Source: Bacilli bacterium (lineage in GTDB: Bacteria; Bacillota_I; Bacilli_A; RF39; UBA660). Taken from it: a stretch of 64,000 bases of DNA. The stretch covers positions 1 through 64,000 of the forward strand of contig JAFQES010000022.1 of the NCBI GenBank assembly GCA_017398945.1, read 5' to 3'. Numbering within the stretch: the stretch's first letter is position 1; each line of letters starts with the position of its first letter. Made by a program: the position numbers and the translations under genes. Positions 1 to 64,000 of the stretch are shown here, one piece after another. Below the pieces are notes generated by a model, which saw only the letters and a list, made by a program, of their open reading frames with translations, had not been told where the DNA came from and ran no database searches.

Positions 1-44
1 AACCCCTGAAATATTTTTATAATTAAAACCAACCCCCTATTTCT

Positions 45-311
45 TTATAATTTATAAAAATAATAATTTTTATTCTTAAATAAAAAACTTGTAAAAAGCA
101 TAAACAATTTATACATTCTGTTACATTTTGAAAAATCCATAGGTATTAATGCTAAAACACCTAAAGAAATTACAACTATTGAAGCTGTATAAAAATGTAA
201 TAAAAATAAAATTGTAAATACTAATCCGAATATAGAACCAATTATTAGATCTTCAAACTCTAAATTAAAAAGTCCTAAATTTCTTTTTATACTCTGTAGT
301 GTGATATACAA
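45..311 (-). CDS. PrgI/VirB3-like conjugation membrane protein
   Basis: An 88-residue protein with two hydrophobic segments (about residues 20-58) and a basic tail. It is the last gene before the window edge in a type IV secretion gene run. Its size, topology and position just downstream of a VirB6-like and a VirB2-like gene fit the PrgI/VirB3-type inner-membrane component that normally precedes the VirB4 ATPase, which would lie off the left edge. The start is TTG, seven bases after an AAAGGGGG ribosome site. Another AGGGG at positions 3-8 could serve the next gene. The family is assigned from topology and context, not from a diagnostic motif. Confidence 0.55.
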   Translation of the reverse strand: MYITLQSIKRNLGLFNLEFEDLIIGSIFGLVFTILFLLHFYTASIVVISLGVLALIPMDFSKCNRMYKLFMLFTSFLFKNKNYYFYKL

Positions 312-327
312 CCAAATACCCCCTTTA

Positions 328-1986
328 TTAAATACTATCTGAATCTGTATATTTTCTTATATTAGGACGAGACCTATAACCTGCACTTCGTGGATTACCT
401 ATATTTTTAATACTATTAAATGCACCACCAAAACCATCTTTTATATTATTAATTCCTTGTTGTGCTAAACTAACTCCACCCTTAATATAATCACTATTAT
501 ATTTATCATCAGCAAAGTTCCATTTAGAAGCAACATCTTTCATTTGAGTTTCTCCATGTGCTGATAGCATTCTTCCATAAGCTCTTGATATAGGATTTGA
601 ACTTTGTTGCATCATTTGACCTCTTGCAAGATTTGCAACTCCTTTACCCATTGCTTTATTCATTCTTTTTGAAATACCAGAATGAGTTTTGTCATTAACA
701 CTTGCTACACCATGATACATTCCTTTTGCTGTTTGTATTCCACCTTTTGCAAGTTGCCCAATTCCTTTTCCAGTTTTTGCAGCACCAACTGCTGTACTTT
801 TAGCAGCACCTAACAAACCAGTACCAACCGCACCAGCAGTTCTAATACCACCAAATAAACCACCCATCGCTAACATCATATCTCTACCACTATTTGCAGA
901 TACATTATCACCAATAAATCTATTTAAAGATGTACATCCTGTCATAAGTAACATAGCACATCCAAGATATAAAATAGATTGAGCTACTGTTTTAGTAAAA
1001 TATCCTAAACTATTTATATCTGCACTATTTTGAATAGCATTAAACATAACAGCAGTTAATCCTATTAATAACATCATTGCACCAGCTTGTAATACTAATG
1101 ATGCAAGTTGTTGATATAATGCGGATCGTTGTTCTTTTCTTCCTACACTTGTCGCTATAACAAGTGGTGATATAGTCATTAAAAAAGCAAGTTCCAATTG
1201 CCTTCGTCCGAGCATCAATACAGCAAATCCTATACTAAATAAAAATATAATTCCTATAACTATCCCAAATAAGAAGTTATAAGAAAAAGCATAATCTTCG
1301 CCATCATTCCAAATACCCGGTTTATAAATAGTACACCTATACGAGAAAGCACCTGAATCAGAAATATCACTTGCTGTTATAGTATCATTCCTAATTAGAT
1401 TTTCAAAATCTTCCATCGTAGTTGCACTACTAACATTAGCATATCCATTTAGATAATCTTTAAGTTCTGTTACATTATCTGCATCAGTAGATTCTCCTCC
1501 ACTAATAACATAACAAGAATCATTAATAGTCATATATGCACTTTTCATCTTATCACCAATCGTTGACTCTGATGAATTGAAGGAATTATATATTGAGTTA
1601 GATAAATTAATTCCTATATTTATACTTGTGTTAAATATTAAATAAACACTAAATATTAAAAAACCACATTTTACGATTTCCTTTACCATTTCAAATAAAG
1701 GCGTATCATTATTATCTGCATCTAAAATTCTAAAAGTTATTTTCCATACTGAAAACAAAAGCAATACAACGAAGGACAGGATAAAGAAGGCATTGAAAAT
1801 TTTTGTAAATGGTGAATTTTCTATATTTTCTAACATTTGAATAAAATTCAAACTATTTATTTTTTGAGCTACATCGTATAATGTATCAATGGTAGAAAAT
1901 ATAATATTAATAATTGCCATTCCAAGCCCTCTTAATATATCCAGAACTCCGTACTTTATATCACTTCCAATACTAAGTAATAACAT
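328..1986 (-). CDS. VirB6/TrbL-like conjugal transfer polytopic membrane protein
   Basis: A 552-residue protein with several membrane segments: about residues 60-85, 105-130, 235-290 and 300-355. A cytosolic tail of about 190 residues rich in Gly, Ala and Lys follows. This plan is typical of VirB6/TrbL channel proteins of Gram-positive conjugation systems. It starts three bases after the VirB2-like gene ends and is followed by the PrgI-like gene, so it sits in a transfer operon. The soluble insert at about residues 140-230 carries Cys residues and may be extracellular. The channel role is inferred from the family; no catalytic motif is expected. Confidence 0.65.
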   Translation of the reverse strand: MLLLSIGSDIKYGVLDILRGLGMAIINIIFSTIDTLYDVAQKINSLNFIQMLENIENSPFTKIFNAFFILSFVVLLLFSVWKITFRILDADNNDTPLFEMVKEIVKCGFLIFSVYLIFNTSINIGINLSNSIYNSFNSSESTIGDKMKSAYMTINDSCYVISGGESTDADNVTELKDYLNGYANVSSATTMEDFENLIRNDTITASDISDSGAFSYRCTIYKPGIWNDGEDYAFSYNFLFGIVIGIIFLFSIGFAVLMLGRRQLELAFLMTISPLVIATSVGRKEQRSALYQQLASLVLQAGAMMLLIGLTAVMFNAIQNSADINSLGYFTKTVAQSILYLGCAMLLMTGCTSLNRFIGDNVSANSGRDMMLAMGGLFGGIRTAGAVGTGLLGAAKSTAVGAAKTGKGIGQLAKGGIQTAKGMYHGVASVNDKTHSGISKRMNKAMGKGVANLARGQMMQQSSNPISRAYGRMLSAHGETQMKDVASKWNFADDKYNSDYIKGGVSLAQQGINNIKDGFGGAFNSIKNIGNPRSAGYRSRPNIRKYTDSDSI

Positions 1987-1989
1987 TTA

Positions 1990-2397
1990 TTACCCCAATG
2001 TATCAATTACAAAGTTGATTATTGAAGGAATTAAAATAAGTAAAGCTACACCACCTAAAGTATAAAGAATTGTTTTCTTTCTTCTTTGTTTAGTTTCATC
2101 ATCACCAATAATAAATTGAATAACAAAAACTACTAATGCAATAAAAGCTACAACTATACCAAACACTTGAATCTTTGTAGCTAAATTTTTAATAATTGTG
2201 CCAAGTCCCTCAATAGTAACATTGCCACCTTCTATTTTTTCTACTGCAAAAACATTTGTAGCAGTAAGTAGAAATGATGAAATAATACCAAAAAGCATCA
2301 ACGATAATTTTGATGTCTTTTCTTTTAATTTATTAACTTTACTTTTACCATTAGACGCAGAAATTTCCCCTTTTAATTTCTTATCTATATTAAACAA
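1990..2397 (-). CDS. VirB2/TrbC-like pilin or small T4SS membrane protein
   Basis: A 135-residue protein with a basic N-terminus, a signal-peptide-like segment (about 32-50), a short loop, then two membrane helices (about 75-95 and 108-130) separated by a charged Asp/Glu/Lys/Arg turn. This is the layout of VirB2/TrbC-type pilins. It lies directly upstream of the VirB6-like gene. The annotated TTG start touches the AAGGGGG ribosome site with no spacer. The in-frame ATA at 2386-2388, nine bases further on, is better spaced, so the true start is unsure. The Met at residue 33 has no ribosome site. Confidence 0.6.
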   Translation of the reverse strand: MFNIDKKLKGEISASNGKSKVNKLKEKTSKLSLMLFGIISSFLLTATNVFAVEKIEGGNVTIEGLGTIIKNLATKIQVFGIVVAFIALVVFVIQFIIGDDETKQRRKKTILYTLGGVALLILIPSIINFVIDTLG

Positions 2398-2412
2398 CCC
2401 CCTTATTCTTTT

Positions 2413-2991
2413 TTATAAAACTTTTTCTTCTTTTAAATTATGATAATAATCTAATACCATTTTTAAATTGTTTTTTGATAAACTATCACTTTCTTCCTTT
2501 AATCTATTTTCAAGACTATTTATAAATCCGCCTTCGCCTTGTCCAAACATATAAACATTACTATATAAATGACAAGTCGTATTTAATTCAACCAACATAT
2601 AAGCAATTCCATCTCCTAAATTAACATTATCTCTTTTTTCTAAATCTTGTTCTTTAGTCAATCTATCTAATGTTTCTAATTTATATTTATTTGAAGGAAT
2701 ATTTATATCACTTGTTCTAACAACAATAGCAACTATATCTAATTCTTCTTCATCTAATTCTCTATCAAAAACAAAAACAACTTTCTCAGCTTCTTCTTCT
2801 GTTAATTTTAAATAATCTAACGTTTTCTGATTATTAATGGATCTAAAGACAGATATTTTACCTGTATCTGTTTTTAAATATAATTCTAAATCACCTCTTT
2901 GATGATCTCCATAATATTTAAAATCTAAATTATAGAAATTATATATATCAAGTAATTCTTTTAATGTATATTCCCTATTCTTATCTATCAT
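2413..2991 (-). CDS. Hypothetical acidic protein in conjugation operon
   Basis: A 192-residue soluble acidic protein without signal peptide or membrane segment, and not recognised. Its start codon overlaps the stop of the SSB gene by one base (TAATG), so the two are translationally coupled. A role with single-stranded transfer DNA or with SSB is possible, but that is guilt by association only. It is Leu/Glu/Lys-rich and mostly helical by eye, with no visible zinc or nucleotide motif. Confidence 0.6.
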   Translation of the reverse strand: MIDKNREYTLKELLDIYNFYNLDFKYYGDHQRGDLELYLKTDTGKISVFRSINNQKTLDYLKLTEEEAEKVVFVFDRELDEEELDIVAIVVRTSDINIPSNKYKLETLDRLTKEQDLEKRDNVNLGDGIAYMLVELNTTCHLYSNVYMFGQGEGGFINSLENRLKEESDSLSKNNLKMVLDYYHNLKEEKVL

Positions 2992-3368
2992 TATTTAACC
3001 ATTTCTTCTGTTTTTGTTTCTTCAATAGGTTCTGTTGATAAATCTTTTTTATTTGCTAGATGTTTATATTTATTAACTTTTAAGTTAATTGTTCTAATTT
3101 TTTGTTCTGCTACTTCAATATCTTTAGGTTGCATTGCACCTTCTAAATGTATTAAAGCACCTTGTTTAGATAATTTCATTATTCTTTCTGCATCTTTATT
3201 CCATAATGCAAAATCTAAATAATCTGTGATTTTATTATCTTCCTTATCTCTATATTCTCTATCAACTGCAAGAGTAATATTACATACCTTGTTTCCATTT
3301 TCTAATTCTTTTATTTCAGGATCTCTAACTAATCTCCCTACTACATTAAATTCATTCATACTATTCAT
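2991..3368 (-). CDS. ssb: Single-stranded DNA-binding protein (element-encoded SSB)
   Basis: A 125-residue protein with the SSB OB-fold. It opens with a VVGRLVRDPEIK-type strand, followed by a VDREYRD loop, DYLDFALWNKDAE and a final strand before a short acidic tail. It lacks the usual DDDIPF C-terminal tip and ends in EEMVK, so binding of replication partners may be weakened. This is common in plasmid and ICE copies. The start is the ATG after a GGAGGGAG site. It should coat single-stranded DNA during transfer or replication of the element. It is coupled to the downstream unknown gene. Confidence 0.85.
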   Translation of the reverse strand: MNSMNEFNVVGRLVRDPEIKELENGNKVCNITLAVDREYRDKEDNKITDYLDFALWNKDAERIMKLSKQGALIHLEGAMQPKDIEVAEQKIRTINLKVNKYKHLANKKDLSTEPIEETKTEEMVK

Positions 3369-3403
3369 TACACTCCCTCCTTAATTTTTTTATTAATAGT
3401 ATT

Positions 3404-4447
3404 CTAATATTGACTTTTAAAAGTCTTTTGTCCTAAACTTCTTGTCCAAGTATCACCAACACCATTTGTACAATCTACAGCAACCCAATATAAATATGGA
3501 TAATTATAATTTGTATAGTTTGTATTGTTTGCAATATAATTTCTTTGAATATCAGCTTGAGCTCTAGTTAAAGTATAATCTGTAACAACCCAATAATTTC
3601 CTGGTGCAGATGGTGCTTCTTCTATTCTTCCAGACCATCCTGCAGATTTGAAAACATTTAATAATGCTTGTGCATTACCATAAGGACCATGTCCTGTAAT
3701 TAATGCACAATATGATTCTGTTATATTTGCATACAAATTAATATTATAATCAGGCATCTTATCAACCCAACCACTCCATCCATGAAATGTATGATAAATA
3801 TCTAACGAACTTTGTGCATTTAAATTTTCAACAGATGAATTATATGCTACTGACCTTGTTGCCCACAATGAATTATTAACATAATAATTTACTGTATAAT
3901 AATTCACACTCCAATTTGCTTTATAACTTCTATTACCTGTACTCCCTTTTGATATAGTTACATTTTTTGTTGGAGAACTTAATCCTGTTCCTGTCCAACC
4001 TGTAAATGTATAACCTTTTCTAGTAGGATTAGGTAAAGTAATCGTATCTTCAACATTATAATTATTTTTTTGTCCTGAAATACTTCCACCATTTAAATCA
4101 TAACTAATACTATAAGTAATTGTTTTATATTGTGCATAAATTTCTTTATCATTAATATCATCAACATTATTTATATTAACTGAATACAAAATATCTCCAT
4201 TTTTTGAATTACTATAACCTTGAAATGTATAACCACTTTTTGTTGGTGTAGGTAAAGTTGCTTTACCATTATTAATTGTTAAACCAAAAGATTTATATGT
4301 TCCACCAGAACCATTTATTTTTAAATTATAATCTTCTGTTTCAAACTTGTTTTTCATATTTGAAGATGTAGAAAAATATGCACTAGCAAACCCTATTGTT
4401 GTAAAAGTTGCTAACAATAAAATAATTATTAAAAGCTTCTTATTCAT
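3404..4447 (-). CDS. Secreted protein with SipW-type leader and InlB/Listeria-Bacteroides repeats
   Basis: A 347-residue exported protein. The N-terminus has a membrane segment followed by ASAYFSTSS, the SipW-type cleavage context, matching the signal peptidase gene it overlaps by eight bases. Residues about 55-245 carry three beta repeats of the Flg_new/InlB B-repeat kind (GYTFTGW-like and YNVEDTITLPNP-like strands). The C-terminal 100 residues are Tyr/Asn-rich with two Cys and are not recognised. It probably stays at the cell surface or in a matrix. No sorting signal or C-terminal anchor is present. Confidence 0.7.
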   Translation of the reverse strand: MNKKLLIIILLLATFTTIGFASAYFSTSSNMKNKFETEDYNLKINGSGGTYKSFGLTINNGKATLPTPTKSGYTFQGYSNSKNGDILYSVNINNVDDINDKEIYAQYKTITYSISYDLNGGSISGQKNNYNVEDTITLPNPTRKGYTFTGWTGTGLSSPTKNVTISKGSTGNRSYKANWSVNYYTVNYYVNNSLWATRSVAYNSSVENLNAQSSLDIYHTFHGWSGWVDKMPDYNINLYANITESYCALITGHGPYGNAQALLNVFKSAGWSGRIEEAPSAPGNYWVVTDYTLTRAQADIQRNYIANNTNYTNYNYPYLYWVAVDCTNGVGDTWTRSLGQKTFKSQY

Positions 4448-4931
4448 TTTTTCTAACCTTCTTTTTTTCTTTTATTTCTGTATATTTATCATTACACAAA
4501 TCTAATACTATAACTGCGACAAATATAAATAAAAGGTATTTATTATTATAAATAAAATCAGCATAATATCCTAAAAGTGGAATACACCAATCAGTTCCTT
4601 TTCCTAATACCTGTTCATCTTTGACTAAATTTCCATCTAAAGAATTGTTTGCATCACCCTTAGTTATAAAACCATTCTCTGTATCATCAACTATCCTATG
4701 AGATATAATGTGATTTTTAGTTTGATATACTAAAATATCACCTCTATCAAAATCTTCTAATTCTTGTTCTTGATAATATAAAAGCCCACCTACTTTTAAA
4801 GTTGGTTCCATACTACCAGATATTACAACTAATGGTTTATGTCCCCAAAACGATGGAATAAAAATTAATAAATAGATTAGTACCAAAATATATATAATTC
4901 TAAATATACCATCTTTAATTTTTATTAACAT
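4440..4931 (-). CDS. sipW: SipW/ER-type signal peptidase I
   Basis: A 163-residue membrane protease of the S26B (SipW/Sec11-like) type. An N-terminal helix is followed by the catalytic serine in SGSMEP (Ser40), then by SHRIV (His78), the histidine that replaces lysine in this subfamily, and by KGDANNSLD (residues 91-99). A second membrane helix closes the protein. SipW cleaves the leaders of TasA-like matrix proteins. Two such substrates flank it here, one on each side, so the three genes form a secretion module inside a conjugative element. Confidence 0.85.
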   Translation of the reverse strand: MLIKIKDGIFRIIYILVLIYLLIFIPSFWGHKPLVVISGSMEPTLKVGGLLYYQEQELEDFDRGDILVYQTKNHIISHRIVDDTENGFITKGDANNSLDGNLVKDEQVLGKGTDWCIPLLGYYADFIYNNKYLLFIFVAVIVLDLCNDKYTEIKEKKKVRKNE

Positions 4932-4986
4932 AACTTTTCACCTTTCCATCAATTACAAAAGGAATACAATTAAGTATCCCTTTTTA

Positions 4987-5610
4987 TTACCAAATATCAT
5001 TATGATCGTATTGTATTGTTTCAATATTAACTGTTAATGTATATTGAGCATTGTCATAACCATTACCAGAAGATGTATAAGTTATTGTTTGTCCATCAGC
5101 TGAAATTGTTTCAGTTAAAGTAGCTTTAATATTTTTATTAAATGTTACTCCACTAATGAAAGATGTTGTTGTTTCTCCCGGTTCTACTCTGTTCATATAT
5201 GCTTTTGAACCATAGTAATAATATCCGTCAGAATCTTTTTCCCATCCTTCATTAAAATTAATAATTGCAGCTGTATTACCTTCACTATCTTTTAAAGGTA
5301 TTTCTTTACCATTTGCATTAACCCATTTTTCTTCATAACTAACTCTTACAGCCATATTGATTTTACCTGTATTAGTTACCTGTATTGTTTTTTCTGTAGT
5401 GTCGCCCGGCGTCCAATTTGTTGGTGCAACAAATTTCTCTACAATTTCATTTTGATATAATGCTGTTTTTAATACATTAGATATACTACTACTTGTTGTG
5501 AAATAAGCTAATGTCCCACCAAGTATAGTAAATAAACTAATAATTGAAACTATCAAAGTTTTTTTCTTACTAACTTTTCTTTTGTTTTTTTCATTATCTA
5601 TTTTTTTCAT
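4987..5610 (-). CDS. BsaA/TasA-type SipW-dependent matrix protein
   Basis: A 207-residue exported protein. The lysine-rich N-terminus and hydrophobic core end in GGTLAYFTTSSS, the classic SipW leader. The mature part is a single beta-sandwich domain resembling the BsaA/TasA/CalY group, which polymerises into fibres or biofilm matrix. Its start overlaps the 3' end of the adhesin gene by 17 bases and it precedes the SipW gene by about 55 bases. No sorting motif is seen. Assembly into fibres is expected from the family but not shown by the sequence. Confidence 0.75.
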   Translation of the reverse strand: MKKIDNEKNKRKVSKKKTLIVSIISLFTILGGTLAYFTTSSSISNVLKTALYQNEIVEKFVAPTNWTPGDTTEKTIQVTNTGKINMAVRVSYEEKWVNANGKEIPLKDSEGNTAAIINFNEGWEKDSDGYYYYGSKAYMNRVEPGETTTSFISGVTFNKNIKATLTETISADGQTITYTSSGNGYDNAQYTLTVNIETIQYDHNDIW

Positions 5611-8600
5611 TTTTTACCTTCTTTCTTTTGTTATTAATAAATAATAAAATTGTTCCTGTTACTACCATAGCAATAGGAATTAAAAATATATATGAATTTG
5701 ATGAAGTGTTAGGAACTTCTATTTGCATCATTTCATTTGTTAATGTATCTTTAATAATTGTTCCATCTTCTAAAATTTCAAAGTAATGTACTTCATCATT
5801 TAAAATATAACCTTCTGGTGCCTCTTTTTCTATATAACTATATTTGCCATATTTAAGATCTTCAATTGTTATTAATCCATTTTCATCTGTTCTACCGCTA
5901 AATATTAATTCTCCAGATTCATTAAATATTTCTATTAAAGCATTAGGAATAACATTTCCAGTAGAAAAATCTATTTTTGTTAATGTAAATGAACCAGTTA
6001 TTATTCCATTAACAATTGTTTCTTCAATCACTGCACCATCTTCTGTTACATCAAAATAAATTTTTTCATCACTTAATACATAACCTTCTAATGTTGAAAT
6101 TTCTTTAAAATAATATTTACCATATTCTAATTCAATTTCAATATATCCATTATCATCTGTTTCTTTTTCTAATAATAGATTATCTTGTAAATCATAGATT
6201 CCAAACTTAACCCCAGCTAATACTTTTTCTTCTTCATCTACCTTATTAATTTTTAATGTAGATGTTATTTTTTTATTTGTCATGTTAGCTTTAACTACTT
6301 CACCATTTTCTAAAATTTCAAAATATACTTTTTCTTCATTTAAAACATATCCGTCTGCTGGATTTACCTCAACGATATAATATTTTCCAACAAATAAATT
6401 TTTAACAACTACTTGTCCTTTGTCATCTGTCATTCCAGAGAAAACTAATTCATTATTTGAAGTAAAAATATTAACTTCAACATTAGAAATAACATCACCA
6501 GACACTAAATCAGTTTTAGTGAAAATTAAATCGCCCTTTTCTAAATAGTTATATGGTTTATATGTATTATAAACTACTTTTGTTTTATTATCTTTTTCAG
6601 TTAGTTCAAAATGATATTCTTTAGGATCTAAAATATAATTGTCTTTTGTTTGAACTTCAACCAAATAATATTTTCCCAATGGTAATTTTTTACTAATTGA
6701 ATAACCAAATTCATCTGTAATAAGAGTTTCTACTAAATCACCTTTATTGTAATAAATATAATTATTATCTGATGATTTAATATCTTCTGCTGCGTATAAT
6801 TCATATTTAATACCATTTAAAGCGATTGTTTCATATTTAAACGAACTATTTTCTACTACAAACTTTTCACCAGTTTTAAATATTTCAACTTGTCCTTTAA
6901 TCGCTTCATTTTCAAAATTAACAACTACAAAAGCACCATACGTAGTATAGTTATATTCTGTATTTTCTCCTATTGAAAAACTTAAACCTTCATTTGAAAT
7001 AACATATCCTTTAGGACATTCAATTTCTACTAATTTATAATTACCTGCCTCTAATTTTAAATATGTTGTAAACATTCCAGATTCATCTGTTGAGAAAGTA
7101 TCATATACTTTACCTGCTACAAATTGACTTACATATTGATTTGTATCTGTATTAAGTATTTTGAATTTAGTATTTGGTAAAGCAATAGTTTTTCCTGTTT
7201 CACTATCAATTTTTACAACTTGAAGATATGCAGATATTTTATTATTTAAAATATTATAATACTGTTCCTTTTCACTATTTTCATCTACTGTTACAAAAAA
7301 ATCATATATTTTTTCAAAACCTGTATTACTGTTAACTTGATGAAATTTCCAAACACCATAAGGAATATCTAATGAAGCATAACCGTTTTTATCTGTAGTT
7401 AATTCTCCATATTTTGTTCCATCTGGATAAAAAATTTCAAAAGTAATATTTGCTTCTGCATTTAAGAAAGTAGTATTTCCGTTCACGTAATCATATTGTT
7501 TTAAAATACTAATATAATTCTTAATTACATCTTCTTTTACTGTGATAGAATAATCTAATTTTTCAGAAATAAATTGATTAAATATTTCAGTATTAATGTA
7601 ATATCCTTTTGATGATGATAATTCTTCTATTGTATATTTTCCATAAGGAATATATTTTGAAATAGCACTACAATCATCTCCTATTGCAATTGTATCAACG
7701 ATATTTCCATTATGATCTTTAATAACAAATTTAGCTCCAACTAATGTAGCTTGCCCTTGTGCTTTACAAGTATTTGTTTCACTATCAACTTTATTAATTT
7801 GAATTCTTCCCTTAATAACATCTTCTTTTGATGTTACTGAAATTATAGTATTATCTTTTATATTTGCATAATAAGTATTTGAATCTAAATAATAACCAGT
7901 TGATGCTGATAATTCTTTAATAGAATAATTACCATAAGGAAGTTCTTTTGATGTGGCACTACAATCACTACCAATCGTTACTGTATCTACAAGATTTCCA
8001 TTATGATCTCTTATTTCATATTTAGCACCAACCAAAGAAGCCATTCCACTTTCTTTACAAGTATTTGTTTCACTATCATATTTAACTACTTTTATTTTTC
8101 CTTTTATTACTTGTTCTTCTACTGTTAAATCATAAGTATCACTAGAATTTACAGTAACTGTATAAGTATTTGAATCTAAATAATAACCAGTTGAAGCAGA
8201 AATTTCTTTTATTGTATAAGTACCAAACGGAAGATGATCTGTTATTGCTGTCATATCATTACCAATAGTTAGTGTTGTTACAACATTATTATTTGAATCT
8301 AATACATTGTATTTAGCACCAACTAATGTAGCTTGTCCTTGTGCTTTTGTAATATCTAATTCAGAATCAACTTTTGTTAATTTTATTCTTCCACCTAAAG
8401 CATTAACTTTTACAGCAACATACAATGGATCATCTACTCCAAAATATCCCATTTTTTGAGATTTTGAATCAGTTCCAACAAAAATAGTTGTTGGATTATC
8501 TGTGTACATTTTTTTCTTTAATATAATTGTATTTTCACCAACTCTTGATGGTGTTACTAATAATTGATTTCCACTTATAGTAACAGTTGCACCATCGCTT

Positions 8601-9187
8601 TGATGAACTACATAATCTGATAAATAACCAGTAGAATCAGAAAATGATGTTGTTTGATTAACAACTCCAGTTTTTATTGTTGCATCAAATTGTGGTTGAT
8701 TATAATGAGCTGCTACTAATCTCTTAATTTCATTTTTTTCTTTATCTACATTTATATAATCTCCCCAACCAGACGCTTCTGTCCAATATTCAATAATCTG
8801 TCCACCTGTAGTTTCCCAGATAAGTGCTTGTGCAGCCATTCTATATCTTAGTGTATTATGTCCCGGATAGTCATAACCATAATATCCATATAATTGAATT
8901 TTCTGATTTACTTCATCTGAATAAGGTGAATTAATCCATCCAATTTGTCCATTATAATCATGAATTGTAATATCTACTCCCGGTTCTATACAATAAACTG
9001 TTTTACCATCCATAGTATAGGTATGATATTGAGCCGACATATATGGTTTTCCACCACCACGTCTTGTATAATAAACATTTTCAATTGGTCCTTCTACTAA
9101 TGTTGCTGCACTAACATCAGTACATCCCAAAAGCATTAAAAAAGCACTAACCATAAATATTAGTGCATATTTGTATTTCCCTTTCAA
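5594..9187 (-). CDS. Thioester-domain, multi-Cna-B (SpaA-like) surface adhesin
   Basis: A wall-anchored adhesin of about 1,197 residues. After a signal peptide (about 1-27) comes a TQXA thioester domain: Cys66 in VYCIEPG and Gln120 in MAAQALIW should form the internal thioester that bonds covalently to host or partner surfaces. About nine Cna-B/SpaA repeats with KxD/E isopeptide signatures follow. The C-terminus has VPNTS, a membrane helix and a basic tail, a variant sorting signal. I chose the TTG at 9187, six bases after AGGGGG; a TTG at 9214 has no ribosome site and lies in the upstream terminator. No sortase is in the window. Confidence 0.8.
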   Translation of the reverse strand: MKGKYKYALIFMVSAFLMLLGCTDVSAATLVEGPIENVYYTRRGGGKPYMSAQYHTYTMDGKTVYCIEPGVDITIHDYNGQIGWINSPYSDEVNQKIQLYGYYGYDYPGHNTLRYRMAAQALIWETTGGQIIEYWTEASGWGDYINVDKEKNEIKRLVAAHYNQPQFDATIKTGVVNQTTSFSDSTGYLSDYVVHQSDGATVTISGNQLLVTPSRVGENTIILKKKMYTDNPTTIFVGTDSKSQKMGYFGVDDPLYVAVKVNALGGRIKLTKVDSELDITKAQGQATLVGAKYNVLDSNNNVVTTLTIGNDMTAITDHLPFGTYTIKEISASTGYYLDSNTYTVTVNSSDTYDLTVEEQVIKGKIKVVKYDSETNTCKESGMASLVGAKYEIRDHNGNLVDTVTIGSDCSATSKELPYGNYSIKELSASTGYYLDSNTYYANIKDNTIISVTSKEDVIKGRIQINKVDSETNTCKAQGQATLVGAKFVIKDHNGNIVDTIAIGDDCSAISKYIPYGKYTIEELSSSKGYYINTEIFNQFISEKLDYSITVKEDVIKNYISILKQYDYVNGNTTFLNAEANITFEIFYPDGTKYGELTTDKNGYASLDIPYGVWKFHQVNSNTGFEKIYDFFVTVDENSEKEQYYNILNNKISAYLQVVKIDSETGKTIALPNTKFKILNTDTNQYVSQFVAGKVYDTFSTDESGMFTTYLKLEAGNYKLVEIECPKGYVISNEGLSFSIGENTEYNYTTYGAFVVVNFENEAIKGQVEIFKTGEKFVVENSSFKYETIALNGIKYELYAAEDIKSSDNNYIYYNKGDLVETLITDEFGYSISKKLPLGKYYLVEVQTKDNYILDPKEYHFELTEKDNKTKVVYNTYKPYNYLEKGDLIFTKTDLVSGDVISNVEVNIFTSNNELVFSGMTDDKGQVVVKNLFVGKYYIVEVNPADGYVLNEEKVYFEILENGEVVKANMTNKKITSTLKINKVDEEEKVLAGVKFGIYDLQDNLLLEKETDDNGYIEIELEYGKYYFKEISTLEGYVLSDEKIYFDVTEDGAVIEETIVNGIITGSFTLTKIDFSTGNVIPNALIEIFNESGELIFSGRTDENGLITIEDLKYGKYSYIEKEAPEGYILNDEVHYFEILEDGTIIKDTLTNEMMQIEVPNTSSNSYIFLIPIAMVVTGTILLFINNKRKKVKNEKNR

Positions 9188-9200
9188 ATTATTCCCCCTA

Positions 9201-9229
9201 ACAAAAAAACACAACTAAATTGCTGTGTT
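9201..9229 (-). terminator. Weak intrinsic terminator after the 9231-9965 gene
   Basis: A short A/T-rich stem (AACACA with TGTGTT, arms 9224-9229 and 9208-9213) is followed on the minus strand by a run of T. It sits between the membrane protein and the adhesin gene and may attenuate rather than fully stop transcription. Confidence 0.45.
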
Positions 9230-9230
9230 G

Positions 9231-9965
9231 TTAATTATTATATATCCAAGTTCCATCAGTAAAGAAAATCTGTAATCTATAACCAACTACTGTTCCTTTA
9301 TATGCAAAACTTTTGCATGATGTATTTCTTAAATTCCCTTGTATTGCATATTGTGGACCAATAATATCTGCTGCAGCTTGACATTCTGCTCTTGTTTCAA
9401 ATTCTATTGTAGCTTTCAAATTAATGTATTCTTCATCATTTTTAAAACTAAATACATTATCTTTGTTATCTTCATCAGGAATTTCATAAGAATTTGTATT
9501 ATTCTGTTCTTCTTTATCAACATTACTATTAGTAGCTGTATTTTCATCAACTTTTGGTTCTTCTTTTATTTGAGTATTAGTAGAAGAATTTGATGATGTT
9601 GATGAATCACTAGAAGAAGTTTGATTATTTTGTTCTTGTTTTGTTGTTATATTATTTTTAGAAGAACTATTATCTTTCTTTGTCGTGTCTGTTTTTACAT
9701 TATTATTGTTATTAGAATTATCTTCTTTTTGATTATCACTCTTTGAATTTTCTACCTGTTCTTCTATTTTTACTTCTTCAGTTGATATTACATTTTGGTC
9801 TTCATTATTTTCCTCAGATACTTCATTTTTTACCGTTTCTTTTTCAACAGTATCATTTAATTTATTTGTTTCTCTTGTATTAAAATAATAAATTGTAGCA
9901 CTACATATACCTAGTACCATTAAAAGACTAAAAATTACAAGAGGCAATTTAATTTTTGGTTTCAT
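9231..9965 (-). CDS. Membrane-anchored protein with long low-complexity stalk
   Basis: A 244-residue protein with an N-terminal signal-anchor (about residues 7-27). A stalk of about 130 residues is rich in Asn, Ser, Thr, Glu and Lys. A compact C-terminal domain of about 65 residues has two Cys (about 194 and 217) that could form a disulfide. Such stalks hold a small domain away from the membrane through the wall. The start is the ATG after GAGGAGGG. It is not recognised beyond this. Its place at the head of the adhesin/SipW run suggests a surface role. Confidence 0.6.
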   Translation of the reverse strand: MKPKIKLPLVIFSLLMVLGICSATIYYFNTRETNKLNDTVEKETVKNEVSEENNEDQNVISTEEVKIEEQVENSKSDNQKEDNSNNNNNVKTDTTKKDNSSSKNNITTKQEQNNQTSSSDSSTSSNSSTNTQIKEEPKVDENTATNSNVDKEEQNNTNSYEIPDEDNKDNVFSFKNDEEYINLKATIEFETRAECQAAADIIGPQYAIQGNLRNTSCKSFAYKGTVVGYRLQIFFTDGTWIYNN

Positions 9966-9997
9966 AAGAAATCCCTCCTCTTTAATTTGTTATATAG

Positions 9998-10026
9998 ATC
10001 ATAACATATTTTTGTTAAAAAGTCAG
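9998..10026 (-). promoter_or_regulatory. Putative promoter for the surface/transfer operon
   Basis: On the minus strand, CTGACT (10021-10026), a 17-base spacer and TATGAT (9998-10003) lie just upstream of the 9231-9965 gene. The -35 match is partial, so strength is uncertain. Confidence 0.4.
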
Positions 10027-10029
10027 CGC

Positions 10030-10284
10030 CTATTCAGTAGATTCTAACTTAATAGTAGGAACTTCTTGTATTGGAGTTGCATACATTCCTAATTGTAATT
10101 GCATTTCATTAATTTTATTATACAATACATTAATGTATGTAACTAAATGTTGGTATCTCTGAATTGCTATATCCAAATCAGCTAAGGTTCTAAAATATTC
10201 AGAATTTGATAATCCTAAATTTTCTGCACGTTCCTTCACCTGATCTTTCATAAAGCTAGATACCGAGACTTTGATTTGTTCCAT
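10030..10284 (-). CDS. Ribbon-helix-helix protein, possible relaxosome accessory or repressor
   Basis: An 84-residue protein. The first 35 residues fit a ribbon-helix-helix fold (IKVSVS strand, then two helices ending in SNSEYFRTLA). The remainder is a single helix and short tail. RHH proteins of this size on conjugative elements act as MobC-like relaxosome factors or as transcription repressors. The start is the ATG after AGGAGGTGA. No relaxase is visible near it, so the choice between the two roles is open. Confidence 0.6.
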   Translation of the reverse strand: MEQIKVSVSSFMKDQVKERAENLGLSNSEYFRTLADLDIAIQRYQHLVTYINVLYNKINEMQLQLGMYATPIQEVPTIKLESTE

Positions 10285-10357
10285 TTTTCACCTCCTATTT
10301 CTATAATTGAGTTTGATAACTCTATCCACTATTTTTGCTTTCAGTTATATGCTTAAT

Positions 10358-10807
10358 TTAATTAAAAACTTCTATATGATAATATTTAGCTACTTTTATA
10401 TAACAGCTTTTCTTTCTCTGATAAATACTACTCTTATCTAAAGAAAGTCTTTCAGCAATTTCTTCATCAGTATGTCTTGATAATATAGAATATTTGAAAA
10501 TTATCTTCTCATCTGAAGTCATCCTTAATCTTAAAGCTCTAAATGATTCATTCATTGCATCAATATATTCTTTATATTCAACAATCTTTAAAGCTCTTTG
10601 TGATGTTGGATCACTAATATTAGATGAAAAAATCCCCATATTATCATTAGACAATGACGCATTATAATATTCACTTAATTCTTCAACCCTAACAGAGTAT
10701 GCTCTATACTTTGAAAAGTATTGTAAAACTAAGTCTCTAGTTTCCGGATAATTGTATCCATCTAAAATCTCCTTGCCATATAATTTTGGTTCACTTATTT
10801 TTGGCAT
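10358..10807 (-). CDS. ArpU-like / sigma-region-4-like transcription regulator (copy 1)
   Basis: A 149-residue protein. The C-terminal 60 residues read as a sigma-70 region 4-like helix-turn-helix (SRHTDEEIAERLSLDKSS), as in ArpU-type late regulators of phages and ICEs. I use the ATG at 10807, eight bases after GAGGGAG; an upstream in-frame extension to 10864 lies in the leader terminator. It shares general size, the region-4 ending and a KKSCY-K motif with the protein at 11121-11600, so the two are probably paralogues. A promoter, leader and terminator precede it. Confidence 0.65.
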   Translation of the reverse strand: MPKISEPKLYGKEILDGYNYPETRDLVLQYFSKYRAYSVRVEELSEYYNASLSNDNMGIFSSNISDPTSQRALKIVEYKEYIDAMNESFRALRLRMTSDEKIIFKYSILSRHTDEEIAERLSLDKSSIYQRKKSCYIKVAKYYHIEVFN

Positions 10808-10831
10808 ATAACCATCTCCCTCTGAAAGCAT

Positions 10832-10859
10832 AAAAAAAGAACAAAATCTAATTTGTCCT
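10832..10859 (-). terminator. Intrinsic terminator in the leader of ArpU-like gene 1
   Basis: An eight-pair stem (arms 10852-10859 and 10838-10845, one G-U) is followed by seven T on the minus strand. It lies between the putative promoter at 10926-10954 and the ribosome site of the regulator, where it would stop transcription unless relieved. Confidence 0.7.
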
Positions 10860-10925
10860 TTCAAAAAAAATAATGAATTAAAAAAATGGAACAGTCATTT
10901 CTTTAAACTTATCCCATTTTACTAC

Positions 10926-10954
10926 ATTTTAGCATTAACATCTTGAAATGTCAG
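10926..10954 (-). promoter_or_regulatory. Putative promoter for ArpU-like gene 1
   Basis: Minus strand CTGACA (10949-10954), 17-base spacer, TAAAAT (10926-10931). The transcript would have about 100 bases of leader before the intrinsic terminator. The rest of the 10.86-11.10 kb gap is A/T-rich with nothing else recognised. Confidence 0.5.
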
Positions 10955-11103
10955 TAGCGATTTTTATTGTGTTTTTTGTTTAAAATTTAGTTGAGTTGTT
11001 TTTGCACTTTTTCCTTATTTTATAAGGGATAGCGAAGAAAATAAACTTAACTAAAAACATTTTATTTTTATTTTTTCTTTTCAAATTTTTTAAAAAAAAT
11101 TGC

Positions 11104-11142
11104 AAAAAAAAAGATGACAATTAGTCAAAAAGACTAATTGTC
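11104..11142 (-). terminator. Strong intrinsic terminator after ArpU-like gene 2
   Basis: Perfect 11-bp stem (GACAATTAGTC with its complement, arms 11132-11142 and 11116-11126), then a run of nine T on the minus strand. It overlaps the last codons of the upstream gene. Confidence 0.85.
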
Positions 11143-11600
11143 GCAAATACATTCTTTGTAAAACCATCTACTAATCCAAATCTAAGTGCTAATTTTACAT
11201 AACAACTTTTCTTTATTGGATAATAAGTTTTATCTGTTTTACAGATCCTATCTCTAACTTGTTTGTCTTGTTCTCTTGCTAATACGCTGTAGGTGTATAT
11301 CTTTAATTCATCTGCTGTTAGTGTAGATAATAAATATTCAAGTTTTCTATCAAACTCATTTAAATATTTTACTACCTTTTCCCTTTTCTTAACAATTTCA
11401 TAAGTTGAATCTATTTTTTTACGATATTTTGAACGTGCTGTTGCAGGTTCATTATTAGATTTACGTTGATATATTGAATCTAAGTATTCTTGTGCTATTG
11501 CTTTTTTATAATTATAATCATCAAATAAATTATAAACAGCTTTAGCGATTACTTTTAAATCATACTCATCCAAATATCTTTTTCTTAATTCTACCTTCAT
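11121..11600 (-). CDS. ArpU-like / sigma-region-4-like transcription regulator (copy 2)
   Basis: A 159-residue basic protein, probably a paralogue of the one at 10358-10807. Both have a long helical N-terminus, a middle helix pair and a C-terminal segment ending in KKSCYVKLA-type residues. The recognition helix here (VRDRICKTDKTYYPIK) is less canonical, so DNA binding is inferred. The start is the ATG at 11600 after AAGGGGGTGA. A LysR-type operator, a consensus -35 promoter, a leader of about 80 bases and a strong terminator precede it, so expression looks conditional. Confidence 0.6.
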   Translation of the reverse strand: MKVELRKRYLDEYDLKVIAKAVYNLFDDYNYKKAIAQEYLDSIYQRKSNNEPATARSKYRKKIDSTYEIVKKREKVVKYLNEFDRKLEYLLSTLTADELKIYTYSVLAREQDKQVRDRICKTDKTYYPIKKSCYVKLALRFGLVDGFTKNVFATISLFD

Positions 11601-11622
11601 TAGCAATCACCCCCTTATTGAC

Positions 11623-11660
11623 AAAAAAGAGAAATTACTTGAAGTTCTAGTAATCTCTCT
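11623..11660 (-). terminator. Intrinsic terminator in the leader of ArpU-like gene 2
   Basis: A 12-pair stem with one G-U (arms 11649-11660 and 11628-11639) followed by six T. It ends about seven bases before the AAGGGGGTGA ribosome site. Upstream in the same leader is a second inverted repeat, TTATTTAC with GTAAATAA, which could compete with it. Confidence 0.8.
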
Positions 11661-11743
11661 TTGAAATCTCTAAATCAATTATGTTGCTAAATCCACTAAA
11701 ACCCCAATAGTTATTTACAAAGTCATGTAAATAATTGTTATCT

Positions 11744-11771
11744 ATATTACAACTTTTTTTAAAATTGTCAA
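11744..11771 (-). promoter_or_regulatory. Putative LysR-controlled promoter for ArpU-like gene 2
   Basis: TTGACA (11766-11771), 16-base spacer and TAATAT (11744-11749) on the minus strand. The TGCA-rich operator ends seven bases upstream of the -35 box, the usual place for an activator. Confidence 0.6.
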
Positions 11772-11777
11772 GACTTT

Positions 11778-11812
11778 AATTGCATTTTTGCATTAGAAAA
11801 TGCAATTTTGCA
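11778..11812 (-). promoter_or_regulatory. TGCA-type operator, site A
   Basis: A perfect 11-bp inverted repeat, AATTGCATTTT (11778-11788) with AAAATGCAATT (11797-11807), followed by a further TTTTGCA. The 32 bases from 11781 match site B (14690-14721) at 26 positions. It is probably bound by the LysR-type regulator encoded at 14768. Confidence 0.6.
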
Positions 11813-11823
11813 ACCAAAAGGGT

Positions 11824-11860
11824 AAAAAAATAGGACTTTTTTTCATAATTTGTCCTATTT
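11824..11860 (-). terminator. Intrinsic terminator of the radical SAM / NUDIX operon
   Basis: AAATAGGAC and its complement (arms 11852-11860 and 11828-11836), then seven T on the minus strand, about 70 bases past the end of the NUDIX gene. Confidence 0.8.
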
Positions 11861-11931
11861 ATAACAAGTATAACATAAAAATCTAATATTGTGATTCCCC
11901 AAAAATCTTATACTAAATCTGATATTTGATC

Positions 11932-13506
11932 TTATATTTTTTCTTCCCTAACAAATAATCTATTTATGAAAGATAAAGGTTTTGAAGTGTTATCATATAT
12001 GCTTGTATAACATTTATCAATAATATCATCATTACTATTATTTTCTATCATATTACATAATTCTTTAAAATATTTTTCTGTTCCTCTTTCTGTTTTAAAT
12101 TCTTTTACTAACATTTGTGGAATAGATTTGTTTTTTAAAACAATAAGTAAATATACTAAATGATTTGAAGTATCAATATCAGTATTAACTTTCATAACTG
12201 AATATTTGATATTATCTTTTTCATAATCTTTGTTATTACATACTTGACCGTTATCAAAATAGAATTGTTCTGGATTTGCCTTTTTTTGATTTTCAGTTAA
12301 CTTATATAACTTTTTAATCTTTTTATTCATTTCCTTAACTCCCCTTTTATTTAATAATTTTGTTAATAAAGATAAATACAGTCCATCTTTAACAAATGCT
12401 TTGTCAAAATCTTTTATACTTATATTTACTTTAACAACTTTATTACCAATTATTTTTTTACCTTTTATTTGTTCTACTTTGTTGTTCAGTAATTTTATTA
12501 CATCTTTTATATTTAATTCTACAAATGATGAAACTTCATTTATATCATAATTTATAAAATCTTTTAATTTAACCTCTTTATTTAAAGAGTAAAAATATTG
12601 AAATTCTTTTACAATATAATCTTCTTTAACTTTTATGCTTATCTTTCTTTTTTTTATAAAATCTAATTCTTTAAAATTTACTTTTAATCCAGTTTCTTCC
12701 TTAATTTCTCGTACACCATCTTCTAGTGTTTCACCAGCCATTAAATGTCCACCAGCTGTAATTTCAAGTAATTCTTTTTTATGTATATTATTATGTTTTG
12801 GATTTTTTAATTGAAAATATACTTTATTATTTTTAGAGTTATAAATCAAACAACCAAATACTCTATGCCAACATCCTAACTCATGAGCTTTTGTTTTTTC
12901 ACAATAACCTAATAAATTTTCTTTTGAATCATATATATCTACGTATTCAGCTGTTTTTCTTTTTCCTTCTCTAAATCGTTTTAAGAATCCATTTGCATCT
13001 TTACACATATCACTAAATTCTTTAATCATGTCTAATTTATATTCTTTGGATATATTATAAGTAATTATAAATAACTTAAATAATCTATCCTTAACAAATT
13101 CATGACTTGTATCAAATCCTACTCTATCTTTTCTAAAACGACAATCATATATTTCCATTATTGCTTCTGTTAATTGTCCTAATAAAATACTAATACCATT
13201 AATATTATCATAAGAATAATCTTTTAATTCTTTGATTTCATACATATCAATATTCATTATTTTAGCTAAATTAATTAATTGTAATAATACATCTGATAAC
13301 TCATCACCTAAGTTATCTATTTTTCTTTGATTTTCATTTACATTATCATTTGAGAATAATACATTATATACATGTCCTAATTGAACATATAATTCATTTA
13401 AATATATTTGTGGATCCCATTTTTTCTTTTTTGTAATATCAAAATCACTTACTAATTTTAAAGCATTTTTATAATGAACATCTAAAAATTTAATTATATC
13501 TTTCAT
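11932..13506 (-). CDS. MazG-like / NUDIX fusion hydrolase with unknown C-terminal domain
   Basis: A 524-residue fusion. Residues about 1-185 are helical with a LGDELSDVLLQL stretch like the metal-binding helix of all-alpha (MazG/dUTPase-type) NTP pyrophosphatases. Residues about 205-330 are a NUDIX domain of the YfcD/IPP-isomerase-like subgroup (GCWHRVFGCLIY entry). Its full NUDIX box runs from GGHLMAGETLEDG into REIKEETGL. The last 130 residues are unrecognised. An AAGGGGAG ribosome site and ATG lie inside the gene at 12330 (residue 393), so the tail may also be made separately. Its start abuts the stop of the radical SAM gene. A nucleotide-diphosphate substrate is likely but unknown. Confidence 0.7.
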   Translation of the reverse strand: MKDIIKFLDVHYKNALKLVSDFDITKKKKWDPQIYLNELYVQLGHVYNVLFSNDNVNENQRKIDNLGDELSDVLLQLINLAKIMNIDMYEIKELKDYSYDNINGISILLGQLTEAIMEIYDCRFRKDRVGFDTSHEFVKDRLFKLFIITYNISKEYKLDMIKEFSDMCKDANGFLKRFREGKRKTAEYVDIYDSKENLLGYCEKTKAHELGCWHRVFGCLIYNSKNNKVYFQLKNPKHNNIHKKELLEITAGGHLMAGETLEDGVREIKEETGLKVNFKELDFIKKRKISIKVKEDYIVKEFQYFYSLNKEVKLKDFINYDINEVSSFVELNIKDVIKLLNNKVEQIKGKKIIGNKVVKVNISIKDFDKAFVKDGLYLSLLTKLLNKRGVKEMNKKIKKLYKLTENQKKANPEQFYFDNGQVCNNKDYEKDNIKYSVMKVNTDIDTSNHLVYLLIVLKNKSIPQMLVKEFKTERGTEKYFKELCNMIENNSNDDIIDKCYTSIYDNTSKPLSFINRLFVREEKI

Positions 13507-14630
13507 TATCTTTCACCAACCTTTAATATTAGAGGTTTTGCACCATTTAAAGTTGAATTATAAGTATCAGCAACTATATTGTTTGTAGAAACATAAACTT
13601 TTATTCCTAATACATAAGATAAATAAGAAGCATCACTAATTTTTAAATTAATATTTTTTAATTCTAAACTTCCATATTCATCAAAATTAAATTCTACATT
13701 ATCTGTTATGAATCCTAACTTTTCTAATAAACTTAAACATTTATTTTTAACTAACATTTGGTTTAATTCTTGATGAGCTTTTTTACAACGATTTCTTTGT
13801 TCTTCACTACAATGATTATAGTTCTTACATTCAAATGAACCATAATATTGTGTTGATGGTCTTTTTAATTTTGTATTTAATCCACAAGTATTTGTTTGAA
13901 ATATTTGTTGTTCATGTGAATAATTATCATTAAAATAATTCCATGCTGTTTCCGGCCATACACAATTTGCTTTTAAACTTGCCTCTTTATTCTTTTTAAC
14001 TTCATCCCAACATTCTATTTTATCTATAAATGTTTCTATTAATGCCAACCCAGTTGTTACTGAAATATCTGTGTATTTATTAACATTATCTAATATTTCT
14101 TTTATTCTTTCTGGATTTGAATTTTGTGGTAAAAATGGTCTAAAATAATGAATTACATCTATACCATTTTCAGATAACTTTTTAAAATTATTAATTAATG
14201 TATCTTCTGATATTCTAGGTTCTATATCTTTTCCTAAACCAGAATAACTAATATAAAATACTACATTAATTCCTTTGTCTTTTATTTCTTTTACTCTTTT
14301 AATAACGTGATCTGGTATATTGCATTTAGTTATAATTACCAAATCATTTTTAATATTATGATTTTCTATTTCATCAAATAATTCCATTAAATAATTTGTA
14401 TTCTTTGGATTTACAAATACGTCTGTGTTTGGTAACAAACATACTGGTATAGATTCATCATAATATTTATATTTTAATAATTCTTCTACTGCTTGTTTTG
14501 GAGTAGCTATATCTCTTGGACGACAAAGATTATCTCCAGTTGCTTGTAATAAACAATACTTGCAACCATTTGGACAACCTACAACTGAATTAATAGCTAA
14601 CCAGCTGGAGTGCATTTCTACTACAGCCAT
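13506..14630 (-). CDS. Radical SAM protein (spore-photoproduct-lyase-like cluster motif)
   Basis: A 374-residue radical SAM enzyme. The [4Fe-4S]/SAM motif is C-x3-C-x2-C at Cys19, Cys23 and Cys26 (GCPNGCKYCLL), set close to the N-terminus as in SPL-type and related enzymes. The SAM barrel runs to about residue 240. A Cys-rich patch (CGLN, then FECKNYNHC and RC at about 235-275) could hold a second cluster or zinc. The start is the ATG at 14630 after GAGGTGA. It is co-transcribed with the MazG/NUDIX protein and sits next to LysR-type operator site B. The substrate is unknown. Confidence 0.75.
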   Translation of the reverse strand: MAVVEMHSSWLAINSVVGCPNGCKYCLLQATGDNLCRPRDIATPKQAVEELLKYKYYDESIPVCLLPNTDVFVNPKNTNYLMELFDEIENHNIKNDLVIITKCNIPDHVIKRVKEIKDKGINVVFYISYSGLGKDIEPRISEDTLINNFKKLSENGIDVIHYFRPFLPQNSNPERIKEILDNVNKYTDISVTTGLALIETFIDKIECWDEVKKNKEASLKANCVWPETAWNYFNDNYSHEQQIFQTNTCGLNTKLKRPSTQYYGSFECKNYNHCSEEQRNRCKKAHQELNQMLVKNKCLSLLEKLGFITDNVEFNFDEYGSLELKNINLKISDASYLSYVLGIKVYVSTNNIVADTYNSTLNGAKPLILKVGER

Positions 14631-14689
14631 ATAAATCACCTCGTCTTGAACTGCCTCTATAATAGCATAGTATAATTAAAATGAAGCTA

Positions 14690-14721
14690 TGCAATTTTAC
14701 AAGTGAAAATGCAATTATGCA
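14690..14721 (-). promoter_or_regulatory. TGCA-type operator, site B, upstream of the radical SAM gene
   Basis: Thirty-two bases starting TGCAATTTTAC and ending AATTATGCA match site A at 26 positions. The site overlaps a TTGCAT -35-like box (14689-14694). Candidate -10 boxes lie near 14660-14675, but spacing is not ideal, in keeping with an activator-dependent promoter. Confidence 0.6.
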
Positions 14722-14722
14722 T

Positions 14723-14756
14723 AAAAAATACCTTAAATCCATTTTGGATCTAAGGT
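14723..14756 (-). terminator. Intrinsic terminator of the LysR-type gene
   Basis: ACCTTAGATCC pairs with GGATTTAAGGT (arms 14746-14756 and 14730-14740, one G-U), followed by a T run on the minus strand. It separates the regulator from operator site B. Confidence 0.8.
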
Positions 14757-14767
14757 ACTTATTTATA

Positions 14768-15640
14768 TTATTTAAATTCTGATAAAAATTGTTTTGCAGA
14801 TGGTGATAAGTTTTCTTCAACATAAGAAATAGTTATAGGTTTTATTATATTAATATCCAAACTTTCTAAATTAGTATTATTTACTAATCTTTTTGGTAAT
14901 AATCCAAATCCTAATCCTGATTCAACATAATCTTTTGCAATATTATAATTAGATATTTCTAAAGATATATTAACTTTAATATTATTTTCTTCTAATAATT
15001 CATCAAACATACTTCTTTCTTTTTTAGATGTTGAAGGAACTATCATTGGTTGTTCTTTCAATTGTTCAACACTCTCTAATTTAAAATCAAAATATGTAGG
15101 ATTATAAGCTATACAATAATCTTCATTGAAAATATTAACTAATTTAATTTCATCACTTTTTCTTAAATTTTCTATTGGTTCATCAATAACAAAATCCAAA
15201 TAATATTGTGAAAGTTTTTCAAATAAATCTTTTGTAGGTAAATTTAGAGTTTTAAACACTACATTTGGATATTTCTTTTTAAATTCTTTAATTTTATCAT
15301 TTAATAAATTTAATTCATCATCAGTAGAAACACCAATGGTAATTTTACCAGTATTTAAAGTTTTATTTTGTAAATATGTTTTTTCAGTAATAAATAATAA
15401 GTTATATGCTTTTTCATAACCTTCAAACAATTCTTTACCATTTTCTGTTAGTTCAATATAATTCTTAGAGTTTCTATTAATAAGTTTGGTTCCCATAATA
15501 CTTTCTAAACTTTTAATATTTCTTGAAACATTAGTTGGATCAATATCTAATTTACTAGCAGCTTCTTTCAAATCTTTAGATTGTCCAACAATTACAAATG
15601 TTCTTATCAAATTTAAGTTCATTGTTTTTGTATTCAACAT
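14768..15640 (-). CDS. LysR-family transcriptional regulator
   Basis: A 290-residue LysR-type regulator. The winged helix-turn-helix is at about residues 8-66 (LIRTFVIVGQ, KEAASKLDIDPTNVSRNIKSLE), then a linker helix and a two-lobed periplasmic-binding-like effector domain (about 95-285). The start is the ATG after AAAGGGGTGA. It has its own promoter with a weaker operator just upstream. Its presumed sites recur upstream of the radical SAM operon and of ArpU-like gene 2, suggesting one small regulon. The effector is unknown. Confidence 0.85.
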   Translation of the reverse strand: MLNTKTMNLNLIRTFVIVGQSKDLKEAASKLDIDPTNVSRNIKSLESIMGTKLINRNSKNYIELTENGKELFEGYEKAYNLLFITEKTYLQNKTLNTGKITIGVSTDDELNLLNDKIKEFKKKYPNVVFKTLNLPTKDLFEKLSQYYLDFVIDEPIENLRKSDEIKLVNIFNEDYCIAYNPTYFDFKLESVEQLKEQPMIVPSTSKKERSMFDELLEENNIKVNISLEISNYNIAKDYVESGLGFGLLPKRLVNNTNLESLDINIIKPITISYVEENLSPSAKQFLSEFK

Positions 15641-15669
15641 ACACTCATCACCCCTTTGAGTTGCTTTAT

Positions 15670-15741
15670 ATACTATAACAATTTATTAAAAAAGTCAATC
15701 AAAAAACTGCATTTTTTACATTTTTTAAGCATATTTTGGCA
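15670..15741 (-). promoter_or_regulatory. LysR gene promoter and operator-like site C
   Basis: TTGACT (15693-15698), 17-base spacer and TAGTAT (15670-15675) on the minus strand form a good sigma-A promoter. From 15708 to 15741 lies a TGCATTTTTTACA...GCATATTTTGGCA stretch resembling sites A and B, about 10 bases upstream of the -35 box. It fits autoregulation, but the match is weaker. Confidence 0.5.
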
Positions 15742-15763
15742 AAAAACGCACTTGATTCTACTA

Positions 15764-16012
15764 TTATTTTCTAAAAAGCCTTATTTTTAATTCTTTTTTA
15801 CATTCCAAAATCTTCTTCTCAATATTATCTATTTCTTTATTACCCAATGCTAAAGTTTCTAAATTTTGTTCTTCCATTTCATTCCATTCATTAATAATTC
15901 TATAATAATCAATTCCTGTATCATTCTTTCTCATAAAAAATATAATTATAGGTACAATACCTAATATACACAAAAATAATAATAAAATTTCAACTATTAC
16001 TTTTTCTTCCAT
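15764..16012 (-). CDS. Small single-pass membrane protein
   Basis: An 82-residue protein with one membrane helix (about 5-28) and a charged helical tail, possibly coiled. It overlaps the next upstream gene by 16 bases and has an AGAGG ribosome site. Not recognised. The pair of small membrane proteins is probably one transcript. Confidence 0.5.
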   Translation of the reverse strand: MEEKVIVEILLLFLCILGIVPIIIFFMRKNDTGIDYYRIINEWNEMEEQNLETLALGNKEIDNIEKKILECKKELKIRLFRK

Positions 16013-16257
16013 ACAAATAACCTCTTAACAAAAACTAAAAATTGATAATATTTTAATTCTATTTTTTTAAAAAAAATTACTCTCTTCTGTTTTTCTACCA
16101 TTGTACTATATTTATCCCAATGAGTAACATACGTCAATGTGGACTTATAATATTTCATTTTATAACGTTCATCTATAATAACATAAATACAATATGTTAT
16201 AATCAACACTACCAATAAAGCACATAACACAATATTAAACATCATGTCCTTATCCAT
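15997..16257 (-). CDS. Small single-pass membrane protein with basic tail
   Basis: An 86-residue protein with a membrane helix at about 8-28, a Tyr/Lys-rich cytosolic region and a hydrophobic, basic C-terminus. I use the ATG at 16257, six bases after GGAGGTG; a further ATG five codons upstream overlaps the ribosome site. Not recognised. Its overlap with the 15764-16012 gene suggests they act together. Confidence 0.5.
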   Translation of the reverse strand: MDKDMMFNIVLCALLVVLIITYCIYVIIDERYKMKYYKSTLTYVTHWDKYSTMVEKQKRVIFFKKIELKYYQFLVFVKRLFVWKKK

Positions 16258-16364
16258 CGTATGCACCTCCATAAATTCAAATCCGTCTATTCTTATAATT
16301 ATTATAACATATTTTGTATCATATTCATCCCTAAAATAAAAAATTGCAATTTTTTTTGCAACTT

Positions 16365-16847
16365 TTATATTTTTTTTATCATTGTTTCCATTCTAGAATG
16401 ATACCCTTTTTTATTATAAAAATTTATTCCTATTTCATTATAGGCAAATACATCAACAATTATATATTCACATCCAACACTCTTAAAATATTCTTCCATC
16501 TTATTTATAAGTAATTGTCCTATGCCTTTACTTCTTGTTTTGTTACTAACTATTAATTCAGTTATTTCGCCTCTTTTAGGACATTTATAATCTAAATAAT
16601 CATAATCATCATATGGAGGAATACATCCCATAATAAGCCCGATAGCTTTGTTGTTTTCAATGGCCAAATAGCATTTGCCATTATAATTATTCACTTCTTC
16701 TAGATCTAATAAAGCCATCTTCTCTTTGTATTCAGAATGAATTTGATCTAAGTTATCTTCATCTATCGAAATAATATATTCTTCTAGTTCTACTAATAAA
16801 TCTTTTACATCTTCCAAATATTTTTCATTATATTCTATAATTTGCAT
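16365..16847 (-). CDS. GNAT-family N-acetyltransferase
   Basis: A 160-residue GNAT. The acetyl-CoA loop is in the RSKGIGQLLINKMEEY stretch (motif A, about residues 108-123), with a preceding ITELIVS strand and a C-terminal NFYNKKGYHSR motif B. It should acetylate an amine on a small molecule or protein. It is the last member of the co-directional 28.4-16.4 kb array, 35 bases after the HAD gene. The acceptor is unknown. A resistance or tailoring role is possible from context. Confidence 0.75.
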   Translation of the reverse strand: MQIIEYNEKYLEDVKDLLVELEEYIISIDEDNLDQIHSEYKEKMALLDLEEVNNYNGKCYLAIENNKAIGLIMGCIPPYDDYDYLDYKCPKRGEITELIVSNKTRSKGIGQLLINKMEEYFKSVGCEYIIVDVFAYNEIGINFYNKKGYHSRMETMIKKI

Positions 16848-16882
16848 ATATGCTTCTCCAATCTAAATTTAAATCTAGTTTA

Positions 16883-17665
16883 TTAAATATCTAACTCATT
16901 TAAAAAGATTGCTACTCCATCTTCATCATTACTATTAATTTTATACATTGCTTTTTCTAATGCTCTTTTTGTTGAATTACTAACTGCTGCGCTTATTTTG
17001 GCTATTTCAAACATTGAAATATCATTATTATCGTTACCAATTGCAATTATATTCTCTTTTGATATATTCAAATATTCTGCCAATTTTAGAACAGCAATTC
17101 CTTTGGATGCTTCATTACTTACAACGCTAAACCAATTTTCTTCACTATTCTCCTTAGATGAATCAAGAATATTCATTTTATATTCGTTTTGAACTATTTC
17201 TTTAAATGTATTTATCTTATTTTTTTCTTTACCTATTACCATAATTTGTTTCACTTTATTATTAATAACTTCATCAAAATTATTATCAGTTAATAAAATT
17301 TGATTTTTATTTCTTGTAAATTGAGTTACATATTCGGTATTTTCTAACACAAACATTATTCTTATATTGTGTAATTTTGCATAATCATATAGTAATTTAC
17401 AATTCTTTTTATTTAAATATTTTGCCCAGATAATTTTTTGTTTCTGAACATCATATATTTCCGATCCGTTTGATGAAATCATAAAACTATTTGCACCTAC
17501 TTCATTACTTATTTTTTGCGTATGATATCTTGGACGCGCTGTGCAAATAACTACAATATTTTCTTTTTCAATTTGCTTTTTTAATACTATTTTAGTAAAG
17601 TCAGAAATAGTACCATCTGTTTTCCTAAGTGTTCCATCACTATCAATAGCAATTATATATCTCAT
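16883..17665 (-). CDS. HAD-superfamily (Cof-type) phosphatase
   Basis: A 260-residue HAD hydrolase of the Cof/IIB class. Motif I is DSDGT (Asp8 and Asp10), motif II is the Thr in VICTAR, the cap follows, then the SKGIAVLKLAEYL lysine and GNDNNDISMF motif IV. It probably dephosphorylates a sugar phosphate, nucleotide or similar small molecule. The start is the ATG at 17665 after GGAGGT. It lies behind the NUDIX gene, with a hairpin in the 47-base gap. Confidence 0.75.
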   Translation of the reverse strand: MRYIIAIDSDGTLRKTDGTISDFTKIVLKKQIEKENIVVICTARPRYHTQKISNEVGANSFMISSNGSEIYDVQKQKIIWAKYLNKKNCKLLYDYAKLHNIRIMFVLENTEYVTQFTRNKNQILLTDNNFDEVINNKVKQIMVIGKEKNKINTFKEIVQNEYKMNILDSSKENSEENWFSVVSNEASKGIAVLKLAEYLNISKENIIAIGNDNNDISMFEIAKISAAVSNSTKRALEKAMYKINSNDEDGVAIFLNELDI

Positions 17666-17688
17666 CACTTTTACCTCCATATATTAAA

Positions 17689-17713
17689 ATATCAGTTCAT
17701 AGAGAACTGATAT
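17689..17713 (-). terminator. Hairpin between NUDIX and HAD genes
   Basis: Perfect 10-bp inverted repeat (ATATCAGTTC with GAACTGATAT). The minus-strand T tract after it is short (TTTTAAT), so it may be a partial terminator or an RNA-stability element. Confidence 0.4.
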
Positions 17714-18240
17714 TAATTTGTATATTCATTTATTGTTGTTTTATATACCTCAAATAATTCAATCATTTCTCTTGCTATTCCTTTTTTATCACCATATTCC
17801 TCTGCATTTGCTCTTAATACATCTTCAACTTCTGATAATGGTATATATCTTAATTCAAAATTACCGTCTTTTTCATTTTCAGTATATTCAGTATTTTCTA
17901 AATTAGGTGCTTCATCTGTTTTTACTTCATAATAATAGATTTCTATTTTCCTATTTTTACCTTCTGCGGGCCAATCTTTATAATATCCAATTGCACAAGC
18001 AAAAGGTTCAATATTGGAAATATTTAATTCTATCCCAGTTTCTTCTAATACTTCTCTATTAACCGCTTGAATAAGCGTTTCGTTATCTTCAACATGTCCT
18101 CCAGGAAATTGATAATTATTATGTGAGTATCCCAATAAAACATCATTATTAGAATTTACTAATAATACCTTTACTCTTTTTACAACCTCTGTCATATCCG
18201 AATCTGTCAAATTATATTTGTTAGTAATTATTTGTTTCAT
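17713..18240 (-). CDS. NUDIX hydrolase
   Basis: A 175-residue NUDIX enzyme with a complete box: GGHVEDNETLIQAV followed by REVLEETGI (about residues 70-92). It would hydrolyse a nucleoside diphosphate-X compound. The start is the ATG at 18240 after GGGAGTGA, so its start lies within the end of the dNMP-kinase-like gene (20-base overlap), indicating coupled translation. With the kinase and the HAD phosphatase it makes a three-gene nucleotide- or phosphate-handling set at the 3' end of the array. Confidence 0.75.
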   Translation of the reverse strand: MKQIITNKYNLTDSDMTEVVKRVKVLLVNSNNDVLLGYSHNNYQFPGGHVEDNETLIQAVNREVLEETGIELNISNIEPFACAIGYYKDWPAEGKNRKIEIYYYEVKTDEAPNLENTEYTENEKDGNFELRYIPLSEVEDVLRANAEEYGDKKGIAREMIELFEVYKTTINEYTN

Positions 18241-18970
18241 TATTATCACTCCCTTTTCTTAAAACTTTCGTTTTACTAATTGAAACATTACTATTTATCT
18301 TATTACTGATTAATTCAGTAATTTCTTGAAAAGAGTATTGACTGTTTAAAAATAAATTTTCTATAGAAAATAAATCTTTTAAAATATCAAAATTTTCTCT
18401 TTTTGCCATAATCAATTCTAATAAGGTTAAAACTAAGGATGACGTTTCCTCTAATGATAAGTTTTCATTATTAATTAATAAATACGGCATATTATATTTT
18501 TTTAATGCTTCAAAATATTTATCATATCCATCAACATATAATCTTTTCTTTTTAAGATCGTCATCTGAAATATTTCTATTTTTAATTCTTTTAATTCGTT
18601 CTTCAACAGAAGCATACAATACAATTGTTAAATCTGGAACACCATAATTCATAACGAACATATCAAACAATGCCGAATTTTCTTTATTATATGAAAAATA
18701 ATATGTTGATAAAAATCCACGATCCATTAATATATCATCTTTTTTAGCATCCTCTAATACAGATAAATATCCCATTAAATAATACATAGCTTGAATATTA
18801 CTTGAATAGCAACTATAAATTTTTTCTGTTATTTTTTTTGATTGTTCATCATCTAAATATAACAATTTCTTTATTGGTTTCTCTGCTATTGGCATATTTA
18901 AAAACGATGACAGATGATTTGTAATTGTACTTTTTCCTACGCCATCTAATCCTTCAACACTTATTAACAC
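18221..18970 (-). CDS. Thymidylate-kinase-like P-loop kinase
   Basis: A 249-residue P-loop kinase. Walker A is GLDGVGKST (about residues 7-15) and the DRGFLST motif (about 83-89) matches the DR-x-x-x-S of thymidylate and deoxynucleoside kinases. A C-terminal extension of about 60 residues is not seen in standard Tmk. It starts at GTG after GGGGGG. A -10-like TATAAT upstream near 19,015 may give it a separate promoter. It could phosphorylate a (d)NMP or a nucleoside-like intermediate. Confidence 0.65.
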   Translation of the reverse strand: MLISVEGLDGVGKSTITNHLSSFLNMPIAEKPIKKLLYLDDEQSKKITEKIYSCYSSNIQAMYYLMGYLSVLEDAKKDDILMDRGFLSTYYFSYNKENSALFDMFVMNYGVPDLTIVLYASVEERIKRIKNRNISDDDLKKKRLYVDGYDKYFEALKKYNMPYLLINNENLSLEETSSLVLTLLELIMAKRENFDILKDLFSIENLFLNSQYSFQEITELISNKINSNVSISKTKVLRKGSDNNETNNY

Positions 18971-19035
18971 ATTAATCCCCCCTATAGAAAATTATAGTAA
19001 TTATCTATATTATATTTATTATAACATAAATTTCT

Positions 19036-19947
19036 TTATTTAATAAGTTTTTTGCTTTTATCGAATAAAATATTATGATATGGTTTATGTTCTGGATAAA
19101 CGTTTAACCATTTTAATGAATTTATACAATCATAAATTAATAATCTATTTTCAAAATTATCTATTTGACAGATGTCTGGATAATTTTGAATTAAATAATA
19201 CATAATTTTTTCATAGTCTTTTGGATTTACAGATGATTGTAATCCTTTTTTTATTAAACTATTTGGATTTCTAACCATTCTATTTATAGAGTCAAAATCT
19301 TTATCTAAAGGTGCAATATCATAACATTCAAAATCTATTAACTTTAAACCTTCGTCAGAATATATAATATTATTAAAATGTATATCTCCATGAGTGAATC
19401 CAAAACTAGCATTTTCAAAATAATATGTCAAAACATTTCTTAACTCACTCAAATATAATATTTTATCAATAGATAATAAATTTGATAATTTAAGTCTATT
19501 TAAATACTCATCATATTTTGAGAGTATATTCTCAATAGCTTCACTTTTTTGTTCTGTTGGTTTATGTATTTTTTTAAGTATTTGAACTAATTCATTTAAA
19601 CAATATTCTTTTTGAATTTCATTTAAAATTCCCCATACATTAAATAAATTATTACCATTTATTTTTTCTTCAATAGTATAGATATATGGAATTGTTTCTT
19701 TTGAAATATCATATGTAATTAATTTTGGATTAAAATAGTTTGGATTATCTATATAATATTGAATTTCATTTATTATTCCAGGTTCTTTTTCGTAATTAAC
19801 ACAAATCTTAATTACGAACATATCATTTACATTATATACAATTCTATTAAACCCTATATTTTGTCGTTTACAACTCCAAACTTTACCAAGACCGTTCTTA
19901 TTACATATTTCTATAACATAATTTATCAATGTTTCTTCATTATTCAT
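19036..19947 (-). CDS. APH/choline-kinase-like phosphotransferase (copy 2)
   Basis: A 303-residue kinase of the aminoglycoside/choline kinase fold. The catalytic loop is FTHGDIHFNN (about 188-197) and the metal-binding motif is LIDFECYD (about 207-214). It would phosphorylate a hydroxyl of a small molecule. It lies 31 bases after the radical SAM gene. A second, divergent APH-like kinase lies directly upstream of that gene. Antibiotic resistance is only one option; a biosynthetic or protective phosphorylation fits the context as well. Confidence 0.7.
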   Translation of the reverse strand: MNNEETLINYVIEICNKNGLGKVWSCKRQNIGFNRIVYNVNDMFVIKICVNYEKEPGIINEIQYYIDNPNYFNPKLITYDISKETIPYIYTIEEKINGNNLFNVWGILNEIQKEYCLNELVQILKKIHKPTEQKSEAIENILSKYDEYLNRLKLSNLLSIDKILYLSELRNVLTYYFENASFGFTHGDIHFNNIIYSDEGLKLIDFECYDIAPLDKDFDSINRMVRNPNSLIKKGLQSSVNPKDYEKIMYYLIQNYPDICQIDNFENRLLIYDCINSLKWLNVYPEHKPYHNILFDKSKKLIK

Positions 19948-19978
19948 TATTTAGTCCTCCATACTTATATAATTTTTA

Positions 19979-20908
19979 TTATTTAATTGTTTTTACTAAT
20001 TTTTTTATATAAGGATCATTAAGTTCTTGAATATTATCAATACCTAGTTCTCCCATTTTATCGCCTAAACACCATGAGCGATCATTATAAAAGTCTTTAT
20101 ACAAATAAATTTCTCTATCTATAATTTCTCCCACTTCATATCCAGGTTTACATATGCAAGTACATCCATATACTTTGTTATCAGGAGTTATACAAACTTT
20201 CTTTACTCCTGCACTACATTGAAATCTATTTGGTTCATACATAGTATCTACACCAAATGTACCACTTCTTCTGACTTCTAATTCATTGATATTATACTTT
20301 CCTCTAGCTTGCCTAATTTGTGTAAAAAAGGCATTATAATCAGCTAAATTTAAACCGATATTTGTTAAATTTTTAGCACGTCCTTGAATAAATATTTTAT
20401 TAAATTCAATTCCTGATGCTCCCAATTCATATGCTGTATCACAAATATTTAAAGTATCTTTAGCATTTTTATTTGTTATAGTAGTCATTAAAACAACTCT
20501 TAAATCTTTTTCTCTTAATTTTCTTATAACTTCGTTTAACATTTCATTTGTGATTCCATTTAAACTTTCTTGAATTCCAAAATGATAAGACATAAATATA
20601 GTTTTGATTCCTGATGATTTAAACAAATCTATTATTTCTGGTTCTTTAAATATCCTTAATCCATTAGTCATAATCCAATCTTGTCCTACTATTTTATAAG
20701 AACTTAAATAACCTAAATCTACTAATGGTTCAGCACCGTCTATTCTTACTATTTTATATTTTTCAGAGTAAAACTTTGCTAATTCTTCTAATTCTTCAGG
20801 CGTTCTATTACCTGTATAACCAATATAACAATGTTTACAAGCAACATTACATTTTGAACAAGCCATTAAAATAACTCTATTTCCTTCATATTTTTTTAAT
20901 TCACGCAT
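19979..20908 (-). CDS. Radical SAM/SPASM-like enzyme
   Basis: A 309-residue radical SAM enzyme. The cluster motif is C-x3-C-x2-C at Cys20, Cys24 and Cys27 (SKCNVACKHCYIG). GAEP corresponds to the GGEP SAM-binding motif. The C-terminal region has four or five Cys (FQCSAG, VCITPDNKVYGCTCICKPG), like a SPASM or twitch auxiliary-cluster domain. Such enzymes modify peptides, sugars or amino acids. It starts immediately at the end of the kinase gene 20909-21793. No precursor peptide gene is seen nearby. Confidence 0.8.
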   Translation of the reverse strand: MRELKKYEGNRVILMACSKCNVACKHCYIGYTGNRTPEELEELAKFYSEKYKIVRIDGAEPLVDLGYLSSYKIVGQDWIMTNGLRIFKEPEIIDLFKSSGIKTIFMSYHFGIQESLNGITNEMLNEVIRKLREKDLRVVLMTTITNKNAKDTLNICDTAYELGASGIEFNKIFIQGRAKNLTNIGLNLADYNAFFTQIRQARGKYNINELEVRRSGTFGVDTMYEPNRFQCSAGVKKVCITPDNKVYGCTCICKPGYEVGEIIDREIYLYKDFYNDRSWCLGDKMGELGIDNIQELNDPYIKKLVKTIK

Positions 20909-21793
20909 TTATACCTTCCTCCTCACATTCACATCTTTATTAAACCATTTAGGTATATCACTTTGAAAATAATTAGCAAAATTTAAAAATTCTTTTAATT
21001 TTTGTTCACCATCAAACAACGATTTTCCATCACTCCTTAATGTATACAAAATATAATCCAATATATATAAAGAACCAAATAAATTATATACATTCCAAAA
21101 TTCCATAGGTATATTATTTTGAAAATAATTTTCAATGACACTTGAATAGAAATTAGGATATTTCATATTACAAGCATTACTAGTTAAATCTTCCCAAGGA
21201 TGTGAAATTGTACAAACATCCATATCGATAAACACTAATCTATTACCATCAAATATAATATTTCCAGGATGAAAATCTCCATGAATTATACAATTACCTT
21301 TTAATTCTTTAAGTATATTTTTATGTTTCATCACAAAATCATGCAATAATATAATACTTTCTTTATCTATTTCCAAATCTAAAACTTTTGTTAATTTTTT
21401 TGTAAATGATTGGATAAATCTATCATAAATAATTATATTATTAGGTATATTAATATTGTGCATTTTTAATAATTCTTTTGCAATATCTGCACCATATTGA
21501 ATTTCTTTTTCTATATCAGTTAATTTATTTTCTAAACTTATACCATCTATCCATTCTAATAAAGCATATCCTTTTTCTTCAGTCAATAATCCTTTAGAAT
21601 ATATTTTAGGGACATATATTCCATTTTTTAATAATATTTCCATATTATCCAAAGCTTTATATCTACTTTTCATAAATCTTGCATCAAAAATTCTTAATAA
21701 ATAATATTTATTATCTTTATATAATTTGTATTTTTCAACAGATGAAGCACCATAATTAATTTTTTCTACTACTATATATTCTTCTAAATTCAT
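20909..21793 (-). CDS. APH/choline-kinase-like phosphotransferase (copy 1)
   Basis: A 294-residue kinase of the APH/choline kinase fold. Catalytic loop IIHGDFHPGN (about 177-186), metal motif FIDMDVC (about 196-202). The gene begins right at the ABC ATPase stop (TAG-ATG) and ends right at the radical SAM start, so it is tightly coupled to both. The substrate is unknown. It differs clearly from the kinase at 19036, so the two probably act on different molecules or steps. Confidence 0.7.
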   Translation of the reverse strand: MNLEEYIVVEKINYGASSVEKYKLYKDNKYYLLRIFDARFMKSRYKALDNMEILLKNGIYVPKIYSKGLLTEEKGYALLEWIDGISLENKLTDIEKEIQYGADIAKELLKMHNINIPNNIIIYDRFIQSFTKKLTKVLDLEIDKESIILLHDFVMKHKNILKELKGNCIIHGDFHPGNIIFDGNRLVFIDMDVCTISHPWEDLTSNACNMKYPNFYSSVIENYFQNNIPMEFWNVYNLFGSLYILDYILYTLRSDGKSLFDGEQKLKEFLNFANYFQSDIPKWFNKDVNVRRKV

Positions 21794-22468
21794 CTATTCT
21801 ATTTCTTTCTTATTTTTATTATCTTGTATAATTGCTTTGCCATTTTGTATATGAATTATCTTATCAGATATTTTATTAACAAAGTCTTCTTCATGAGAAA
21901 CAATCAACAAAGTCATATCATCTTTAACCATACTAATGATTAAATTTATTACTTCTTTTTTCATTTCTTTATCTAATGCACTAGTTGGTTCATCTAATAA
22001 AATTAATTTTGGTTTCATTAATAAAGTTCGAGCTATGGCAACCCTTTGCTTTTGTCCACCAGATAATTCATCAGGGTAACTATTTATTTTATCTTCTAAT
22101 CCAATCTTTTTCAAAATTTTTATTGACTCTTTTTCGGCATATATATCTGAATATTTTTTTATTTTTGTTAAACCAAGAGTTAAATTTTGCAAAACTGTTA
22201 AATGTTCAAACAAATTATATTCTTGAAAGACTATCCCTATTTTTTGTCTTAAATCTGATATATTCATTTCAGTAATATCTATGCTATCAAAATAAATATT
22301 ACCATCATCAATAGTTTCTAATCTATTGATACATTTTAACAATGTACTTTTACCACAACCTGATTTCCCAATTATAGAAACAACTTCACCCTTATTTATT
22401 TCTAAATTAATATTTTTTAAAACGTTATTATTTTTATATTTTTTTGAAACATTAACTATTTTCAACAT
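21794..22468 (-). CDS. Amino-acid-type ABC transporter ATPase (GlnQ-like)
   Basis: A 224-residue ABC ATPase with Walker A GKSGCGKST (about 34-42), Q-loop VFQEYNLF, signature LSGGQKQR (about 132-139), Walker B LILLDEP and the switch His in VSHEE. It is of the GlnQ/HisP polar amino-acid class. Its start overlaps the permease stop by one base (TAATG). It energises uptake by the permease and binding protein encoded just upstream. The lower conservation of its C-terminus is unremarkable. Confidence 0.9.
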   Translation of the reverse strand: MLKIVNVSKKYKNNNVLKNINLEINKGEVVSIIGKSGCGKSTLLKCINRLETIDDGNIYFDSIDITEMNISDLRQKIGIVFQEYNLFEHLTVLQNLTLGLTKIKKYSDIYAEKESIKILKKIGLEDKINSYPDELSGGQKQRVAIARTLLMKPKLILLDEPTSALDKEMKKEVINLIISMVKDDMTLLIVSHEEDFVNKISDKIIHIQNGKAIIQDNKNKKEIE

Positions 22469-23241
22469 TATTTATCACCCCTTACATAATTTCGTGGGTT
22501 AATTTTTTTATACAGTAAATCTAATATCTTACCAATAAAATAACACAATATAAAATAAATTATAGCTGTTATTATCAAAGGAAAAAATGCTTCATAAGTC
22601 CTATTTCTAATTATATCGCTTGCCTTTGTAAGATCCATAATAGATATATAACCAGCTATAGATGTTAACTTAACTAACGACACAATCTCATTTTTATATA
22701 CTGGTATTGTATATGATAAAGCTTGTGGCAAAATAATATATTTAATAGTTTGAAATTTATTAAAACCAAGAGCATAAGCTGAATGAATTTGCGAAATGTT
22801 AATTGAATCCATAGCTCCTTTAACTATTTCAGAAACATAAGCAGAAAAATAAATAGAAAACGTAATAATTGCAACTAGCATAGGATCAATGTTTATCTTT
22901 CCAAAAATCACATAATAAAAGGTTAAAAGTAATACAGTTATTGGTACACCTTGCATCAGTTTTACATAAAAATTAGCTAATTGCCTTAATATTTTCAAGT
23001 TATTTTTATTTATACAATAAATTATTAAACCTAATATTGTTCCTAAAACAATAGAAGTTATAGATATGATTGTTGTTGAAATAAACCCTTGAAATAATAA
23101 TTTATATCTTTGTTCTTCTATTACTGTTCTAAAAAAACTTTCTGATATATTGTTTATCATAGCATATATATTACTTTTAAAAGTAATACTTAAAATAATT
23201 AATAACAATGTAATTAATAATATTTTTATTTTCTTTATCAT
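22468..23241 (-). CDS. Amino-acid-type ABC transporter permease
   Basis: A 257-residue polytopic permease of the HisM/GlnP class. An N-terminal leader helix and about five further membrane helices are present, with the EAA-type loop GFNKFQTIKYIILPQAL (about 157-173) that docks on the ATPase. It is encoded 13 bases after the binding protein and overlaps the ATPase gene. With a single permease gene it probably works as a homodimer. The ligand is expected to be an amino acid or close derivative. Confidence 0.85.
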   Translation of the reverse strand: MIKKIKILLITLLLIILSITFKSNIYAMINNISESFFRTVIEEQRYKLLFQGFISTTIISITSIVLGTILGLIIYCINKNNLKILRQLANFYVKLMQGVPITVLLLTFYYVIFGKINIDPMLVAIITFSIYFSAYVSEIVKGAMDSINISQIHSAYALGFNKFQTIKYIILPQALSYTIPVYKNEIVSLVKLTSIAGYISIMDLTKASDIIRNRTYEAFFPLIITAIIYFILCYFIGKILDLLYKKINPRNYVRGDK

Positions 23242-23254
23242 ATTTTACCCCTTA

Positions 23255-24025
23255 TTATTGTCTTGTAACCAATACTATTCCACCTGTATAATTTGGTTCT
23301 GAAAATAAAACCACTTTTTTTCTTTCTTCTGTAACGATTATAGAACAACCAGCTATATCTACTTTACCAGAAACTAAAGCAGCTATCATACCCTCAAAAG
23401 CCATTTCTACTATTTCTATTTTATATCCTAGTTTATATCCGATATAATTGATTACATCAATATCATATCCAACTATTTTATTGTTTTTCATATATGCAAA
23501 CGGAGCAGATCCAGATACTGTAGCAAACTTTATGGTATCAGTATATTTATAATCATATTCTTCTAATTCTTTTACTTCTTCATTATCTCCAAACCATTTT
23601 TCTTCTAACTTTATTAATGTTCCATCATCTTTCATTTCTAAAATGATTTTATCTATTTCTTCTTTTAAATTATTTTTTTGAGGATTTATAGCAAAAGCAT
23701 AACTATCTATTGTTAACTTTTCATTTAAAATCTTTAAACCTTCATTATTTTTTAAAATTTCTTTGGCAAGCGGTTCATCTGTTAAAAAAGCATCTATCTT
23801 TCCAGATTTTAAAGCTGATATTTCATCACTATAACTATTATAATAAGCTGGTGTTGCATTTTTTATATTATTTTTGAGTATAGTATCATATTCTGAACCT
23901 GTATATACACCTATTTTAGAATTTGCCAAATCTTCAATATGATTTATAAATTTCAAATTATTACTGCATCCAGTAATTAATAAGCATAATATTATCAATA
24001 CTATACAACTAAATTTTTTTAACAT
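23255..24025 (-). CDS. Circularly permuted amino-acid-binding lipoprotein
   Basis: A 256-residue lipoprotein (lipobox ITGC, Cys20) of the SBP_bac_3 family with its domain order reversed. Residues 24-110 match the usual second lobe (DLANSKIGVYTGSEYD, SGKIDAFLTDEP). Residues 111-146 match the usual C-terminal tail (KDDGTLIKLEEKWFG). After a linker come residues 164-256, which match the usual N-terminal lobe (APFAYMKNNKIVGYDID, SGKVDIAGC, TEERKKVVLFSEP). Both halves needed for a ligand cleft are present. It overlaps the upstream ATP-grasp gene by 17 bases. Confidence 0.8.
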   Translation of the reverse strand: MLKKFSCIVLIILCLLITGCSNNLKFINHIEDLANSKIGVYTGSEYDTILKNNIKNATPAYYNSYSDEISALKSGKIDAFLTDEPLAKEILKNNEGLKILNEKLTIDSYAFAINPQKNNLKEEIDKIILEMKDDGTLIKLEEKWFGDNEEVKELEEYDYKYTDTIKFATVSGSAPFAYMKNNKIVGYDIDVINYIGYKLGYKIEIVEMAFEGMIAALVSGKVDIAGCSIIVTEERKKVVLFSEPNYTGGIVLVTRQ

Positions 24026-25274
24026 GTGCTACACCTCTTTCTTTTATTTCTTTATCAGTTTCAATAACAAATTTATCGAATATAGATTGCATTTTTGTTA
24101 AAGTTTCAGTTTCATTTCTTCCCATAACTTGAACCCAACCAGAAGCATCATTTCCTACTCTCCTTTTAATTTGATGCTCACCTAGTTTTGCAAACATTTC
24201 TCCTTGTATAACGCCATCCATTTTTAATAATTCATCTAATGATGTTATATTTGTTATAACACCTTCCTTATTTGGTAAATATAAATCCCCTACACTGATA
24301 ATCTTATCACGATAATTTAATTCAACTTTTTTTCCTGTCATAATATCTATTAACAATTCATAGATATTAATTCCATAGGATAAACTATGATTAGTAGTTG
24401 CTTGACATCCAGGTAATCTCCATCCTAATTCGCTAGGTATTACTTTTCCATCTTCACTTATAAAAACTTCAATTGTCATAACACCATTTTTTAAATTCAT
24501 TCCCGAAACTATTGTTTGAATTAAATCCTTAGGAACAAATTGAAAATATTCAGGAATTTCTGGAACAGTCATATGACAATTCAAATTATTAGCTATTGAA
24601 GCCCAAATAGTAGCATTAGGAATATACGTAACATAGGAATCTAAGACTTTCCCATCTTGCACAATACTTTCAATAGACCATTCATGATCATAACAAAATG
24701 TCTCTACCATATACTTATTAGGTTTTATTGGTATAGATAAATTATCAATATCTTCTAACGAATTAATAATATATGTATCTACACTATTCATTCCTCTTCT
24801 TGGTTTAAAAACAATTCTTTTTCCACCATGACTATTAAAAAAGTTCACTATATCTTGTTTATTTTCTATTGCAGAAAAAGAGACTGTATTTAATCCTATT
24901 TGATTAAATCTTTCCTTCATATTAACTTTATCTCTTACCCATAATACTTGTTGTTCTGTTAAAGCTGGTAGATTTAACAACCTAGCAAAATTATTAGCAT
25001 ATTCCAAATAATATTCTGAATCATTTAAAAAATTAGTTAGATTAAGTTTCTTTTCATAACACCATTTTTTAAATTTATCTACTTCTTCATAAATATCATT
25101 ATTATAATCAGCAATAAATACATTATATTTTTTTGTTTTTTCCAAATATTCTTTTGAGAAAAATTTTAAATTTTTTGTTGTCCTTAAAATTATTATATTT
25201 AAATCTTCTCTAGCAAACAAAGTTTTTGATAACGGACATTCCATTTCTTCAAAATATAACAAAGTCTTTTCCAT
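24009..25274 (-). CDS. ATP-grasp ligase (BacD/carboxylase-like)
   Basis: A 421-residue ATP-grasp protein. The N-terminal pre-grasp domain is followed by RIVFKPRRGMNS (ATP-binding lysine, about 154-165), YMVETF (about 188-193) and TIEVFISEDGKVIPSELGWRLPG (about 268-290), the Mg-binding Glu and catalytic Arg region. This class joins an acyl phosphate to an amine, as in L-amino-acid ligases and biotin-carboxylase-like enzymes. It is translationally coupled to both neighbours. The substrate is not predictable by eye. It may join an amino acid to a product of the aminotransferase. Confidence 0.7.
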   Translation of the reverse strand: MEKTLLYFEEMECPLSKTLFAREDLNIIILRTTKNLKFFSKEYLEKTKKYNVFIADYNNDIYEEVDKFKKWCYEKKLNLTNFLNDSEYYLEYANNFARLLNLPALTEQQVLWVRDKVNMKERFNQIGLNTVSFSAIENKQDIVNFFNSHGGKRIVFKPRRGMNSVDTYIINSLEDIDNLSIPIKPNKYMVETFCYDHEWSIESIVQDGKVLDSYVTYIPNATIWASIANNLNCHMTVPEIPEYFQFVPKDLIQTIVSGMNLKNGVMTIEVFISEDGKVIPSELGWRLPGCQATTNHSLSYGINIYELLIDIMTGKKVELNYRDKIISVGDLYLPNKEGVITNITSLDELLKMDGVIQGEMFAKLGEHQIKRRVGNDASGWVQVMGRNETETLTKMQSIFDKFVIETDKEIKERGVAHVKKI

Positions 25275-26140
25275 TATATTCTCCTTTCTACTTTTTTTAC
25301 TAATTTATTTAAAACCTGTCTTTGAATTTCTTCATCAGAAATATATTTGATAAGTAAATCAGGTTCTGTTAGTTCCACTTCCATTATATATAGTTGGTTA
25401 TTTTCTAAAACAATATCAATTCTTGCATATAAATACCCAGAAAATTCAGGAATATTTGAAACTTTTGTTGCTAATTCTAATACACTTTCTGGAACAGTTG
25501 TTAAATATTGTGCTCGTTTTTTTTCTCCTAAAACTCCAGGAAATCTTAACATATTATGCGTATTAACTCCATCTACAAAAATACAAGAATATTCACCTTT
25601 ATTAATTCCGGAAACAAAAGGTTGTATCATTAAACCATTATCAGATTGTTGTAATATTGTTTCAAATTTTTTTCTAATTATTTCATCTACTTCTTCGTTT
25701 AAATCAAACTTATATGTGTTATTCCCACTTCCAGATATTATGGGTTTTATAACAAATTTTTGCCCATAAAAATCCAATTTATTCCAATCAATTGTTTCTT
25801 TTATAATCGTCGTGGGAATGTATGGAATACTATATTTTTTTAATATTTCAAATTGCACATCTTTTCTTATATTATCTAATATTATATTTACATTATTAAA
25901 TATAGCTAAATTATTTGCTTTAATAAACAATAACCATTCTCTAAATTCTTCATAATAGTCTTGATATCCCCAAACAGATCTTAAAATCAAACAATTATAT
26001 TTACTATAATCAATATCATTATTTTGCCATGAGATTATTTCTGCATCTATTCCATTTTTAATTAATTCTTTTTGAAGCAATAAATCCTCTTTAATTTTAT
26101 CCTTCCATTTATCACAAGATACAATTCCAATTTTTTTCAT
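25274..26140 (-). CDS. ATP-grasp ligase (RimK/DcsG-like)
   Basis: A 288-residue ATP-grasp protein of a second type. The RSVWGYQDYYEEFREWL motif (about 75-91) is like the R-S-x-W-x-Y segment of DcsG-like and related glutathione-synthetase-fold enzymes. FVIKPIISGSGNNT is the ATP-binding region, and IMEVELTEPDL carries the metal-binding Glu residues. It starts on the stop of the aminotransferase region (three-base gap) and ends in an overlapping TAATG with the larger ATP-grasp gene. It most likely forms a C-N bond on an amino-acid-like substrate. Confidence 0.65.
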   Translation of the reverse strand: MKKIGIVSCDKWKDKIKEDLLLQKELIKNGIDAEIISWQNNDIDYSKYNCLILRSVWGYQDYYEEFREWLLFIKANNLAIFNNVNIILDNIRKDVQFEILKKYSIPYIPTTIIKETIDWNKLDFYGQKFVIKPIISGSGNNTYKFDLNEEVDEIIRKKFETILQQSDNGLMIQPFVSGINKGEYSCIFVDGVNTHNMLRFPGVLGEKKRAQYLTTVPESVLELATKVSNIPEFSGYLYARIDIVLENNQLYIMEVELTEPDLLIKYISDEEIQRQVLNKLVKKVERRI

Positions 26141-26143
26141 AAT

Positions 26144-27664
26144 CTATTTCAACTTCCTTAAACATCTATTCATTGCTCCAAAATGTTCAACTAAATCTTC
26201 ACGTGGTAAAGCTGTAGTAACTCTTCCTACTAATTGTTCTGGATTGGGCCATGAAATAGATTGTCCTAGAATTATCTTTATTTTTTCTTGTTCATACATA
26301 TATTTTAATAATTCGCTTTCATTTGAAATTATTCTTCCATAATCACTTCGTTTATTTTTTAAACTTGTATAATCTAGCATTGCAAAGAATCCTGATTCTG
26401 GTATTGTCCCATTTACAAATTTCACTCCAGGAATACCTTCCATAATTTCTTTTACATTAAAATCATTTTTTGCATACTTTATAATATCAGATTCTATTTG
26501 ATGTCTAATTTGTGAATCCTCTATTGTATCTAAACCTTGTATTAATGACTTTAATAATTCTAGTCTATATTTATATTCATCAATAATTGGATTAAAATAT
26601 TTTTGATATTCTATATCTCTTCTTGCTGACGCATTAAAAGCACCAGCCAATGCTTTACCTTGTAATACAGGAGAAGAATCCATTGTTTGAAAAATATAAT
26701 TTCTTATACCCCTAATTATTATTTCATTTGCAACTACCATACCAGATCGTATTGAAGCCATTCCATAACTTTTTGACAATCCAGTTATAGTTATTGTATT
26801 ATCAAAATATTTTTGATATGTTCCCATAGGTTTTGATAAATTATTTCTATCATATGTTAAATCTCTATAAATAATATCATCTATTACAAACACACCTTTT
26901 TCTAAACAAACATCACCAATTTGTTCTAATAATTGAGAATTTTTTTCATTCATAACTTTACCTAGTGGATTATGAGGATTTTCATTTAAAAATGCAACAA
27001 CTTGTGGAATATAAGATAATTTGCCATCATATTGTTTTTTTAATTTTAAATTGATCTCATCTATTTTTTTAGACAATTTTTGTGGATTTACATACCAATT
27101 ATCATCTTCAGACAAAGGCAAAATTTCTACTGTTGCGCCAGATGTTCTCTCAGGAATAAATGTAAATAATCCATAGTTAGGACCTGTCATTAAAATAACA
27201 TCATAAGGTCTTGCAATTATTTTCATTATAATATTAAATGCTTGAGTTGTTGAAACAGTAAAGATAATATTATCATGATCTATACCTTTATTACTCTTAA
27301 ATCCTTCTTTTTTTAAATACTCAGCTATAATTTTTCTCGCTTCTTCATCACCAGCTGCCATAGGATAATCAGAAAGTTTGTCCTGTTGAATTATTTCAAT
27401 TAAAGCTTCTTTACATAATGGAAATGCAGGAGTCCTCATTGGACTTCCACCACCCAAAGATCTAGAACTCAAATTTTTAATTCTATCATTTTCCAAAACA
27501 TACAAATCATTACCATACAATCCAAAAGCATTATAAATTTTTAATACTTCTGGAGAAAATGGTTCTCCATCTTCTCTTCCACCTAAATTAGGTAAACCTC
27601 TAACAAATGATTCTAATACTGGATTTTTTTCTATTACTCTTTCTAATGATTTCGTAATTCCCAT
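26144..27664 (-). CDS. Large class I/II PLP aminotransferase
   Basis: A 506-residue fold-type I PLP enzyme. NENPHNPLG (Asn232 region), IDDIIYRD (Asp262), and the Schiff-base lysine Lys298 in GLSKSYGM are in order, with Arg306 for phosphate contact. At 506 residues it is longer than ordinary aminotransferases (about 400), closer to AspD-like enzymes. The extra length is an N-terminal 60 residues and a helical insert at about 390-425. It probably transaminates or decarboxylates an amino acid feeding the ATP-grasp ligases. The start ATG follows AAGGGGG. Confidence 0.75.
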   Translation of the reverse strand: MGITKSLERVIEKNPVLESFVRGLPNLGGREDGEPFSPEVLKIYNAFGLYGNDLYVLENDRIKNLSSRSLGGGSPMRTPAFPLCKEALIEIIQQDKLSDYPMAAGDEEARKIIAEYLKKEGFKSNKGIDHDNIIFTVSTTQAFNIIMKIIARPYDVILMTGPNYGLFTFIPERTSGATVEILPLSEDDNWYVNPQKLSKKIDEINLKLKKQYDGKLSYIPQVVAFLNENPHNPLGKVMNEKNSQLLEQIGDVCLEKGVFVIDDIIYRDLTYDRNNLSKPMGTYQKYFDNTITITGLSKSYGMASIRSGMVVANEIIIRGIRNYIFQTMDSSPVLQGKALAGAFNASARRDIEYQKYFNPIIDEYKYRLELLKSLIQGLDTIEDSQIRHQIESDIIKYAKNDFNVKEIMEGIPGVKFVNGTIPESGFFAMLDYTSLKNKRSDYGRIISNESELLKYMYEQEKIKIILGQSISWPNPEQLVGRVTTALPREDLVEHFGAMNRCLRKLK

Positions 27665-27666
27665 AA

Positions 27667-28428
27667 TTATTCCCCCTTCTTAACTTTTTTAACTACAATA
27701 CACATTGAATATTCAAATTCAGGTACATCTGTAGAAATCCATTTTTCTTTTATAATTAAATTATTGTTTTTTATTTCTTTTTCTAAATTTTTCCAATTAA
27801 CTATTTTACAAGATGTTGTTGCTATCTCTAATTCGTTATTATTATTCATAACAGTTCTTTTTACTTTCTTAAACGCTTCTTCTATATTAGAAACATATTC
27901 TTGTTTTCCGTCACCTAAAACACAGATTAAACAAATTCCATCTTCAGTTAAATGTTCTCTTATAAAAGATAAGAACTTATTTCTATGTTCTTCTAATACG
28001 AACATATGTAAAACCGCTATTGAATAAATAAAATCAAATTTGCAATTCATTTTTTCATTTATTAAGTCAAATTGTTTAAAACATTCATTATATTTATTAT
28101 CAGATAATTCTTTACACTTTTCTATAACAGTTTGTGAATAATCTACTGCCATCACATTATATTCTTTATTAAGTAAGTAAATTGCATCTCTTCCTTCTCC
28201 ACAACCCAAATCTAATATTTTATCTTTTTTACTTATTTTATATTTATTTACACATTTTAAAACTTCTGGTGTATTTTCTTTTGAAGACCAAAGCATACCA
28301 TTTTCATAAACTTGCGAATATCTATTTTCATAAGCTTTATAATAATTATTTTCTATTTTATCTGTTTTATAAGTATCAAGTTTTTTGTTAGAAATTCCAC
28401 TTGATTCATATTTTCTTAAATTTTTCAC
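27667..28428 (-). CDS. Class I SAM-dependent methyltransferase (TehB-like)
   Basis: A 253-residue methyltransferase: LDLGCGEGRDA (motif I, about 72-82), AVDYS (motif II) and DFIYSIAVLHMF (motif IV). It is the first gene of the array and starts at GTG after GGTGGTG. It is separated from the aminotransferase by two bases. The N-terminal 45 residues are Tyr/Asn/Lys-rich and not part of the core. It may methylate the small molecule made by the cluster. Its own leader contains a terminator, so this gene is the point of control. Confidence 0.75.
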   Translation of the reverse strand: MKNLRKYESSGISNKKLDTYKTDKIENNYYKAYENRYSQVYENGMLWSSKENTPEVLKCVNKYKISKKDKILDLGCGEGRDAIYLLNKEYNVMAVDYSQTVIEKCKELSDNKYNECFKQFDLINEKMNCKFDFIYSIAVLHMFVLEEHRNKFLSFIREHLTEDGICLICVLGDGKQEYVSNIEEAFKKVKRTVMNNNNELEIATTSCKIVNWKNLEKEIKNNNLIIKEKWISTDVPEFEYSMCIVVKKVKKGE

Positions 28429-28450
28429 TATAACACCACCAATTTATCCT

Positions 28451-28489
28451 AAAAAAGAGGACATGAAAGCACGAATGCTTGCCATGTCC
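28451..28489 (-). terminator. Leader terminator (candidate attenuator/riboswitch platform)
   Basis: A long stem, GGACATG...AAGCA with TGCTT...CATGTCC (arms 28476-28489 and 28459-28471), TTCG loop, then six T on the minus strand. It lies about 60 bases after the promoter and before the methyltransferase ribosome site. The 5' leader can fold AGGG...CCCT inside GCAGTT...AATTGC. I do not recognise a known riboswitch class. Confidence 0.7.
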
Positions 28490-28549
28490 CAAATTCGATA
28501 TCCTATATTGCAATTATTAAGGGCAAACACCCTGTCAAAACTGCGCTTT

Positions 28550-28578
28550 ATTATACAATTATTTTTAATGTTTGTCAA
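28550..28578 (-). promoter_or_regulatory. Consensus sigma-A promoter of the 28.4-16.4 kb array
   Basis: Perfect TTGACA (28573-28578), 17-base spacer and perfect TATAAT (28550-28555) on the minus strand. Transcription should start near 28,544. Confidence 0.85.
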
Positions 28579-28645
28579 TTATTTTTTAGGATAAATAAGA
28601 TACATTTTTATATTTTGTTAAAATTTTTTACTTTAATTTGCTTAA

Positions 28646-29038
28646 TTAATATTTAATTTTTATATTATTATCTTTAAACAGAGAATCTATATTATTAATA
28701 ATTCGTATGTTAAATGTCATACCATTAAAATATTTTCTTATATCCGAATAACATACTTCCTCATAATCTCTATATTTTTCTAACAATTGTCTATATATTT
28801 CATGATAGATTTCTTCAATTAAATAAGCTCTATATTTTGAAAAATTATCTACCTCTGTTGAAATATCATTTTCTTTTAGTATTTCAATGGAATACAACAA
28901 ATAATTAATATTTTTTAATTCTTTCATAATTAAAATTAATTGTTCTTTTTCTTTTATATTATAAGATTTATTTTGTCTTATTTTATTTATTATATTATCA
29001 TAACTATTTTTGCTATAATAGATTTTTGTTTTTTCCAT
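28646..29038 (-). CDS. Hypothetical charged helical protein
   Basis: A 130-residue, Lys/Glu/Ile/Tyr-rich protein that looks wholly helical. It has no membrane segment or known motif. The ribosome site is weak (AGAAAG). It lies 13 bases after the lipoprotein gene and is probably co-transcribed with it. Not recognised. Confidence 0.5.
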   Translation of the reverse strand: MEKTKIYYSKNSYDNIINKIRQNKSYNIKEKEQLILIMKELKNINYLLYSIEILKENDISTEVDNFSKYRAYLIEEIYHEIYRQLLEKYRDYEEVCYSDIRKYFNGMTFNIRIINNIDSLFKDNNIKIKY

Positions 29039-29051
29039 AACACATTTCTTT

Positions 29052-30053
29052 CTACTTTAGATTATCTAATATTTTTTGTGCTTTTGATACTTCACATTTT
29101 TCGTATTTCCATTCAAAATTATTACCATCTATTAAAGTTGCAGTATTGCTACTATCTTTATTAATAAATTTTTCAGTCCATTCTCCATGTAACCAATTTA
29201 TAGTAACTCCTGTATTAAATTCTCCTGAATACATACCATTTTCAATATAAGTATCATTTGTTCCAAAATATACTACTTTTTTTGTATCGGTGTCAAACAT
29301 ATAATATAGATCATAATTTGACATATCTCTTATAAAAGCTAACTCATATTCAGAAACTGGTTTTTCATATTTCCAATAAGTAATTATTACTTTATCATCT
29401 ATACTAAATTCTTCATCAATTATAAACTCTTTATTATTTATCGTAATAGAATAAATACTATTATTTTTATTATTTGAATCAGACGTCTTCTTTTCCACCA
29501 ACTCTATATAACTAAATCCTTTTTCTTTAAATTCTTTTTCTACTTCTGTTTTATCTAATCCAATATAATTTGATGACTCTTTAATCATTTTTATTTTTTT
29601 ATCGTTATTTGTATTATCTTCTGTTATATTTGACTCTTCTTTTTCATTATTGTCAATTGTAATATTCTCTTTATTTTTATAAAGTTTTATAAATTCAAAT
29701 TTTACTTGAAAATTATTATCTATCTTTTCTGGTTCATCTAATATCCTTACAACAACATAATCTTCTTTGCTAATATCAATTTTTTCATTACAACTAAATA
29801 TTAAATTATTACCAGTTTTAAACTTAGTTAAATTTTCAATTACTTCAATAGTATCTAAAACTAAAACTTTAACTATTTTACCTTTTACTTTTTCATCTTT
29901 ATTTACAGCATTTTCAAAAGATGTAGAACTTGAGTAATCAACAATAATTTCTTTTTCAGTTGTAATTGTGTCTTTAATTGTTTCTGTCTTTTCACATCCA
30001 CATAAAGTTGTTGTCATCACTAAAATAAATAAACTTAAAAATATTTTTTTCAT
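29052..30053 (-). CDS. Lipoprotein with a PASTA-like domain
   Basis: A 333-residue lipoprotein: signal peptide ending LCGC (Cys20 acylated). A beta-rich domain follows (about 30-130), then an Asn/Glu linker. A PASTA-like segment at about 163-230 reads YIGLDKTEVEKEFKEKGFSY then VIITYW. The C-terminal domain is about 100 residues with two Trp-rich strands. The next gene upstream also has PASTA-like repeats, so the two may bind the same wall component or each other. Not otherwise recognised. Confidence 0.6.
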   Translation of the reverse strand: MKKIFLSLFILVMTTTLCGCEKTETIKDTITTEKEIIVDYSSSTSFENAVNKDEKVKGKIVKVLVLDTIEVIENLTKFKTGNNLIFSCNEKIDISKEDYVVVRILDEPEKIDNNFQVKFEFIKLYKNKENITIDNNEKEESNITEDNTNNDKKIKMIKESSNYIGLDKTEVEKEFKEKGFSYIELVEKKTSDSNNKNNSIYSITINNKEFIIDEEFSIDDKVIITYWKYEKPVSEYELAFIRDMSNYDLYYMFDTDTKKVVYFGTNDTYIENGMYSGEFNTGVTINWLHGEWTEKFINKDSSNTATLIDGNNFEWKYEKCEVSKAQKILDNLK

Positions 30054-30069
30054 AATTCACCACTCTTAC

Positions 30070-31704
30070 TTAATTTACATAAAAATTTGTAACTTTTTGA
30101 CTATAATCATTACCTGTTACTTTTCCTTCTGCTATAGCATCGTATTTATTACCATAAGCATTTTCAATTGTAACTCCAACCTTAAAATACCATGTTTTCC
30201 CATCTTCGCTTTGCTCTGATGCTATGTTGTTTAAAATCCAATGGCATTTAAAACCATACCTATATTGACTTTCTCCATATTTTTCAAATGCTTTTTTTGC
30301 ATAATATAAAGATAATTTTTCATCTTCTTTTGAATCATAATCTTTTGGATTTCCATAATATTTAATTTCAATCTTCACATTTGGTTTATATACTTTATCT
30401 ATACTAATACTTGAACCATCTGCTGTAATACTAGAAACAGTTTTTTCTGTTTTATTGGAATAATTTGCACTTTCTACAGCTAATACATTTGTAAATCCTG
30501 CATCCTTAAAAGCTTTTACAACATCTTCATATTTTATTCCTGATGCAGACGATGAATCATAAGGAGCTTTATTTTTTGAAGGATCATCATTAGCATTTAA
30601 ATGATAACTAACTACAACTTTAACATCGCTATTAAATATATCTCCTCTTTTGTAATTATCTTTACCATCTATTTTTACACTTTCTACTTCACCTTCATCT
30701 GTCCATCCTAATTCAATATCGTACATTGGTTTTTCTTCTATATTGGTAAAACCTAGGTTTTCTAATTTTTTTATAACATCTTTATAATTTTTATATATAA
30801 ATGCGGACTTATCAGCATCTATTTTTATTTCATTACTAACCAATTCCACATCTATATCGGTATATTTTTTAGTGACAAAAATTTTATCATAATGACAACT
30901 AACTTTAAATCCAACTTCCATATTAGAGGTAACATTTACGACAATTTCCTTTGATATACTACTATCTTCGTCATTTTTAAAAATTAAAGTATGTTCTCCT
31001 TCTTCTAAATAAAATTCTAAAATTTTATCTTCACCATGTTTTAAAGTTTCATATTGTCCAGACGATGACACACTAACATCATACTTACTAAATAACAAAT
31101 TTTCTTCAAAATCTATATTTAATTTTACTTTATATTTTATTACTAATTCTTCAACGTAATCATAATCATATCTATATTTTTTTTCTTTATTAAAAATGCT
31201 AGGTATCACAAAAATAATCGCAAATATAACAACTAAAATTATGATTAATTTTTTTCTATCCATTTTCTTTATATAATCGATAAAACTATTTATTTTCTTT
31301 TTCAGAAACAATAAAACATCACTTAACTTATCTTGGTATTTTTCTAACTTTTTATTATTTTGTTTATTATTGCTGTTTGAATTTTTACTCTTTTCAGTTG
31401 ATTTTGATTCTTTAGTTTTATTATTGATTTCATCAATTATTTTATCTTTTGTTTCAACAATTTTTTTAGAAAACTTTTCTTTAATATCTTTCACTTCATT
31501 AGGAATATTATTTGTATTGCTTTTTATTCCTTTTACTATTATATTTTTAGCTTTGGTAAATTCTTTTTTCACATTTTTCGCAGTATTTTTTAATTCTTCA
31601 ACTATAACTTCGTTTTCTATTTGTTTATTAACAGATTTTTTAGTATTAGTTGATTTTGTTGTTGTAGTTTTTTTATTAGATGAAATTCGATCCTTTTTAC
31701 TCAT
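30070..31704 (-). CDS. Membrane protein with PASTA-like repeats
   Basis: A 544-residue protein. The first 140 residues are a Lys/Ser/Thr/Asn-rich cytosolic tail. One membrane helix follows at about 150-172 (KKLIIILVVIFAIIFVIPSI), then an extracellular part. A beta domain (about 185-275) is followed by two PASTA-like repeats of the pattern KxxDVxKxLExLGFTNIE then VVVSYH/IEIKYY (about 300-460), and a C-terminal beta domain. The start is the ATG at 31704 after GGAGG. The role is unknown. No kinase domain is attached. Confidence 0.6.
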   Translation of the reverse strand: MSKKDRISSNKKTTTTKSTNTKKSVNKQIENEVIVEELKNTAKNVKKEFTKAKNIIVKGIKSNTNNIPNEVKDIKEKFSKKIVETKDKIIDEINNKTKESKSTEKSKNSNSNNKQNNKKLEKYQDKLSDVLLFLKKKINSFIDYIKKMDRKKLIIILVVIFAIIFVIPSIFNKEKKYRYDYDYVEELVIKYKVKLNIDFEENLLFSKYDVSVSSSGQYETLKHGEDKILEFYLEEGEHTLIFKNDEDSSISKEIVVNVTSNMEVGFKVSCHYDKIFVTKKYTDIDVELVSNEIKIDADKSAFIYKNYKDVIKKLENLGFTNIEEKPMYDIELGWTDEGEVESVKIDGKDNYKRGDIFNSDVKVVVSYHLNANDDPSKNKAPYDSSSASGIKYEDVVKAFKDAGFTNVLAVESANYSNKTEKTVSSITADGSSISIDKVYKPNVKIEIKYYGNPKDYDSKEDEKLSLYYAKKAFEKYGESQYRYGFKCHWILNNIASEQSEDGKTWYFKVGVTIENAYGNKYDAIAEGKVTGNDYSQKVTNFYVN

Positions 31705-31764
31705 ATTTTTTACCTCCAAATTCTTTATTACTTATAAATACAAAATAAACTTAATCTGTTCATA

Positions 31765-32343
31765 TTAATGCTTTCTAGATTTCTTTGCTTCTTCTAACCA
31801 TAAATGAAATTCTGCATCTAAAGGAATTTCATCCTTATATTTATTTCTAAACCATTCTTGATATTGTAAATATTCAGTATAATCATTTAATTTGCTCCAT
31901 GGTTTACTCATTTGATAGTTAGTAATATGCAACATATAACTATCTATTGGTATATGACAAAATTCATATATATTTTTAATATCTTCACATTCTAACAAAT
32001 GTAGATACTTGAAAGTCATATTTATCCATTTTTGTGCTTGACCAATTGTAAAATATTGATCTTCAAAATTTTCAATCAAATTTTCACAAGCTTCTTGATG
32101 TAATATATCAAATTGTTTTTGAGTAGTGATATTTGCTTTAATCATTTTATTAATATATTCTTTTATACAAATTCTTGCATTAGTTTTAATTCTATTATTA
32201 TTTATATTAGTAGCAAAACTTCTAATAGTTCTCATTAAATCTCTGTATGCTTTTGTCATAGCTAATTCAATTAAATCTTCTTCAAATAAATTACCTTGCC
32301 ACCATTTAATCTTATCCTCTTTAGTTATATTACTTATTCTCAT
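31765..32343 (-). CDS. Hypothetical protein, Trp/Tyr-rich
   Basis: A 192-residue soluble protein, largely helical, with many Trp and Tyr (WWQGNLFEEDL near the N-terminus, KPWSKLNDYTEY and EFHLWLEEAKK near the C-terminus). The PWSKL...YLQYQEW...PLDAEFHLW pattern looks conserved, but I cannot name the family. It lies 38 bases after the fused nuclease and may share its transcript. Confidence 0.5.
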   Translation of the reverse strand: MRISNITKEDKIKWWQGNLFEEDLIELAMTKAYRDLMRTIRSFATNINNNRIKTNARICIKEYINKMIKANITTQKQFDILHQEACENLIENFEDQYFTIGQAQKWINMTFKYLHLLECEDIKNIYEFCHIPIDSYMLHITNYQMSKPWSKLNDYTEYLQYQEWFRNKYKDEIPLDAEFHLWLEEAKKSRKH

Positions 32344-32381
32344 AAATCGTTTCTCATTTCCTTCAATTCATTTTCATTTGT

Positions 32382-34067
32382 TTAATATAATGTTTTTTTA
32401 TGACATTTAGGGCAATATGCTCTTTCTAATAGTTTATCAGCCCTTTTTTCCCATTCATATCCACAAACTATACATTTTGCTGTAACCTTTCCCTTAGAAT
32501 GAACGTAATTGCTACAAGTAATTTTACCATTACTTTTTTTCTCCAAATTAGAATAAAAATATTTTTTTCTTTGTTCTAATTTTTCTTCGTCTGTTAATTT
32601 AATTCTTTTTGCTCTCTTTTCATTTAAAATTCTTGCCATTGATGGATTACAATTAGGACACACAGGATTTTTAACAATACTTGAATATCTTCTCTCCCAT
32701 TCATAATTGCATAAAAGACATCTAAGTTTTATTGGATAATCATAAGAGATATATTCTTTAATTTCTATTTTATCGTTATTTATTTTTCGTTTTAACTCAC
32801 CAATACGATATTCAATAGAATTTTTATTAGGAGTAGTGTCTATAAATACATCTACTTTAGAAATAATAAAAGTTAGTCCTTTAGATATGTTTCTCCAATC
32901 TATTTGTAATATATAACAAATTCTTCCTTTAGAGCAATAGTATAACTGTTCTTTAAATGGTTCTATATCCAAGTTATATGATGTTTTTATTTCTAATATA
33001 GCATCATCAGTTGATAAATCGCAAAGAGCTAATACCTTTTTATCCTCACTAATTACCAATTCTTGAGAATAAATTTGTTTATTATCAAATATATTTTTAG
33101 ATATATATTTTATTACTGGTTCAATTTTTTGTTTTAATTTATTAGTTACATCATTTATTGTTTTAACCAATTCTTTATTTCCATCATCAACTGCAGAAAT
33201 GGTTCCATCTGGATTAAAATTTACAGATATTTCATTATAAGGCGATGGTAATTTTCCAATAAATTTTAATTTCCATTTATTATCCATTAAAAATTTTGAA
33301 GAATCAATTTTAACAACAGATAACATCGAATTTATAAGATGCTCAATAGTCATTCCACTTATATTTGTTTCAAATTTTTTTATATTTTTAACATCAATTT
33401 TTATTTTTTTTACAATCTCAGTTTTCATACCAATTTTAGTTAAATTTTTTATATGATATTTAAAATTTGGATAATTACTTAAATAACTTGCTGGAATAAT
33501 ATAATCATCACTATATTCAAAAACATTTAAATGAGTTATCAATAATTTTTTTCCGTTCATTTTTTTAAATAATTCCCATTCTAATATACAATCATTTACT
33601 CCAGAATGAATTTCTTTAATATTATCAATTCCATATACTCTACATAAATTATCTTTAGTTATTAATCCAGAAGAAAATCTAGAAGAAATAATATCATGTT
33701 TAAAATTATAAAAATTCATTTTATCGAATCCGTTTAAATTTTTTCTTCTAAAATAATTTCTAATAAATTTTTCATCAATACTACCATAAGTTAATATAGT
33801 TCTTTTATCTAACTCAAATTCACTTATCAATATATTAATTTCTTCTTGTGTTAAAGGTTTCATCCCTTTTAAGTCTTTTTTTGTTATTCCATTTATATGT
33901 GTTGTATATACATTTTTATTTAATTCTAAAGGTAAAAATCTATTATATATTTTTTCATCATCAGGTTTATAAATTGATATTGATAATAAATCATCATTTA
34001 AAGATGATAAACCATTTGTTTCTACATCTAATACTACATATCTTGATTCTATTTTTTTTATATTCAT
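32382..34067 (-). CDS. Fusion nuclease: DEDDh exonuclease, PD-(D/E)XK-like core, two zinc ribbons
   Basis: A 561-residue protein. Residues 8-170 are a DnaQ-like 3'-5' exonuclease (VLDVETNG with Asp14/Glu16, Asp98, and HSGVND with His154/Asp159). Residues about 330-400 have LCDLSTDDAILEIKTS (Asp349, Glu358, Lys360) and a KEQLYYC helix, the layout of a PD-(D/E)XK nuclease. The C-terminus has two zinc ribbons of the CxxCxYEW...CPxC type (about 440-465 and 532-557). The start ATG is at 34067. A role in nucleic-acid defence or processing is likely but unproven. Confidence 0.65.
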   Translation of the reverse strand: MNIKKIESRYVVLDVETNGLSSLNDDLLSISIYKPDDEKIYNRFLPLELNKNVYTTHINGITKKDLKGMKPLTQEEINILISEFELDKRTILTYGSIDEKFIRNYFRRKNLNGFDKMNFYNFKHDIISSRFSSGLITKDNLCRVYGIDNIKEIHSGVNDCILEWELFKKMNGKKLLITHLNVFEYSDDYIIPASYLSNYPNFKYHIKNLTKIGMKTEIVKKIKIDVKNIKKFETNISGMTIEHLINSMLSVVKIDSSKFLMDNKWKLKFIGKLPSPYNEISVNFNPDGTISAVDDGNKELVKTINDVTNKLKQKIEPVIKYISKNIFDNKQIYSQELVISEDKKVLALCDLSTDDAILEIKTSYNLDIEPFKEQLYYCSKGRICYILQIDWRNISKGLTFIISKVDVFIDTTPNKNSIEYRIGELKRKINNDKIEIKEYISYDYPIKLRCLLCNYEWERRYSSIVKNPVCPNCNPSMARILNEKRAKRIKLTDEEKLEQRKKYFYSNLEKKSNGKITCSNYVHSKGKVTAKCIVCGYEWEKRADKLLERAYCPKCHKKTLY

Positions 34068-34098
34068 AATTACACCCACAGTTTAAAAGTATATAAAT

Positions 34099-34107
34099 AT
34101 TATAGCA
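34099..34107 (-). promoter_or_regulatory. Extended -10 promoter for the fusion nuclease
   Basis: TGCTATAAT on the minus strand is an extended -10 box about 32 bases before the ATG. No good -35 is present, as is common for extended -10 promoters. Confidence 0.45.
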
Positions 34108-34110
34108 CAT

Positions 34111-34138
34111 AAAAAGCAAATCTTATTAAAGATATGCT
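34111..34138 (-). terminator. Intrinsic terminator after the cadherin-like surface protein
   Basis: AGCATATCTT pairs with AAGATTTGCT (arms 34129-34138 and 34115-34124, one mismatch), then a T run. It ends the transcript of the 34137-35258 gene and immediately precedes the nuclease promoter. Confidence 0.65.
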
Positions 34139-35258
34139 ATTTTTTATTTCCTAATTTAAATTTATTGAATAATTTCTTTCCTTTTTTAATTATAAAATAA
34201 ATTCCATAACCAATTCCTCCAAGAAGTGCAAATGCTAAAACCGTTGAAATTATATCTTCCGCTTTCGTATATTTATGTATTATTATTTCATATTCTTTTT
34301 CTGTCCCATCCTCTGCTATAACTTTTATTTTTAATGGATTATCACCGGTTTTTAAATTTTCTAATTTATCCATTTCAACTTTTGATTTATCATTTCCTAA
34401 TTCATAATCAATTGTCACACTCGTTGCAGATGAACTAACATATATTGTAGCTTTATTATTTTCAAACATAACCTCTTCATCATCAATAGTAACTTTTATA
34501 CTTGTGTCATTACTTAATATAACTTCTCTTGTAATCATAATATTATATGTTTTAGTCTTTCCATCCTCTGCTTTAACTTCTATTTCAACTTTATTTTCTC
34601 CAATGGATAATTCATCATTATTTTTAATTTCAAATGTTGCTTTTTCATCATTTGGTGTTGCTTCAATCTTAACTTTTTCTTTTGTTGTTGAATATTCTAT
34701 ATCGTCTGAAATTTTTATTTCTTTGCCATCAATTAAAATAGCTTTTAATGTATTATCACTATTTTTTTGTTCTTCTTTTAGGTTGGTATCTTGATTTGAT
34801 GTAGTCCCACTATTATTTGGTTTTGTTGTAGTTGTATTATTGCTTGTAGTACTATTTGATGTTGAACCACCATTATTTGAATTAGTTGTTGTATTATTAT
34901 TTGTTGAACTATTACTTTCTGTATTGTTATTATTAGATGTATTATTGTTTGATGATTCCCCGCTTGAATTATTATTTGAAGAAGAATTAGAACCACTATC
35001 ATTATTAGAATTATTATTATTTGAAGAACCACCACTCGAACTACATGGATCACTATAAATTGGATTTCCTGTAGCATAATATTTTCCATCAGATTCTTCT
35101 GCTACATGCCAATGATTATCACTACTATGTTGTCCATAAGTAATTCCGTTACATGTTTTTATTGAAGCTTTTCTTAATGCACCACTACTTGCATTTACTT
35201 CAATACTACCTGAAATAAATAATGTAATTAATAAAATTAAACATAAACTTTTTTTCAT
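34137..35258 (-). CDS. Surface protein with cadherin-like beta-sandwich domains
   Basis: A 373-residue exported membrane protein. After the signal peptide (about 1-24) comes a small Cys/His-rich domain (CNGITYGQHSSDNHWH, closing with SDPC). An Ser/Asn/Thr linker of about 90 residues follows, then two cadherin-like (PF12733-type) domains of about 75 residues each. The second ends in GTEKEYEIIIHK. A C-terminal membrane helix and basic tail complete it. It probably projects from the cell surface. The His/Cys domain may bind metal. Ligand and role are unknown. Confidence 0.65.
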   Translation of the reverse strand: MKKSLCLILLITLFISGSIEVNASSGALRKASIKTCNGITYGQHSSDNHWHVAEESDGKYYATGNPIYSDPCSSSGGSSNNNNSNNDSGSNSSSNNNSSGESSNNNTSNNNNTESNSSTNNNTTTNSNNGGSTSNSTTSNNTTTTKPNNSGTTSNQDTNLKEEQKNSDNTLKAILIDGKEIKISDDIEYSTTKEKVKIEATPNDEKATFEIKNNDELSIGENKVEIEVKAEDGKTKTYNIMITREVILSNDTSIKVTIDDEEVMFENNKATIYVSSSATSVTIDYELGNDKSKVEMDKLENLKTGDNPLKIKVIAEDGTEKEYEIIIHKYTKAEDIISTVLAFALLGGIGYGIYFIIKKGKKLFNKFKLGNKK

Positions 35259-35267
35259 TTTATCGCC

Positions 35268-35465
35268 TCAATCTTTAAATACCTTTTCTATTAAATTTTC
35301 TATTTTTTTTCTTTGGAATTTCGTTTCATTCTTATCAATTTCTATTTTAACTACATCTCCTTCTTTCGCATTAGGAAGAAGTATTTTGGGAATATTAACA
35401 AAGTTACCTAATTCAAGTTCAACAATTGCATATTCACCTTCAAATCTGTCTATAATTACTTTCAT
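35268..35465 (-). CDS. DUF3006 small protein
   Basis: A 65-residue beta-rich protein: MKVIIDRFEGEYAIVEL, then IPKILLPNAKEGDVV and a basic tail. This matches DUF3006, which is repeatedly encoded next to ComEC-like metallo-beta-lactamase proteins, as it is here (14 bases after one). The partnership is known by gene context only; no function is established. Confidence 0.75.
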   Translation of the reverse strand: MKVIIDRFEGEYAIVELELGNFVNIPKILLPNAKEGDVVKIEIDKNETKFQRKKIENLIEKVFKD

Positions 35466-35478
35466 AAATTACCTCCAA

Positions 35479-36861
35479 TTACTTTGTTGTGCTTATATTC
35501 AAATTTTGTCCATTGCTTGATACAACAATATTTCCGTTTATATCTGTTCTATATATTTTTGCACCTGAATTTTCCCATTTATTTAATATATCTATATATG
35601 GATGGTCATATTTATTTCCTGAACCAACCATAACTATTGCATAAATTGGTTTAACTCTATTAATAAAGTTTTGGGATGAAGATGTATCACTGCCATGATG
35701 TCCTATTTTAATTACATCTGCAGAAACATCAGTTAATATTTCACTTTCACTTTTTGTTTCGGCATCTCCCATAAATAAGAACTTCTTGCTTCCATAAGTT
35801 ATTTTAATAACTGCAGAATAATTATTTAAATTAGAATAGGAACTACTATTTGGAGCAATAATATCTATTTTTAAATCATTTTGATTAATAATATTAACTC
35901 CTGCTTTTGCAGTGGTTACACTTAATCGTTTATTTGCTATTGTACTTAGTAAATTTTCATAAGTTTTGCTTGTTGATACTGCTTTTGGCATATAAATATT
36001 ACCTATTGAAAAATTGTTAATCACTTGTGCCAAACCACCAATATGATCTGCATGAGGATGAGTACCAATCACATAATCTAGTTTCGTATAACCTTGATTA
36101 TTTATATAATTTATTACAGTAGTTGCCTTCCAAGATTCTCCTGCATCAATTAACATAGTTTGTGTATTTGGCAATTCTATAAAAATTGAATCACCTTGTC
36201 CAACATCAATAAAATGAATTTCCAAAATTTGATTATTATAAATTGGTTTTTCTGATGGTGTCGATTCTTCTTTGCTCGTAGAGTTATGTTCCTCATTTGA
36301 ATTATCATTGCTTTCATTTTTAGAAGAATTATCTTTCATAGGTTCATTATTTATGCTGGTATCTTCATTTTTATTATTTTCTTCCACCAAATCATCAAAA
36401 TTATCATTTAATTGTTCTTTACTTAAATTAGATTTATCTTCTTCTGGAACAATATCCGGATTATGTTCATTATATATTATCTCTGTTGTATTAGCTGCAT
36501 CTAATCTTTGCAAATATTTTTGTGAATGAAATATATTTACACATTCACTACTACCAATAACAATTAAAAATATCAGTAAACATCCTATTAAATCAGTCCA
36601 CCATCTATTTTTCTTGATAATAGGAATTTTTTCTTTTATCTTAAAATTTGAAATAAATATAACAGGCAATAAAAATGATAATGCCATTAAAATATTTGAT
36701 ATTTTAAAAATAATCATATCATAAATATTTGATTGAACTGTAGGGACTTCTGTTGCTAATGTGACGATTATAATTAAACAGAAAATATAATATAATCCAG
36801 CTAAAATTTTTTTACTAGTATTGTTAGTTCTAAACCCCCACAATTTATTTATCAACTTCAT
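35479..36861 (-). CDS. ComEC-like metallo-beta-lactamase-fold protein with membrane N-terminus
   Basis: A 460-residue protein. Three membrane helices (about 18-36, 45-70 and 85-107) are followed by a Ser/Asn/Glu linker and a C-terminal MBL domain (about 215-455). That domain starts HFIDVGQGDSIFIEL and contains the metal motif THPHADHIGG and a GHHGSDTSS segment. This is the ComEC C-terminal nuclease-like domain without the ComEC channel. The substrate could be DNA or a phosphodiester, outside the membrane. The DUF3006 gene follows. Confidence 0.75.
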   Translation of the reverse strand: MKLINKLWGFRTNNTSKKILAGLYYIFCLIIIVTLATEVPTVQSNIYDMIIFKISNILMALSFLLPVIFISNFKIKEKIPIIKKNRWWTDLIGCLLIFLIVIGSSECVNIFHSQKYLQRLDAANTTEIIYNEHNPDIVPEEDKSNLSKEQLNDNFDDLVEENNKNEDTSINNEPMKDNSSKNESNDNSNEEHNSTSKEESTPSEKPIYNNQILEIHFIDVGQGDSIFIELPNTQTMLIDAGESWKATTVINYINNQGYTKLDYVIGTHPHADHIGGLAQVINNFSIGNIYMPKAVSTSKTYENLLSTIANKRLSVTTAKAGVNIINQNDLKIDIIAPNSSSYSNLNNYSAVIKITYGSKKFLFMGDAETKSESEILTDVSADVIKIGHHGSDTSSSQNFINRVKPIYAIVMVGSGNKYDHPYIDILNKWENSGAKIYRTDINGNIVVSSNGQNLNISTTK

Positions 36862-36964
36862 ATTTTCACTCCATAAACAATTTAATTAATCTACTATATA
36901 TAATTATACCATGTTTTAACAGTTAAGACTCATCATATTGAATTATTTTTTATATTTGTTAAAT

Positions 36965-38062
36965 TTATTTCTTTTTCTTTAAAATTTTATTTATTACTTT
37001 TTTTGCTTTATTTTTATCTAATGGTTTTACAATATATTCATTAAAACCACATTGTTCTTTAAAATAATAATCTTCTCCTGCATCCCCTGTAATTATAACA
37101 ACAGGTAAATTAAATTGATTTAATGATTTTAACTCCCTAAATAGTTCTGGACCGCACATATTTGGCATTTGATTATCGGTAAAAATAATATCATATTCAT
37201 CCATGTTATTTTTTATTTTTTCTAAACATTCTTCCCCACTAAATACTACATCTGCATCCACACCTAATTCTTTCAAAATATCTTGATGCATAATTGCTGT
37301 ATGTTTACTATCATCAACAACTAATGCTTTAGGAATTAATCTTTCTTCTTTTTGTTTGAATACTGGTATATCAATAAACATACTATTTATTTTCTTCTTT
37401 TCTTTAAATTCTATATTTGATTTTAGACAAAATAAATTAGTACGAATCAACAATATATCAGAATCATCTATATAATCAATAGTATGCTTTTTAAATATCT
37501 TGTTTAATATATCTACATTTTGGTTTGATAATTTAATGTTTTCTATATTAATTCTAAGTTTAATGTTGCAATTAATTTTTTCTACCATTTTTATAGAAAT
37601 TTTAATTTTATCTTTAATTCCATTATCCTGTGATTTTTTTACTATTAATTTTAATGCTGATAATAATTTTAATTCATCTAAAATTAGATTTTTTGGAATA
37701 TCTTTATCTACATCTATTATAACCTGTTTATTCTGTAATTTTTCAAACAATTCATCTACATTAACCTCATCGTCAACACATGGCGTTTCTTCGTTTGCTG
37801 TTACTTCTATATTATTACATATTTCTCTTAATTCTCTTTCTGATGATGCAGTATTAACTTTATCTAATATTTCTTTAATATTTTTACTTAACTTTATAAA
37901 AATCTCACATTCCATTAAATATCTTGAAACAAAATTTTTATTATCTTTTTTCAATATGTCATAATCTCTTTTAATTTCCTTATATTTTTTAAAATATTTA
38001 TAAGCATATATTGATGCTATTATAGCAATAATTATACTTACACTAATTATTATTCCGTACAT
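36965..38062 (-). CDS. Membrane receiver-domain protein with degenerate kinase core
   Basis: A 365-residue protein with one N-terminal membrane helix and a coiled linker (about 30-55). A central region of about 150 residues has the spacing of a histidine-kinase DHp/ATPase unit but no recognisable H-box or G-box. A C-terminal receiver domain (about 248-363) has VVDDSKHT, phospho-acceptor Asp in FTDNQMPNMCG, VIITG and the Lys in VKPLDKNK. It may read a signal without kinase activity. The start ATG at 38062 follows AAGGAG. The operon partner is the unknown 486-residue protein upstream. Confidence 0.6.
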   Translation of the reverse strand: MYGIIISVSIIIAIIASIYAYKYFKKYKEIKRDYDILKKDNKNFVSRYLMECEIFIKLSKNIKEILDKVNTASSERELREICNNIEVTANEETPCVDDEVNVDELFEKLQNKQVIIDVDKDIPKNLILDELKLLSALKLIVKKSQDNGIKDKIKISIKMVEKINCNIKLRINIENIKLSNQNVDILNKIFKKHTIDYIDDSDILLIRTNLFCLKSNIEFKEKKKINSMFIDIPVFKQKEERLIPKALVVDDSKHTAIMHQDILKELGVDADVVFSGEECLEKIKNNMDEYDIIFTDNQMPNMCGPELFRELKSLNQFNLPVVIITGDAGEDYYFKEQCGFNEYIVKPLDKNKAKKVINKILKKKK

Positions 38063-38128
38063 TTTTCTTCTCCTTCTTAAATGTAACAATTACTGCTCCG
38101 TTACAATTATAATTTACTTCTTATTATT

Positions 38129-39589
38129 TTAAATTAACTTATATTTTTTTCTTATTATTAAATTCCCATTAAATTTGCTTATTAATTGGTATATTCTTTC
38201 TATATCGCCTGTATTTATACAATATTCTCTATAAATTTGTTTTCTATTATAATATATATACCAAATTAAATCATTATTATATTTACTAAGTTTTACAAAA
38301 TAATTATTATTTTCTAATAATAAATTTAAAGTCAATAATTGAACAGTTCTACCAATCTTTTTAAGATCATAAAATGAAATATCAACTATATTGTATTTTA
38401 ATTTGTTCTTTTCTAATATTTTTTTTATTTTAATAACAATTTTTTCATCTTCTTCTGTTAATTGTTGTTTAGTAATTAAAATATCTTTTTTCTTTCGTAA
38501 AACATCCAATACAAATTTATCTGCATTGTTCAAATGATTAAAAATATCTTTATCTTTTATTTTTCTAATTTCATACAAAAAATAAATACTTGTATCTTCC
38601 AAATTCAAACATATTTTTTCAATATATTTATATTGATCACTTTCTGACAACATTTTAAAATTTTTCATATCATTATTATTGTATTGTGCAAATTCTATCA
38701 AATACAATTCTTTTATATTTGATAATCCCTCAATAAATCCTTTAATTAAGAATCTTCTATTAATATATGATAATCTTTCACAATATTCATTACTAAATTT
38801 CATATCACTGCATTTAAATGAATCTCTAGCTATTTTTTTTAACTCATCTGATGTATATACACAAGTTTCTAACATTCTATATAAAAAGATTCCATCTCTT
38901 TCATATAGATTATTAATTTCATATAACATACTATTTAAGTAATTCAAAAATACACAAAAAGTATATCTGCTTTTTTCTAAATCATTATAAAATGAATTTT
39001 TTCTAAATTTAATTAAATCATTTAAATCAAATTCCAATAATACTTTTGTAATAATATCAGCATAACAAAAATCATACTTTTCAATTATAGAAAATAAAAT
39101 TTCTTCTATTTCTATATCATCTAATGTTTCTAGTGAATCATGACTTTCATTACTAAAATCTATTATTATTCTTTCATTTTTTAAATCTTTTTCTATTTCA
39201 GTAATGCATATTTTTTCTATTTCTTGTTTAAGAATAACATATAATATTTTTCTTCTTTCACTAAAATCATAATTTAATTCTTTATTTGGATCATATATTT
39301 CTTTTCTTACGACTTCACTTTTAGCAATTAGAAACATTGCAACATTTGAAATATTAAAAGATGTTATTTGTTTTGTACTCTGCAAACAATGACAAAAATC
39401 TTCTATACTTTTTATAAGATAATCCAACTGTTCTTTTGAAATAGTATTTGTATATCCTTTAAAATATGTACTATTTAAGATTTTCTTAACTGTATATGGA
39501 TAATATAAATCCCTTTGATATACTTCCTCATCTATTTCCTTTTTACTTCTTACCCTCTCTACTGCTTCTACTTCTTTTAGTGTTAGCAT
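38129..39589 (-). CDS. Large hypothetical helical protein
   Basis: A 486-residue soluble protein rich in Ile, Leu, Lys, Glu and Tyr, with predicted long helices and no recognised motif. The start is the ATG after AGGTGAG. It ends 66 bases before the receiver-domain gene, so the two may be one signalling unit. It is divergent from the small Xre regulator at 39785, which could control it. Not recognised. Confidence 0.5.
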   Translation of the reverse strand: MLTLKEVEAVERVRSKKEIDEEVYQRDLYYPYTVKKILNSTYFKGYTNTISKEQLDYLIKSIEDFCHCLQSTKQITSFNISNVAMFLIAKSEVVRKEIYDPNKELNYDFSERRKILYVILKQEIEKICITEIEKDLKNERIIIDFSNESHDSLETLDDIEIEEILFSIIEKYDFCYADIITKVLLEFDLNDLIKFRKNSFYNDLEKSRYTFCVFLNYLNSMLYEINNLYERDGIFLYRMLETCVYTSDELKKIARDSFKCSDMKFSNEYCERLSYINRRFLIKGFIEGLSNIKELYLIEFAQYNNNDMKNFKMLSESDQYKYIEKICLNLEDTSIYFLYEIRKIKDKDIFNHLNNADKFVLDVLRKKKDILITKQQLTEEDEKIVIKIKKILEKNKLKYNIVDISFYDLKKIGRTVQLLTLNLLLENNNYFVKLSKYNNDLIWYIYYNRKQIYREYCINTGDIERIYQLISKFNGNLIIRKKYKLI

Positions 39590-39784
39590 TTAACTCACCT
39601 TTTTCCTTTCAATTTTTTACACTACAAAGATTAGAACTTATTACTTCACCACCTCGCAATTTACTTATATTTACTGCAATACAATTCATATCTAAAGAAA
39701 AAGTTTTACACTCTGGGTTTGTTTAGTATATTCAAGAAAAAGCATATCATATTAATAGTAGAAATGCAAAGAAGGTGATATGCA

Positions 39785-40036
39785 ATGAGTCTAAGACATA
39801 TATTCGGTAAAAATATAAAGTCTTACAGATTTCAAAAGAAACTAACACAAGCAAAACTTGCTGAAAAAGTAGATATATCAACTAATTATGTTTCACAATT
39901 GGAGCGTGGAAAACATAGTGTAGATTTTGATATAATTGAAGCTTTGTGTGAATGTCTAGAGGTAGAACCTTTTCAATTATTCTTACAACCTAAAGATGAA
40001 AATCTTCCTCGTAGAATAGATATGAATAAGAAGTAA
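39785..40036 (+). CDS. Xre-family HTH regulator 1
   Basis: An 83-residue single-domain Xre repressor: IKSYRFQKKLTQAKLAEKVDISTNYVSQLERGKH is a textbook HTH_3 (about 10-43). AAGGTGAT precedes the ATG. It is the first of two small plus-strand regulators set divergently from the 486-residue gene and may repress the intergenic promoters. A clear terminator follows it. Confidence 0.85.
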   Translation: MSLRHIFGKNIKSYRFQKKLTQAKLAEKVDISTNYVSQLERGKHSVDFDIIEALCECLEVEPFQLFLQPKDENLPRRIDMNKK

Positions 40037-40056
40037 CATTTACTTCTTATTTTATT
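40025..40056 (+). terminator. Intrinsic terminator after Xre regulator 1
   Basis: AATAAGAAGTA with TACTTCTTATT (arms 40025-40035 and 40041-40051), then TTTATTAT. The stem overlaps the stop codon. Confidence 0.65.
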
Positions 40057-40089
40057 ATACCATATTTTTTTTATTTTGATTTTTATTTT

Positions 40090-40108
40090 TGCTCGTTCTT
40101 AACGAGCA
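40090..40108. promoter_or_regulatory. Palindromic operator-like site between two Xre genes
   Basis: TGCTCGTT-ctt-AACGAGCA is a perfect 8-bp inverted repeat, more GC-rich than its surroundings, 48 bases upstream of the second regulator. It is probably an Xre binding site. Read on the minus strand it is followed by AAAAAT, so it lacks a terminator T tract. Confidence 0.5.
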
Positions 40109-40155
40109 GTATATATTCTAAATTTCCTATAAAATTATATATAGGAGGTATTAGA

Positions 40156-40413
40156 ATGAAAAATGCTTATGAACTATTCAATTTGATAGGGCAAAATATG
40201 AAAAACATAAGAAAAGACATAATTGGTTCATCGCAAGAAAAATTAGCTGAAGATATAGATATGAGCAGAAGTTTTTTATCTCAATTAGAAAGCCCAAATG
40301 TTGATGTTGGCGTTTCACTTGATACCTTATTCTTTATAGCTCAAACCTATAACTTTGATATTAGAAAATTTTTTGACGGTTACGAAAATCTTATGGATAA
40401 GAAGGATAATTAA
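40156..40413 (+). CDS. Xre-family HTH regulator 2
   Basis: An 85-residue Xre-type regulator: IGQNMKNIRK, SSQEKLAEDIDMSRSFLSQLES (HTH about 25-47), then a short helical tail. The ribosome site AGGAGG is strong. It is distinct from regulator 1 in sequence. The DNA palindrome just upstream may be its autoregulatory site. It converges on the methyltransferase small ORF. Confidence 0.8.
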   Translation: MKNAYELFNLIGQNMKNIRKDIIGSSQEKLAEDIDMSRSFLSQLESPNVDVGVSLDTLFFIAQTYNFDIRKFFDGYENLMDKKDN

Positions 40414-40430
40414 ATCCTTCTTTTATTTTT
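40399..40430 (+). terminator. Intrinsic terminator after Xre regulator 2
   Basis: AAGAAGGAT pairs with ATCCTTCTT (arms 40399-40407 and 40414-40422), followed by TTATTTTT. It separates the convergent methyltransferase genes. Confidence 0.75.
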
Positions 40431-40599
40431 ATGCAAAAATAGATTTTAACAAATGATACATAACATTTACAACAATAGAATTACCGGCTTGGTGATATAA
40501 TGAAGTTTCACAACAAACTTTACTTGCTTTATTGTAATCTTCATCAGTAAATCCCATTAGACGCCATGCTTCTCTTGAACTAATCTTTCTTATTCTCAT
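40429..40599 (-). CDS. C5 cytosine methyltransferase C-terminal piece (motifs IX-X)
   Basis: A 56-residue ORF encoding what should be the C-terminus of a C5 methyltransferase. IRKISSREAWRLMGF matches conserved motif IX and HQAGNSIVVNVMYHLL matches motif X. Its ATG overlaps the stop of the main methyltransferase ORF by one base (TAATG) and has an AGGAGG eight bases upstream. It could be a separate small subunit, as in known split C5 enzymes, or the product of a one-base frameshift. I read this ORF directly codon by codon; it is short and easily missed. Confidence 0.75.
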   Translation of the reverse strand: MRIRKISSREAWRLMGFTDEDYNKASKVCCETSLYHQAGNSIVVNVMYHLLKSIFA

Positions 40600-41492
40600 T
40601 ATTCTTCCTCCTTTATTATCACTTTAGAGTTATCTGCAGTATTATTAGCTGTTAATGTAGGCGCATATCCTAATTCTGAAAAAACACGTGAAGAAATAGC
40701 AAATTTACAATGTTTATCAATTCCACATACACCGCCTTGTTTATATTTATCTAAATCTATTTCATAAATTACATCTTCCCTATTTTTCTTTTTAAATTGA
40801 ATTTTGTTACAATCTATTATTTTATATTCATTTGTAGTTAAGTAATATTTTTCATCTACTTCTTTATCTAAAAAATCTTTAAAAACCAAATCACATCCAA
40901 CTGGTTCAGGAAAAGAAAAATCTTTTTCATTATTTAAAATTGCAACTAAAAAATACCTCCTTCTCGTTTGAGGTATTCCATAATCTACTGCATTTAATAC
41001 TTGCTCATATAAAGTATATCCTAATTCTTCTAAATCATTTTTAAATAAGTCTAATGTTTCTTTAAAAGCTTTACTTACTATATTAGCAACATTTTCAAAT
41101 ATTACAAATTTAGGTTTTACCGAAACTTCTTTAATTAATCTTATCATCTCCCAACCTAAACTTGATCTTGTTGAACTATTAGATGTAAAACCTTTCATTT
41201 TTCCTGCACACGATATATCCTGACATGGAAAACCACCTATCCATAAATCACAATATGGTAATTCGCTACCCTTAATATCAGTTATACTTCCCATATTTAA
41301 TTTTTCATCAACGTTATGAACTACACAAAATGATTTTATTGCATCTTTATCAATTTCAGAAAAAAACTCTAATTTAAAATCTTTTATTATCCTTTCTTCT
41401 TTTAATTTTTGTAATGCTTTTTCTGGACTTCCTATTCCACTAAAAAAAGTACCAACTTTTATGGTACTTTCACAATATTTATTATTTGGCAT
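40599..41492 (-). CDS. C5 cytosine-specific DNA methyltransferase, main part (motifs I-VIII and recognition domain)
   Basis: A 297-residue protein. TFFSGIGSPEKAL (motif I), GGFPCQDIS with catalytic Cys90 (motif IV), FENVANI (motif VI, Glu133) and PQTRRRYFLVA (motif VIII, about 174-184) are present, then a short recognition region. It ends in KVIIKEEE before motifs IX and X, which are encoded by the overlapping downstream ORF. No cognate restriction enzyme is in the window, so it may protect the element from host restriction. It is coupled upstream to the replication-type HTH gene. Confidence 0.85.
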   Translation of the reverse strand: MPNNKYCESTIKVGTFFSGIGSPEKALQKLKEERIIKDFKLEFFSEIDKDAIKSFCVVHNVDEKLNMGSITDIKGSELPYCDLWIGGFPCQDISCAGKMKGFTSNSSTRSSLGWEMIRLIKEVSVKPKFVIFENVANIVSKAFKETLDLFKNDLEELGYTLYEQVLNAVDYGIPQTRRRYFLVAILNNEKDFSFPEPVGCDLVFKDFLDKEVDEKYYLTTNEYKIIDCNKIQFKKKNREDVIYEIDLDKYKQGGVCGIDKHCKFAISSRVFSELGYAPTLTANNTADNSKVIIKEEE

Positions 41493-41512
41493 ATTATCAA
41501 CCCCCTTTATTA

Positions 41513-42175
41513 TTATAAAACCAAATCCTCATCCCATAATTCTTCTGGAATTGAGTTTAATTTATTAATATTGCTATAAATCGCATTTTTCATATATCCA
41601 TATTTATTTTCTATTTTACATCCATCTTCATCATAAAATTTATTCTTTATAACTCGTGGTACTATATAATGGATTATTTTTATTAAATCAACAAAATCAT
41701 TTTCTTCTAATAGTTCTTCAAACAAATCATTATAATAAAAAATCTGAGAATCATCCTCAGATATATATCCTTTTTTTATTAACTCTAATGTTAAATAATT
41801 CATATTTTTGTCAAAATATGTTTTATCGCCTTTATCAATTTGTTTATTAGTATTTTTTTGTGTAACGTTTTCCATATCTAGTTCATCCATATACCGATTT
41901 TCTGTATCTGGAACCAAACTATTTTGTTTAGGTATTTCATATATCAAATATTCATATTCAAAATAACCTTTTTTTCCTCTTATTTTATTTATTGATAGAT
42001 AACCATATAATTGTAATTCTTTTAAGGTAGATCTAATAGCAGTTTTATTCTCTTTACATATTGAACATAACCCAGCTAGAGAATAATCCCAATCTTCTGG
42101 TAATGATAGCATATAAAACAGCAAACCTTTTGCCTTTAAACTTAAATTTTTATCTTGCAAGTGATGATTACTCAT
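41513..42175 (-). CDS. Helix-turn-helix replication/maintenance protein of conjugative elements
   Basis: A 220-residue protein. SNHHLQDKNLSLKAKGLLFYML and DWDYSLAGLCSICKENKTAIRSTLKELQLYGYL form the winged HTH typical of the RepA_N/DnaD-related proteins of ICEs and phages. The C-terminal half is divergent. The ATG at 42175 has no ribosome site. Homologues I recall begin about 14 residues earlier with MAVF-like residues, and here that position is an ATA at 42215-42217, seven bases after AAAGGGGG, giving 234 residues. It precedes the methyltransferase. Confidence 0.7.
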   Translation of the reverse strand: MSNHHLQDKNLSLKAKGLLFYMLSLPEDWDYSLAGLCSICKENKTAIRSTLKELQLYGYLSINKIRGKKGYFEYEYLIYEIPKQNSLVPDTENRYMDELDMENVTQKNTNKQIDKGDKTYFDKNMNYLTLELIKKGYISEDDSQIFYYNDLFEELLEENDFVDLIKIIHYIVPRVIKNKFYDEDGCKIENKYGYMKNAIYSNINKLNSIPEELWDEDLVL

Positions 42176-42243
42176 AATCGTAAAATTCTTATTTTTTTCT
42201 ATTTTAAATACAGCTATACTATCGCCCCCTTTATTTATGTAAT

Positions 42244-42269
42244 AAAAAAAGATATAGTTTCCTATACCT
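42244..42269 (-). terminator. Intrinsic terminator of the SAM methyltransferase gene
   Basis: AGGTATAG-gaaa-CTATATCT stem with seven T on the minus strand, overlapping the end of the 42262-42987 gene. Confidence 0.7.
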
Positions 42270-42987
42270 TTATATTTATATTAAAATGTTCTTTTTTATA
42301 ATTCTTTTCTTTTCTCACTTTTATCATTCCTACTCTGTGTTTATGAAATTCCGGATTACCTATATGTGGACTTTCAACAATGCAATTACGATCTTCAACC
42401 AATGATAATATTTCCCATCCTTCATTAAAATATGTTTGCATTTCACATTGTTTTATAAATTGATTAGAATTAAGATTATCTGTGTTTTTATCATCCAACC
42501 ACATTAGATATTCTAAATACATAATTCCATCTTCTTTTACTAAACTTTTTAACTTTTCTATTTTTCTTTTCATTGGTATATGAGAATATTCTTCTCTGCT
42601 CAATCCTCTTTTAGAATAAACAACATCATATTGTCTATTACAACATTCAAATATATTTTTATTATATAATCTAACTTTATCATGTAATTTTTCTATATTA
42701 ATTCTATCTTCTGCTCCATACATTGTTCTTCTTTGTAATGTAACTTGTCCATCTTCATAAACTATTGGTAATTGAATATGCCCTCCATATAAATATATTT
42801 CATTCATATCAAAAGCATCTACAATATATCCTTTTTTTAGAAATGGAATAGTATGCAATCCATCTAAACATCCAAAATCACATACTTCCAAATTCTTTCC
42901 ATCTTTTTCATCTAAAAATTTTAATAATGTGTAAAACGTTGTATTTACCCTTCCAAACGAACTAACTCTCGTCGTTACTGCTCCCAT
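42262..42987 (-). CDS. SAM-dependent methyltransferase-like protein
   Basis: A 241-residue class I methyltransferase-fold protein. VCDFGCLDGLHTIPFL is a motif I-like loop (about 35-50), followed by VDAFDMNEIYLYGG. YDVVYSKRGLS stands at the position of motif IV. The loop is DFGCLDG rather than DxGxGxG, so cofactor binding is likely but the enzyme is atypical. Its start follows GGAGG. It is the last element gene before the truncated spore-coat gene. No partner or target is evident. Confidence 0.6.
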   Translation of the reverse strand: MGAVTTRVSSFGRVNTTFYTLLKFLDEKDGKNLEVCDFGCLDGLHTIPFLKKGYIVDAFDMNEIYLYGGHIQLPIVYEDGQVTLQRRTMYGAEDRINIEKLHDKVRLYNKNIFECCNRQYDVVYSKRGLSREEYSHIPMKRKIEKLKSLVKEDGIMYLEYLMWLDDKNTDNLNSNQFIKQCEMQTYFNEGWEILSLVEDRNCIVESPHIGNPEFHKHRVGMIKVRKEKNYKKEHFNINIKV

Positions 42988-43057
42988 TTAAAATAACCTC
43001 CATTTTTTTATACTGAGCACGGTAATTTTATAAAAAATATCAATAGAAACCCCCGTA

Positions 43058-43225
43058 TTAGTATATTTCACAATGGTTATCACCAACGACCAAGAGATGA
43101 TTAATTACCCAACATCCTAAAACTGTATTTGGCACCTCTTCTGTTTTTAAACTATAATCATTATGGCTTATTTTTTTTGCTTTTCCCACCACAGCTTTAG
43201 TTACTATTTCTTTATAATTAGCCAT
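43058..43225 (-). pseudogene. cotE: Truncated CotE-like outer spore coat protein gene
   Basis: A 55-codon ORF with a strong GAGGAGG site. EIVTKAVVGKAKK and PNTVLGCWVINH match the N-terminal third of CotE-type outer spore coat proteins (normally about 180 residues). After INH the similarity stops and an unrelated tail of 12 residues leads to TAA. Loss of the 3' two-thirds exactly where accessory DNA begins suggests that the element inserted here, with the rest of the gene beyond the left end. The CotE match is from memory of the family. Confidence 0.65.
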
Positions 43226-43279
43226 TTTAATCCTCCTCTAGTTTAATTTATGCAACTACTAGACAAAAGTACACTTAAA

Positions 43280-43308
43280 TTGAAATTTAATAGCATCTTT
43301 GGTATAAT
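43280..43308 (+). promoter_or_regulatory. Promoter of the HIT-family gene
   Basis: TTGAAA (43280-43285), 17-base spacer, TATAAT (43303-43308). The gene's ATG follows with GTGGTGA. Confidence 0.75.
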
Positions 43309-43325
43309 TTTAGTGGTGATAGAAA

Positions 43326-43682
43326 ATGAATTGTATATTTTGCAAAATAATTAATAAGGAAATACCAAGTAACATTATTTATGAAGATGATTTGATTATA
43401 GCTACCTTAGACATTAATCCAAGAAGTAAAGGACACACTTTAATTATTCCTAAAGAACACTATGAAGATTATACCAAACTTCCTAATGATATTCTTGCTC
43501 ACATTTATAAAGTAGCTCAAAAAATTGGCAATAAAATAGTAATTAAACTGAATCAAGATGGTTATAGTCTAGTCGTAAATTATGGTAGTGCCCAAGAAAT
43601 TAAACATTATCATTTACATATTATTCCAAATAATAATGAACAAAACATTGATGTTAACGAAGTATTTAATTTATTAAAATAA
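43326..43682 (+). CDS. HIT-family nucleotide-binding hydrolase
   Basis: A 118-residue HIT protein. It opens CIFCKIINKEIPSNIIYEDD and has the histidine triad HYHLHIIP (about 98-105). The family splits nucleotide-phosphoramidate or nucleotidyl bonds, and Bacilli Hit proteins are housekeeping. It is monocistronic, with its own promoter and terminator, and is the first intact chromosomal gene right of the accessory region. Slightly short (about 118 instead of 135-145) because the C-terminal tail is brief. Confidence 0.9.
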   Translation: MNCIFCKIINKEIPSNIIYEDDLIIATLDINPRSKGHTLIIPKEHYEDYTKLPNDILAHIYKVAQKIGNKIVIKLNQDGYSLVVNYGSAQEIKHYHLHIIPNNNEQNIDVNEVFNLLK

Positions 43683-43698
43683 TTATTTTTTCCACTCT

Positions 43699-43728
43699 AG
43701 CTATTAAGTTTAACTTAATAGCTTTTGT
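43699..43728 (+). terminator. Terminator of the HIT gene (bidirectional)
   Basis: AGCTATTAAGTT and its exact reverse complement, 43699-43710 and 43712-43723, followed by TTTTGTT. With T-rich sequence on both sides it may also serve the minus strand. Confidence 0.75.
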
Positions 43729-43885
43729 TATATAATAAGATTGTATTTATTTTAATCGCTGTATACTCAGGTAAGTCAGTTATATTTAAAGTATCACACT
43801 CTTTACTACCATAACCATCAACCAGTAATTGACTTTCTTTACAAACCGGTCCAGAACTAACTTCAGTTAACATATCTTTATTCAT
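43715..43885 (-). other. Possible gene remnant or small ORF in the HIT/TPR gap
   Basis: Fifty-six codons from an ATG at 43885 with no ribosome site. The frame stays open upstream to about 43930, as for a C-terminal fragment (VKxSSGPVC-type, then LPEYTAIKINTI). Its end overlaps the hairpin. The remaining 43.68-43.99 kb gap holds only this and two terminators. I do not recognise the protein. Confidence 0.25.
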
Positions 43886-43960
43886 ATTAAAATCGCTAAT
43901 TCCAACTTTCTCAATTTGATTAACAGGTTGTTAAAAAGCCTAGTCAATTATTATTTCAAC

Positions 43961-43985
43961 AAAAAAAGTAAACAAATATTTACTT
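43961..43985 (-). terminator. Intrinsic terminator after the TPR-like gene
   Basis: AAGTAAA with TTTACTT on the minus strand, followed by seven T, immediately past the stop codon of the 43987 gene. Confidence 0.65.
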
Positions 43986-43986
43986 C

Positions 43987-44847
43987 TTATTCTACTATAT
44001 TATGGTTATTTAAATTAATCCTAACTCGCGCTGGTATCTTCTCTGATAAATTTTCTTTAAATTCAAAAGTTTTATCCATAAGCGCTAAAACTTTTTTGTT
44101 ATTTGTCGCAGACTTTTCAACTTGAATCGTTAAAGCATCACCACAATCTTCCATTCTATTGCAATAACATTGTTGGGCAAGAATTAATTTAACGATTAAT
44201 GTTTCAGTATAATCAAGTCCAAATATCAAGCAAGCACTGGATAAATCCATATCAGTTCCCGAAACCAAATTAACTATATCAATTAAATTATTAATCCCAT
44301 AATGATTAGTTGCATCTATTGCTAGAGCTAACAATTTAATATTTCTTGGTTCCTTTACTTCTACTAATTTTCGAACGCGTTCCACATAATCTGCGTACAT
44401 ATGGTTGTTCGTTTCTTTGAAAGCTAAATCATCTGCTACCATAAGACATTCTAAAGCTTTATAATAATCTTTTAATTGTAAATAACACATTCCTAGTTTT
44501 GCATAAGATTTAAAGTCAGGACCTCCATAAGATAATAATCTTTTAAACAAAATCTTAGCAGTTTCAAAATTACATTGTTCATAATTATAAATCGCCAATT
44601 CATGTAATTTTTTAAAATCATTTTTCATTCCTGGAACAAAATATCTTAATACCACTTTCTTTTCATTGTGATAATTTAAAGAAAAACAGCAAACATTTTC
44701 AATTTTTTTAAGAAAACCACATAATAAATACCAATTTGTTACACTCATTGGTTCTAACACAATAATACCCTTGCCAATATATAATGCATTAATAGCTTCT
44801 TTTAATAAGCTAAAATCTATTTTTCCTTTTTTATTTATTATATTCAT
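43987..44847 (-). CDS. TPR-like hypothetical protein
   Basis: A 286-residue soluble protein. Residues about 80-150 form two TPR-like helix pairs (AIYNYEQCNFETAKILFKRL, then AKLGMCYLQLKDYYKALECL), and the rest is helical with several Cys. TPR units bind partner proteins; no enzyme motif is present. It lies between HIT and dnaJ with its own upstream region containing a TACAnnTGTA palindrome. The specific function is unknown. Confidence 0.6.
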   Translation of the reverse strand: MNIINKKGKIDFSLLKEAINALYIGKGIIVLEPMSVTNWYLLCGFLKKIENVCCFSLNYHNEKKVVLRYFVPGMKNDFKKLHELAIYNYEQCNFETAKILFKRLLSYGGPDFKSYAKLGMCYLQLKDYYKALECLMVADDLAFKETNNHMYADYVERVRKLVEVKEPRNIKLLALAIDATNHYGINNLIDIVNLVSGTDMDLSSACLIFGLDYTETLIVKLILAQQCYCNRMEDCGDALTIQVEKSATNNKKVLALMDKTFEFKENLSEKIPARVRINLNNHNIVE

Positions 44848-44894
44848 TTTAATAACTCCTTAAAATCAGTAATAATATATTACCTTGTCTTATC

Positions 44895-44916
44895 TTAATT
44901 TACAAGTGTAAATTAA
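44895..44916. promoter_or_regulatory. TACAnnTGTA palindrome upstream of the TPR-like gene
   Basis: TTAATTTACA-ag-TGTAAATTAA is a perfect 10-bp inverted repeat with a core like BlaI/CopY-family operators. It lies 48 bases before the ATG at 44847, where a repressor could act. No such regulator is visible in the window. Confidence 0.4.
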
Positions 44917-44937
44917 AAAAGATGAGAATTCTCATCT
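44915..44937 (-). terminator. Intrinsic terminator after dnaJ
   Basis: AGATGAGAATTCTCATCT (perfect 18-base palindrome) then six T on the minus strand. Confidence 0.8.
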
Positions 44938-46051
44938 ATAAATATTTTTTAAATTTTTTAAACTCAGTTTCATCGTCTAAATCAGTTTCATGAAGTGCTT
45001 TAAACAATTCTTTTTGCTTACGATTTAACTTACTAGGAATTACAACATTAAATACTACAAACATATCACCTTTACTGGACGAATTGACATGTTTAACGCC
45101 TTTACCTTTTAACTTAACTTTCTCTAAATTTTGCGTACCAGCTTTAACATCTAAAATAACATTTCCGGTCAAAGTAGGAATTTCTTTTTTACATCCTAGT
45201 ACCGCTTCTGTAATAGTAAGGGGAACTTCTAGATAAATATCTTCTCCATCTCTTTCAAATATATCGTGATCTTTCACTTTAAACTCAATATAGATATCGC
45301 CATTAGGTCCCCCATTTAATCCTGCCGAGCCTTTACCAGATATTCTCTGTTGCATCCCATTATCTACACCTTCTGGAATTGTTATCGTAATTTCTTTCAT
45401 CGCTTTTACTTGACCATTACCGCGACATTCAGAACACTTTTCTTTAAAATCTTTTCCTTTACCACGACAATCTGGACAAGTTGTTTGCGTTTGAAATACT
45501 CCAAACAAAGAATTTTGTTGACTTACAACTCTACCATGTCCATTACAAGTTGAACAAGTATGCTCATCAAAGCCACCTTTACCATGACATTTTTTACATT
45601 CTTCGTTTAAATCTAGTTTAATTTCTTTTTTACACCCAAATACCGCCTCTTCAAAAGCTAAATTGATTTTGACTAAGCTATCTTCTCCTTTAATTGGACG
45701 ATTAGAATTTCTTCCTCTACTCCCTCCGAAGTTAAATCCAAATCCTCCTCCAAATAAATCTCCAAAAATATCTCCTAGATCAATATCATCCATATTAAAG
45801 CCACTAAAACCTGCTCCTCCAGCTCCGTTAGAAAAGGCAGCATGCCCATATTGATCATAAGACGCTTTCTTTTGTGGATCGGATAATACGGCATAAGCTT
45901 CACCAATTTCCTTAAACTTTTCTTCTGCCCCAGGTTCTTTATTTACATCTGGGTGATATTGTTTAGCTAATTTTCTAAAAGCCCTTTTTATCTCTTCATC
46001 AGAAGCCCCTTTAGATAACCCTAACACCTCATAATAATCTTTTTTATTCAT
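44936..46051 (-). CDS. dnaJ: Chaperone DnaJ
   Basis: A 371-residue DnaJ. The J domain has the YHPDV motif (about 31-35), then a Gly/Phe-rich region with GGFGFNFGG. Four zinc motifs follow ([32 protein letters not shown]; about 140-210), then two beta-barrel client domains. It delivers unfolded proteins to DnaK and stimulates its ATPase. It is the last gene of the heat-shock group, 31 bases after pepF. Normal full length. Confidence 0.97.
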
Positions 46052-46082
46052 TAGTTACACTCCAATCTTTGTAAGCAATAAA

Positions 46083-47876
46083 TTATTCACTACTTTCCAA
46101 AATTTTTAATTTTTCTTCAAAATATTTAAATGCATCTTCATATGGTTTATCGCTCATTATATCAACTCCAGCAGTTTTTAATATTTCAACAGGATAGTCG
46201 CTTCCCCCACTACTTAAGAATTTAAGATATTTTTCTTTAGCCCCTTCTTCATTATTTAAAATTGCATGAACTATCGAAACGGCACTAATTAATCCAGTTG
46301 CATATTTATATACATAAAACGGCGTATAAAAATGAGGAATACGCATCCATTCATAGCGAATTGCATCATCACTTACAACATCTTCACCAAAATATAATTT
46401 ATTTAATTCATAATAAGTTGTAGATAATTCTTCTTCTGTTAACGCTATACCATCTTCTTCTTTTTCATGAGCAATCATTTCAAACTCAGCAAACATAGTT
46501 TGTCTAAATATAGTTGTTCTATAACGATCTAATAAATCTAATATCATTGCTTTCTTTTCAGCTTTATCATCAGTATGATTATACATATAATCGAATAGTA
46601 ACACTTCATTTACAGTTGATGCTATTTCCGCTAAAAAAATCGGATAACTATGGTAGATATAATCTTGATATTCACAAGAAAATGCTGTATGCATAGCATG
46701 ACCATATTCATGAGCCAAAGTCTCTACTGATTTTAAATCATCTGTATGATTTAATAAAACATAAGTGGGCACTCCGTAATAAGACCATTGATATGCCCCA
46801 GATTTTTTTCCGTCACTTGGATATACATCAGTCCATCTATTATTAAATTGTTTATCTAATTTTTCTAAGTATTCTTCACCAAGAGGTTTTAACGCTTCTC
46901 TAACAATGGCTTTTGATTCTTCAAAGGTATATTTTTTATCTTTATTTATAATCGGATTGTAATACATATCATACATATGCATTTTATCTAATTTACATTC
47001 TTTTCTCCGACATTCTAAATAACGATACATTAATGGTAAATATTTATGTACTTGTTTAATTAAATGAGTATATAAATCAGGTTTAATATTATCAGCATAC
47101 AAACTCATTTCTAAAGGTGATTTATACTTACGAGCTTTACTAATAAAGAAATCTTCTTTTATTTTTTGGGCATAAAAATTTCCCAAAGTATTTTTATGGT
47201 TTTTATAAAATTTATAATATTCTTCAAAAACGTTTTTTCTTACCGTTTGTTTTTGTGAACTCATTAAATTAACGTAATTGCTTTCCGTTAGTTTTACCGA
47301 TTCGCCATCGTCATCTTCTACTTCTCCAAAAATACTATCTGCATTACACAAATTGTAATAAGCATTTTTGGCCCCTTTTAATAACGGAGATGTTAAACTA
47401 AGCAGTTTTTCGCTTTCCTTACTTAAAGTATGATCTTTTTCTCTATATAACTCTTCAAAATAAAAATTATATTTTTTTAATTCTTCTTTTTCTTCAAGAA
47501 GTTTCTTTACATACTCTAAATCTTTAGTAAGAAGTTCTGGAGTTATAAAAGATAATTTATTCCCCATTGTTTCAAATAATTTAGTGGTTTGCATTTTTAG
47601 TGCTTGACGCTTAGCGTCCTTCGTATTAGTATCACAATCTAATTGAGCATATAAATATAATTTAGTACTTAATAAATCTAATTCTTTATCAGTTTCTAAA
47701 AATTCTAATAAAGTATCGCTACTATCTAAAATATGATTTTCAAAACCAACTAATTTATCAATTAAATCATTTATTTGCTTTATATATTCATCCAACTTAT
47801 TGATATCTAATATCAAAGATAAATCCCATTTATATTCACTTGGTATATCATTTCTAGTTTCATAAGTTTTACTCAT
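46083..47876 (-). CDS. pepF: Oligoendopeptidase F (M3 family)
   Basis: A 597-residue M3 metallopeptidase. The zinc motif is LAHEYGHAMHTAFS (about 382-395), with the third ligand Glu in FLAEIASTVNE. It hydrolyses medium-sized peptides in the cytosol. The start is the ATG at 47876 after AAGGGA; a GTG/ATG five codons upstream overlaps that site. It lies between dnaK and dnaJ, an unusual place, with a hairpin on its dnaK side. It may share the HrcA-controlled transcript. Confidence 0.9.
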   Translation of the reverse strand: MSKTYETRNDIPSEYKWDLSLILDINKLDEYIKQINDLIDKLVGFENHILDSSDTLLEFLETDKELDLLSTKLYLYAQLDCDTNTKDAKRQALKMQTTKLFETMGNKLSFITPELLTKDLEYVKKLLEEKEELKKYNFYFEELYREKDHTLSKESEKLLSLTSPLLKGAKNAYYNLCNADSIFGEVEDDDGESVKLTESNYVNLMSSQKQTVRKNVFEEYYKFYKNHKNTLGNFYAQKIKEDFFISKARKYKSPLEMSLYADNIKPDLYTHLIKQVHKYLPLMYRYLECRRKECKLDKMHMYDMYYNPIINKDKKYTFEESKAIVREALKPLGEEYLEKLDKQFNNRWTDVYPSDGKKSGAYQWSYYGVPTYVLLNHTDDLKSVETLAHEYGHAMHTAFSCEYQDYIYHSYPIFLAEIASTVNEVLLFDYMYNHTDDKAEKKAMILDLLDRYRTTIFRQTMFAEFEMIAHEKEEDGIALTEEELSTTYYELNKLYFGEDVVSDDAIRYEWMRIPHFYTPFYVYKYATGLISAVSIVHAILNNEEGAKEKYLKFLSSGGSDYPVEILKTAGVDIMSDKPYEDAFKYFEEKLKILESSE

Positions 47877-47898
47877 AATTATCCCTTTCATCTAAGCA

Positions 47899-47922
47899 AA
47901 GGTTCTAGTTTCCTAGAACCTT
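47899..47922 (-). other. Hairpin between dnaK and pepF
   Basis: Perfect 10-bp stem AAGGTTCTAG with CTAGAACCTT and a GAAA tetraloop on the minus strand. It is followed by TTTGC, not a true T tract, so it may be a weak terminator or a processing/stability element lowering pepF-dnaJ relative to dnaK. Confidence 0.6.
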
Positions 47923-47933
47923 ATATTCTTTTA

Positions 47934-49781
<1,848 letters not shown>

Positions 49782-49814
49782 TTATATCATTCCTTTCTTT
49801 TTCTTAGAGTATTA

Positions 49815-50330
49815 TTATTCACTAACTTTAACCATCGCTGGTCTTATAACTTTATCTTTATAAATGTAACCTTTTTGCATTACATCAATAACTTTATTAC
49901 TTGGAGTGCCTTCAACTTTTTCGGTTAAAACAGCATCCATTTTAGCCGGATCAAATTCCTCATTTAAACAAATAATTTCTTCAATTCCTTTTTCTTTTAA
50001 AATATTTATCATATTTCCATAAATCATTTTAAAACCACTTAAGAATTTTGATAATTCATCATCTAAATTAGTATCATCTAATTTAATTGCTCTTTCAAAA
50101 TTATCAATGACACTAAGAAGCTTCTTAGCAAAATCTTCACCTTCATATTTATAAAGCTTACTAATTTCTTCTTCATAGCGTCTTTTCATATTTTGCATAT
50201 CTGCTGTTAAACGAAGAACTTTTTCATTCAATAAAGCATTAGCAGCTTTCAGTGTTTCTACTTCTTTATTAACTTTAACTTTTTTCTCCTTTTTCGGAGT
50301 TTCTGCATTTTGTTCTACTTTCTCATTCAT
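49815..50330 (-). CDS. grpE: Nucleotide exchange factor GrpE
   Basis: A 171-residue GrpE. A Lys/Glu-rich N-terminal region, a long coiled helix (about 25-75) containing ADMQNMKRRYEEEI, and the beta-wing domain (PAKMDAVLTE, then KGYIYKDKVIRPAMVKVSE) are all present. It promotes ADP release from DnaK. The start overlaps the hrcA stop by eight bases, so it is translationally coupled. Typical length and fold. Confidence 0.96.
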   Translation of the reverse strand: MNEKVEQNAETPKKEKKVKVNKEVETLKAANALLNEKVLRLTADMQNMKRRYEEEISKLYKYEGEDFAKKLLSVIDNFERAIKLDDTNLDDELSKFLSGFKMIYGNMINILKEKGIEEIICLNEEFDPAKMDAVLTEKVEGTPSNKVIDVMQKGYIYKDKVIRPAMVKVSE

Positions 50331-51345
50331 GTTTACTTTCCTTTTCTAATGAATCTAAATTTTCATTAATATATTTTAATAACCCAACAACGCGATCATA
50401 TTCCATTCTCTTTGGACCTATAATAGCAATTGTTCCTTCTTCGCCATTTATATTGTAATGACTTTTTACAATTGTTACATTAGAATCAAAATCACTTTCA
50501 TCACCAATATAAATATTAATACTATCAGATTCATCTTTTGCTTCTATTTTTCGAATAAGCTCATTATTTTCAAACTTACTCATTAATCTTCTAATTTCAT
50601 TTGTATCATCATATTCTGGTTGATTTAAAAGCTTAGCTTGACCTCTTACATGAACATTACTTCCTTTATTAAACCCATGTAATGCATCATAAAAGATATT
50701 ATAAATAGCTTCATATTGTTCAATTCTTTGCGAAATAATTGGTTTAATTTCAAACTCTAATCTTTCAGCAACTTCGTTAATAGGAGTTCCAATTAACATT
50801 TTATTAATCATATCACTAGTTTTAACTAACTCTTTAACTTCGGTATTCGGAGGTAAAACAAATTGTTTATTTTGCACAACTCCTTTATTAGTACAAACCA
50901 ATGCTACTACTTTATTTTCATCAATTGGAATTATACTTACTTGTTTAAGTAAATTTTCTCTACTATTACTTCCTAATACAATACTTGTATAATTAGTTAT
51001 ATCACTAATAATTTCCATACATTTTGTAATTGTATCACTAAGTTGTAATTGCTTATTGTCAAATATTGTTTGAAGCTTTAAAACATCTTCTCCCGTTAAT
51101 TCCTTTGGCTTCATTAAATAATCAACATAATATTTGTAGCCTTTTTCCGAAGGAACTCTTCCTGAAGAAATATGGTTTTTTTCGATGTACCCTAATGATT
51201 CTAATACCGCCATCTCATTACGAATAGTCGCACTAGAACATTTAAATTTCTTACATAAAGATTTACTTCCAACTGGTTTTACATTCTTAATATAATTTTC
51301 TACTATTTCTTTTAATAGATTCTTTTGTCTTTCGTCCAAAATCAT
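50323..51345 (-). CDS. hrcA: Heat-inducible transcription repressor HrcA
   Basis: A 340-residue HrcA. The N-terminal winged helix (VGSKSLCKKFKCSSATIRNEMAVLESLGYI, about 25-55) binds CIRCE, and SSGRVPSEKGYKYYVDYL is the family signature. The GAF-like domain and C-terminal dimer part follow to normal length. The exact start is unsure: ATG at 51345 is used, but a TTG two codons later has better spacing from AAAGGTG. A degenerate CIRCE lies 12 bases upstream, so the gene is autorepressed. Confidence 0.93.
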   Translation of the reverse strand: MILDERQKNLLKEIVENYIKNVKPVGSKSLCKKFKCSSATIRNEMAVLESLGYIEKNHISSGRVPSEKGYKYYVDYLMKPKELTGEDVLKLQTIFDNKQLQLSDTITKCMEIISDITNYTSIVLGSNSRENLLKQVSIIPIDENKVVALVCTNKGVVQNKQFVLPPNTEVKELVKTSDMINKMLIGTPINEVAERLEFEIKPIISQRIEQYEAIYNIFYDALHGFNKGSNVHVRGQAKLLNQPEYDDTNEIRRLMSKFENNELIRKIEAKDESDSINIYIGDESDFDSNVTIVKSHYNINGEEGTIAIIGPKRMEYDRVVGLLKYINENLDSLEKESKHE

Positions 51346-51357
51346 CACCTTTATCCA

Positions 51358-51384
51358 TTAGCACGTCATTTGCTTAAGTGCTAA
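51358..51384. promoter_or_regulatory. CIRCE operator (degenerate)
   Basis: TTAGCAC (51358-51364), 13 bases, GTGCTAA (51378-51384). The total of 27 bases equals the TTAGCACTC-N9-GAGTGCTAA model, with the two inner bases of each arm changed. It overlaps the likely transcription start of hrcA. A further TTAGCAC half-site abuts the -35 box. Confidence 0.8.
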
Positions 51385-51388
51385 TTAC

Positions 51389-51417
51389 ATTATAATATTA
51401 TGCTTAGCACTTGTCAA
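51389..51417 (-). promoter_or_regulatory. Consensus promoter of the hrcA-grpE-dnaK operon
   Basis: TTGACA (51412-51417), 17-base spacer, TATAAT (51389-51394), all perfect on the minus strand. Confidence 0.9.
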
Positions 51418-51443
51418 TATATAACTGCTAATTTGTCACAAAT

Positions 51444-51466
51444 AAAAAAAGTTCAATATAGAACTT
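51444..51466 (-). terminator. Intrinsic terminator after the 51490-52140 gene
   Basis: AAGTTC with GAACTT on the minus strand, then seven T. It isolates the hrcA promoter from upstream transcription. Confidence 0.65.
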
Positions 51467-51489
51467 AATATATCCAGAAACCTTTTGCT

Positions 51490-52140
51490 TTAAGTTTCAT
51501 TAATATAATTATATAATGGCACTTCGGTTCCATCTAATTTAACTGCATACGGAACCTTAGTAAGAGTATTATTTACAACAAATATTACATTTTCTAAACC
51601 ATTTATATCTTTTAGATTCAATTTTCCTTCATAAAAAAGCTCGTCAATTTTTATATATGACAATGTACCATTTTCTTTTACAAATACAAAACAGCCTTCT
51701 TCACCATTCCCAACTTCAACATAATATGCAGTTAATACTTTTTCTATATCTAATTTATAGGCATTTAAATCTTTTTCTCCGCCTTCACTTACATAATTTT
51801 CAGGAAAATAATTTTTAAAATCATTTTGCAATTCAAGTAAATTGTTTTTTAACATTTCGTCATCTACATATTCTAAATTTTCATTTAAAGTTAAATAAGC
51901 GTTTCCATCTGTATCAACAACAATTTCTATATATCTATATTGAACACCCTGAGCTCTACTTCTATTTGCAAGATTATATTGATAATATATATTTTTTTCT
52001 ATTTGTTCAGAATAATTTTTATTATTATCGTTAATTTTTTCTTCATTAACATTACTAACCCCAAAATAAACCGCTGTTCCTATTGCCCCAACTGCAACCA
52101 ATACAATTACTGCTATAATATATTTTTCTATCTTATTCAT
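51490..52140 (-). CDS. Membrane-anchored hypothetical protein
   Basis: A 216-residue protein with an N-terminal signal-anchor (about 5-27) and an exported domain of about 185 residues with alternating acidic helices and strands (YIEIVVDTDGNAYLTL, then FVFVKENGTLSYIKI). The start is the ATG at 52140 after AGAGG; the ATG two codons upstream overlaps that site. It is not recognised. Its own promoter (-10 TATAAT near 52,165) and terminator make it a single gene between greA and hrcA. Confidence 0.6.
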   Translation of the reverse strand: MNKIEKYIIAVIVLVAVGAIGTAVYFGVSNVNEEKINDNNKNYSEQIEKNIYYQYNLANRSRAQGVQYRYIEIVVDTDGNAYLTLNENLEYVDDEMLKNNLLELQNDFKNYFPENYVSEGGEKDLNAYKLDIEKVLTAYYVEVGNGEEGCFVFVKENGTLSYIKIDELFYEGKLNLKDINGLENVIFVVNNTLTKVPYAVKLDGTEVPLYNYINET

Positions 52141-52206
52141 AGTCATCCTCTTTCTATATTAATATTATAGAACATTTTATTTTTAACAACAACTCATATT
52201 AATCAA

Positions 52207-52233
52207 AATAAAAAGCCCTTAGACAAGGACTTT
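52207..52233 (-). terminator. Intrinsic terminator after greA
   Basis: AAAGTCCTT-gtct-AAGGGCTTT stem (one G-U), then TTATTTT on the minus strand. Confidence 0.8.
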
Positions 52234-52693
52234 ACGCTACACTAACTATTTTCACTTGATATGAACCATTTGGACTTTCAACATCTACTAGTTCATCTTT
52301 TTTATGACCAATAATTGCTTTACCAATAGGAGATTCATTAGAAATCTTATTATTAAACGGATCTGCTTCTAAAGATCCAACAATTTGATATTCATCTTCT
52401 TCTCCATCATCATAAGCAACAACAACAGTAGAACCAACATTAATTACATCGCTATTTTTATTTTCCGCAATTTCGCTATGTTCTAATTTGTATTCTAATT
52501 CTTTAATTCTTGCTTCAAGTTGGGCTTGTTCATTTCTTGCTGCATCATAATCTGCATTTTCTGATAAATCACCTTGAGCTCTAGCTTCTTGTAAAGCTCT
52601 TATAATTTCTGGTCTTCTAACTTGTTTTAATTCATTTAATTCAGCTTCTAATTCTAAATAACCATTAGCTGTTAATACACATTTATTTTTCAT
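52232..52693 (-). CDS. greA: Transcription elongation factor GreA
   Basis: A 153-residue GreA. The N-terminal coiled coil carries the tip GDLSENADYDAARNEQ (acidic residues that help RNA polymerase cleave backtracked RNA). The C-terminal FKBP-like domain has ESPIGKAIIGHKKDEL. The ATG at 52693, six bases after GAGGTGG, is the start. In Bacillus it follows the yrr cluster with udk between; here udk is missing. A promoter lies in the end of the upstream gene. Confidence 0.96.
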   Translation of the reverse strand: MKNKCVLTANGYLELEAELNELKQVRRPEIIRALQEARAQGDLSENADYDAARNEQAQLEARIKELEYKLEHSEIAENKNSDVINVGSTVVVAYDDGEEDEYQIVGSLEADPFNNKISNESPIGKAIIGHKKDELVDVESPNGSYQVKIVSVA

Positions 52694-52725
52694 GTTCATC
52701 CACCTCTAAATTAACAATCCATATA

Positions 52726-52754
52726 AGGATACTATACAAAGTCATTTTTGTCAA
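52726..52754 (-). promoter_or_regulatory. Putative greA promoter inside trhP2
   Basis: TTGACA (52749-52754), 17-base spacer, TATCCT (52726-52731) on the minus strand, within the last codons of the U32 gene. Confidence 0.5.
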
Positions 52755-53931
52755 ATACTTTTATACGCATCATATCATCCTGATTTACAAAAGTATCACA
52801 CGGAATATAACAAATCATTTTCGGATGTCTTGCTACATCAATTTCTTCTTTGTCTTCGTTATATATCTTATTAATATGTAATGTAAAAGTTTCCGTTTTT
52901 GGTCCAAATATTTCAACAACATCCCCCAATTTAAAATAATTACGTTGTTCTAATTTAATTAATTTATTTTCTTTATCATAATCAAGCACTAACCCTAAAA
53001 AATCTTGGTTAGAAGCTTCATCACGATCCGCATAATATTGTTCTTTATTAGTTGGTAATTTTTGGAAAAATTGCGCAACTGAATCACGATTAGCACATCT
53101 ATTTAAAATATTTAAATAGTAATTTAACTCTGAACTTGTAATAGTATTATCTAAAGTTTTATCAATTATACGTCTATAAACTAAAACTACCGTTGCAATA
53201 TAATAAATTGAACGCATTCTGCCTTCTATTTTAAAAGAATTAACCCCAACATCTATCATTTCTTTAATATGATTAACCATATTCAAATCTTTTGGCATGA
53301 TTGAAAAGTCTGGTTTATCATCTTCATACCCAAAATTCCAACGGCATATTTGAGCGCACCCACCTCTATTGGAATCTCTTTTTGTTACATAGTTAGATAA
53401 AACACATTTTCCTGATATAGATGAACACATAGCTCCATGAATAAAGCATTCTATATCTACTCCTGTTTCGGCCTTAATTATCCTTATATCATCTTTATGG
53501 CATTCACGAGCTAGCACTACTCTTTTAGCATTCAAACTTTGCCAAAACTTAACAGATTCATAATTTAAGTTACTAGCTTGCGTTGATATATGGATTTCTA
53601 AAGGTAAGCCTAACTCATTTATTTTTTGCACTACCACAATATCACTAGCTATAACGGCATCAACATTGATTCTAGCTAACTCTTGCAAATATTCATCCAA
53701 ACCTTCTAAATTTTGATTATGAAAAATGATATTTACTGCTACATAAACTTTTTTATTAATACTATGTGCATAGTCAACTGCTTCTTTTATTTCTTCTAAA
53801 GAGAAATTTTTCGCATTAGCTCGAAGGCTATATTCATCTCCCCCTAAATATACCGCATCGGCACCATATTTAAAGGCTATTTTAAGTCTTATTAAATCTC
53901 CCGCTGGAGCAAGAAGTTCTATCTTTTTCAT
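52732..53931 (-). CDS. trhP2: U32-family tRNA hydroxylation protein TrhP2 (YrrO-like)
   Basis: A 399-residue U32 protein. ELLAPAGDLIRLKIAF, NIIFHNQNLEGLDEY and ECFIHGAMCSSISGKCVLSNY are typical, with the cluster-binding Cys residues later (GGCAQICRW and NRCANRD). U32 proteins of this type take part in 5-hydroxyuridine formation at tRNA position 34, using prephenate in some bacteria. It overlaps trhP1 by four bases, and trmR is upstream, matching the Bacillus yrrMNO order. Confidence 0.85.
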   Translation of the reverse strand: MKKIELLAPAGDLIRLKIAFKYGADAVYLGGDEYSLRANAKNFSLEEIKEAVDYAHSINKKVYVAVNIIFHNQNLEGLDEYLQELARINVDAVIASDIVVVQKINELGLPLEIHISTQASNLNYESVKFWQSLNAKRVVLARECHKDDIRIIKAETGVDIECFIHGAMCSSISGKCVLSNYVTKRDSNRGGCAQICRWNFGYEDDKPDFSIMPKDLNMVNHIKEMIDVGVNSFKIEGRMRSIYYIATVVLVYRRIIDKTLDNTITSSELNYYLNILNRCANRDSVAQFFQKLPTNKEQYYADRDEASNQDFLGLVLDYDKENKLIKLEQRNYFKLGDVVEIFGPKTETFTLHINKIYNEDKEEIDVARHPKMICYIPCDTFVNQDDMMRIKVFDKNDFV

Positions 53932-54746
53932 CTTTCTTCCTCCTTTGGTGGTAACTTATAGTAAGTCTCTTCATCCAGAAAATAAGATGAAGTTTTAGAG
54001 GTAATTCCATCAGCAACATAATTATTATCTTTAAAATTATTTAATAATACATCTTGATCTTCCACGGACAAAAAAGCCATATTAACAATATAATATAAAG
54101 CGTCATAAGAAAATAATTTTAAGCCATCATAAAACTTTTCCGGATAAAAAACTGTTCCTAATTCATTTTCAATTACTTTAAATTTTTGCTTTGTAACTTT
54201 TTCTACTACATCTTTTTCTTCTTTTTTATCTAAATTATATTCTTTAGTATAATTAGAAAGTAAAGTTCTTCTAGAATACATAATCCGATTTAATCCAAAA
54301 GTATATAAACTAATTTTCTTAGAAGCATTTTTCATAATTACTTTCATTTCTGATTCGGTAACATCAGTTGAAAGTATGACACTATCCACGAATCCAAGCA
54401 AAGCATTAACACTTAAATAACTACAATTTAAATGACGACAATCATATATTTTAATTAAATTAGTATTTTTTAAAATATTGATAAGGCCTAAATCTTCAAA
54501 AACTACTCCTTTTATATTATCATTTAAATTACAAAAAATAGTTTTAAGATTATCAATATCCGTATTAGTTAAATTCCTATTGATGTATAAGAATGCTTCT
54601 TCTTTAATCTCTTCTATTTCATAAGCTTTCTTAAAACCAACACTATATCCCTTAACAGGAAAAAGGAAAGTACTTATTCCTACTTTCTTTGCCTTCTCTA
54701 TTAAACCATCATTATCTATTAAAAGTACTAGCTGATTATTTTTCAT
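53928..54746 (-). CDS. trhP1: U32-like tRNA hydroxylation partner TrhP1 (YrrN-like)
   Basis: A 272-residue protein, divergent but in the position and size range of YrrN/TrhP1. FLFPVKGYSVGFKKAYEIEEI and KNASKKISLYTFGLNRIMYSRR correspond to the U32 core, with few of the Cys residues. It should form a pair with TrhP2. It overlaps trmR by 11 bases and trhP2 by four. Assignment rests mostly on gene order. Confidence 0.7.
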   Translation of the reverse strand: MKNNQLVLLIDNDGLIEKAKKVGISTFLFPVKGYSVGFKKAYEIEEIKEEAFLYINRNLTNTDIDNLKTIFCNLNDNIKGVVFEDLGLINILKNTNLIKIYDCRHLNCSYLSVNALLGFVDSVILSTDVTESEMKVIMKNASKKISLYTFGLNRIMYSRRTLLSNYTKEYNLDKKEEKDVVEKVTKQKFKVIENELGTVFYPEKFYDGLKLFSYDALYYIVNMAFLSVEDQDVLLNNFKDNNYVADGITSKTSSYFLDEETYYKLPPKEEER

Positions 54747-55329
54747 CTTTTCTTTTACTCACTGATAAACCATCACCAATATCATAGAATTTTGTATCAA
54801 ATTCTTTATTATCTTTTAAAAATTCAATATATCCTTCTATTTTTTGTACTAATGATTTTAAATTTTTACTTTCTATTGAATCAGCCTTCCCAACGTATCC
54901 ATGAAATTTTAAATTATCAGTAATAATTACCCCATCTTTAGATAAAAAGTATTTAAACTTTTCAAAAAACTTTTTATATTGACCTTTGGCAGCATCTATA
55001 AAAATCAAATCGTATTCAACGTTATTTAAATTCACTTCTAAAGCATCTTGATAAAAAACATTGATTTTTTTATCAAGACCACATTTCTTAACGTTTTTTA
55101 AACATTCCATATACCTATTTTCATCTCGTTCGATTGTCGTGACTACAACATCTTGAGTAGCACTAGCCATCAAAATGGCTGAGTATCCAATCGCACTACC
55201 AATTTCTAAAACACTTTTTATATTATTTGCTTTTATGTACTTCATTATAAAAGCAATTGATTCTTTTTCAATAATAGGAACATTATGTAAATTTGCATAT
55301 TCTTCCATTTCTAAAATAAAATTTTTCAT
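54736..55329 (-). CDS. trmR: tRNA 5-hydroxyuridine methyltransferase TrmR (YrrM)
   Basis: A 197-residue O-methyltransferase of the COMT-like class. VLEIGSAIGYSAILMA (motif I, about 40-55), TIERDENRY (acidic residue for SAM), DLIFIDAAKGQYKKF (metal Asp) and IITDNLKFHG (second metal site) are in order. It methylates 5-hydroxyuridine at tRNA position 34, completing the modification begun by TrhP1/TrhP2. It sits between mltG and trhP1 as in Bacillus. Confidence 0.9.
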   Translation of the reverse strand: MKNFILEMEEYANLHNVPIIEKESIAFIMKYIKANNIKSVLEIGSAIGYSAILMASATQDVVVTTIERDENRYMECLKNVKKCGLDKKINVFYQDALEVNLNNVEYDLIFIDAAKGQYKKFFEKFKYFLSKDGVIITDNLKFHGYVGKADSIESKNLKSLVQKIEGYIEFLKDNKEFDTKFYDIGDGLSVSKRKDEK

Positions 55330-55331
55330 TT

Positions 55332-56393
55332 TTAACCACCTAACTGCGTTTTATATTGCAAAAACTCTTGATAGTCTTCAGCAAAATAAACTTTTCCAGT
55401 TGCTAAATCCGCATAGAAATATAAATAATTTGTTTTGCTGGGATTTAAAGCTGCATCTATACTTTGTAAAGATACATTACAAATTGGCCCAACTGGCAAA
55501 CCAATTAAATTAGCGTTTCTTGTGTTGTATGGACTATTAGTATTTAAGTCCTCAAAAGTTAAAGGTTCACTTAATGATTTTTTTACAGCATAATATGTAG
55601 TTACATCCATTCCAAGTGACATGCCTTTTTCTAATCTTTTATATATAACTTGACTAACACCTTTTCTATCTTCTTCTGTTAAAGCTTCTTTTTCAATAAT
55701 AGAAGCCATAGTAATTATTTCATGAACATCATAACCACTATTTAAAATTTTATCCTTATAATCGGCCAATTTCTTTTCAGTATTATCAAGCAAACGATAA
55801 ACAATATGTTTTACACTGGCATCGTTATAAAATTCATAGGTATCAGGAAATAAATAACCTTCTAATGGATAATAAATAGCATCATTTAAAATCTTATCAG
55901 ATAAAAACCAATATTTATCAATTAATTCTTTCAAGAAATCTTCATCATCTAAAATAGCCATTACATCTTGAGGATTGTATGCAAAAGCATCACAAATTAT
56001 ATCAACAAACTCTGTCAATTTTTGACCTTCAATAAACGTAATTGCTATAGTTTGTGCTCTTTTATTAGTGTCTCCACTACTTAAATCATCTACTATTTCC
56101 TTAAGATTCATACTACGATCAAAAATATATTCACCAGCTTGAATGTTTAGTTTATTATGAGAAAGCAAATAAATATAAGCAGTTATTTCACTTCTAATCA
56201 AATTTGCTTTTTTTAAATTTTTAACAATTGTTATTTTAGATTCACCAGGTTTTACAACAAAAGTAACTGGGATTGTTTTTCCAGAACTTTTTGATACACT
56301 ACCCAAACCATAAAAGTATAGTGAAACAACAATGGCAATAACAACCACAATTAAAATTGACGTTATGATTATTCCTTTTTTTTGTTTATTCAT
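55332..56393 (-). CDS. mltG: Endolytic murein transglycosylase MltG
   Basis: A 353-residue YceG/MltG protein. A cytosolic start is followed by a membrane helix (about 8-28), a LysM-like region and the catalytic domain with MASIIEKEAL (catalytic Glu about 229), YKRLEKGMSLGMD, NTYNTR-like SPYNTRNANLIGLPVGPICN and FYADL near the end. It cuts nascent glycan strands outside the membrane. The ATG at 56393 follows AAGGTG. Confidence 0.92.
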   Translation of the reverse strand: MNKQKKGIIITSILIVVVIAIVVSLYFYGLGSVSKSSGKTIPVTFVVKPGESKITIVKNLKKANLIRSEITAYIYLLSHNKLNIQAGEYIFDRSMNLKEIVDDLSSGDTNKRAQTIAITFIEGQKLTEFVDIICDAFAYNPQDVMAILDDEDFLKELIDKYWFLSDKILNDAIYYPLEGYLFPDTYEFYNDASVKHIVYRLLDNTEKKLADYKDKILNSGYDVHEIITMASIIEKEALTEEDRKGVSQVIYKRLEKGMSLGMDVTTYYAVKKSLSEPLTFEDLNTNSPYNTRNANLIGLPVGPICNVSLQSIDAALNPSKTNYLYFYADLATGKVYFAEDYQEFLQYKTQLGG

Positions 56394-56406
56394 TTTACAC
56401 ACCTTT

Positions 56407-56688
56407 TTATTCTTCATTAATCTTACTATCTAAATTAGCTAACAGTTTTTCAATAAATTCATATTCTTCATCTGTTTCAATTGGATAAAGACTATTATCT
56501 TTTATGCCTTTATTTAAAACATAAGCATATGTCATAACACAACCATCTTCATCTAACTCATTATCAGTAAAAACAATATACTCTTTTTTATTTTCTTCTG
56601 AAGATATCTTAGCTATTATTTCATATTCTTTTTCATTACCATTATCTTCTTTAACAATAAGTAAATTATCTTTTATATCAGATTTCAT
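56407..56688 (-). CDS. DUF1292 protein (YrzB-like)
   Basis: A 93-residue acidic protein: NGNEKEYEIIAKISSEE then KEYIVFTDNELDEDGCVMTYAYVL fits DUF1292/YrzB, which follows ruvX in Bacilli. The function is unknown in the family. It lies three bases after ruvX and 13 before mltG. Confidence 0.8.
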   Translation of the reverse strand: MKSDIKDNLLIVKEDNGNEKEYEIIAKISSEENKKEYIVFTDNELDEDGCVMTYAYVLNKGIKDNSLYPIETDEEYEFIEKLLANLDSKINEE

Positions 56689-56691
56689 ATT

Positions 56692-57108
56692 CTAACCTTT
56701 CATCTTAATAAAACTTTCCAATATTAAACAAGCCGCAACTTCATCTACAACCTTTTTATGCTTAATACTTTTTTTATCATTATCATGTAATATATTGTGA
56801 GCCATAACAGATGTTAATCTTTCATCTATTAAGGTAATAGGCACATTCGTACTTTCTTTTAATTTTTTTTCAAACTCTTTACTTCTATGCGCAGCAAAGC
56901 CTAAAGAATTATCCATATTTTTAGGAAGTCCTAAAGCTATCTCAGTAATATTATTTTCATTAATTATATTAAGTAATTCATCTAAGATACTCTCAAAATT
57001 ACTTTCAGAAAACCTTAACGTTTTGTAAGGGCAAGCTAACATATTAGTTCTATCACTAATAGCTATACCAAGCGTCTTGGTACCTAAATCTAACCCTAAA
57101 TACCTCAT
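56692..57108 (-). CDS. ruvX: RuvX/YqgF family Holliday junction resolvase-like nuclease
   Basis: A 138-residue YqgF protein. YLGLDLGTKTLGIAISD (catalytic Asp about 6), ITEIALGLPKNMDNSLG (Glu/Asp), LIDERLTSVMA and KKVVDEVAACLILE (final Asp) are the RNase-H-like active site. It acts in pre-16S rRNA 5' end processing and possibly junction resolution. It overlaps ireB by one base (TAATG-like coupling). Confidence 0.93.
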   Translation of the reverse strand: MRYLGLDLGTKTLGIAISDRTNMLACPYKTLRFSESNFESILDELLNIINENNITEIALGLPKNMDNSLGFAAHRSKEFEKKLKESTNVPITLIDERLTSVMAHNILHDNDKKSIKHKKVVDEVAACLILESFIKMKG

Positions 57109-57350
57109 TACTTCTCCATATAATTATCAAGTAAAAATTTAACTATTTCACTACGATCTAATTCTAAAATTTTGCTTCTTGCTTCGTGATAATTAGAAAT
57201 AAAACCAGGATCACCACTTATTAAATAGCCAGCTAATTGATTTTGAGCATCATATCCACGCTCATTTAAACTAGTCGCTACTTCTTTTAATGTGGCTTTA
57301 ATTAGTTCTTCTTTCATTAAATTAACATCAAATAAACTAGTTTGTTCCAT
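57108..57350 (-). CDS. ireB: IreB-family regulatory protein (UPF0297/YrzL)
   Basis: An 80-residue protein matching IreB/YrzL almost throughout: TLKEVATSLNERGYDAQNQLAGYLISGDPGFIS and EARSKI-LELDR. In enterococci IreB is phosphorylated by the Ser/Thr kinase IreK and modulates cephalosporin tolerance. The order ireB-ruvX-DUF1292 is the Bacilli standard. It probably heads the operon that runs to trhP2. Confidence 0.93.
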   Translation of the reverse strand: MEQTSLFDVNLMKEELIKATLKEVATSLNERGYDAQNQLAGYLISGDPGFISNYHEARSKILELDRSEIVKFLLDNYMEK

Positions 57351-57405
57351 ATCTCACCTCTTAATTACATTGTTATTTTATCATTAAATCACATTTTCTA
57401 CAACA

Positions 57406-57433
57406 CAAAAAAGGAAATCCGCAAATTCCCTTT
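57406..57433 (-). terminator. Intrinsic terminator after the YjcZ-like genes
   Basis: AAAGGGAA with TTTCCTTT (one G-U) and six T on the minus strand, between the microprotein genes and ireB. Confidence 0.75.
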
Positions 57434-57438
57434 ATAAA

Positions 57439-57552
57439 TTAATAGAAAAGTATTCCACCGATAATAATTGCTAATAAAATATATAATATTAAAATTATAA
57501 ATGCATTATTAATAACGGAATTACCTCCATCATTTTTTTTACAAACTCCCAT
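57439..57552 (-). CDS. YjcZ-like single-pass microprotein 1
   Basis: A 37-residue protein with a very strong AAGGAGGTG site. It has a short Cys/Lys/Asp/Gly/Asn head (about 1-15) then a membrane helix of about 20 residues ending in GGILFY. This head-plus-helix plan is that of YjcZ-family tiny membrane proteins, abundant in spore-forming Bacilli and linked to sporulation. I read it directly from the sequence. The exact family is not certain. Confidence 0.65.
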   Translation of the reverse strand: MGVCKKNDGGNSVINNAFIILILYILLAIIIGGILFY

Positions 57553-57579
57553 GGGACACCTCCTTAAAAATTTAATTTG

Positions 57580-57678
57580 TTATATAACTGCTCCTAATAT
57601 GATAATAAGTAGGATAAATAATACTAAAATAATAGCAGCACCCATTCCACAGTTATTATTTCCACCGCAATTATGCAT
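57580..57678 (-). CDS. YjcZ-like single-pass microprotein 2
   Basis: A 32-residue protein: MHNCGGNNNCGMG head, then an Ile/Leu-rich membrane helix ending GAVI. The Gly/Asn/Cys-rich head is the usual YjcZ pattern. GGAGG precedes the ATG. It is 27 bases upstream of microprotein 1 and probably shares its transcript. The two are paralogous by plan but differ in sequence. Confidence 0.7.
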   Translation of the reverse strand: MHNCGGNNNCGMGAAIILVLFILLIIILGAVI

Positions 57679-57750
57679 ATAACATTCCTCCTTTTTTGTC
57701 TTTTCACTAGTATTTTATGGTTAATTAAATATTATGTGCGTGTTCTTCTC

Positions 57751-57779
57751 TTGTTTTTTAGTATAATTATTGTTATAAT
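57751..57779 (+). promoter_or_regulatory. Promoter of prsA
   Basis: TTGTTT (57751-57756), 17-base spacer, TATAAT (57774-57779) on the plus strand, 20 bases before the prsA ATG. Confidence 0.75.
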
Positions 57780-57798
57780 TTTTTTATAGGGAGGATAT

Positions 57799-58833
57799 AT
57801 GAAAAGAAAATTATTTTTATTAAGTTTAAGTTTATTTTTATTAACAGGATGCGGTGAAGTTCCTAAATTAAAGAATGGCGAAGATGCAGTTGTATCATTT
57901 AAAGATGGTGGTATTAGCACCAACGAATTGTATGAGGAAATTAAAAAAAATTATGGTTTAGAATCATTAGTTACATTAATAGACAAATATGTTTTAGAAA
58001 AAGAATTTGATAATTACATAGAAGAAGCTAAAGAACAAGCAACTTCAACAATTGATGCTATGAAAGAAAGTTATGGCGGAGAAGAAGAATTATTAGAAGC
58101 AATTCAAACTTATACTTCTTATCCATCAATTGAAGCATATAAAGAAGTAGTATATTTAAGTTACTTACAAGAAAAAGCAGTTAATGAATACGCTAAAACA
58201 TTAGTAACTGACAAAGAAATTGAAAAATACTACAAAAATAATGTTTATGGAGATGTATCTGTAAATCATATATTAATTACAGCTGATATAAAAAGTGATG
58301 CAACTGATGATGAAAAGAAAAAAGCAGAAGATGACGCAAAGGCAAAAGTTGAAGATATTATTAAAATTTTAAAAGAAGCTAAATCTAATAAAAAAGACGT
58401 TTTAGAAACATTCAAAAAATTAGCTAAAGATAAATCAGAAGATGATGATTCTAAAGAAAAAGGTGGCGAATTAGGTTATATTAATTACAATACTTTAGGA
58501 AGCGCTTACGACGAATTAGTCAAAGCTGCTTTAGAACTTGAAAATGGTGATTTTTCTACTAAAGTTATTACAACCGAACTAGGATACCATGTAATCTATC
58601 GCGTTGACCAAAAAGAAAAAGCTAAATTAGAAGATGTTAAAGAGGATTTAATTGACACATTAGCCCAAGAAAAAATATCATCAGATGCTGCAGTAAGCGT
58701 TGATGCATTACAACATTATCGTAAACTATACGATATGGAAATAAACGATAGCGAATTAAAAACTCAATATACAAACTACATCCAAAACTTAATAGCAAGT
58801 ACAATGCCAACTGAAGAAAGCGATTCAGAATAA
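57799..58833 (+). CDS. prsA: Foldase lipoprotein PrsA (parvulin-type PPIase)
   Basis: A 344-residue lipoprotein: signal peptide ending LTGCG (Cys18). A helical chaperone region flanks a central parvulin domain (about 150-275). That domain starts VNHILITAD, continues through GGELGYINYN, and ends ELGYHVIYRVD. It folds exported proteins outside the membrane. GGGAGG precedes the ATG, and it has its own promoter and terminator. Slightly longer than Bacillus PrsA (about 290). Confidence 0.9.
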   Translation: MKRKLFLLSLSLFLLTGCGEVPKLKNGEDAVVSFKDGGISTNELYEEIKKNYGLESLVTLIDKYVLEKEFDNYIEEAKEQATSTIDAMKESYGGEEELLEAIQTYTSYPSIEAYKEVVYLSYLQEKAVNEYAKTLVTDKEIEKYYKNNVYGDVSVNHILITADIKSDATDDEKKKAEDDAKAKVEDIIKILKEAKSNKKDVLETFKKLAKDKSEDDDSKEKGGELGYINYNTLGSAYDELVKAALELENGDFSTKVITTELGYHVIYRVDQKEKAKLEDVKEDLIDTLAQEKISSDAAVSVDALQHYRKLYDMEINDSELKTQYTNYIQNLIASTMPTEESDSE

Positions 58834-58850
58834 TGAATCGCTTTTTTATT
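58817..58850 (+). terminator. Intrinsic terminator after prsA
   Basis: AAAGCGATTCA with TGAATCGCTTT (perfect 11 bp) and TTTATT on the plus strand. The stem begins inside the last codons of prsA and may also serve the convergent lipoprotein gene. Confidence 0.85.
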
Positions 58851-59736
58851 TTTTTCTTATTTTTATAAAAATATCTGGTCGTCTCAAAAAAGAATCCTTA
58901 TTAATACCATTTAAATATGATTCATAAATAATACAAGTATATGAATAAAAATCACTTTGAGATATTTTCTTATGTTCAATCAACTTATTTCCATAAAAAT
59001 AATATAAATATGTTTTATTACAAACTTCTTCTATTTCAGAAGAAGTTTGTAATACACCTTCCCTAGATAAAATAATAGTTATATTTGAAGAAGGATCCGT
59101 ATTATAATAAGTAAGTTCATAATTTTGAGAATAACTTGCTTCCGACTTAAAACTTTTTGGACCACCACTTTTTTTCTCTTTAAAAGTAAGACTTTTTTTA
59201 AATATCATATCATCATCTTGAAATTTTTGACTTACAGATTTATAATTTATCCCTTCCACAGTTAAAGATTTATCAATAAAACTCATATTATATATACCTT
59301 TAAAATTTTCAAATTCTATATCCGCACTATAATACCCAACACCCTTTTCCGTTTTAATAAAATTACTTATAGAATATAAAGATTCACTTTTTGCATCAGT
59401 TTCTTCAACATAGTAATTTATGAAATGATTAAAAAAATTATATGCTGAATCAAATCTATAATCTACTTTTAAAAAAGCTAAACAAGAATCAATTTCTGAA
59501 ATACTATAATTGTTTTCACTCATTTCATTTAAAATAGAAAAATCGTCAAAAAAAGAATTTCTAGTTAAAATCCAAGCATCTAAAAAAGACGTTTCTTCAC
59601 TATCCTTTAATTGTTCAATGCTCATTGGCATATAATCATTAGTTTTCTTGTGATTTTTATTACATCCACTGATTGTAATCGTCGTAACCATCGCAAGAAT
59701 AATTGACAAAACTTTTTTTAAAAGCGTCTTTTGCAT
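58846..59736 (-). CDS. Hypothetical lipoprotein
   Basis: A 296-residue lipoprotein: signal peptide ending TISGCN (Cys about 25), then a mainly beta/alpha exported domain with a Ser-rich central part and many Tyr. No motif is recognised. The ATG at 59736 after AAAGG is the start; the in-frame ORF extends upstream without a ribosome site. A consensus-like promoter (59767-59795) drives it, inside the end of recX. Confidence 0.6.
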   Translation of the reverse strand: MQKTLLKKVLSIILAMVTTITISGCNKNHKKTNDYMPMSIEQLKDSEETSFLDAWILTRNSFFDDFSILNEMSENNYSISEIDSCLAFLKVDYRFDSAYNFFNHFINYYVEETDAKSESLYSISNFIKTEKGVGYYSADIEFENFKGIYNMSFIDKSLTVEGINYKSVSQKFQDDDMIFKKSLTFKEKKSGGPKSFKSEASYSQNYELTYYNTDPSSNITIILSREGVLQTSSEIEEVCNKTYLYYFYGNKLIEHKKISQSDFYSYTCIIYESYLNGINKDSFLRRPDIFIKIRKK

Positions 59737-59766
59737 ATAACCTTTCCTTTCTTTAAAGTAAAATAA

Positions 59767-59795
59767 ATTATAGCAAAACAAATTTTATTAATCAA
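59767..59795 (-). promoter_or_regulatory. Promoter of the 58846-59736 lipoprotein gene
   Basis: TTGATT (59790-59795), 17-base spacer, TGCTATAAT (59767-59775) on the minus strand: both a -35 and an extended -10. Confidence 0.7.
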
Positions 59796-60534
59796 TAAAA
59801 TCTCCAAATCCTTTTGCTTTAAGTCGTATATTTAATTCGTATTTTAATCTATCCCCATCATATTTTTTATTTAATTTGGTATAAAGCTTATCATATTCTT
59901 TTCTATATATCTCATTATTAATAACTATATTAATTGTATTTAAATAATTGTTTATATTTTCCCTACTAAAACCTTTCACTATTAAATCATTAATTATTTT
60001 TTGCCTTAAGGCATTAGCGCTTAATTTTTTATTATTCTTTATCATTTTATCTGTATACTTCTTTATTTTTTCATACCACACATCTTCAGTAATCACTTTT
60101 ACAGCATTGCTAACTTCTTCAATATCAAACCCTAATGTAAATAAATCTTTTTTTATTTTATCAGGACCAACCAATTTTAAGTTTACAGAATCATTTATAT
60201 AAGCTGTAATATATTCTTTATCATTTAAATAACCATCTTGTTTTAATCTTAATATTACTTTGGCTATTTCTTTATTAGAATATTTTTTATTAAATTTTTG
60301 ATAAATTTCTTTTTCAGAACGCATCTTCATTTTTAAAAATTTTATAGTATCATGATATAATTCATAAAAACTATTTTGCTTTATTATTTCATTTAAATAA
60401 GTTTGTTCAATTTCTTTTTTTATAAGTAAATTTTCTTTCAAAATAATTTCATCATATAATTTAACTTTCTCTAAGTTATCAAAAGTAATTTCATATAAAT
60501 TGTTTTTTATTTTTTTATAGCTTAATATTTTCAT
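59788..60534 (-). CDS. recX: Regulatory protein RecX
   Basis: A 248-residue RecX. The family's three-helix repeats appear as MRSEKEIYQKFNKKYS and ILRLKQDGYLNDKEY, a VGPDKIKKDL segment, then ALRQKIINDLIVKGFS. An N-terminal beta region of about 60 residues precedes them. RecX modulates the RecA filament. The upstream promoter overlaps an SOS box, so it should be damage-inducible. RecA itself is not in the window. Confidence 0.85.
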   Translation of the reverse strand: MKILSYKKIKNNLYEITFDNLEKVKLYDEIILKENLLIKKEIEQTYLNEIIKQNSFYELYHDTIKFLKMKMRSEKEIYQKFNKKYSNKEIAKVILRLKQDGYLNDKEYITAYINDSVNLKLVGPDKIKKDLFTLGFDIEEVSNAVKVITEDVWYEKIKKYTDKMIKNNKKLSANALRQKIINDLIVKGFSRENINNYLNTINIVINNEIYRKEYDKLYTKLNKKYDGDRLKYELNIRLKAKGFGDFID

Positions 60535-60557
60535 ATTTCTCCTTATTTACAACAATA

Positions 60558-60585
60558 ATTATATCACCAAACGTACGTTTGTCAA
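60558..60585 (-). promoter_or_regulatory. recX promoter with overlapping LexA-type SOS box
   Basis: TTGACA (60580-60585), 16-base spacer, TATAAT (60558-60563). The palindrome CAAACGTACGTTTG (60568-60581) overlaps the -35 and fills the spacer. It differs from the CGAAC-N4-GTTCG box by the symmetrical G-to-A pair. LexA binding there would block transcription. Confidence 0.7.
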
Positions 60586-60595
60586 TGAAGATAAG

Positions 60596-60624
60596 AAAAA
60601 GTTAATGTTTTTTAACATTAACTT
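60596..60624 (-). terminator. Intrinsic terminator after the nrnA-like gene
   Basis: Perfect 11-bp stem AAGTTAATGTT-aaaa-AACATTAACTT with a T run on the minus strand, overlapping the stop codon. Confidence 0.8.
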
Positions 60625-61593
60625 CATAATTCTTCATTATATTTTTTACAAAGCGCATCCAAATCATGAACTAATTCATCCATCTCAGTCAAAGAATTTA
60701 AACGACATCCACAGGCAAATTTATGACCTCCGCCATTATGTCTTGATGCAACTTCATTTATAACTGGTCCTCTACTTCTAATACTTACCTTATATTGATT
60801 TGATTTTTCGTCATAAGTAACAAATAACCAAACAATCATTTCTTTAATAAAATTAAAATTATTAATTATATTAGAAGCAGTAGCTACATCAACATTATAA
60901 TCTTTAAAAACATCTAAAGGGATATGTAAATATCCTAATTTATTATCAGTTATATTTATATTATTTGTTAAATAAGCTTGAAATTTAATTTCACTTATCG
61001 GTCTTAAATATAATTCTTGATATAACTCTGTAAAATTTATTCCACTAGCGATAATTAAATCATGAACAATTTGAAAAGTCTCAACTGTCGTATTTTTATG
61101 AACAAATCTTTCACTATCAGAAACTATTCCTAAGAATAAATTACTAGCTATCTTTTCATTTAAAACTAATTTAGTATTTAATATAAGTTCACATACCATT
61201 TGGCTAGCACTAGAAGCTTCAGTATCAGTATAATCTACATTTCCAATAATATCTTCAGCTGGATGATGATCTATCTTAATAATTTCTTTATATTTTAAAC
61301 CATCAATTCCATCAACTCTTCTACGATTAGGAACATCTACAACAATAAGTAAAGGATTAGTTAGTTTATCATATTCAACATGATCTAATAAACCATACGA
61401 TTTAAATCTCGCTACTCCCATACCTACAGAGTATACTTTTTTTTCAGGAAAAGTAAGTAATATTGATTCTTTTAAGGCCATTTGACTAGCTACCGCATCA
61501 GGATCAGGCCCAATATGTCTAGCAATAACTATTTCATCATATTCTTTTATTTTCTTATATATTTTTTTTAAAATCGGCTTTTTGATAAAGCAT
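60624..61593 (-). CDS. nrnA: NrnA-like DHH phosphoesterase, with a frameshift in an A8 tract
   Basis: A DHH-family enzyme of about 322 residues if read through. A well-placed ATG at 61593 (ribosome site AGGAAG) runs MLYQKADFKK and then hits a run of eight A on the minus strand (61562-61569). Seven A would join it to the following frame, which has HIGPDPDAVASQ (Asp motif I), VVDVPN, DHHP (about 108-110) and GGGHKFACGC. The downstream frame has no good start until 61481, past motif I. It degrades nanoRNA or pAp/c-di-AMP products. Real or sequencing error cannot be told here. Confidence 0.75.
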
Positions 61594-61607
61594 CAACTTC
61601 TTCCTAT

Positions 61608-62786
61608 TTATTTTACTAAATCATAAGTATCGCTAGCTATTAATAGCTCTTCATTGGTTGGGATAACATATACTGGTATTTTAGAATCATCAGTTGTAAT
61701 TAATCTAAATTCTCCTCTAAAATCATTTTTAGCTTCATCTATTTTAACCCCTAAGCTTTGAATTCTATCTAAAATTAACGAACGCATAATCTTACCATTT
61801 TCTCCTAAACCAGCAGTTAAAATAATTACATCAGCACCATTTAATAAGTTATTGTACATAGCGATATAATTAGCAACTTTTTGCGCATACATATCTTGAG
61901 CTAAAATACATTTTGGATCTCCTTGGGCAGCACCATTTTCTACATCACGATTATCACTACTTATGCCAGAAACAGCTAGTAAACCGCTCTTCTTATTTAA
62001 ATCTGTTAAGATTTCATCAATATCTTTACCAGTCTTTTTCATAACATAAGGAATCATACTTACGTCAATATCTCCACATCTTGTTCCCATCATTACCCCA
62101 GCAAGTGGCGTAAATCCCATTGATGTATCCAAAACTTTTCCGTTATCGATAGCTGTAACACTAGCTCCATTGCCAATGTGACAAGTAATTGCTTTTAAAT
62201 CATGTTTAGCTAAGTAATTACAGATTTCTCCATATACAAAACGATGACTAGTTCCATGAGCGCCATATTTTCTTACAGCATATTTTTCATACCATTCTCT
62301 AGGAACTGGATATAAATAACTTATTTCATCCATTGATTGATGAAAAGCTGTGTCAAATACTGCTACCATAGGTACATTTGGTAAATATTCTTTAAATGCA
62401 TTAATTCCGACAATATGAGCAGGATTGTGTAAAGGTGCTAACTCACTTAATTCATCAATATCAGCAACAACTTTATCAGTTATAATTACTGATTCATTAT
62501 AACGATCTGCCCCTTGAACAACACGATGACCAATTCCATCAATTTCATCTAAAGATGTAATTATTTTATTATTAATTAATTCTTCAACTAATAATTTAAC
62601 TGCTTCTTTGTGATCTTTTAAATCATAATCACGTCTCGTTTTTTCTCCGTTCATTTTAATAGTATAAAAACTATTTCCTATACCAATTTTTTCAAAATAA
62701 CCATTTATTAATTCTTTTTTTTCTGGAAACTCAAATAATGTAAATTTTAATGATGAACTTCCAGCATTTACTGATAATATTTTCAT
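61608..62786 (-). CDS. ackA: Acetate kinase
   Basis: A 392-residue acetate kinase. VNAGSSSLKFTLF signature 1 (about 6-18), VFDTAFHQSM signature 2, HIGNGASVTAI (ATP-binding Gly loop), and LTAGLGENGKIMR near the C-terminus are all present. It interconverts acetyl phosphate plus ADP with acetate plus ATP. GAGGTGG precedes the ATG. The partner pta is not in the window. Normal length. Confidence 0.97.
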   Translation of the reverse strand: MKILSVNAGSSSLKFTLFEFPEKKELINGYFEKIGIGNSFYTIKMNGEKTRRDYDLKDHKEAVKLLVEELINNKIITSLDEIDGIGHRVVQGADRYNESVIITDKVVADIDELSELAPLHNPAHIVGINAFKEYLPNVPMVAVFDTAFHQSMDEISYLYPVPREWYEKYAVRKYGAHGTSHRFVYGEICNYLAKHDLKAITCHIGNGASVTAIDNGKVLDTSMGFTPLAGVMMGTRCGDIDVSMIPYVMKKTGKDIDEILTDLNKKSGLLAVSGISSDNRDVENGAAQGDPKCILAQDMYAQKVANYIAMYNNLLNGADVIILTAGLGENGKIMRSLILDRIQSLGVKIDEAKNDFRGEFRLITTDDSKIPVYVIPTNEELLIASDTYDLVK

Positions 62787-62850
62787 TTTTCCACCTCTAC
62801 CTAATTATACCTAAAAATACCAACTTTTACTATATTTTTTTCTTAATAAG

Positions 62851-62873
62851 AAAAAAAGCAAGATATCTTGCTT
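62851..62873 (-). terminator. Intrinsic terminator after the 62881-63069 gene
   Basis: Perfect palindrome AAGCAAGATATCTTGCTT with seven T on the minus strand. Confidence 0.85.
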
Positions 62874-62880
62874 AAAATAT

Positions 62881-63069
62881 TTATTTTTTTTCAGTCTTTT
62901 TAGCTACCTTTGTTTGACAGGTTTTACTGTAAACTTGATAGTCATCTATCTTACTTTTTTTATTTACCAAATAATTATATCCATAAGGATTAAAATCTTC
63001 AAAAATTCTTTTCTCTTGCTTATTATTACTATCTATATCAAACCCTCTACAATAACTTTTACTTTTCAT
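62881..63069 (-). CDS. Small hypothetical basic protein
   Basis: A 62-residue, Lys/Tyr/Asn-rich soluble protein with three Cys and no known motif. The ribosome site is GGTGAAG. It sits 50 bases after thiI and before a strong terminator, so it is probably the last gene of that transcript. Not recognised. Confidence 0.5.
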   Translation of the reverse strand: MKSKSYCRGFDIDSNNKQEKRIFEDFNPYGYNYLVNKKSKIDDYQVYSKTCQTKVAKKTEKK

Positions 63070-63119
63070 AAATCTTCACCATTATTATTTTGAGTTAAAT
63101 AGATGGTTTTTATTCTTAG

Positions 63120-64000
63120 TTATAATAAATCTTCATATTTATTTTCATTTTTACAAGTTACTTTAATTACTTCATGTTCTTTAATACATTTATTAATTAA
63201 TGATTCATAATCAAAAAGTTTTTCATATTCTTCACATAAATGACTCTCAGGATTTATTACCGGATGTTTTGGCACAAATATCGTACAACAATCTTCAAAA
63301 GGTAAAATACTTGTTTCATAGGTATTTATATCTTTAGCTATTTTAATTATTTCATTTTTATCAAAGCACGCTACTGGCCTTATTACCGGCATTTTAATTA
63401 CCTCATTAATAGCTTTCATACTAGTTAGAGTTTGACTTGCAACTTGTCCAATTGATTCCCCATTTACTAAAATATGCATTTTATTTCGATAAGCTATTTT
63501 TTCACTTATTCGATACATCATTCTTCTCATAATCGTAATTAAATATTCATGAGGGACTTTCTTATAAATTGTTTCTTGTATTTCAGTAAAGTTAATTACA
63601 TGAACTTTAATATCTAAATTATATTCTGCTAATGATTTAGCTAAACTTAAGACTTTATTTTTAGCATCCTCTGAAGTATGAGGAGGACTTTCAAAATAAA
63701 TAGCTTCTAGTTTAACTCCTCTTTTAATAGCTAAATAGCCCGCTACTGGAGAATCAATTCCCCCACTAAGCATTAATAATCCTTTTCCTAAAGTACCTAC
63801 TGGGTAGCCACCTAGTCCTTTAATCTTCTCAAAATAAACTAATACTTCGTTATTTCTAATTTCGATATTAATTAATACTTCTGGATTACTAACATCCACT
63901 TTAATATTATCTTTATTTTTTAAGATGCACGCTCCTACACTTCTACTAATTTGCATACTATCTAAAGGATAATTTTTATCACTTCTTTTGGTTTCCACTT
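63120..64000 (-). CDS. thiI: tRNA sulfurtransferase ThiI (5' end outside window)
   Basis: The visible 293 residues cover part of the THUMP domain and the PP-loop domain of ThiI. MLSGGIDSPVAGYLAIKRG is the ATP PP-loop, NGESIGQVASQTLTSM follows, and the C-terminus has CCTIFVPKHP. It transfers sulfur to U8 of tRNA and can feed thiamine synthesis. It lacks the extra rhodanese domain of the E. coli enzyme, as is normal in Bacilli. The start lies beyond the right edge. Confidence 0.9.
   Translation of the reverse strand, partial: VETKRSDKNYPLDSMQISRSVGACILKNKDNIKVDVSNPEVLINIEIRNNEVLVYFEKIKGLGGYPVGTLGKGLLMLSGGIDSPVAGYLAIKRGVKLEAIYFESPPHTSEDAKNKVLSLAKSLAEYNLDIKVHVINFTEIQETIYKKVPHEYLITIMRRMMYRISEKIAYRNKMHILVNGESIGQVASQTLTSMKAINEVIKMPVIRPVACFDKNEIIKIAKDINTYETSILPFEDCCTIFVPKHPVINPESHLCEEYEKLFDYESLINKCIKEHEVIKVTCKNENKYEDLL

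Follow-up and report, generated by a model that had tools for sequence, protein, structure and literature searches.

A recurring radical SAM and MazG-like/NUDIX gene pair that shares a candidate twin operator with an ArpU-like regulator on mobile elements of gut Bacilli

Prokaryotic viperins are radical SAM (rSAM) enzymes with nucleotide substrates, often encoded near kinases, and viperins make ddhCTP. The radical SAM mobile pair (NCBIfam TIGR04470) resembles the locus described here, with weak sequence similarity, in that its rSAM gene is carried on mobile elements, and spore photoproduct lyase and PA0069-type proteins share with our enzyme a CX3CX2C core, an overall core fold and a motif resemblance. 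MazG and the NUDIX proteins of the YfcD/IPP-isomerase type have the domain folds of its partner. A further comparable system is the thmA-C cluster, which comprises an rSAM enzyme, a kinase and a self-resistance NTPase and makes 4'-thiothymidine (PMC12691670). Like the present locus, it is a small cluster that combines an rSAM gene with nucleotide-handling partners, including a nucleoside triphosphatase (PMC12691670).

The locus lies in a 64,000-nucleotide stretch of contig JAFQES010000022.1 (the whole of which we call the window) from an uncultured gut bacterium of the Bacilli with a 1.21-Mb genome. The minus-strand gene order is LysR, rSAM and a 524-residue partner (11932-13506), with the following genes, domains and signals:

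14768..15640, minus strand: LysR-type regulator of 290 residues, which opens the conserved trio (above the Pfam cut-offs for HTH_1 and LysR_substrate)
14722..14758, minus strand: terminator-like hairpin and T-run closing the LysR transcript (read from sequence)
14690..14721, minus strand: candidate twin-palindrome operator TGCATAATTGCA-N8-TGTAAAATTGCA, about 90 bp before the rSAM start (15 of 16 box letters)
13506..14630, minus strand: radical SAM enzyme with CX3CX2C and conserved C-terminal cysteines (PF04055; AlphaFold pLDDT 93)
12958..13506, minus strand: MazG-like all-alpha domain of the partner (weak MazG and MazG-like Pfam matches; hhalign to MazG, 94%)
12382..12948, minus strand: NUDIX domain with the fold of YfcD, IPP isomerase and DR0079 (PF00293; Foldseek)
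11992..12279, minus strand: C-terminal tail domain (stand-alone gene before ArpU in other elements)
11824..11860, minus strand: terminator-like hairpin and T-run after the pair (sequence and fold; equivalents in relatives)
11781..11812, minus strand: candidate twin-palindrome operator TGCAAAATTGCA-N8-TGCAAAAATGCA, upstream of the ArpU-like gene (16 of 16 box letters)
11744..11771, minus strand: promoter-like TTGACA-16-TAATAT, just downstream of the operator (consensus match only)
11624..11661, minus strand: strong hairpin and T-run in the ArpU leader (fold z -2.9)
11121..11600, minus strand: ArpU-like gene of the phage late-regulator type, kept beside the trio (conserved neighbourhood)

A first-pass annotation of the window had placed the rSAM end coordinate at 14630, in agreement with the start that fits the relatives, an ATG at that position preceded by GAGGTGAT. 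It had also described two genes with a common stop and start region and one terminator. Both genes are present, on the minus strand, and so are both features: the rSAM stop and the partner start overlap by a single base (TAATG), and a hairpin and T-run lie downstream at 11860-11824, where a simple terminator scan omits them because the loop is long. The hairpin and T-run behind LysR precede the pair's own promoter region and have counterparts at the equivalent place in three relatives (L001, L004 and L007); the LysR gene itself holds the equivalent position in the LysR-bearing relatives. Since such hairpins close both the LysR transcript and the pair, the rSAM gene and its partner probably form their own two-gene operon.

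The rSAM protein belongs to the radical SAM superfamily, with a CX3CX2C motif and a PF04055 score of 36.7 bits against a cut-off of 29.5, and its AlphaFold model is confident (pLDDT 93). Structure comparison indicated that its core resembles many rSAM folds, including that of spore photoproduct lyase (TM 0.44), none of them closely, and its sequence resembles PA0069-type proteins. Its NCBIfam matches at E<=1e-3 included no spore photoproduct lyase family, its score for TIGR04470 (radical SAM mobile pair protein B) was 20.4 bits against a cut-off of 410, and an HMM search of PDB sequences returned designed TIM barrels only. PADLOC matched none of the three genes (LysR, rSAM and partner), and assigned the rSAM protein to no family and thus to no viperin model. 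Three C-terminal cysteines (247, 272 and 280) are invariant over 18 relatives and a fourth (266) occurs in the majority or is displaced by a few columns, which makes a second metal site at these residues possible.

The AlphaFold model of the partner contains three domains (residues about 1-183, 187-375 and 410-505). The first of these, originally described as an all-alpha pyrophosphatase-like front, is weakly suggested by repeated matches to be MazG-like. Among 15 members, 10 matched MazG weakly and eight matched MazG-like in Pfam; profile comparison with MazG gave a probability of 94%, and the best PDB match was a nucleotide pyrophosphohydrolase (E 0.0012), but the window protein by itself scored 20.1 bits against Pfam MazG, under the cut-off of 22. 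E69xxD72 is invariant in this domain, and in the profile alignment QxxH occupies the place of EXXE; lacking the canonical EXXE, it is of uncertain hydrolytic activity. The NUDIX domain scored above its cut-off (PF00293, 31.6 bits versus 21.1), and its box departs from the canonical GX5EX7REUXEEXGU: REUXEE is kept, with six residues before RE in the window protein instead of the seven that are found in a relative (L036).

The first-pass annotation had called the tail unknown. On comparison of gene arrangements it does not belong to the enzyme's design and is a mobile-element gene fused onto the enzyme: the equivalent of residues about 410-505 forms a separate gene of 104-110 codons just before ArpU in three rSAM-less elements (L082:5285-5599, L083:6266-6598 and L084:5987-6310), and a separate gene following the MazG-like gene in L032 and L037. 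Two further tails (L081 and L085) begin at contig edges and are excluded from the stand-alone count.

Searching by rSAM alone, across genome contigs, viral contigs and sampled whole genomes, we found the MazG-like partner as the neighbouring gene in 14 of 14 strong, intact, close rSAM loci (the window counted; several of them, including the two viral contigs, nearly duplicate a single locus type). With the partner as query, 385 genomes yielded 12 strong matches to the MazG-like domain, 11 of which adjoin or are fused to an rSAM; two loci (L078 and L079) encode MazG and rSAM in a single protein. These counts and fusions bear out the earlier view of the pair as a real functional unit. NUDIX is fused, separate or missing among relatives, and in L038 it is a separate protein and the MazG-like domain sits on a glycosyltransferase. 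Its lack beside L032, L035 and L037 indicates that the core comprises rSAM and the MazG-like protein, with NUDIX a common but optional addition.

The first-pass annotation had staked its proposal on the pair being neither rare nor unlinked in other genomes. The pair is linked in every intact locus, as above, but uncommon: any rSAM match at all was present in 13 of 287 other genomes of the order (14 of 288 with the window's own), about half of the 13 being full, strong ones, and the matches in the order include merely distant or decayed ones (L039 and L042). Those two loci, from related genomes, carry decayed rSAM fragments with stops. A broad search of the phylum recovered, beyond the window itself, nothing but short, incomplete alignments to other rSAM-type proteins, which suggests that the close clade is restricted to this family of gut Bacilli (the relatives' records are titled uncultured Bacilli or Tenericutes); the phage record collection gave no match. 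The genes are maintained, since dN is far below dS, itself near saturation, for both rSAM (0.15-0.19 versus 0.9-1.4) and the MazG-like domain (0.13-0.26 versus 0.7-1.3). Distances of rSAM, MazG-like, LysR and ArpU proteins correlate (Mantel p 0.0005-0.02, with shared element ancestry still included).

The candidate operator consists of two 12-bp boxes (TGCAN4TGCA) with centres 20 bp apart. At one mismatch or fewer, the whole 1.21-Mb genome contains two sites only, 14690-14721 and 11781-11812, and among relatives the twin boxes precede most rSAM starts by about 90 bp and are also found upstream of ArpU. The summed best operator score was 139 upstream of rSAM (93.9 +/- 2.9 in shuffles) and 129 upstream of ArpU (90.7 +/- 2.5), a statistic that is descriptive because the motif was picked after viewing the sequences. 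The better tests, both likewise made after the motif was defined, are the genome-wide count and a comparison with trio-less ArpU genes, which had lower scores (p = 8e-5). The operator recurs in most relatives, on conjugative elements and on islands encoding tail particles; two loci (L003 and L004) have three strong sites, before LysR, rSAM and ArpU, and L035 gave weak scores, as did the region ahead of LysR in several loci, the window among them. The pair is thus apparently co-regulated with the element through a shared operator, and its coupling to the ArpU-like regulator speaks for a part in element control no less than for a role as cargo. LysR would be the natural candidate to bind the operator, judging from co-occurrence, and another element regulator could do so instead.

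The hairpin at 11624-11661 is a possible attenuator of the late operon, and the ArpU leaders of L004 and L037 also fold into hairpins (z about -2.6 and -2.5). An alignment of ArpU leaders displayed little sequence conservation, and we therefore do not claim a new RNA family; Rfam had no match at 9000-16500. A second ArpU-like paralogue (10358-10864) adjoins the first and matches a PHROG transcriptional activator.

That the pair lies downstream of a LysR gene on a mobile element, as first annotated, agrees both with the LysR Pfam domains and with synteny between the window and conjugative elements. In L003 and L004 the block precedes conjugation genes, homologues of the genes on the low-coordinate side of the window trio, and a VirD4-type coupling gene is present on contig G768:C2, apparently that of L003. 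In L001 and L007 it is followed by tail genes without intervening head genes, and on the L001 contig Rhs-type proteins come next; the block therefore accompanies the late operons of two distinct machines. Behind the headless tail genes beside the trio, L001 and L188 encode an Rhs-type protein and a number of short Rhs-like ends in repeated copies. Two loci (L002:4761-6747 and L007:7239-9225) carry after ArpU a pair resembling RloA/RloB (an AAA ATPase and its partner, by sequence reading alone). Upstream of LysR, the window at 16365-28428 encodes two APH-like kinases, an rSAM/SPASM-like protein, two ATP-grasp ligases, an aminotransferase, a methyltransferase, an amino-acid ABC transporter and NUDIX, HAD and kinase proteins, and looks like biosynthetic cargo of the element.

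Further afield, rSAM relatives at about 32% full-length identity are found on Streptomyces plasmids beside MurA-like and aldolase genes and, in some, exonuclease and P-loop ATPase genes. In a more distant branch (Alphaproteobacteria, Streptomyces, Nocardia and Nostoc), most loci examined combine rSAM with AAA_28 and a 3'-5' exonuclease; some of those in Streptomyces add thymidylate synthase and nucleoside-diphosphate kinase (NDK), and one adds a MazG-like protein together with a multi-NUDIX protein. These neighbours are the main ground for a nucleotide substrate of the rSAM enzyme; the nucleotide-chemistry reading of the first-pass annotation accordingly remains likely, on the strength of the thymidylate synthase, NDK, exonuclease, MazG and NUDIX genes beside distant relatives. 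Other relatives sit in sugar or glycan clusters without LysR or ArpU. Three Streptomyces plasmids (L148, L143 and L144) carry thymidylate synthase, NDK, rSAM, exonuclease, AAA_28 and aldo-keto reductase genes, L148 additionally encoding a MazG-like and a four-domain NUDIX protein, and at L147:1302-7272 the rSAM, exonuclease and ATPase set lies beside CBASS-type cyclase, patatin and ThiF genes. As a route for the Streptomyces branch, octosyl-acid biosynthesis (MurA plus rSAM) stays a lead, because the MurA-like gene there scores as an ordinary MurA.

The reading that we tentatively favour, while holding it a little short of an even chance, is that of a LysR-controlled nucleotide-chemistry module in the control region of the element, with a metabolite setting the late operon. 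The rSAM enzyme would make or remodel a nucleotide- or nucleotide-sugar-derived compound, and the MazG-like and NUDIX domains would act on its substrate or product in phosphorylated form, processing or removing it. LysR would sense a metabolite of this route and act through the same twin operator on the enzyme pair and on the ArpU-like late regulator, so that its metabolite would set the transfer (or tail-particle) operon. The metabolite switch in its specific form, in which LysR times transfer or the tail particle by reading a nucleotide-derived signal that the module produces or removes, is a more doubtful proposition. Gene linkage and fusion, purifying selection and a shared operator unique in the genome can be read from the sequences, and the linkage and the operator are far more secure than the mechanism, where we infer that LysR binds and activates, that the substrate is of nucleotide type and that the enzymes act on the ligand of LysR.

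The first-pass annotation had also offered phage defence or damage repair, for which we found no direct support, with no PADLOC match for the trio and no curated spore photoproduct lyase or viperin model. A phage defence role of the pair is possible. Its chemical form, in which the rSAM enzyme makes a nucleotide analogue that poisons phage or rivals and MazG and NUDIX protect the host by destroying it, follows a logic published for thmA-C (PMC12691670) and would suit the distant relatives paired with exonuclease and P-loop ATPase (some with thymidylate synthase and NDK), the one adjoining CBASS genes and the RloA/RloB-like pair after ArpU in L002 and L007 (by sequence reading). We consider it unlikely, given that neither a kinase nor an exonuclease adjoins the window pair, that PADLOC matched none of the three genes and that a defence cargo does not need conserved wiring to ArpU.

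Still less probable is a tailoring role, in which the enzymes would modify an activated sugar destined for one of the element's surface glycans or adhesins. Glycosyltransferase and pyruvyltransferase-like genes in L038, a nucleotidyltransferase-like gene with L078/L079 and aldolase, MurA-like and glycosyltransferase genes in Streptomyces loci would fit such chemistry, but no glycosyltransferase adjoins the window pair or its closest relatives, and the thymidylate synthase and NDK contexts do not fit. Repair of lesions by a spore photoproduct lyase-like rSAM enzyme, with MazG and NUDIX clearing damaged nucleotides from the pool, draws on the core fold and the PA0069-type sequence resemblance noted above; we regard it as quite improbable, as the similarity to spore photoproduct lyase is hardly above that to unrelated rSAM enzymes, no curated match was found and the distribution is narrow and element-bound. 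Hitch-hiking cargo, kept together since the elements spread together, accords with an uncommon gene (13 of 287 other genomes) whose close relatives are mostly on mobile elements of one bacterial family, but is very unlikely in view of the fusions and re-partitioned arrangements in other contexts, the purifying selection and the unique shared operator.

Peptide signals are known as a control of conjugative elements. If the metabolite-dependent control that we favour is correct, the movement of a conjugative element would instead be timed by small-molecule radical chemistry. Even on the linkage alone, rSAM, MazG and NUDIX make up a recurring module with a predicted regulon of two operons, and the finding ties plasmid-borne rSAM genes of Streptomyces and Alphaproteobacteria to nucleotide metabolism. 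The first annotator knew of no described system of this make-up; our literature search likewise found no description of such an rSAM-MazG-NUDIX/LysR/ArpU switch.

The locus differs from the systems with which we began. The thmA-C cluster has a nucleoside kinase, and no link to LysR or ArpU has been reported for it (PMC12691670). The partner in TIGR04470 systems is a second rSAM, in contrast to the MazG-like/NUDIX protein found here, and prokaryotic viperins are set apart by the lack of a PADLOC viperin match for our enzyme. Compared with spore photoproduct lyase and PA0069-type proteins, the rSAM protein falls far under the curated cut-offs and has its own conserved C-terminal cysteines and gene context. 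The MazG-like and NUDIX domains, unlike their known counterparts, are fused together with an element-specific tail, and combine a non-canonical EXXE with a NUDIX box that is one residue short.
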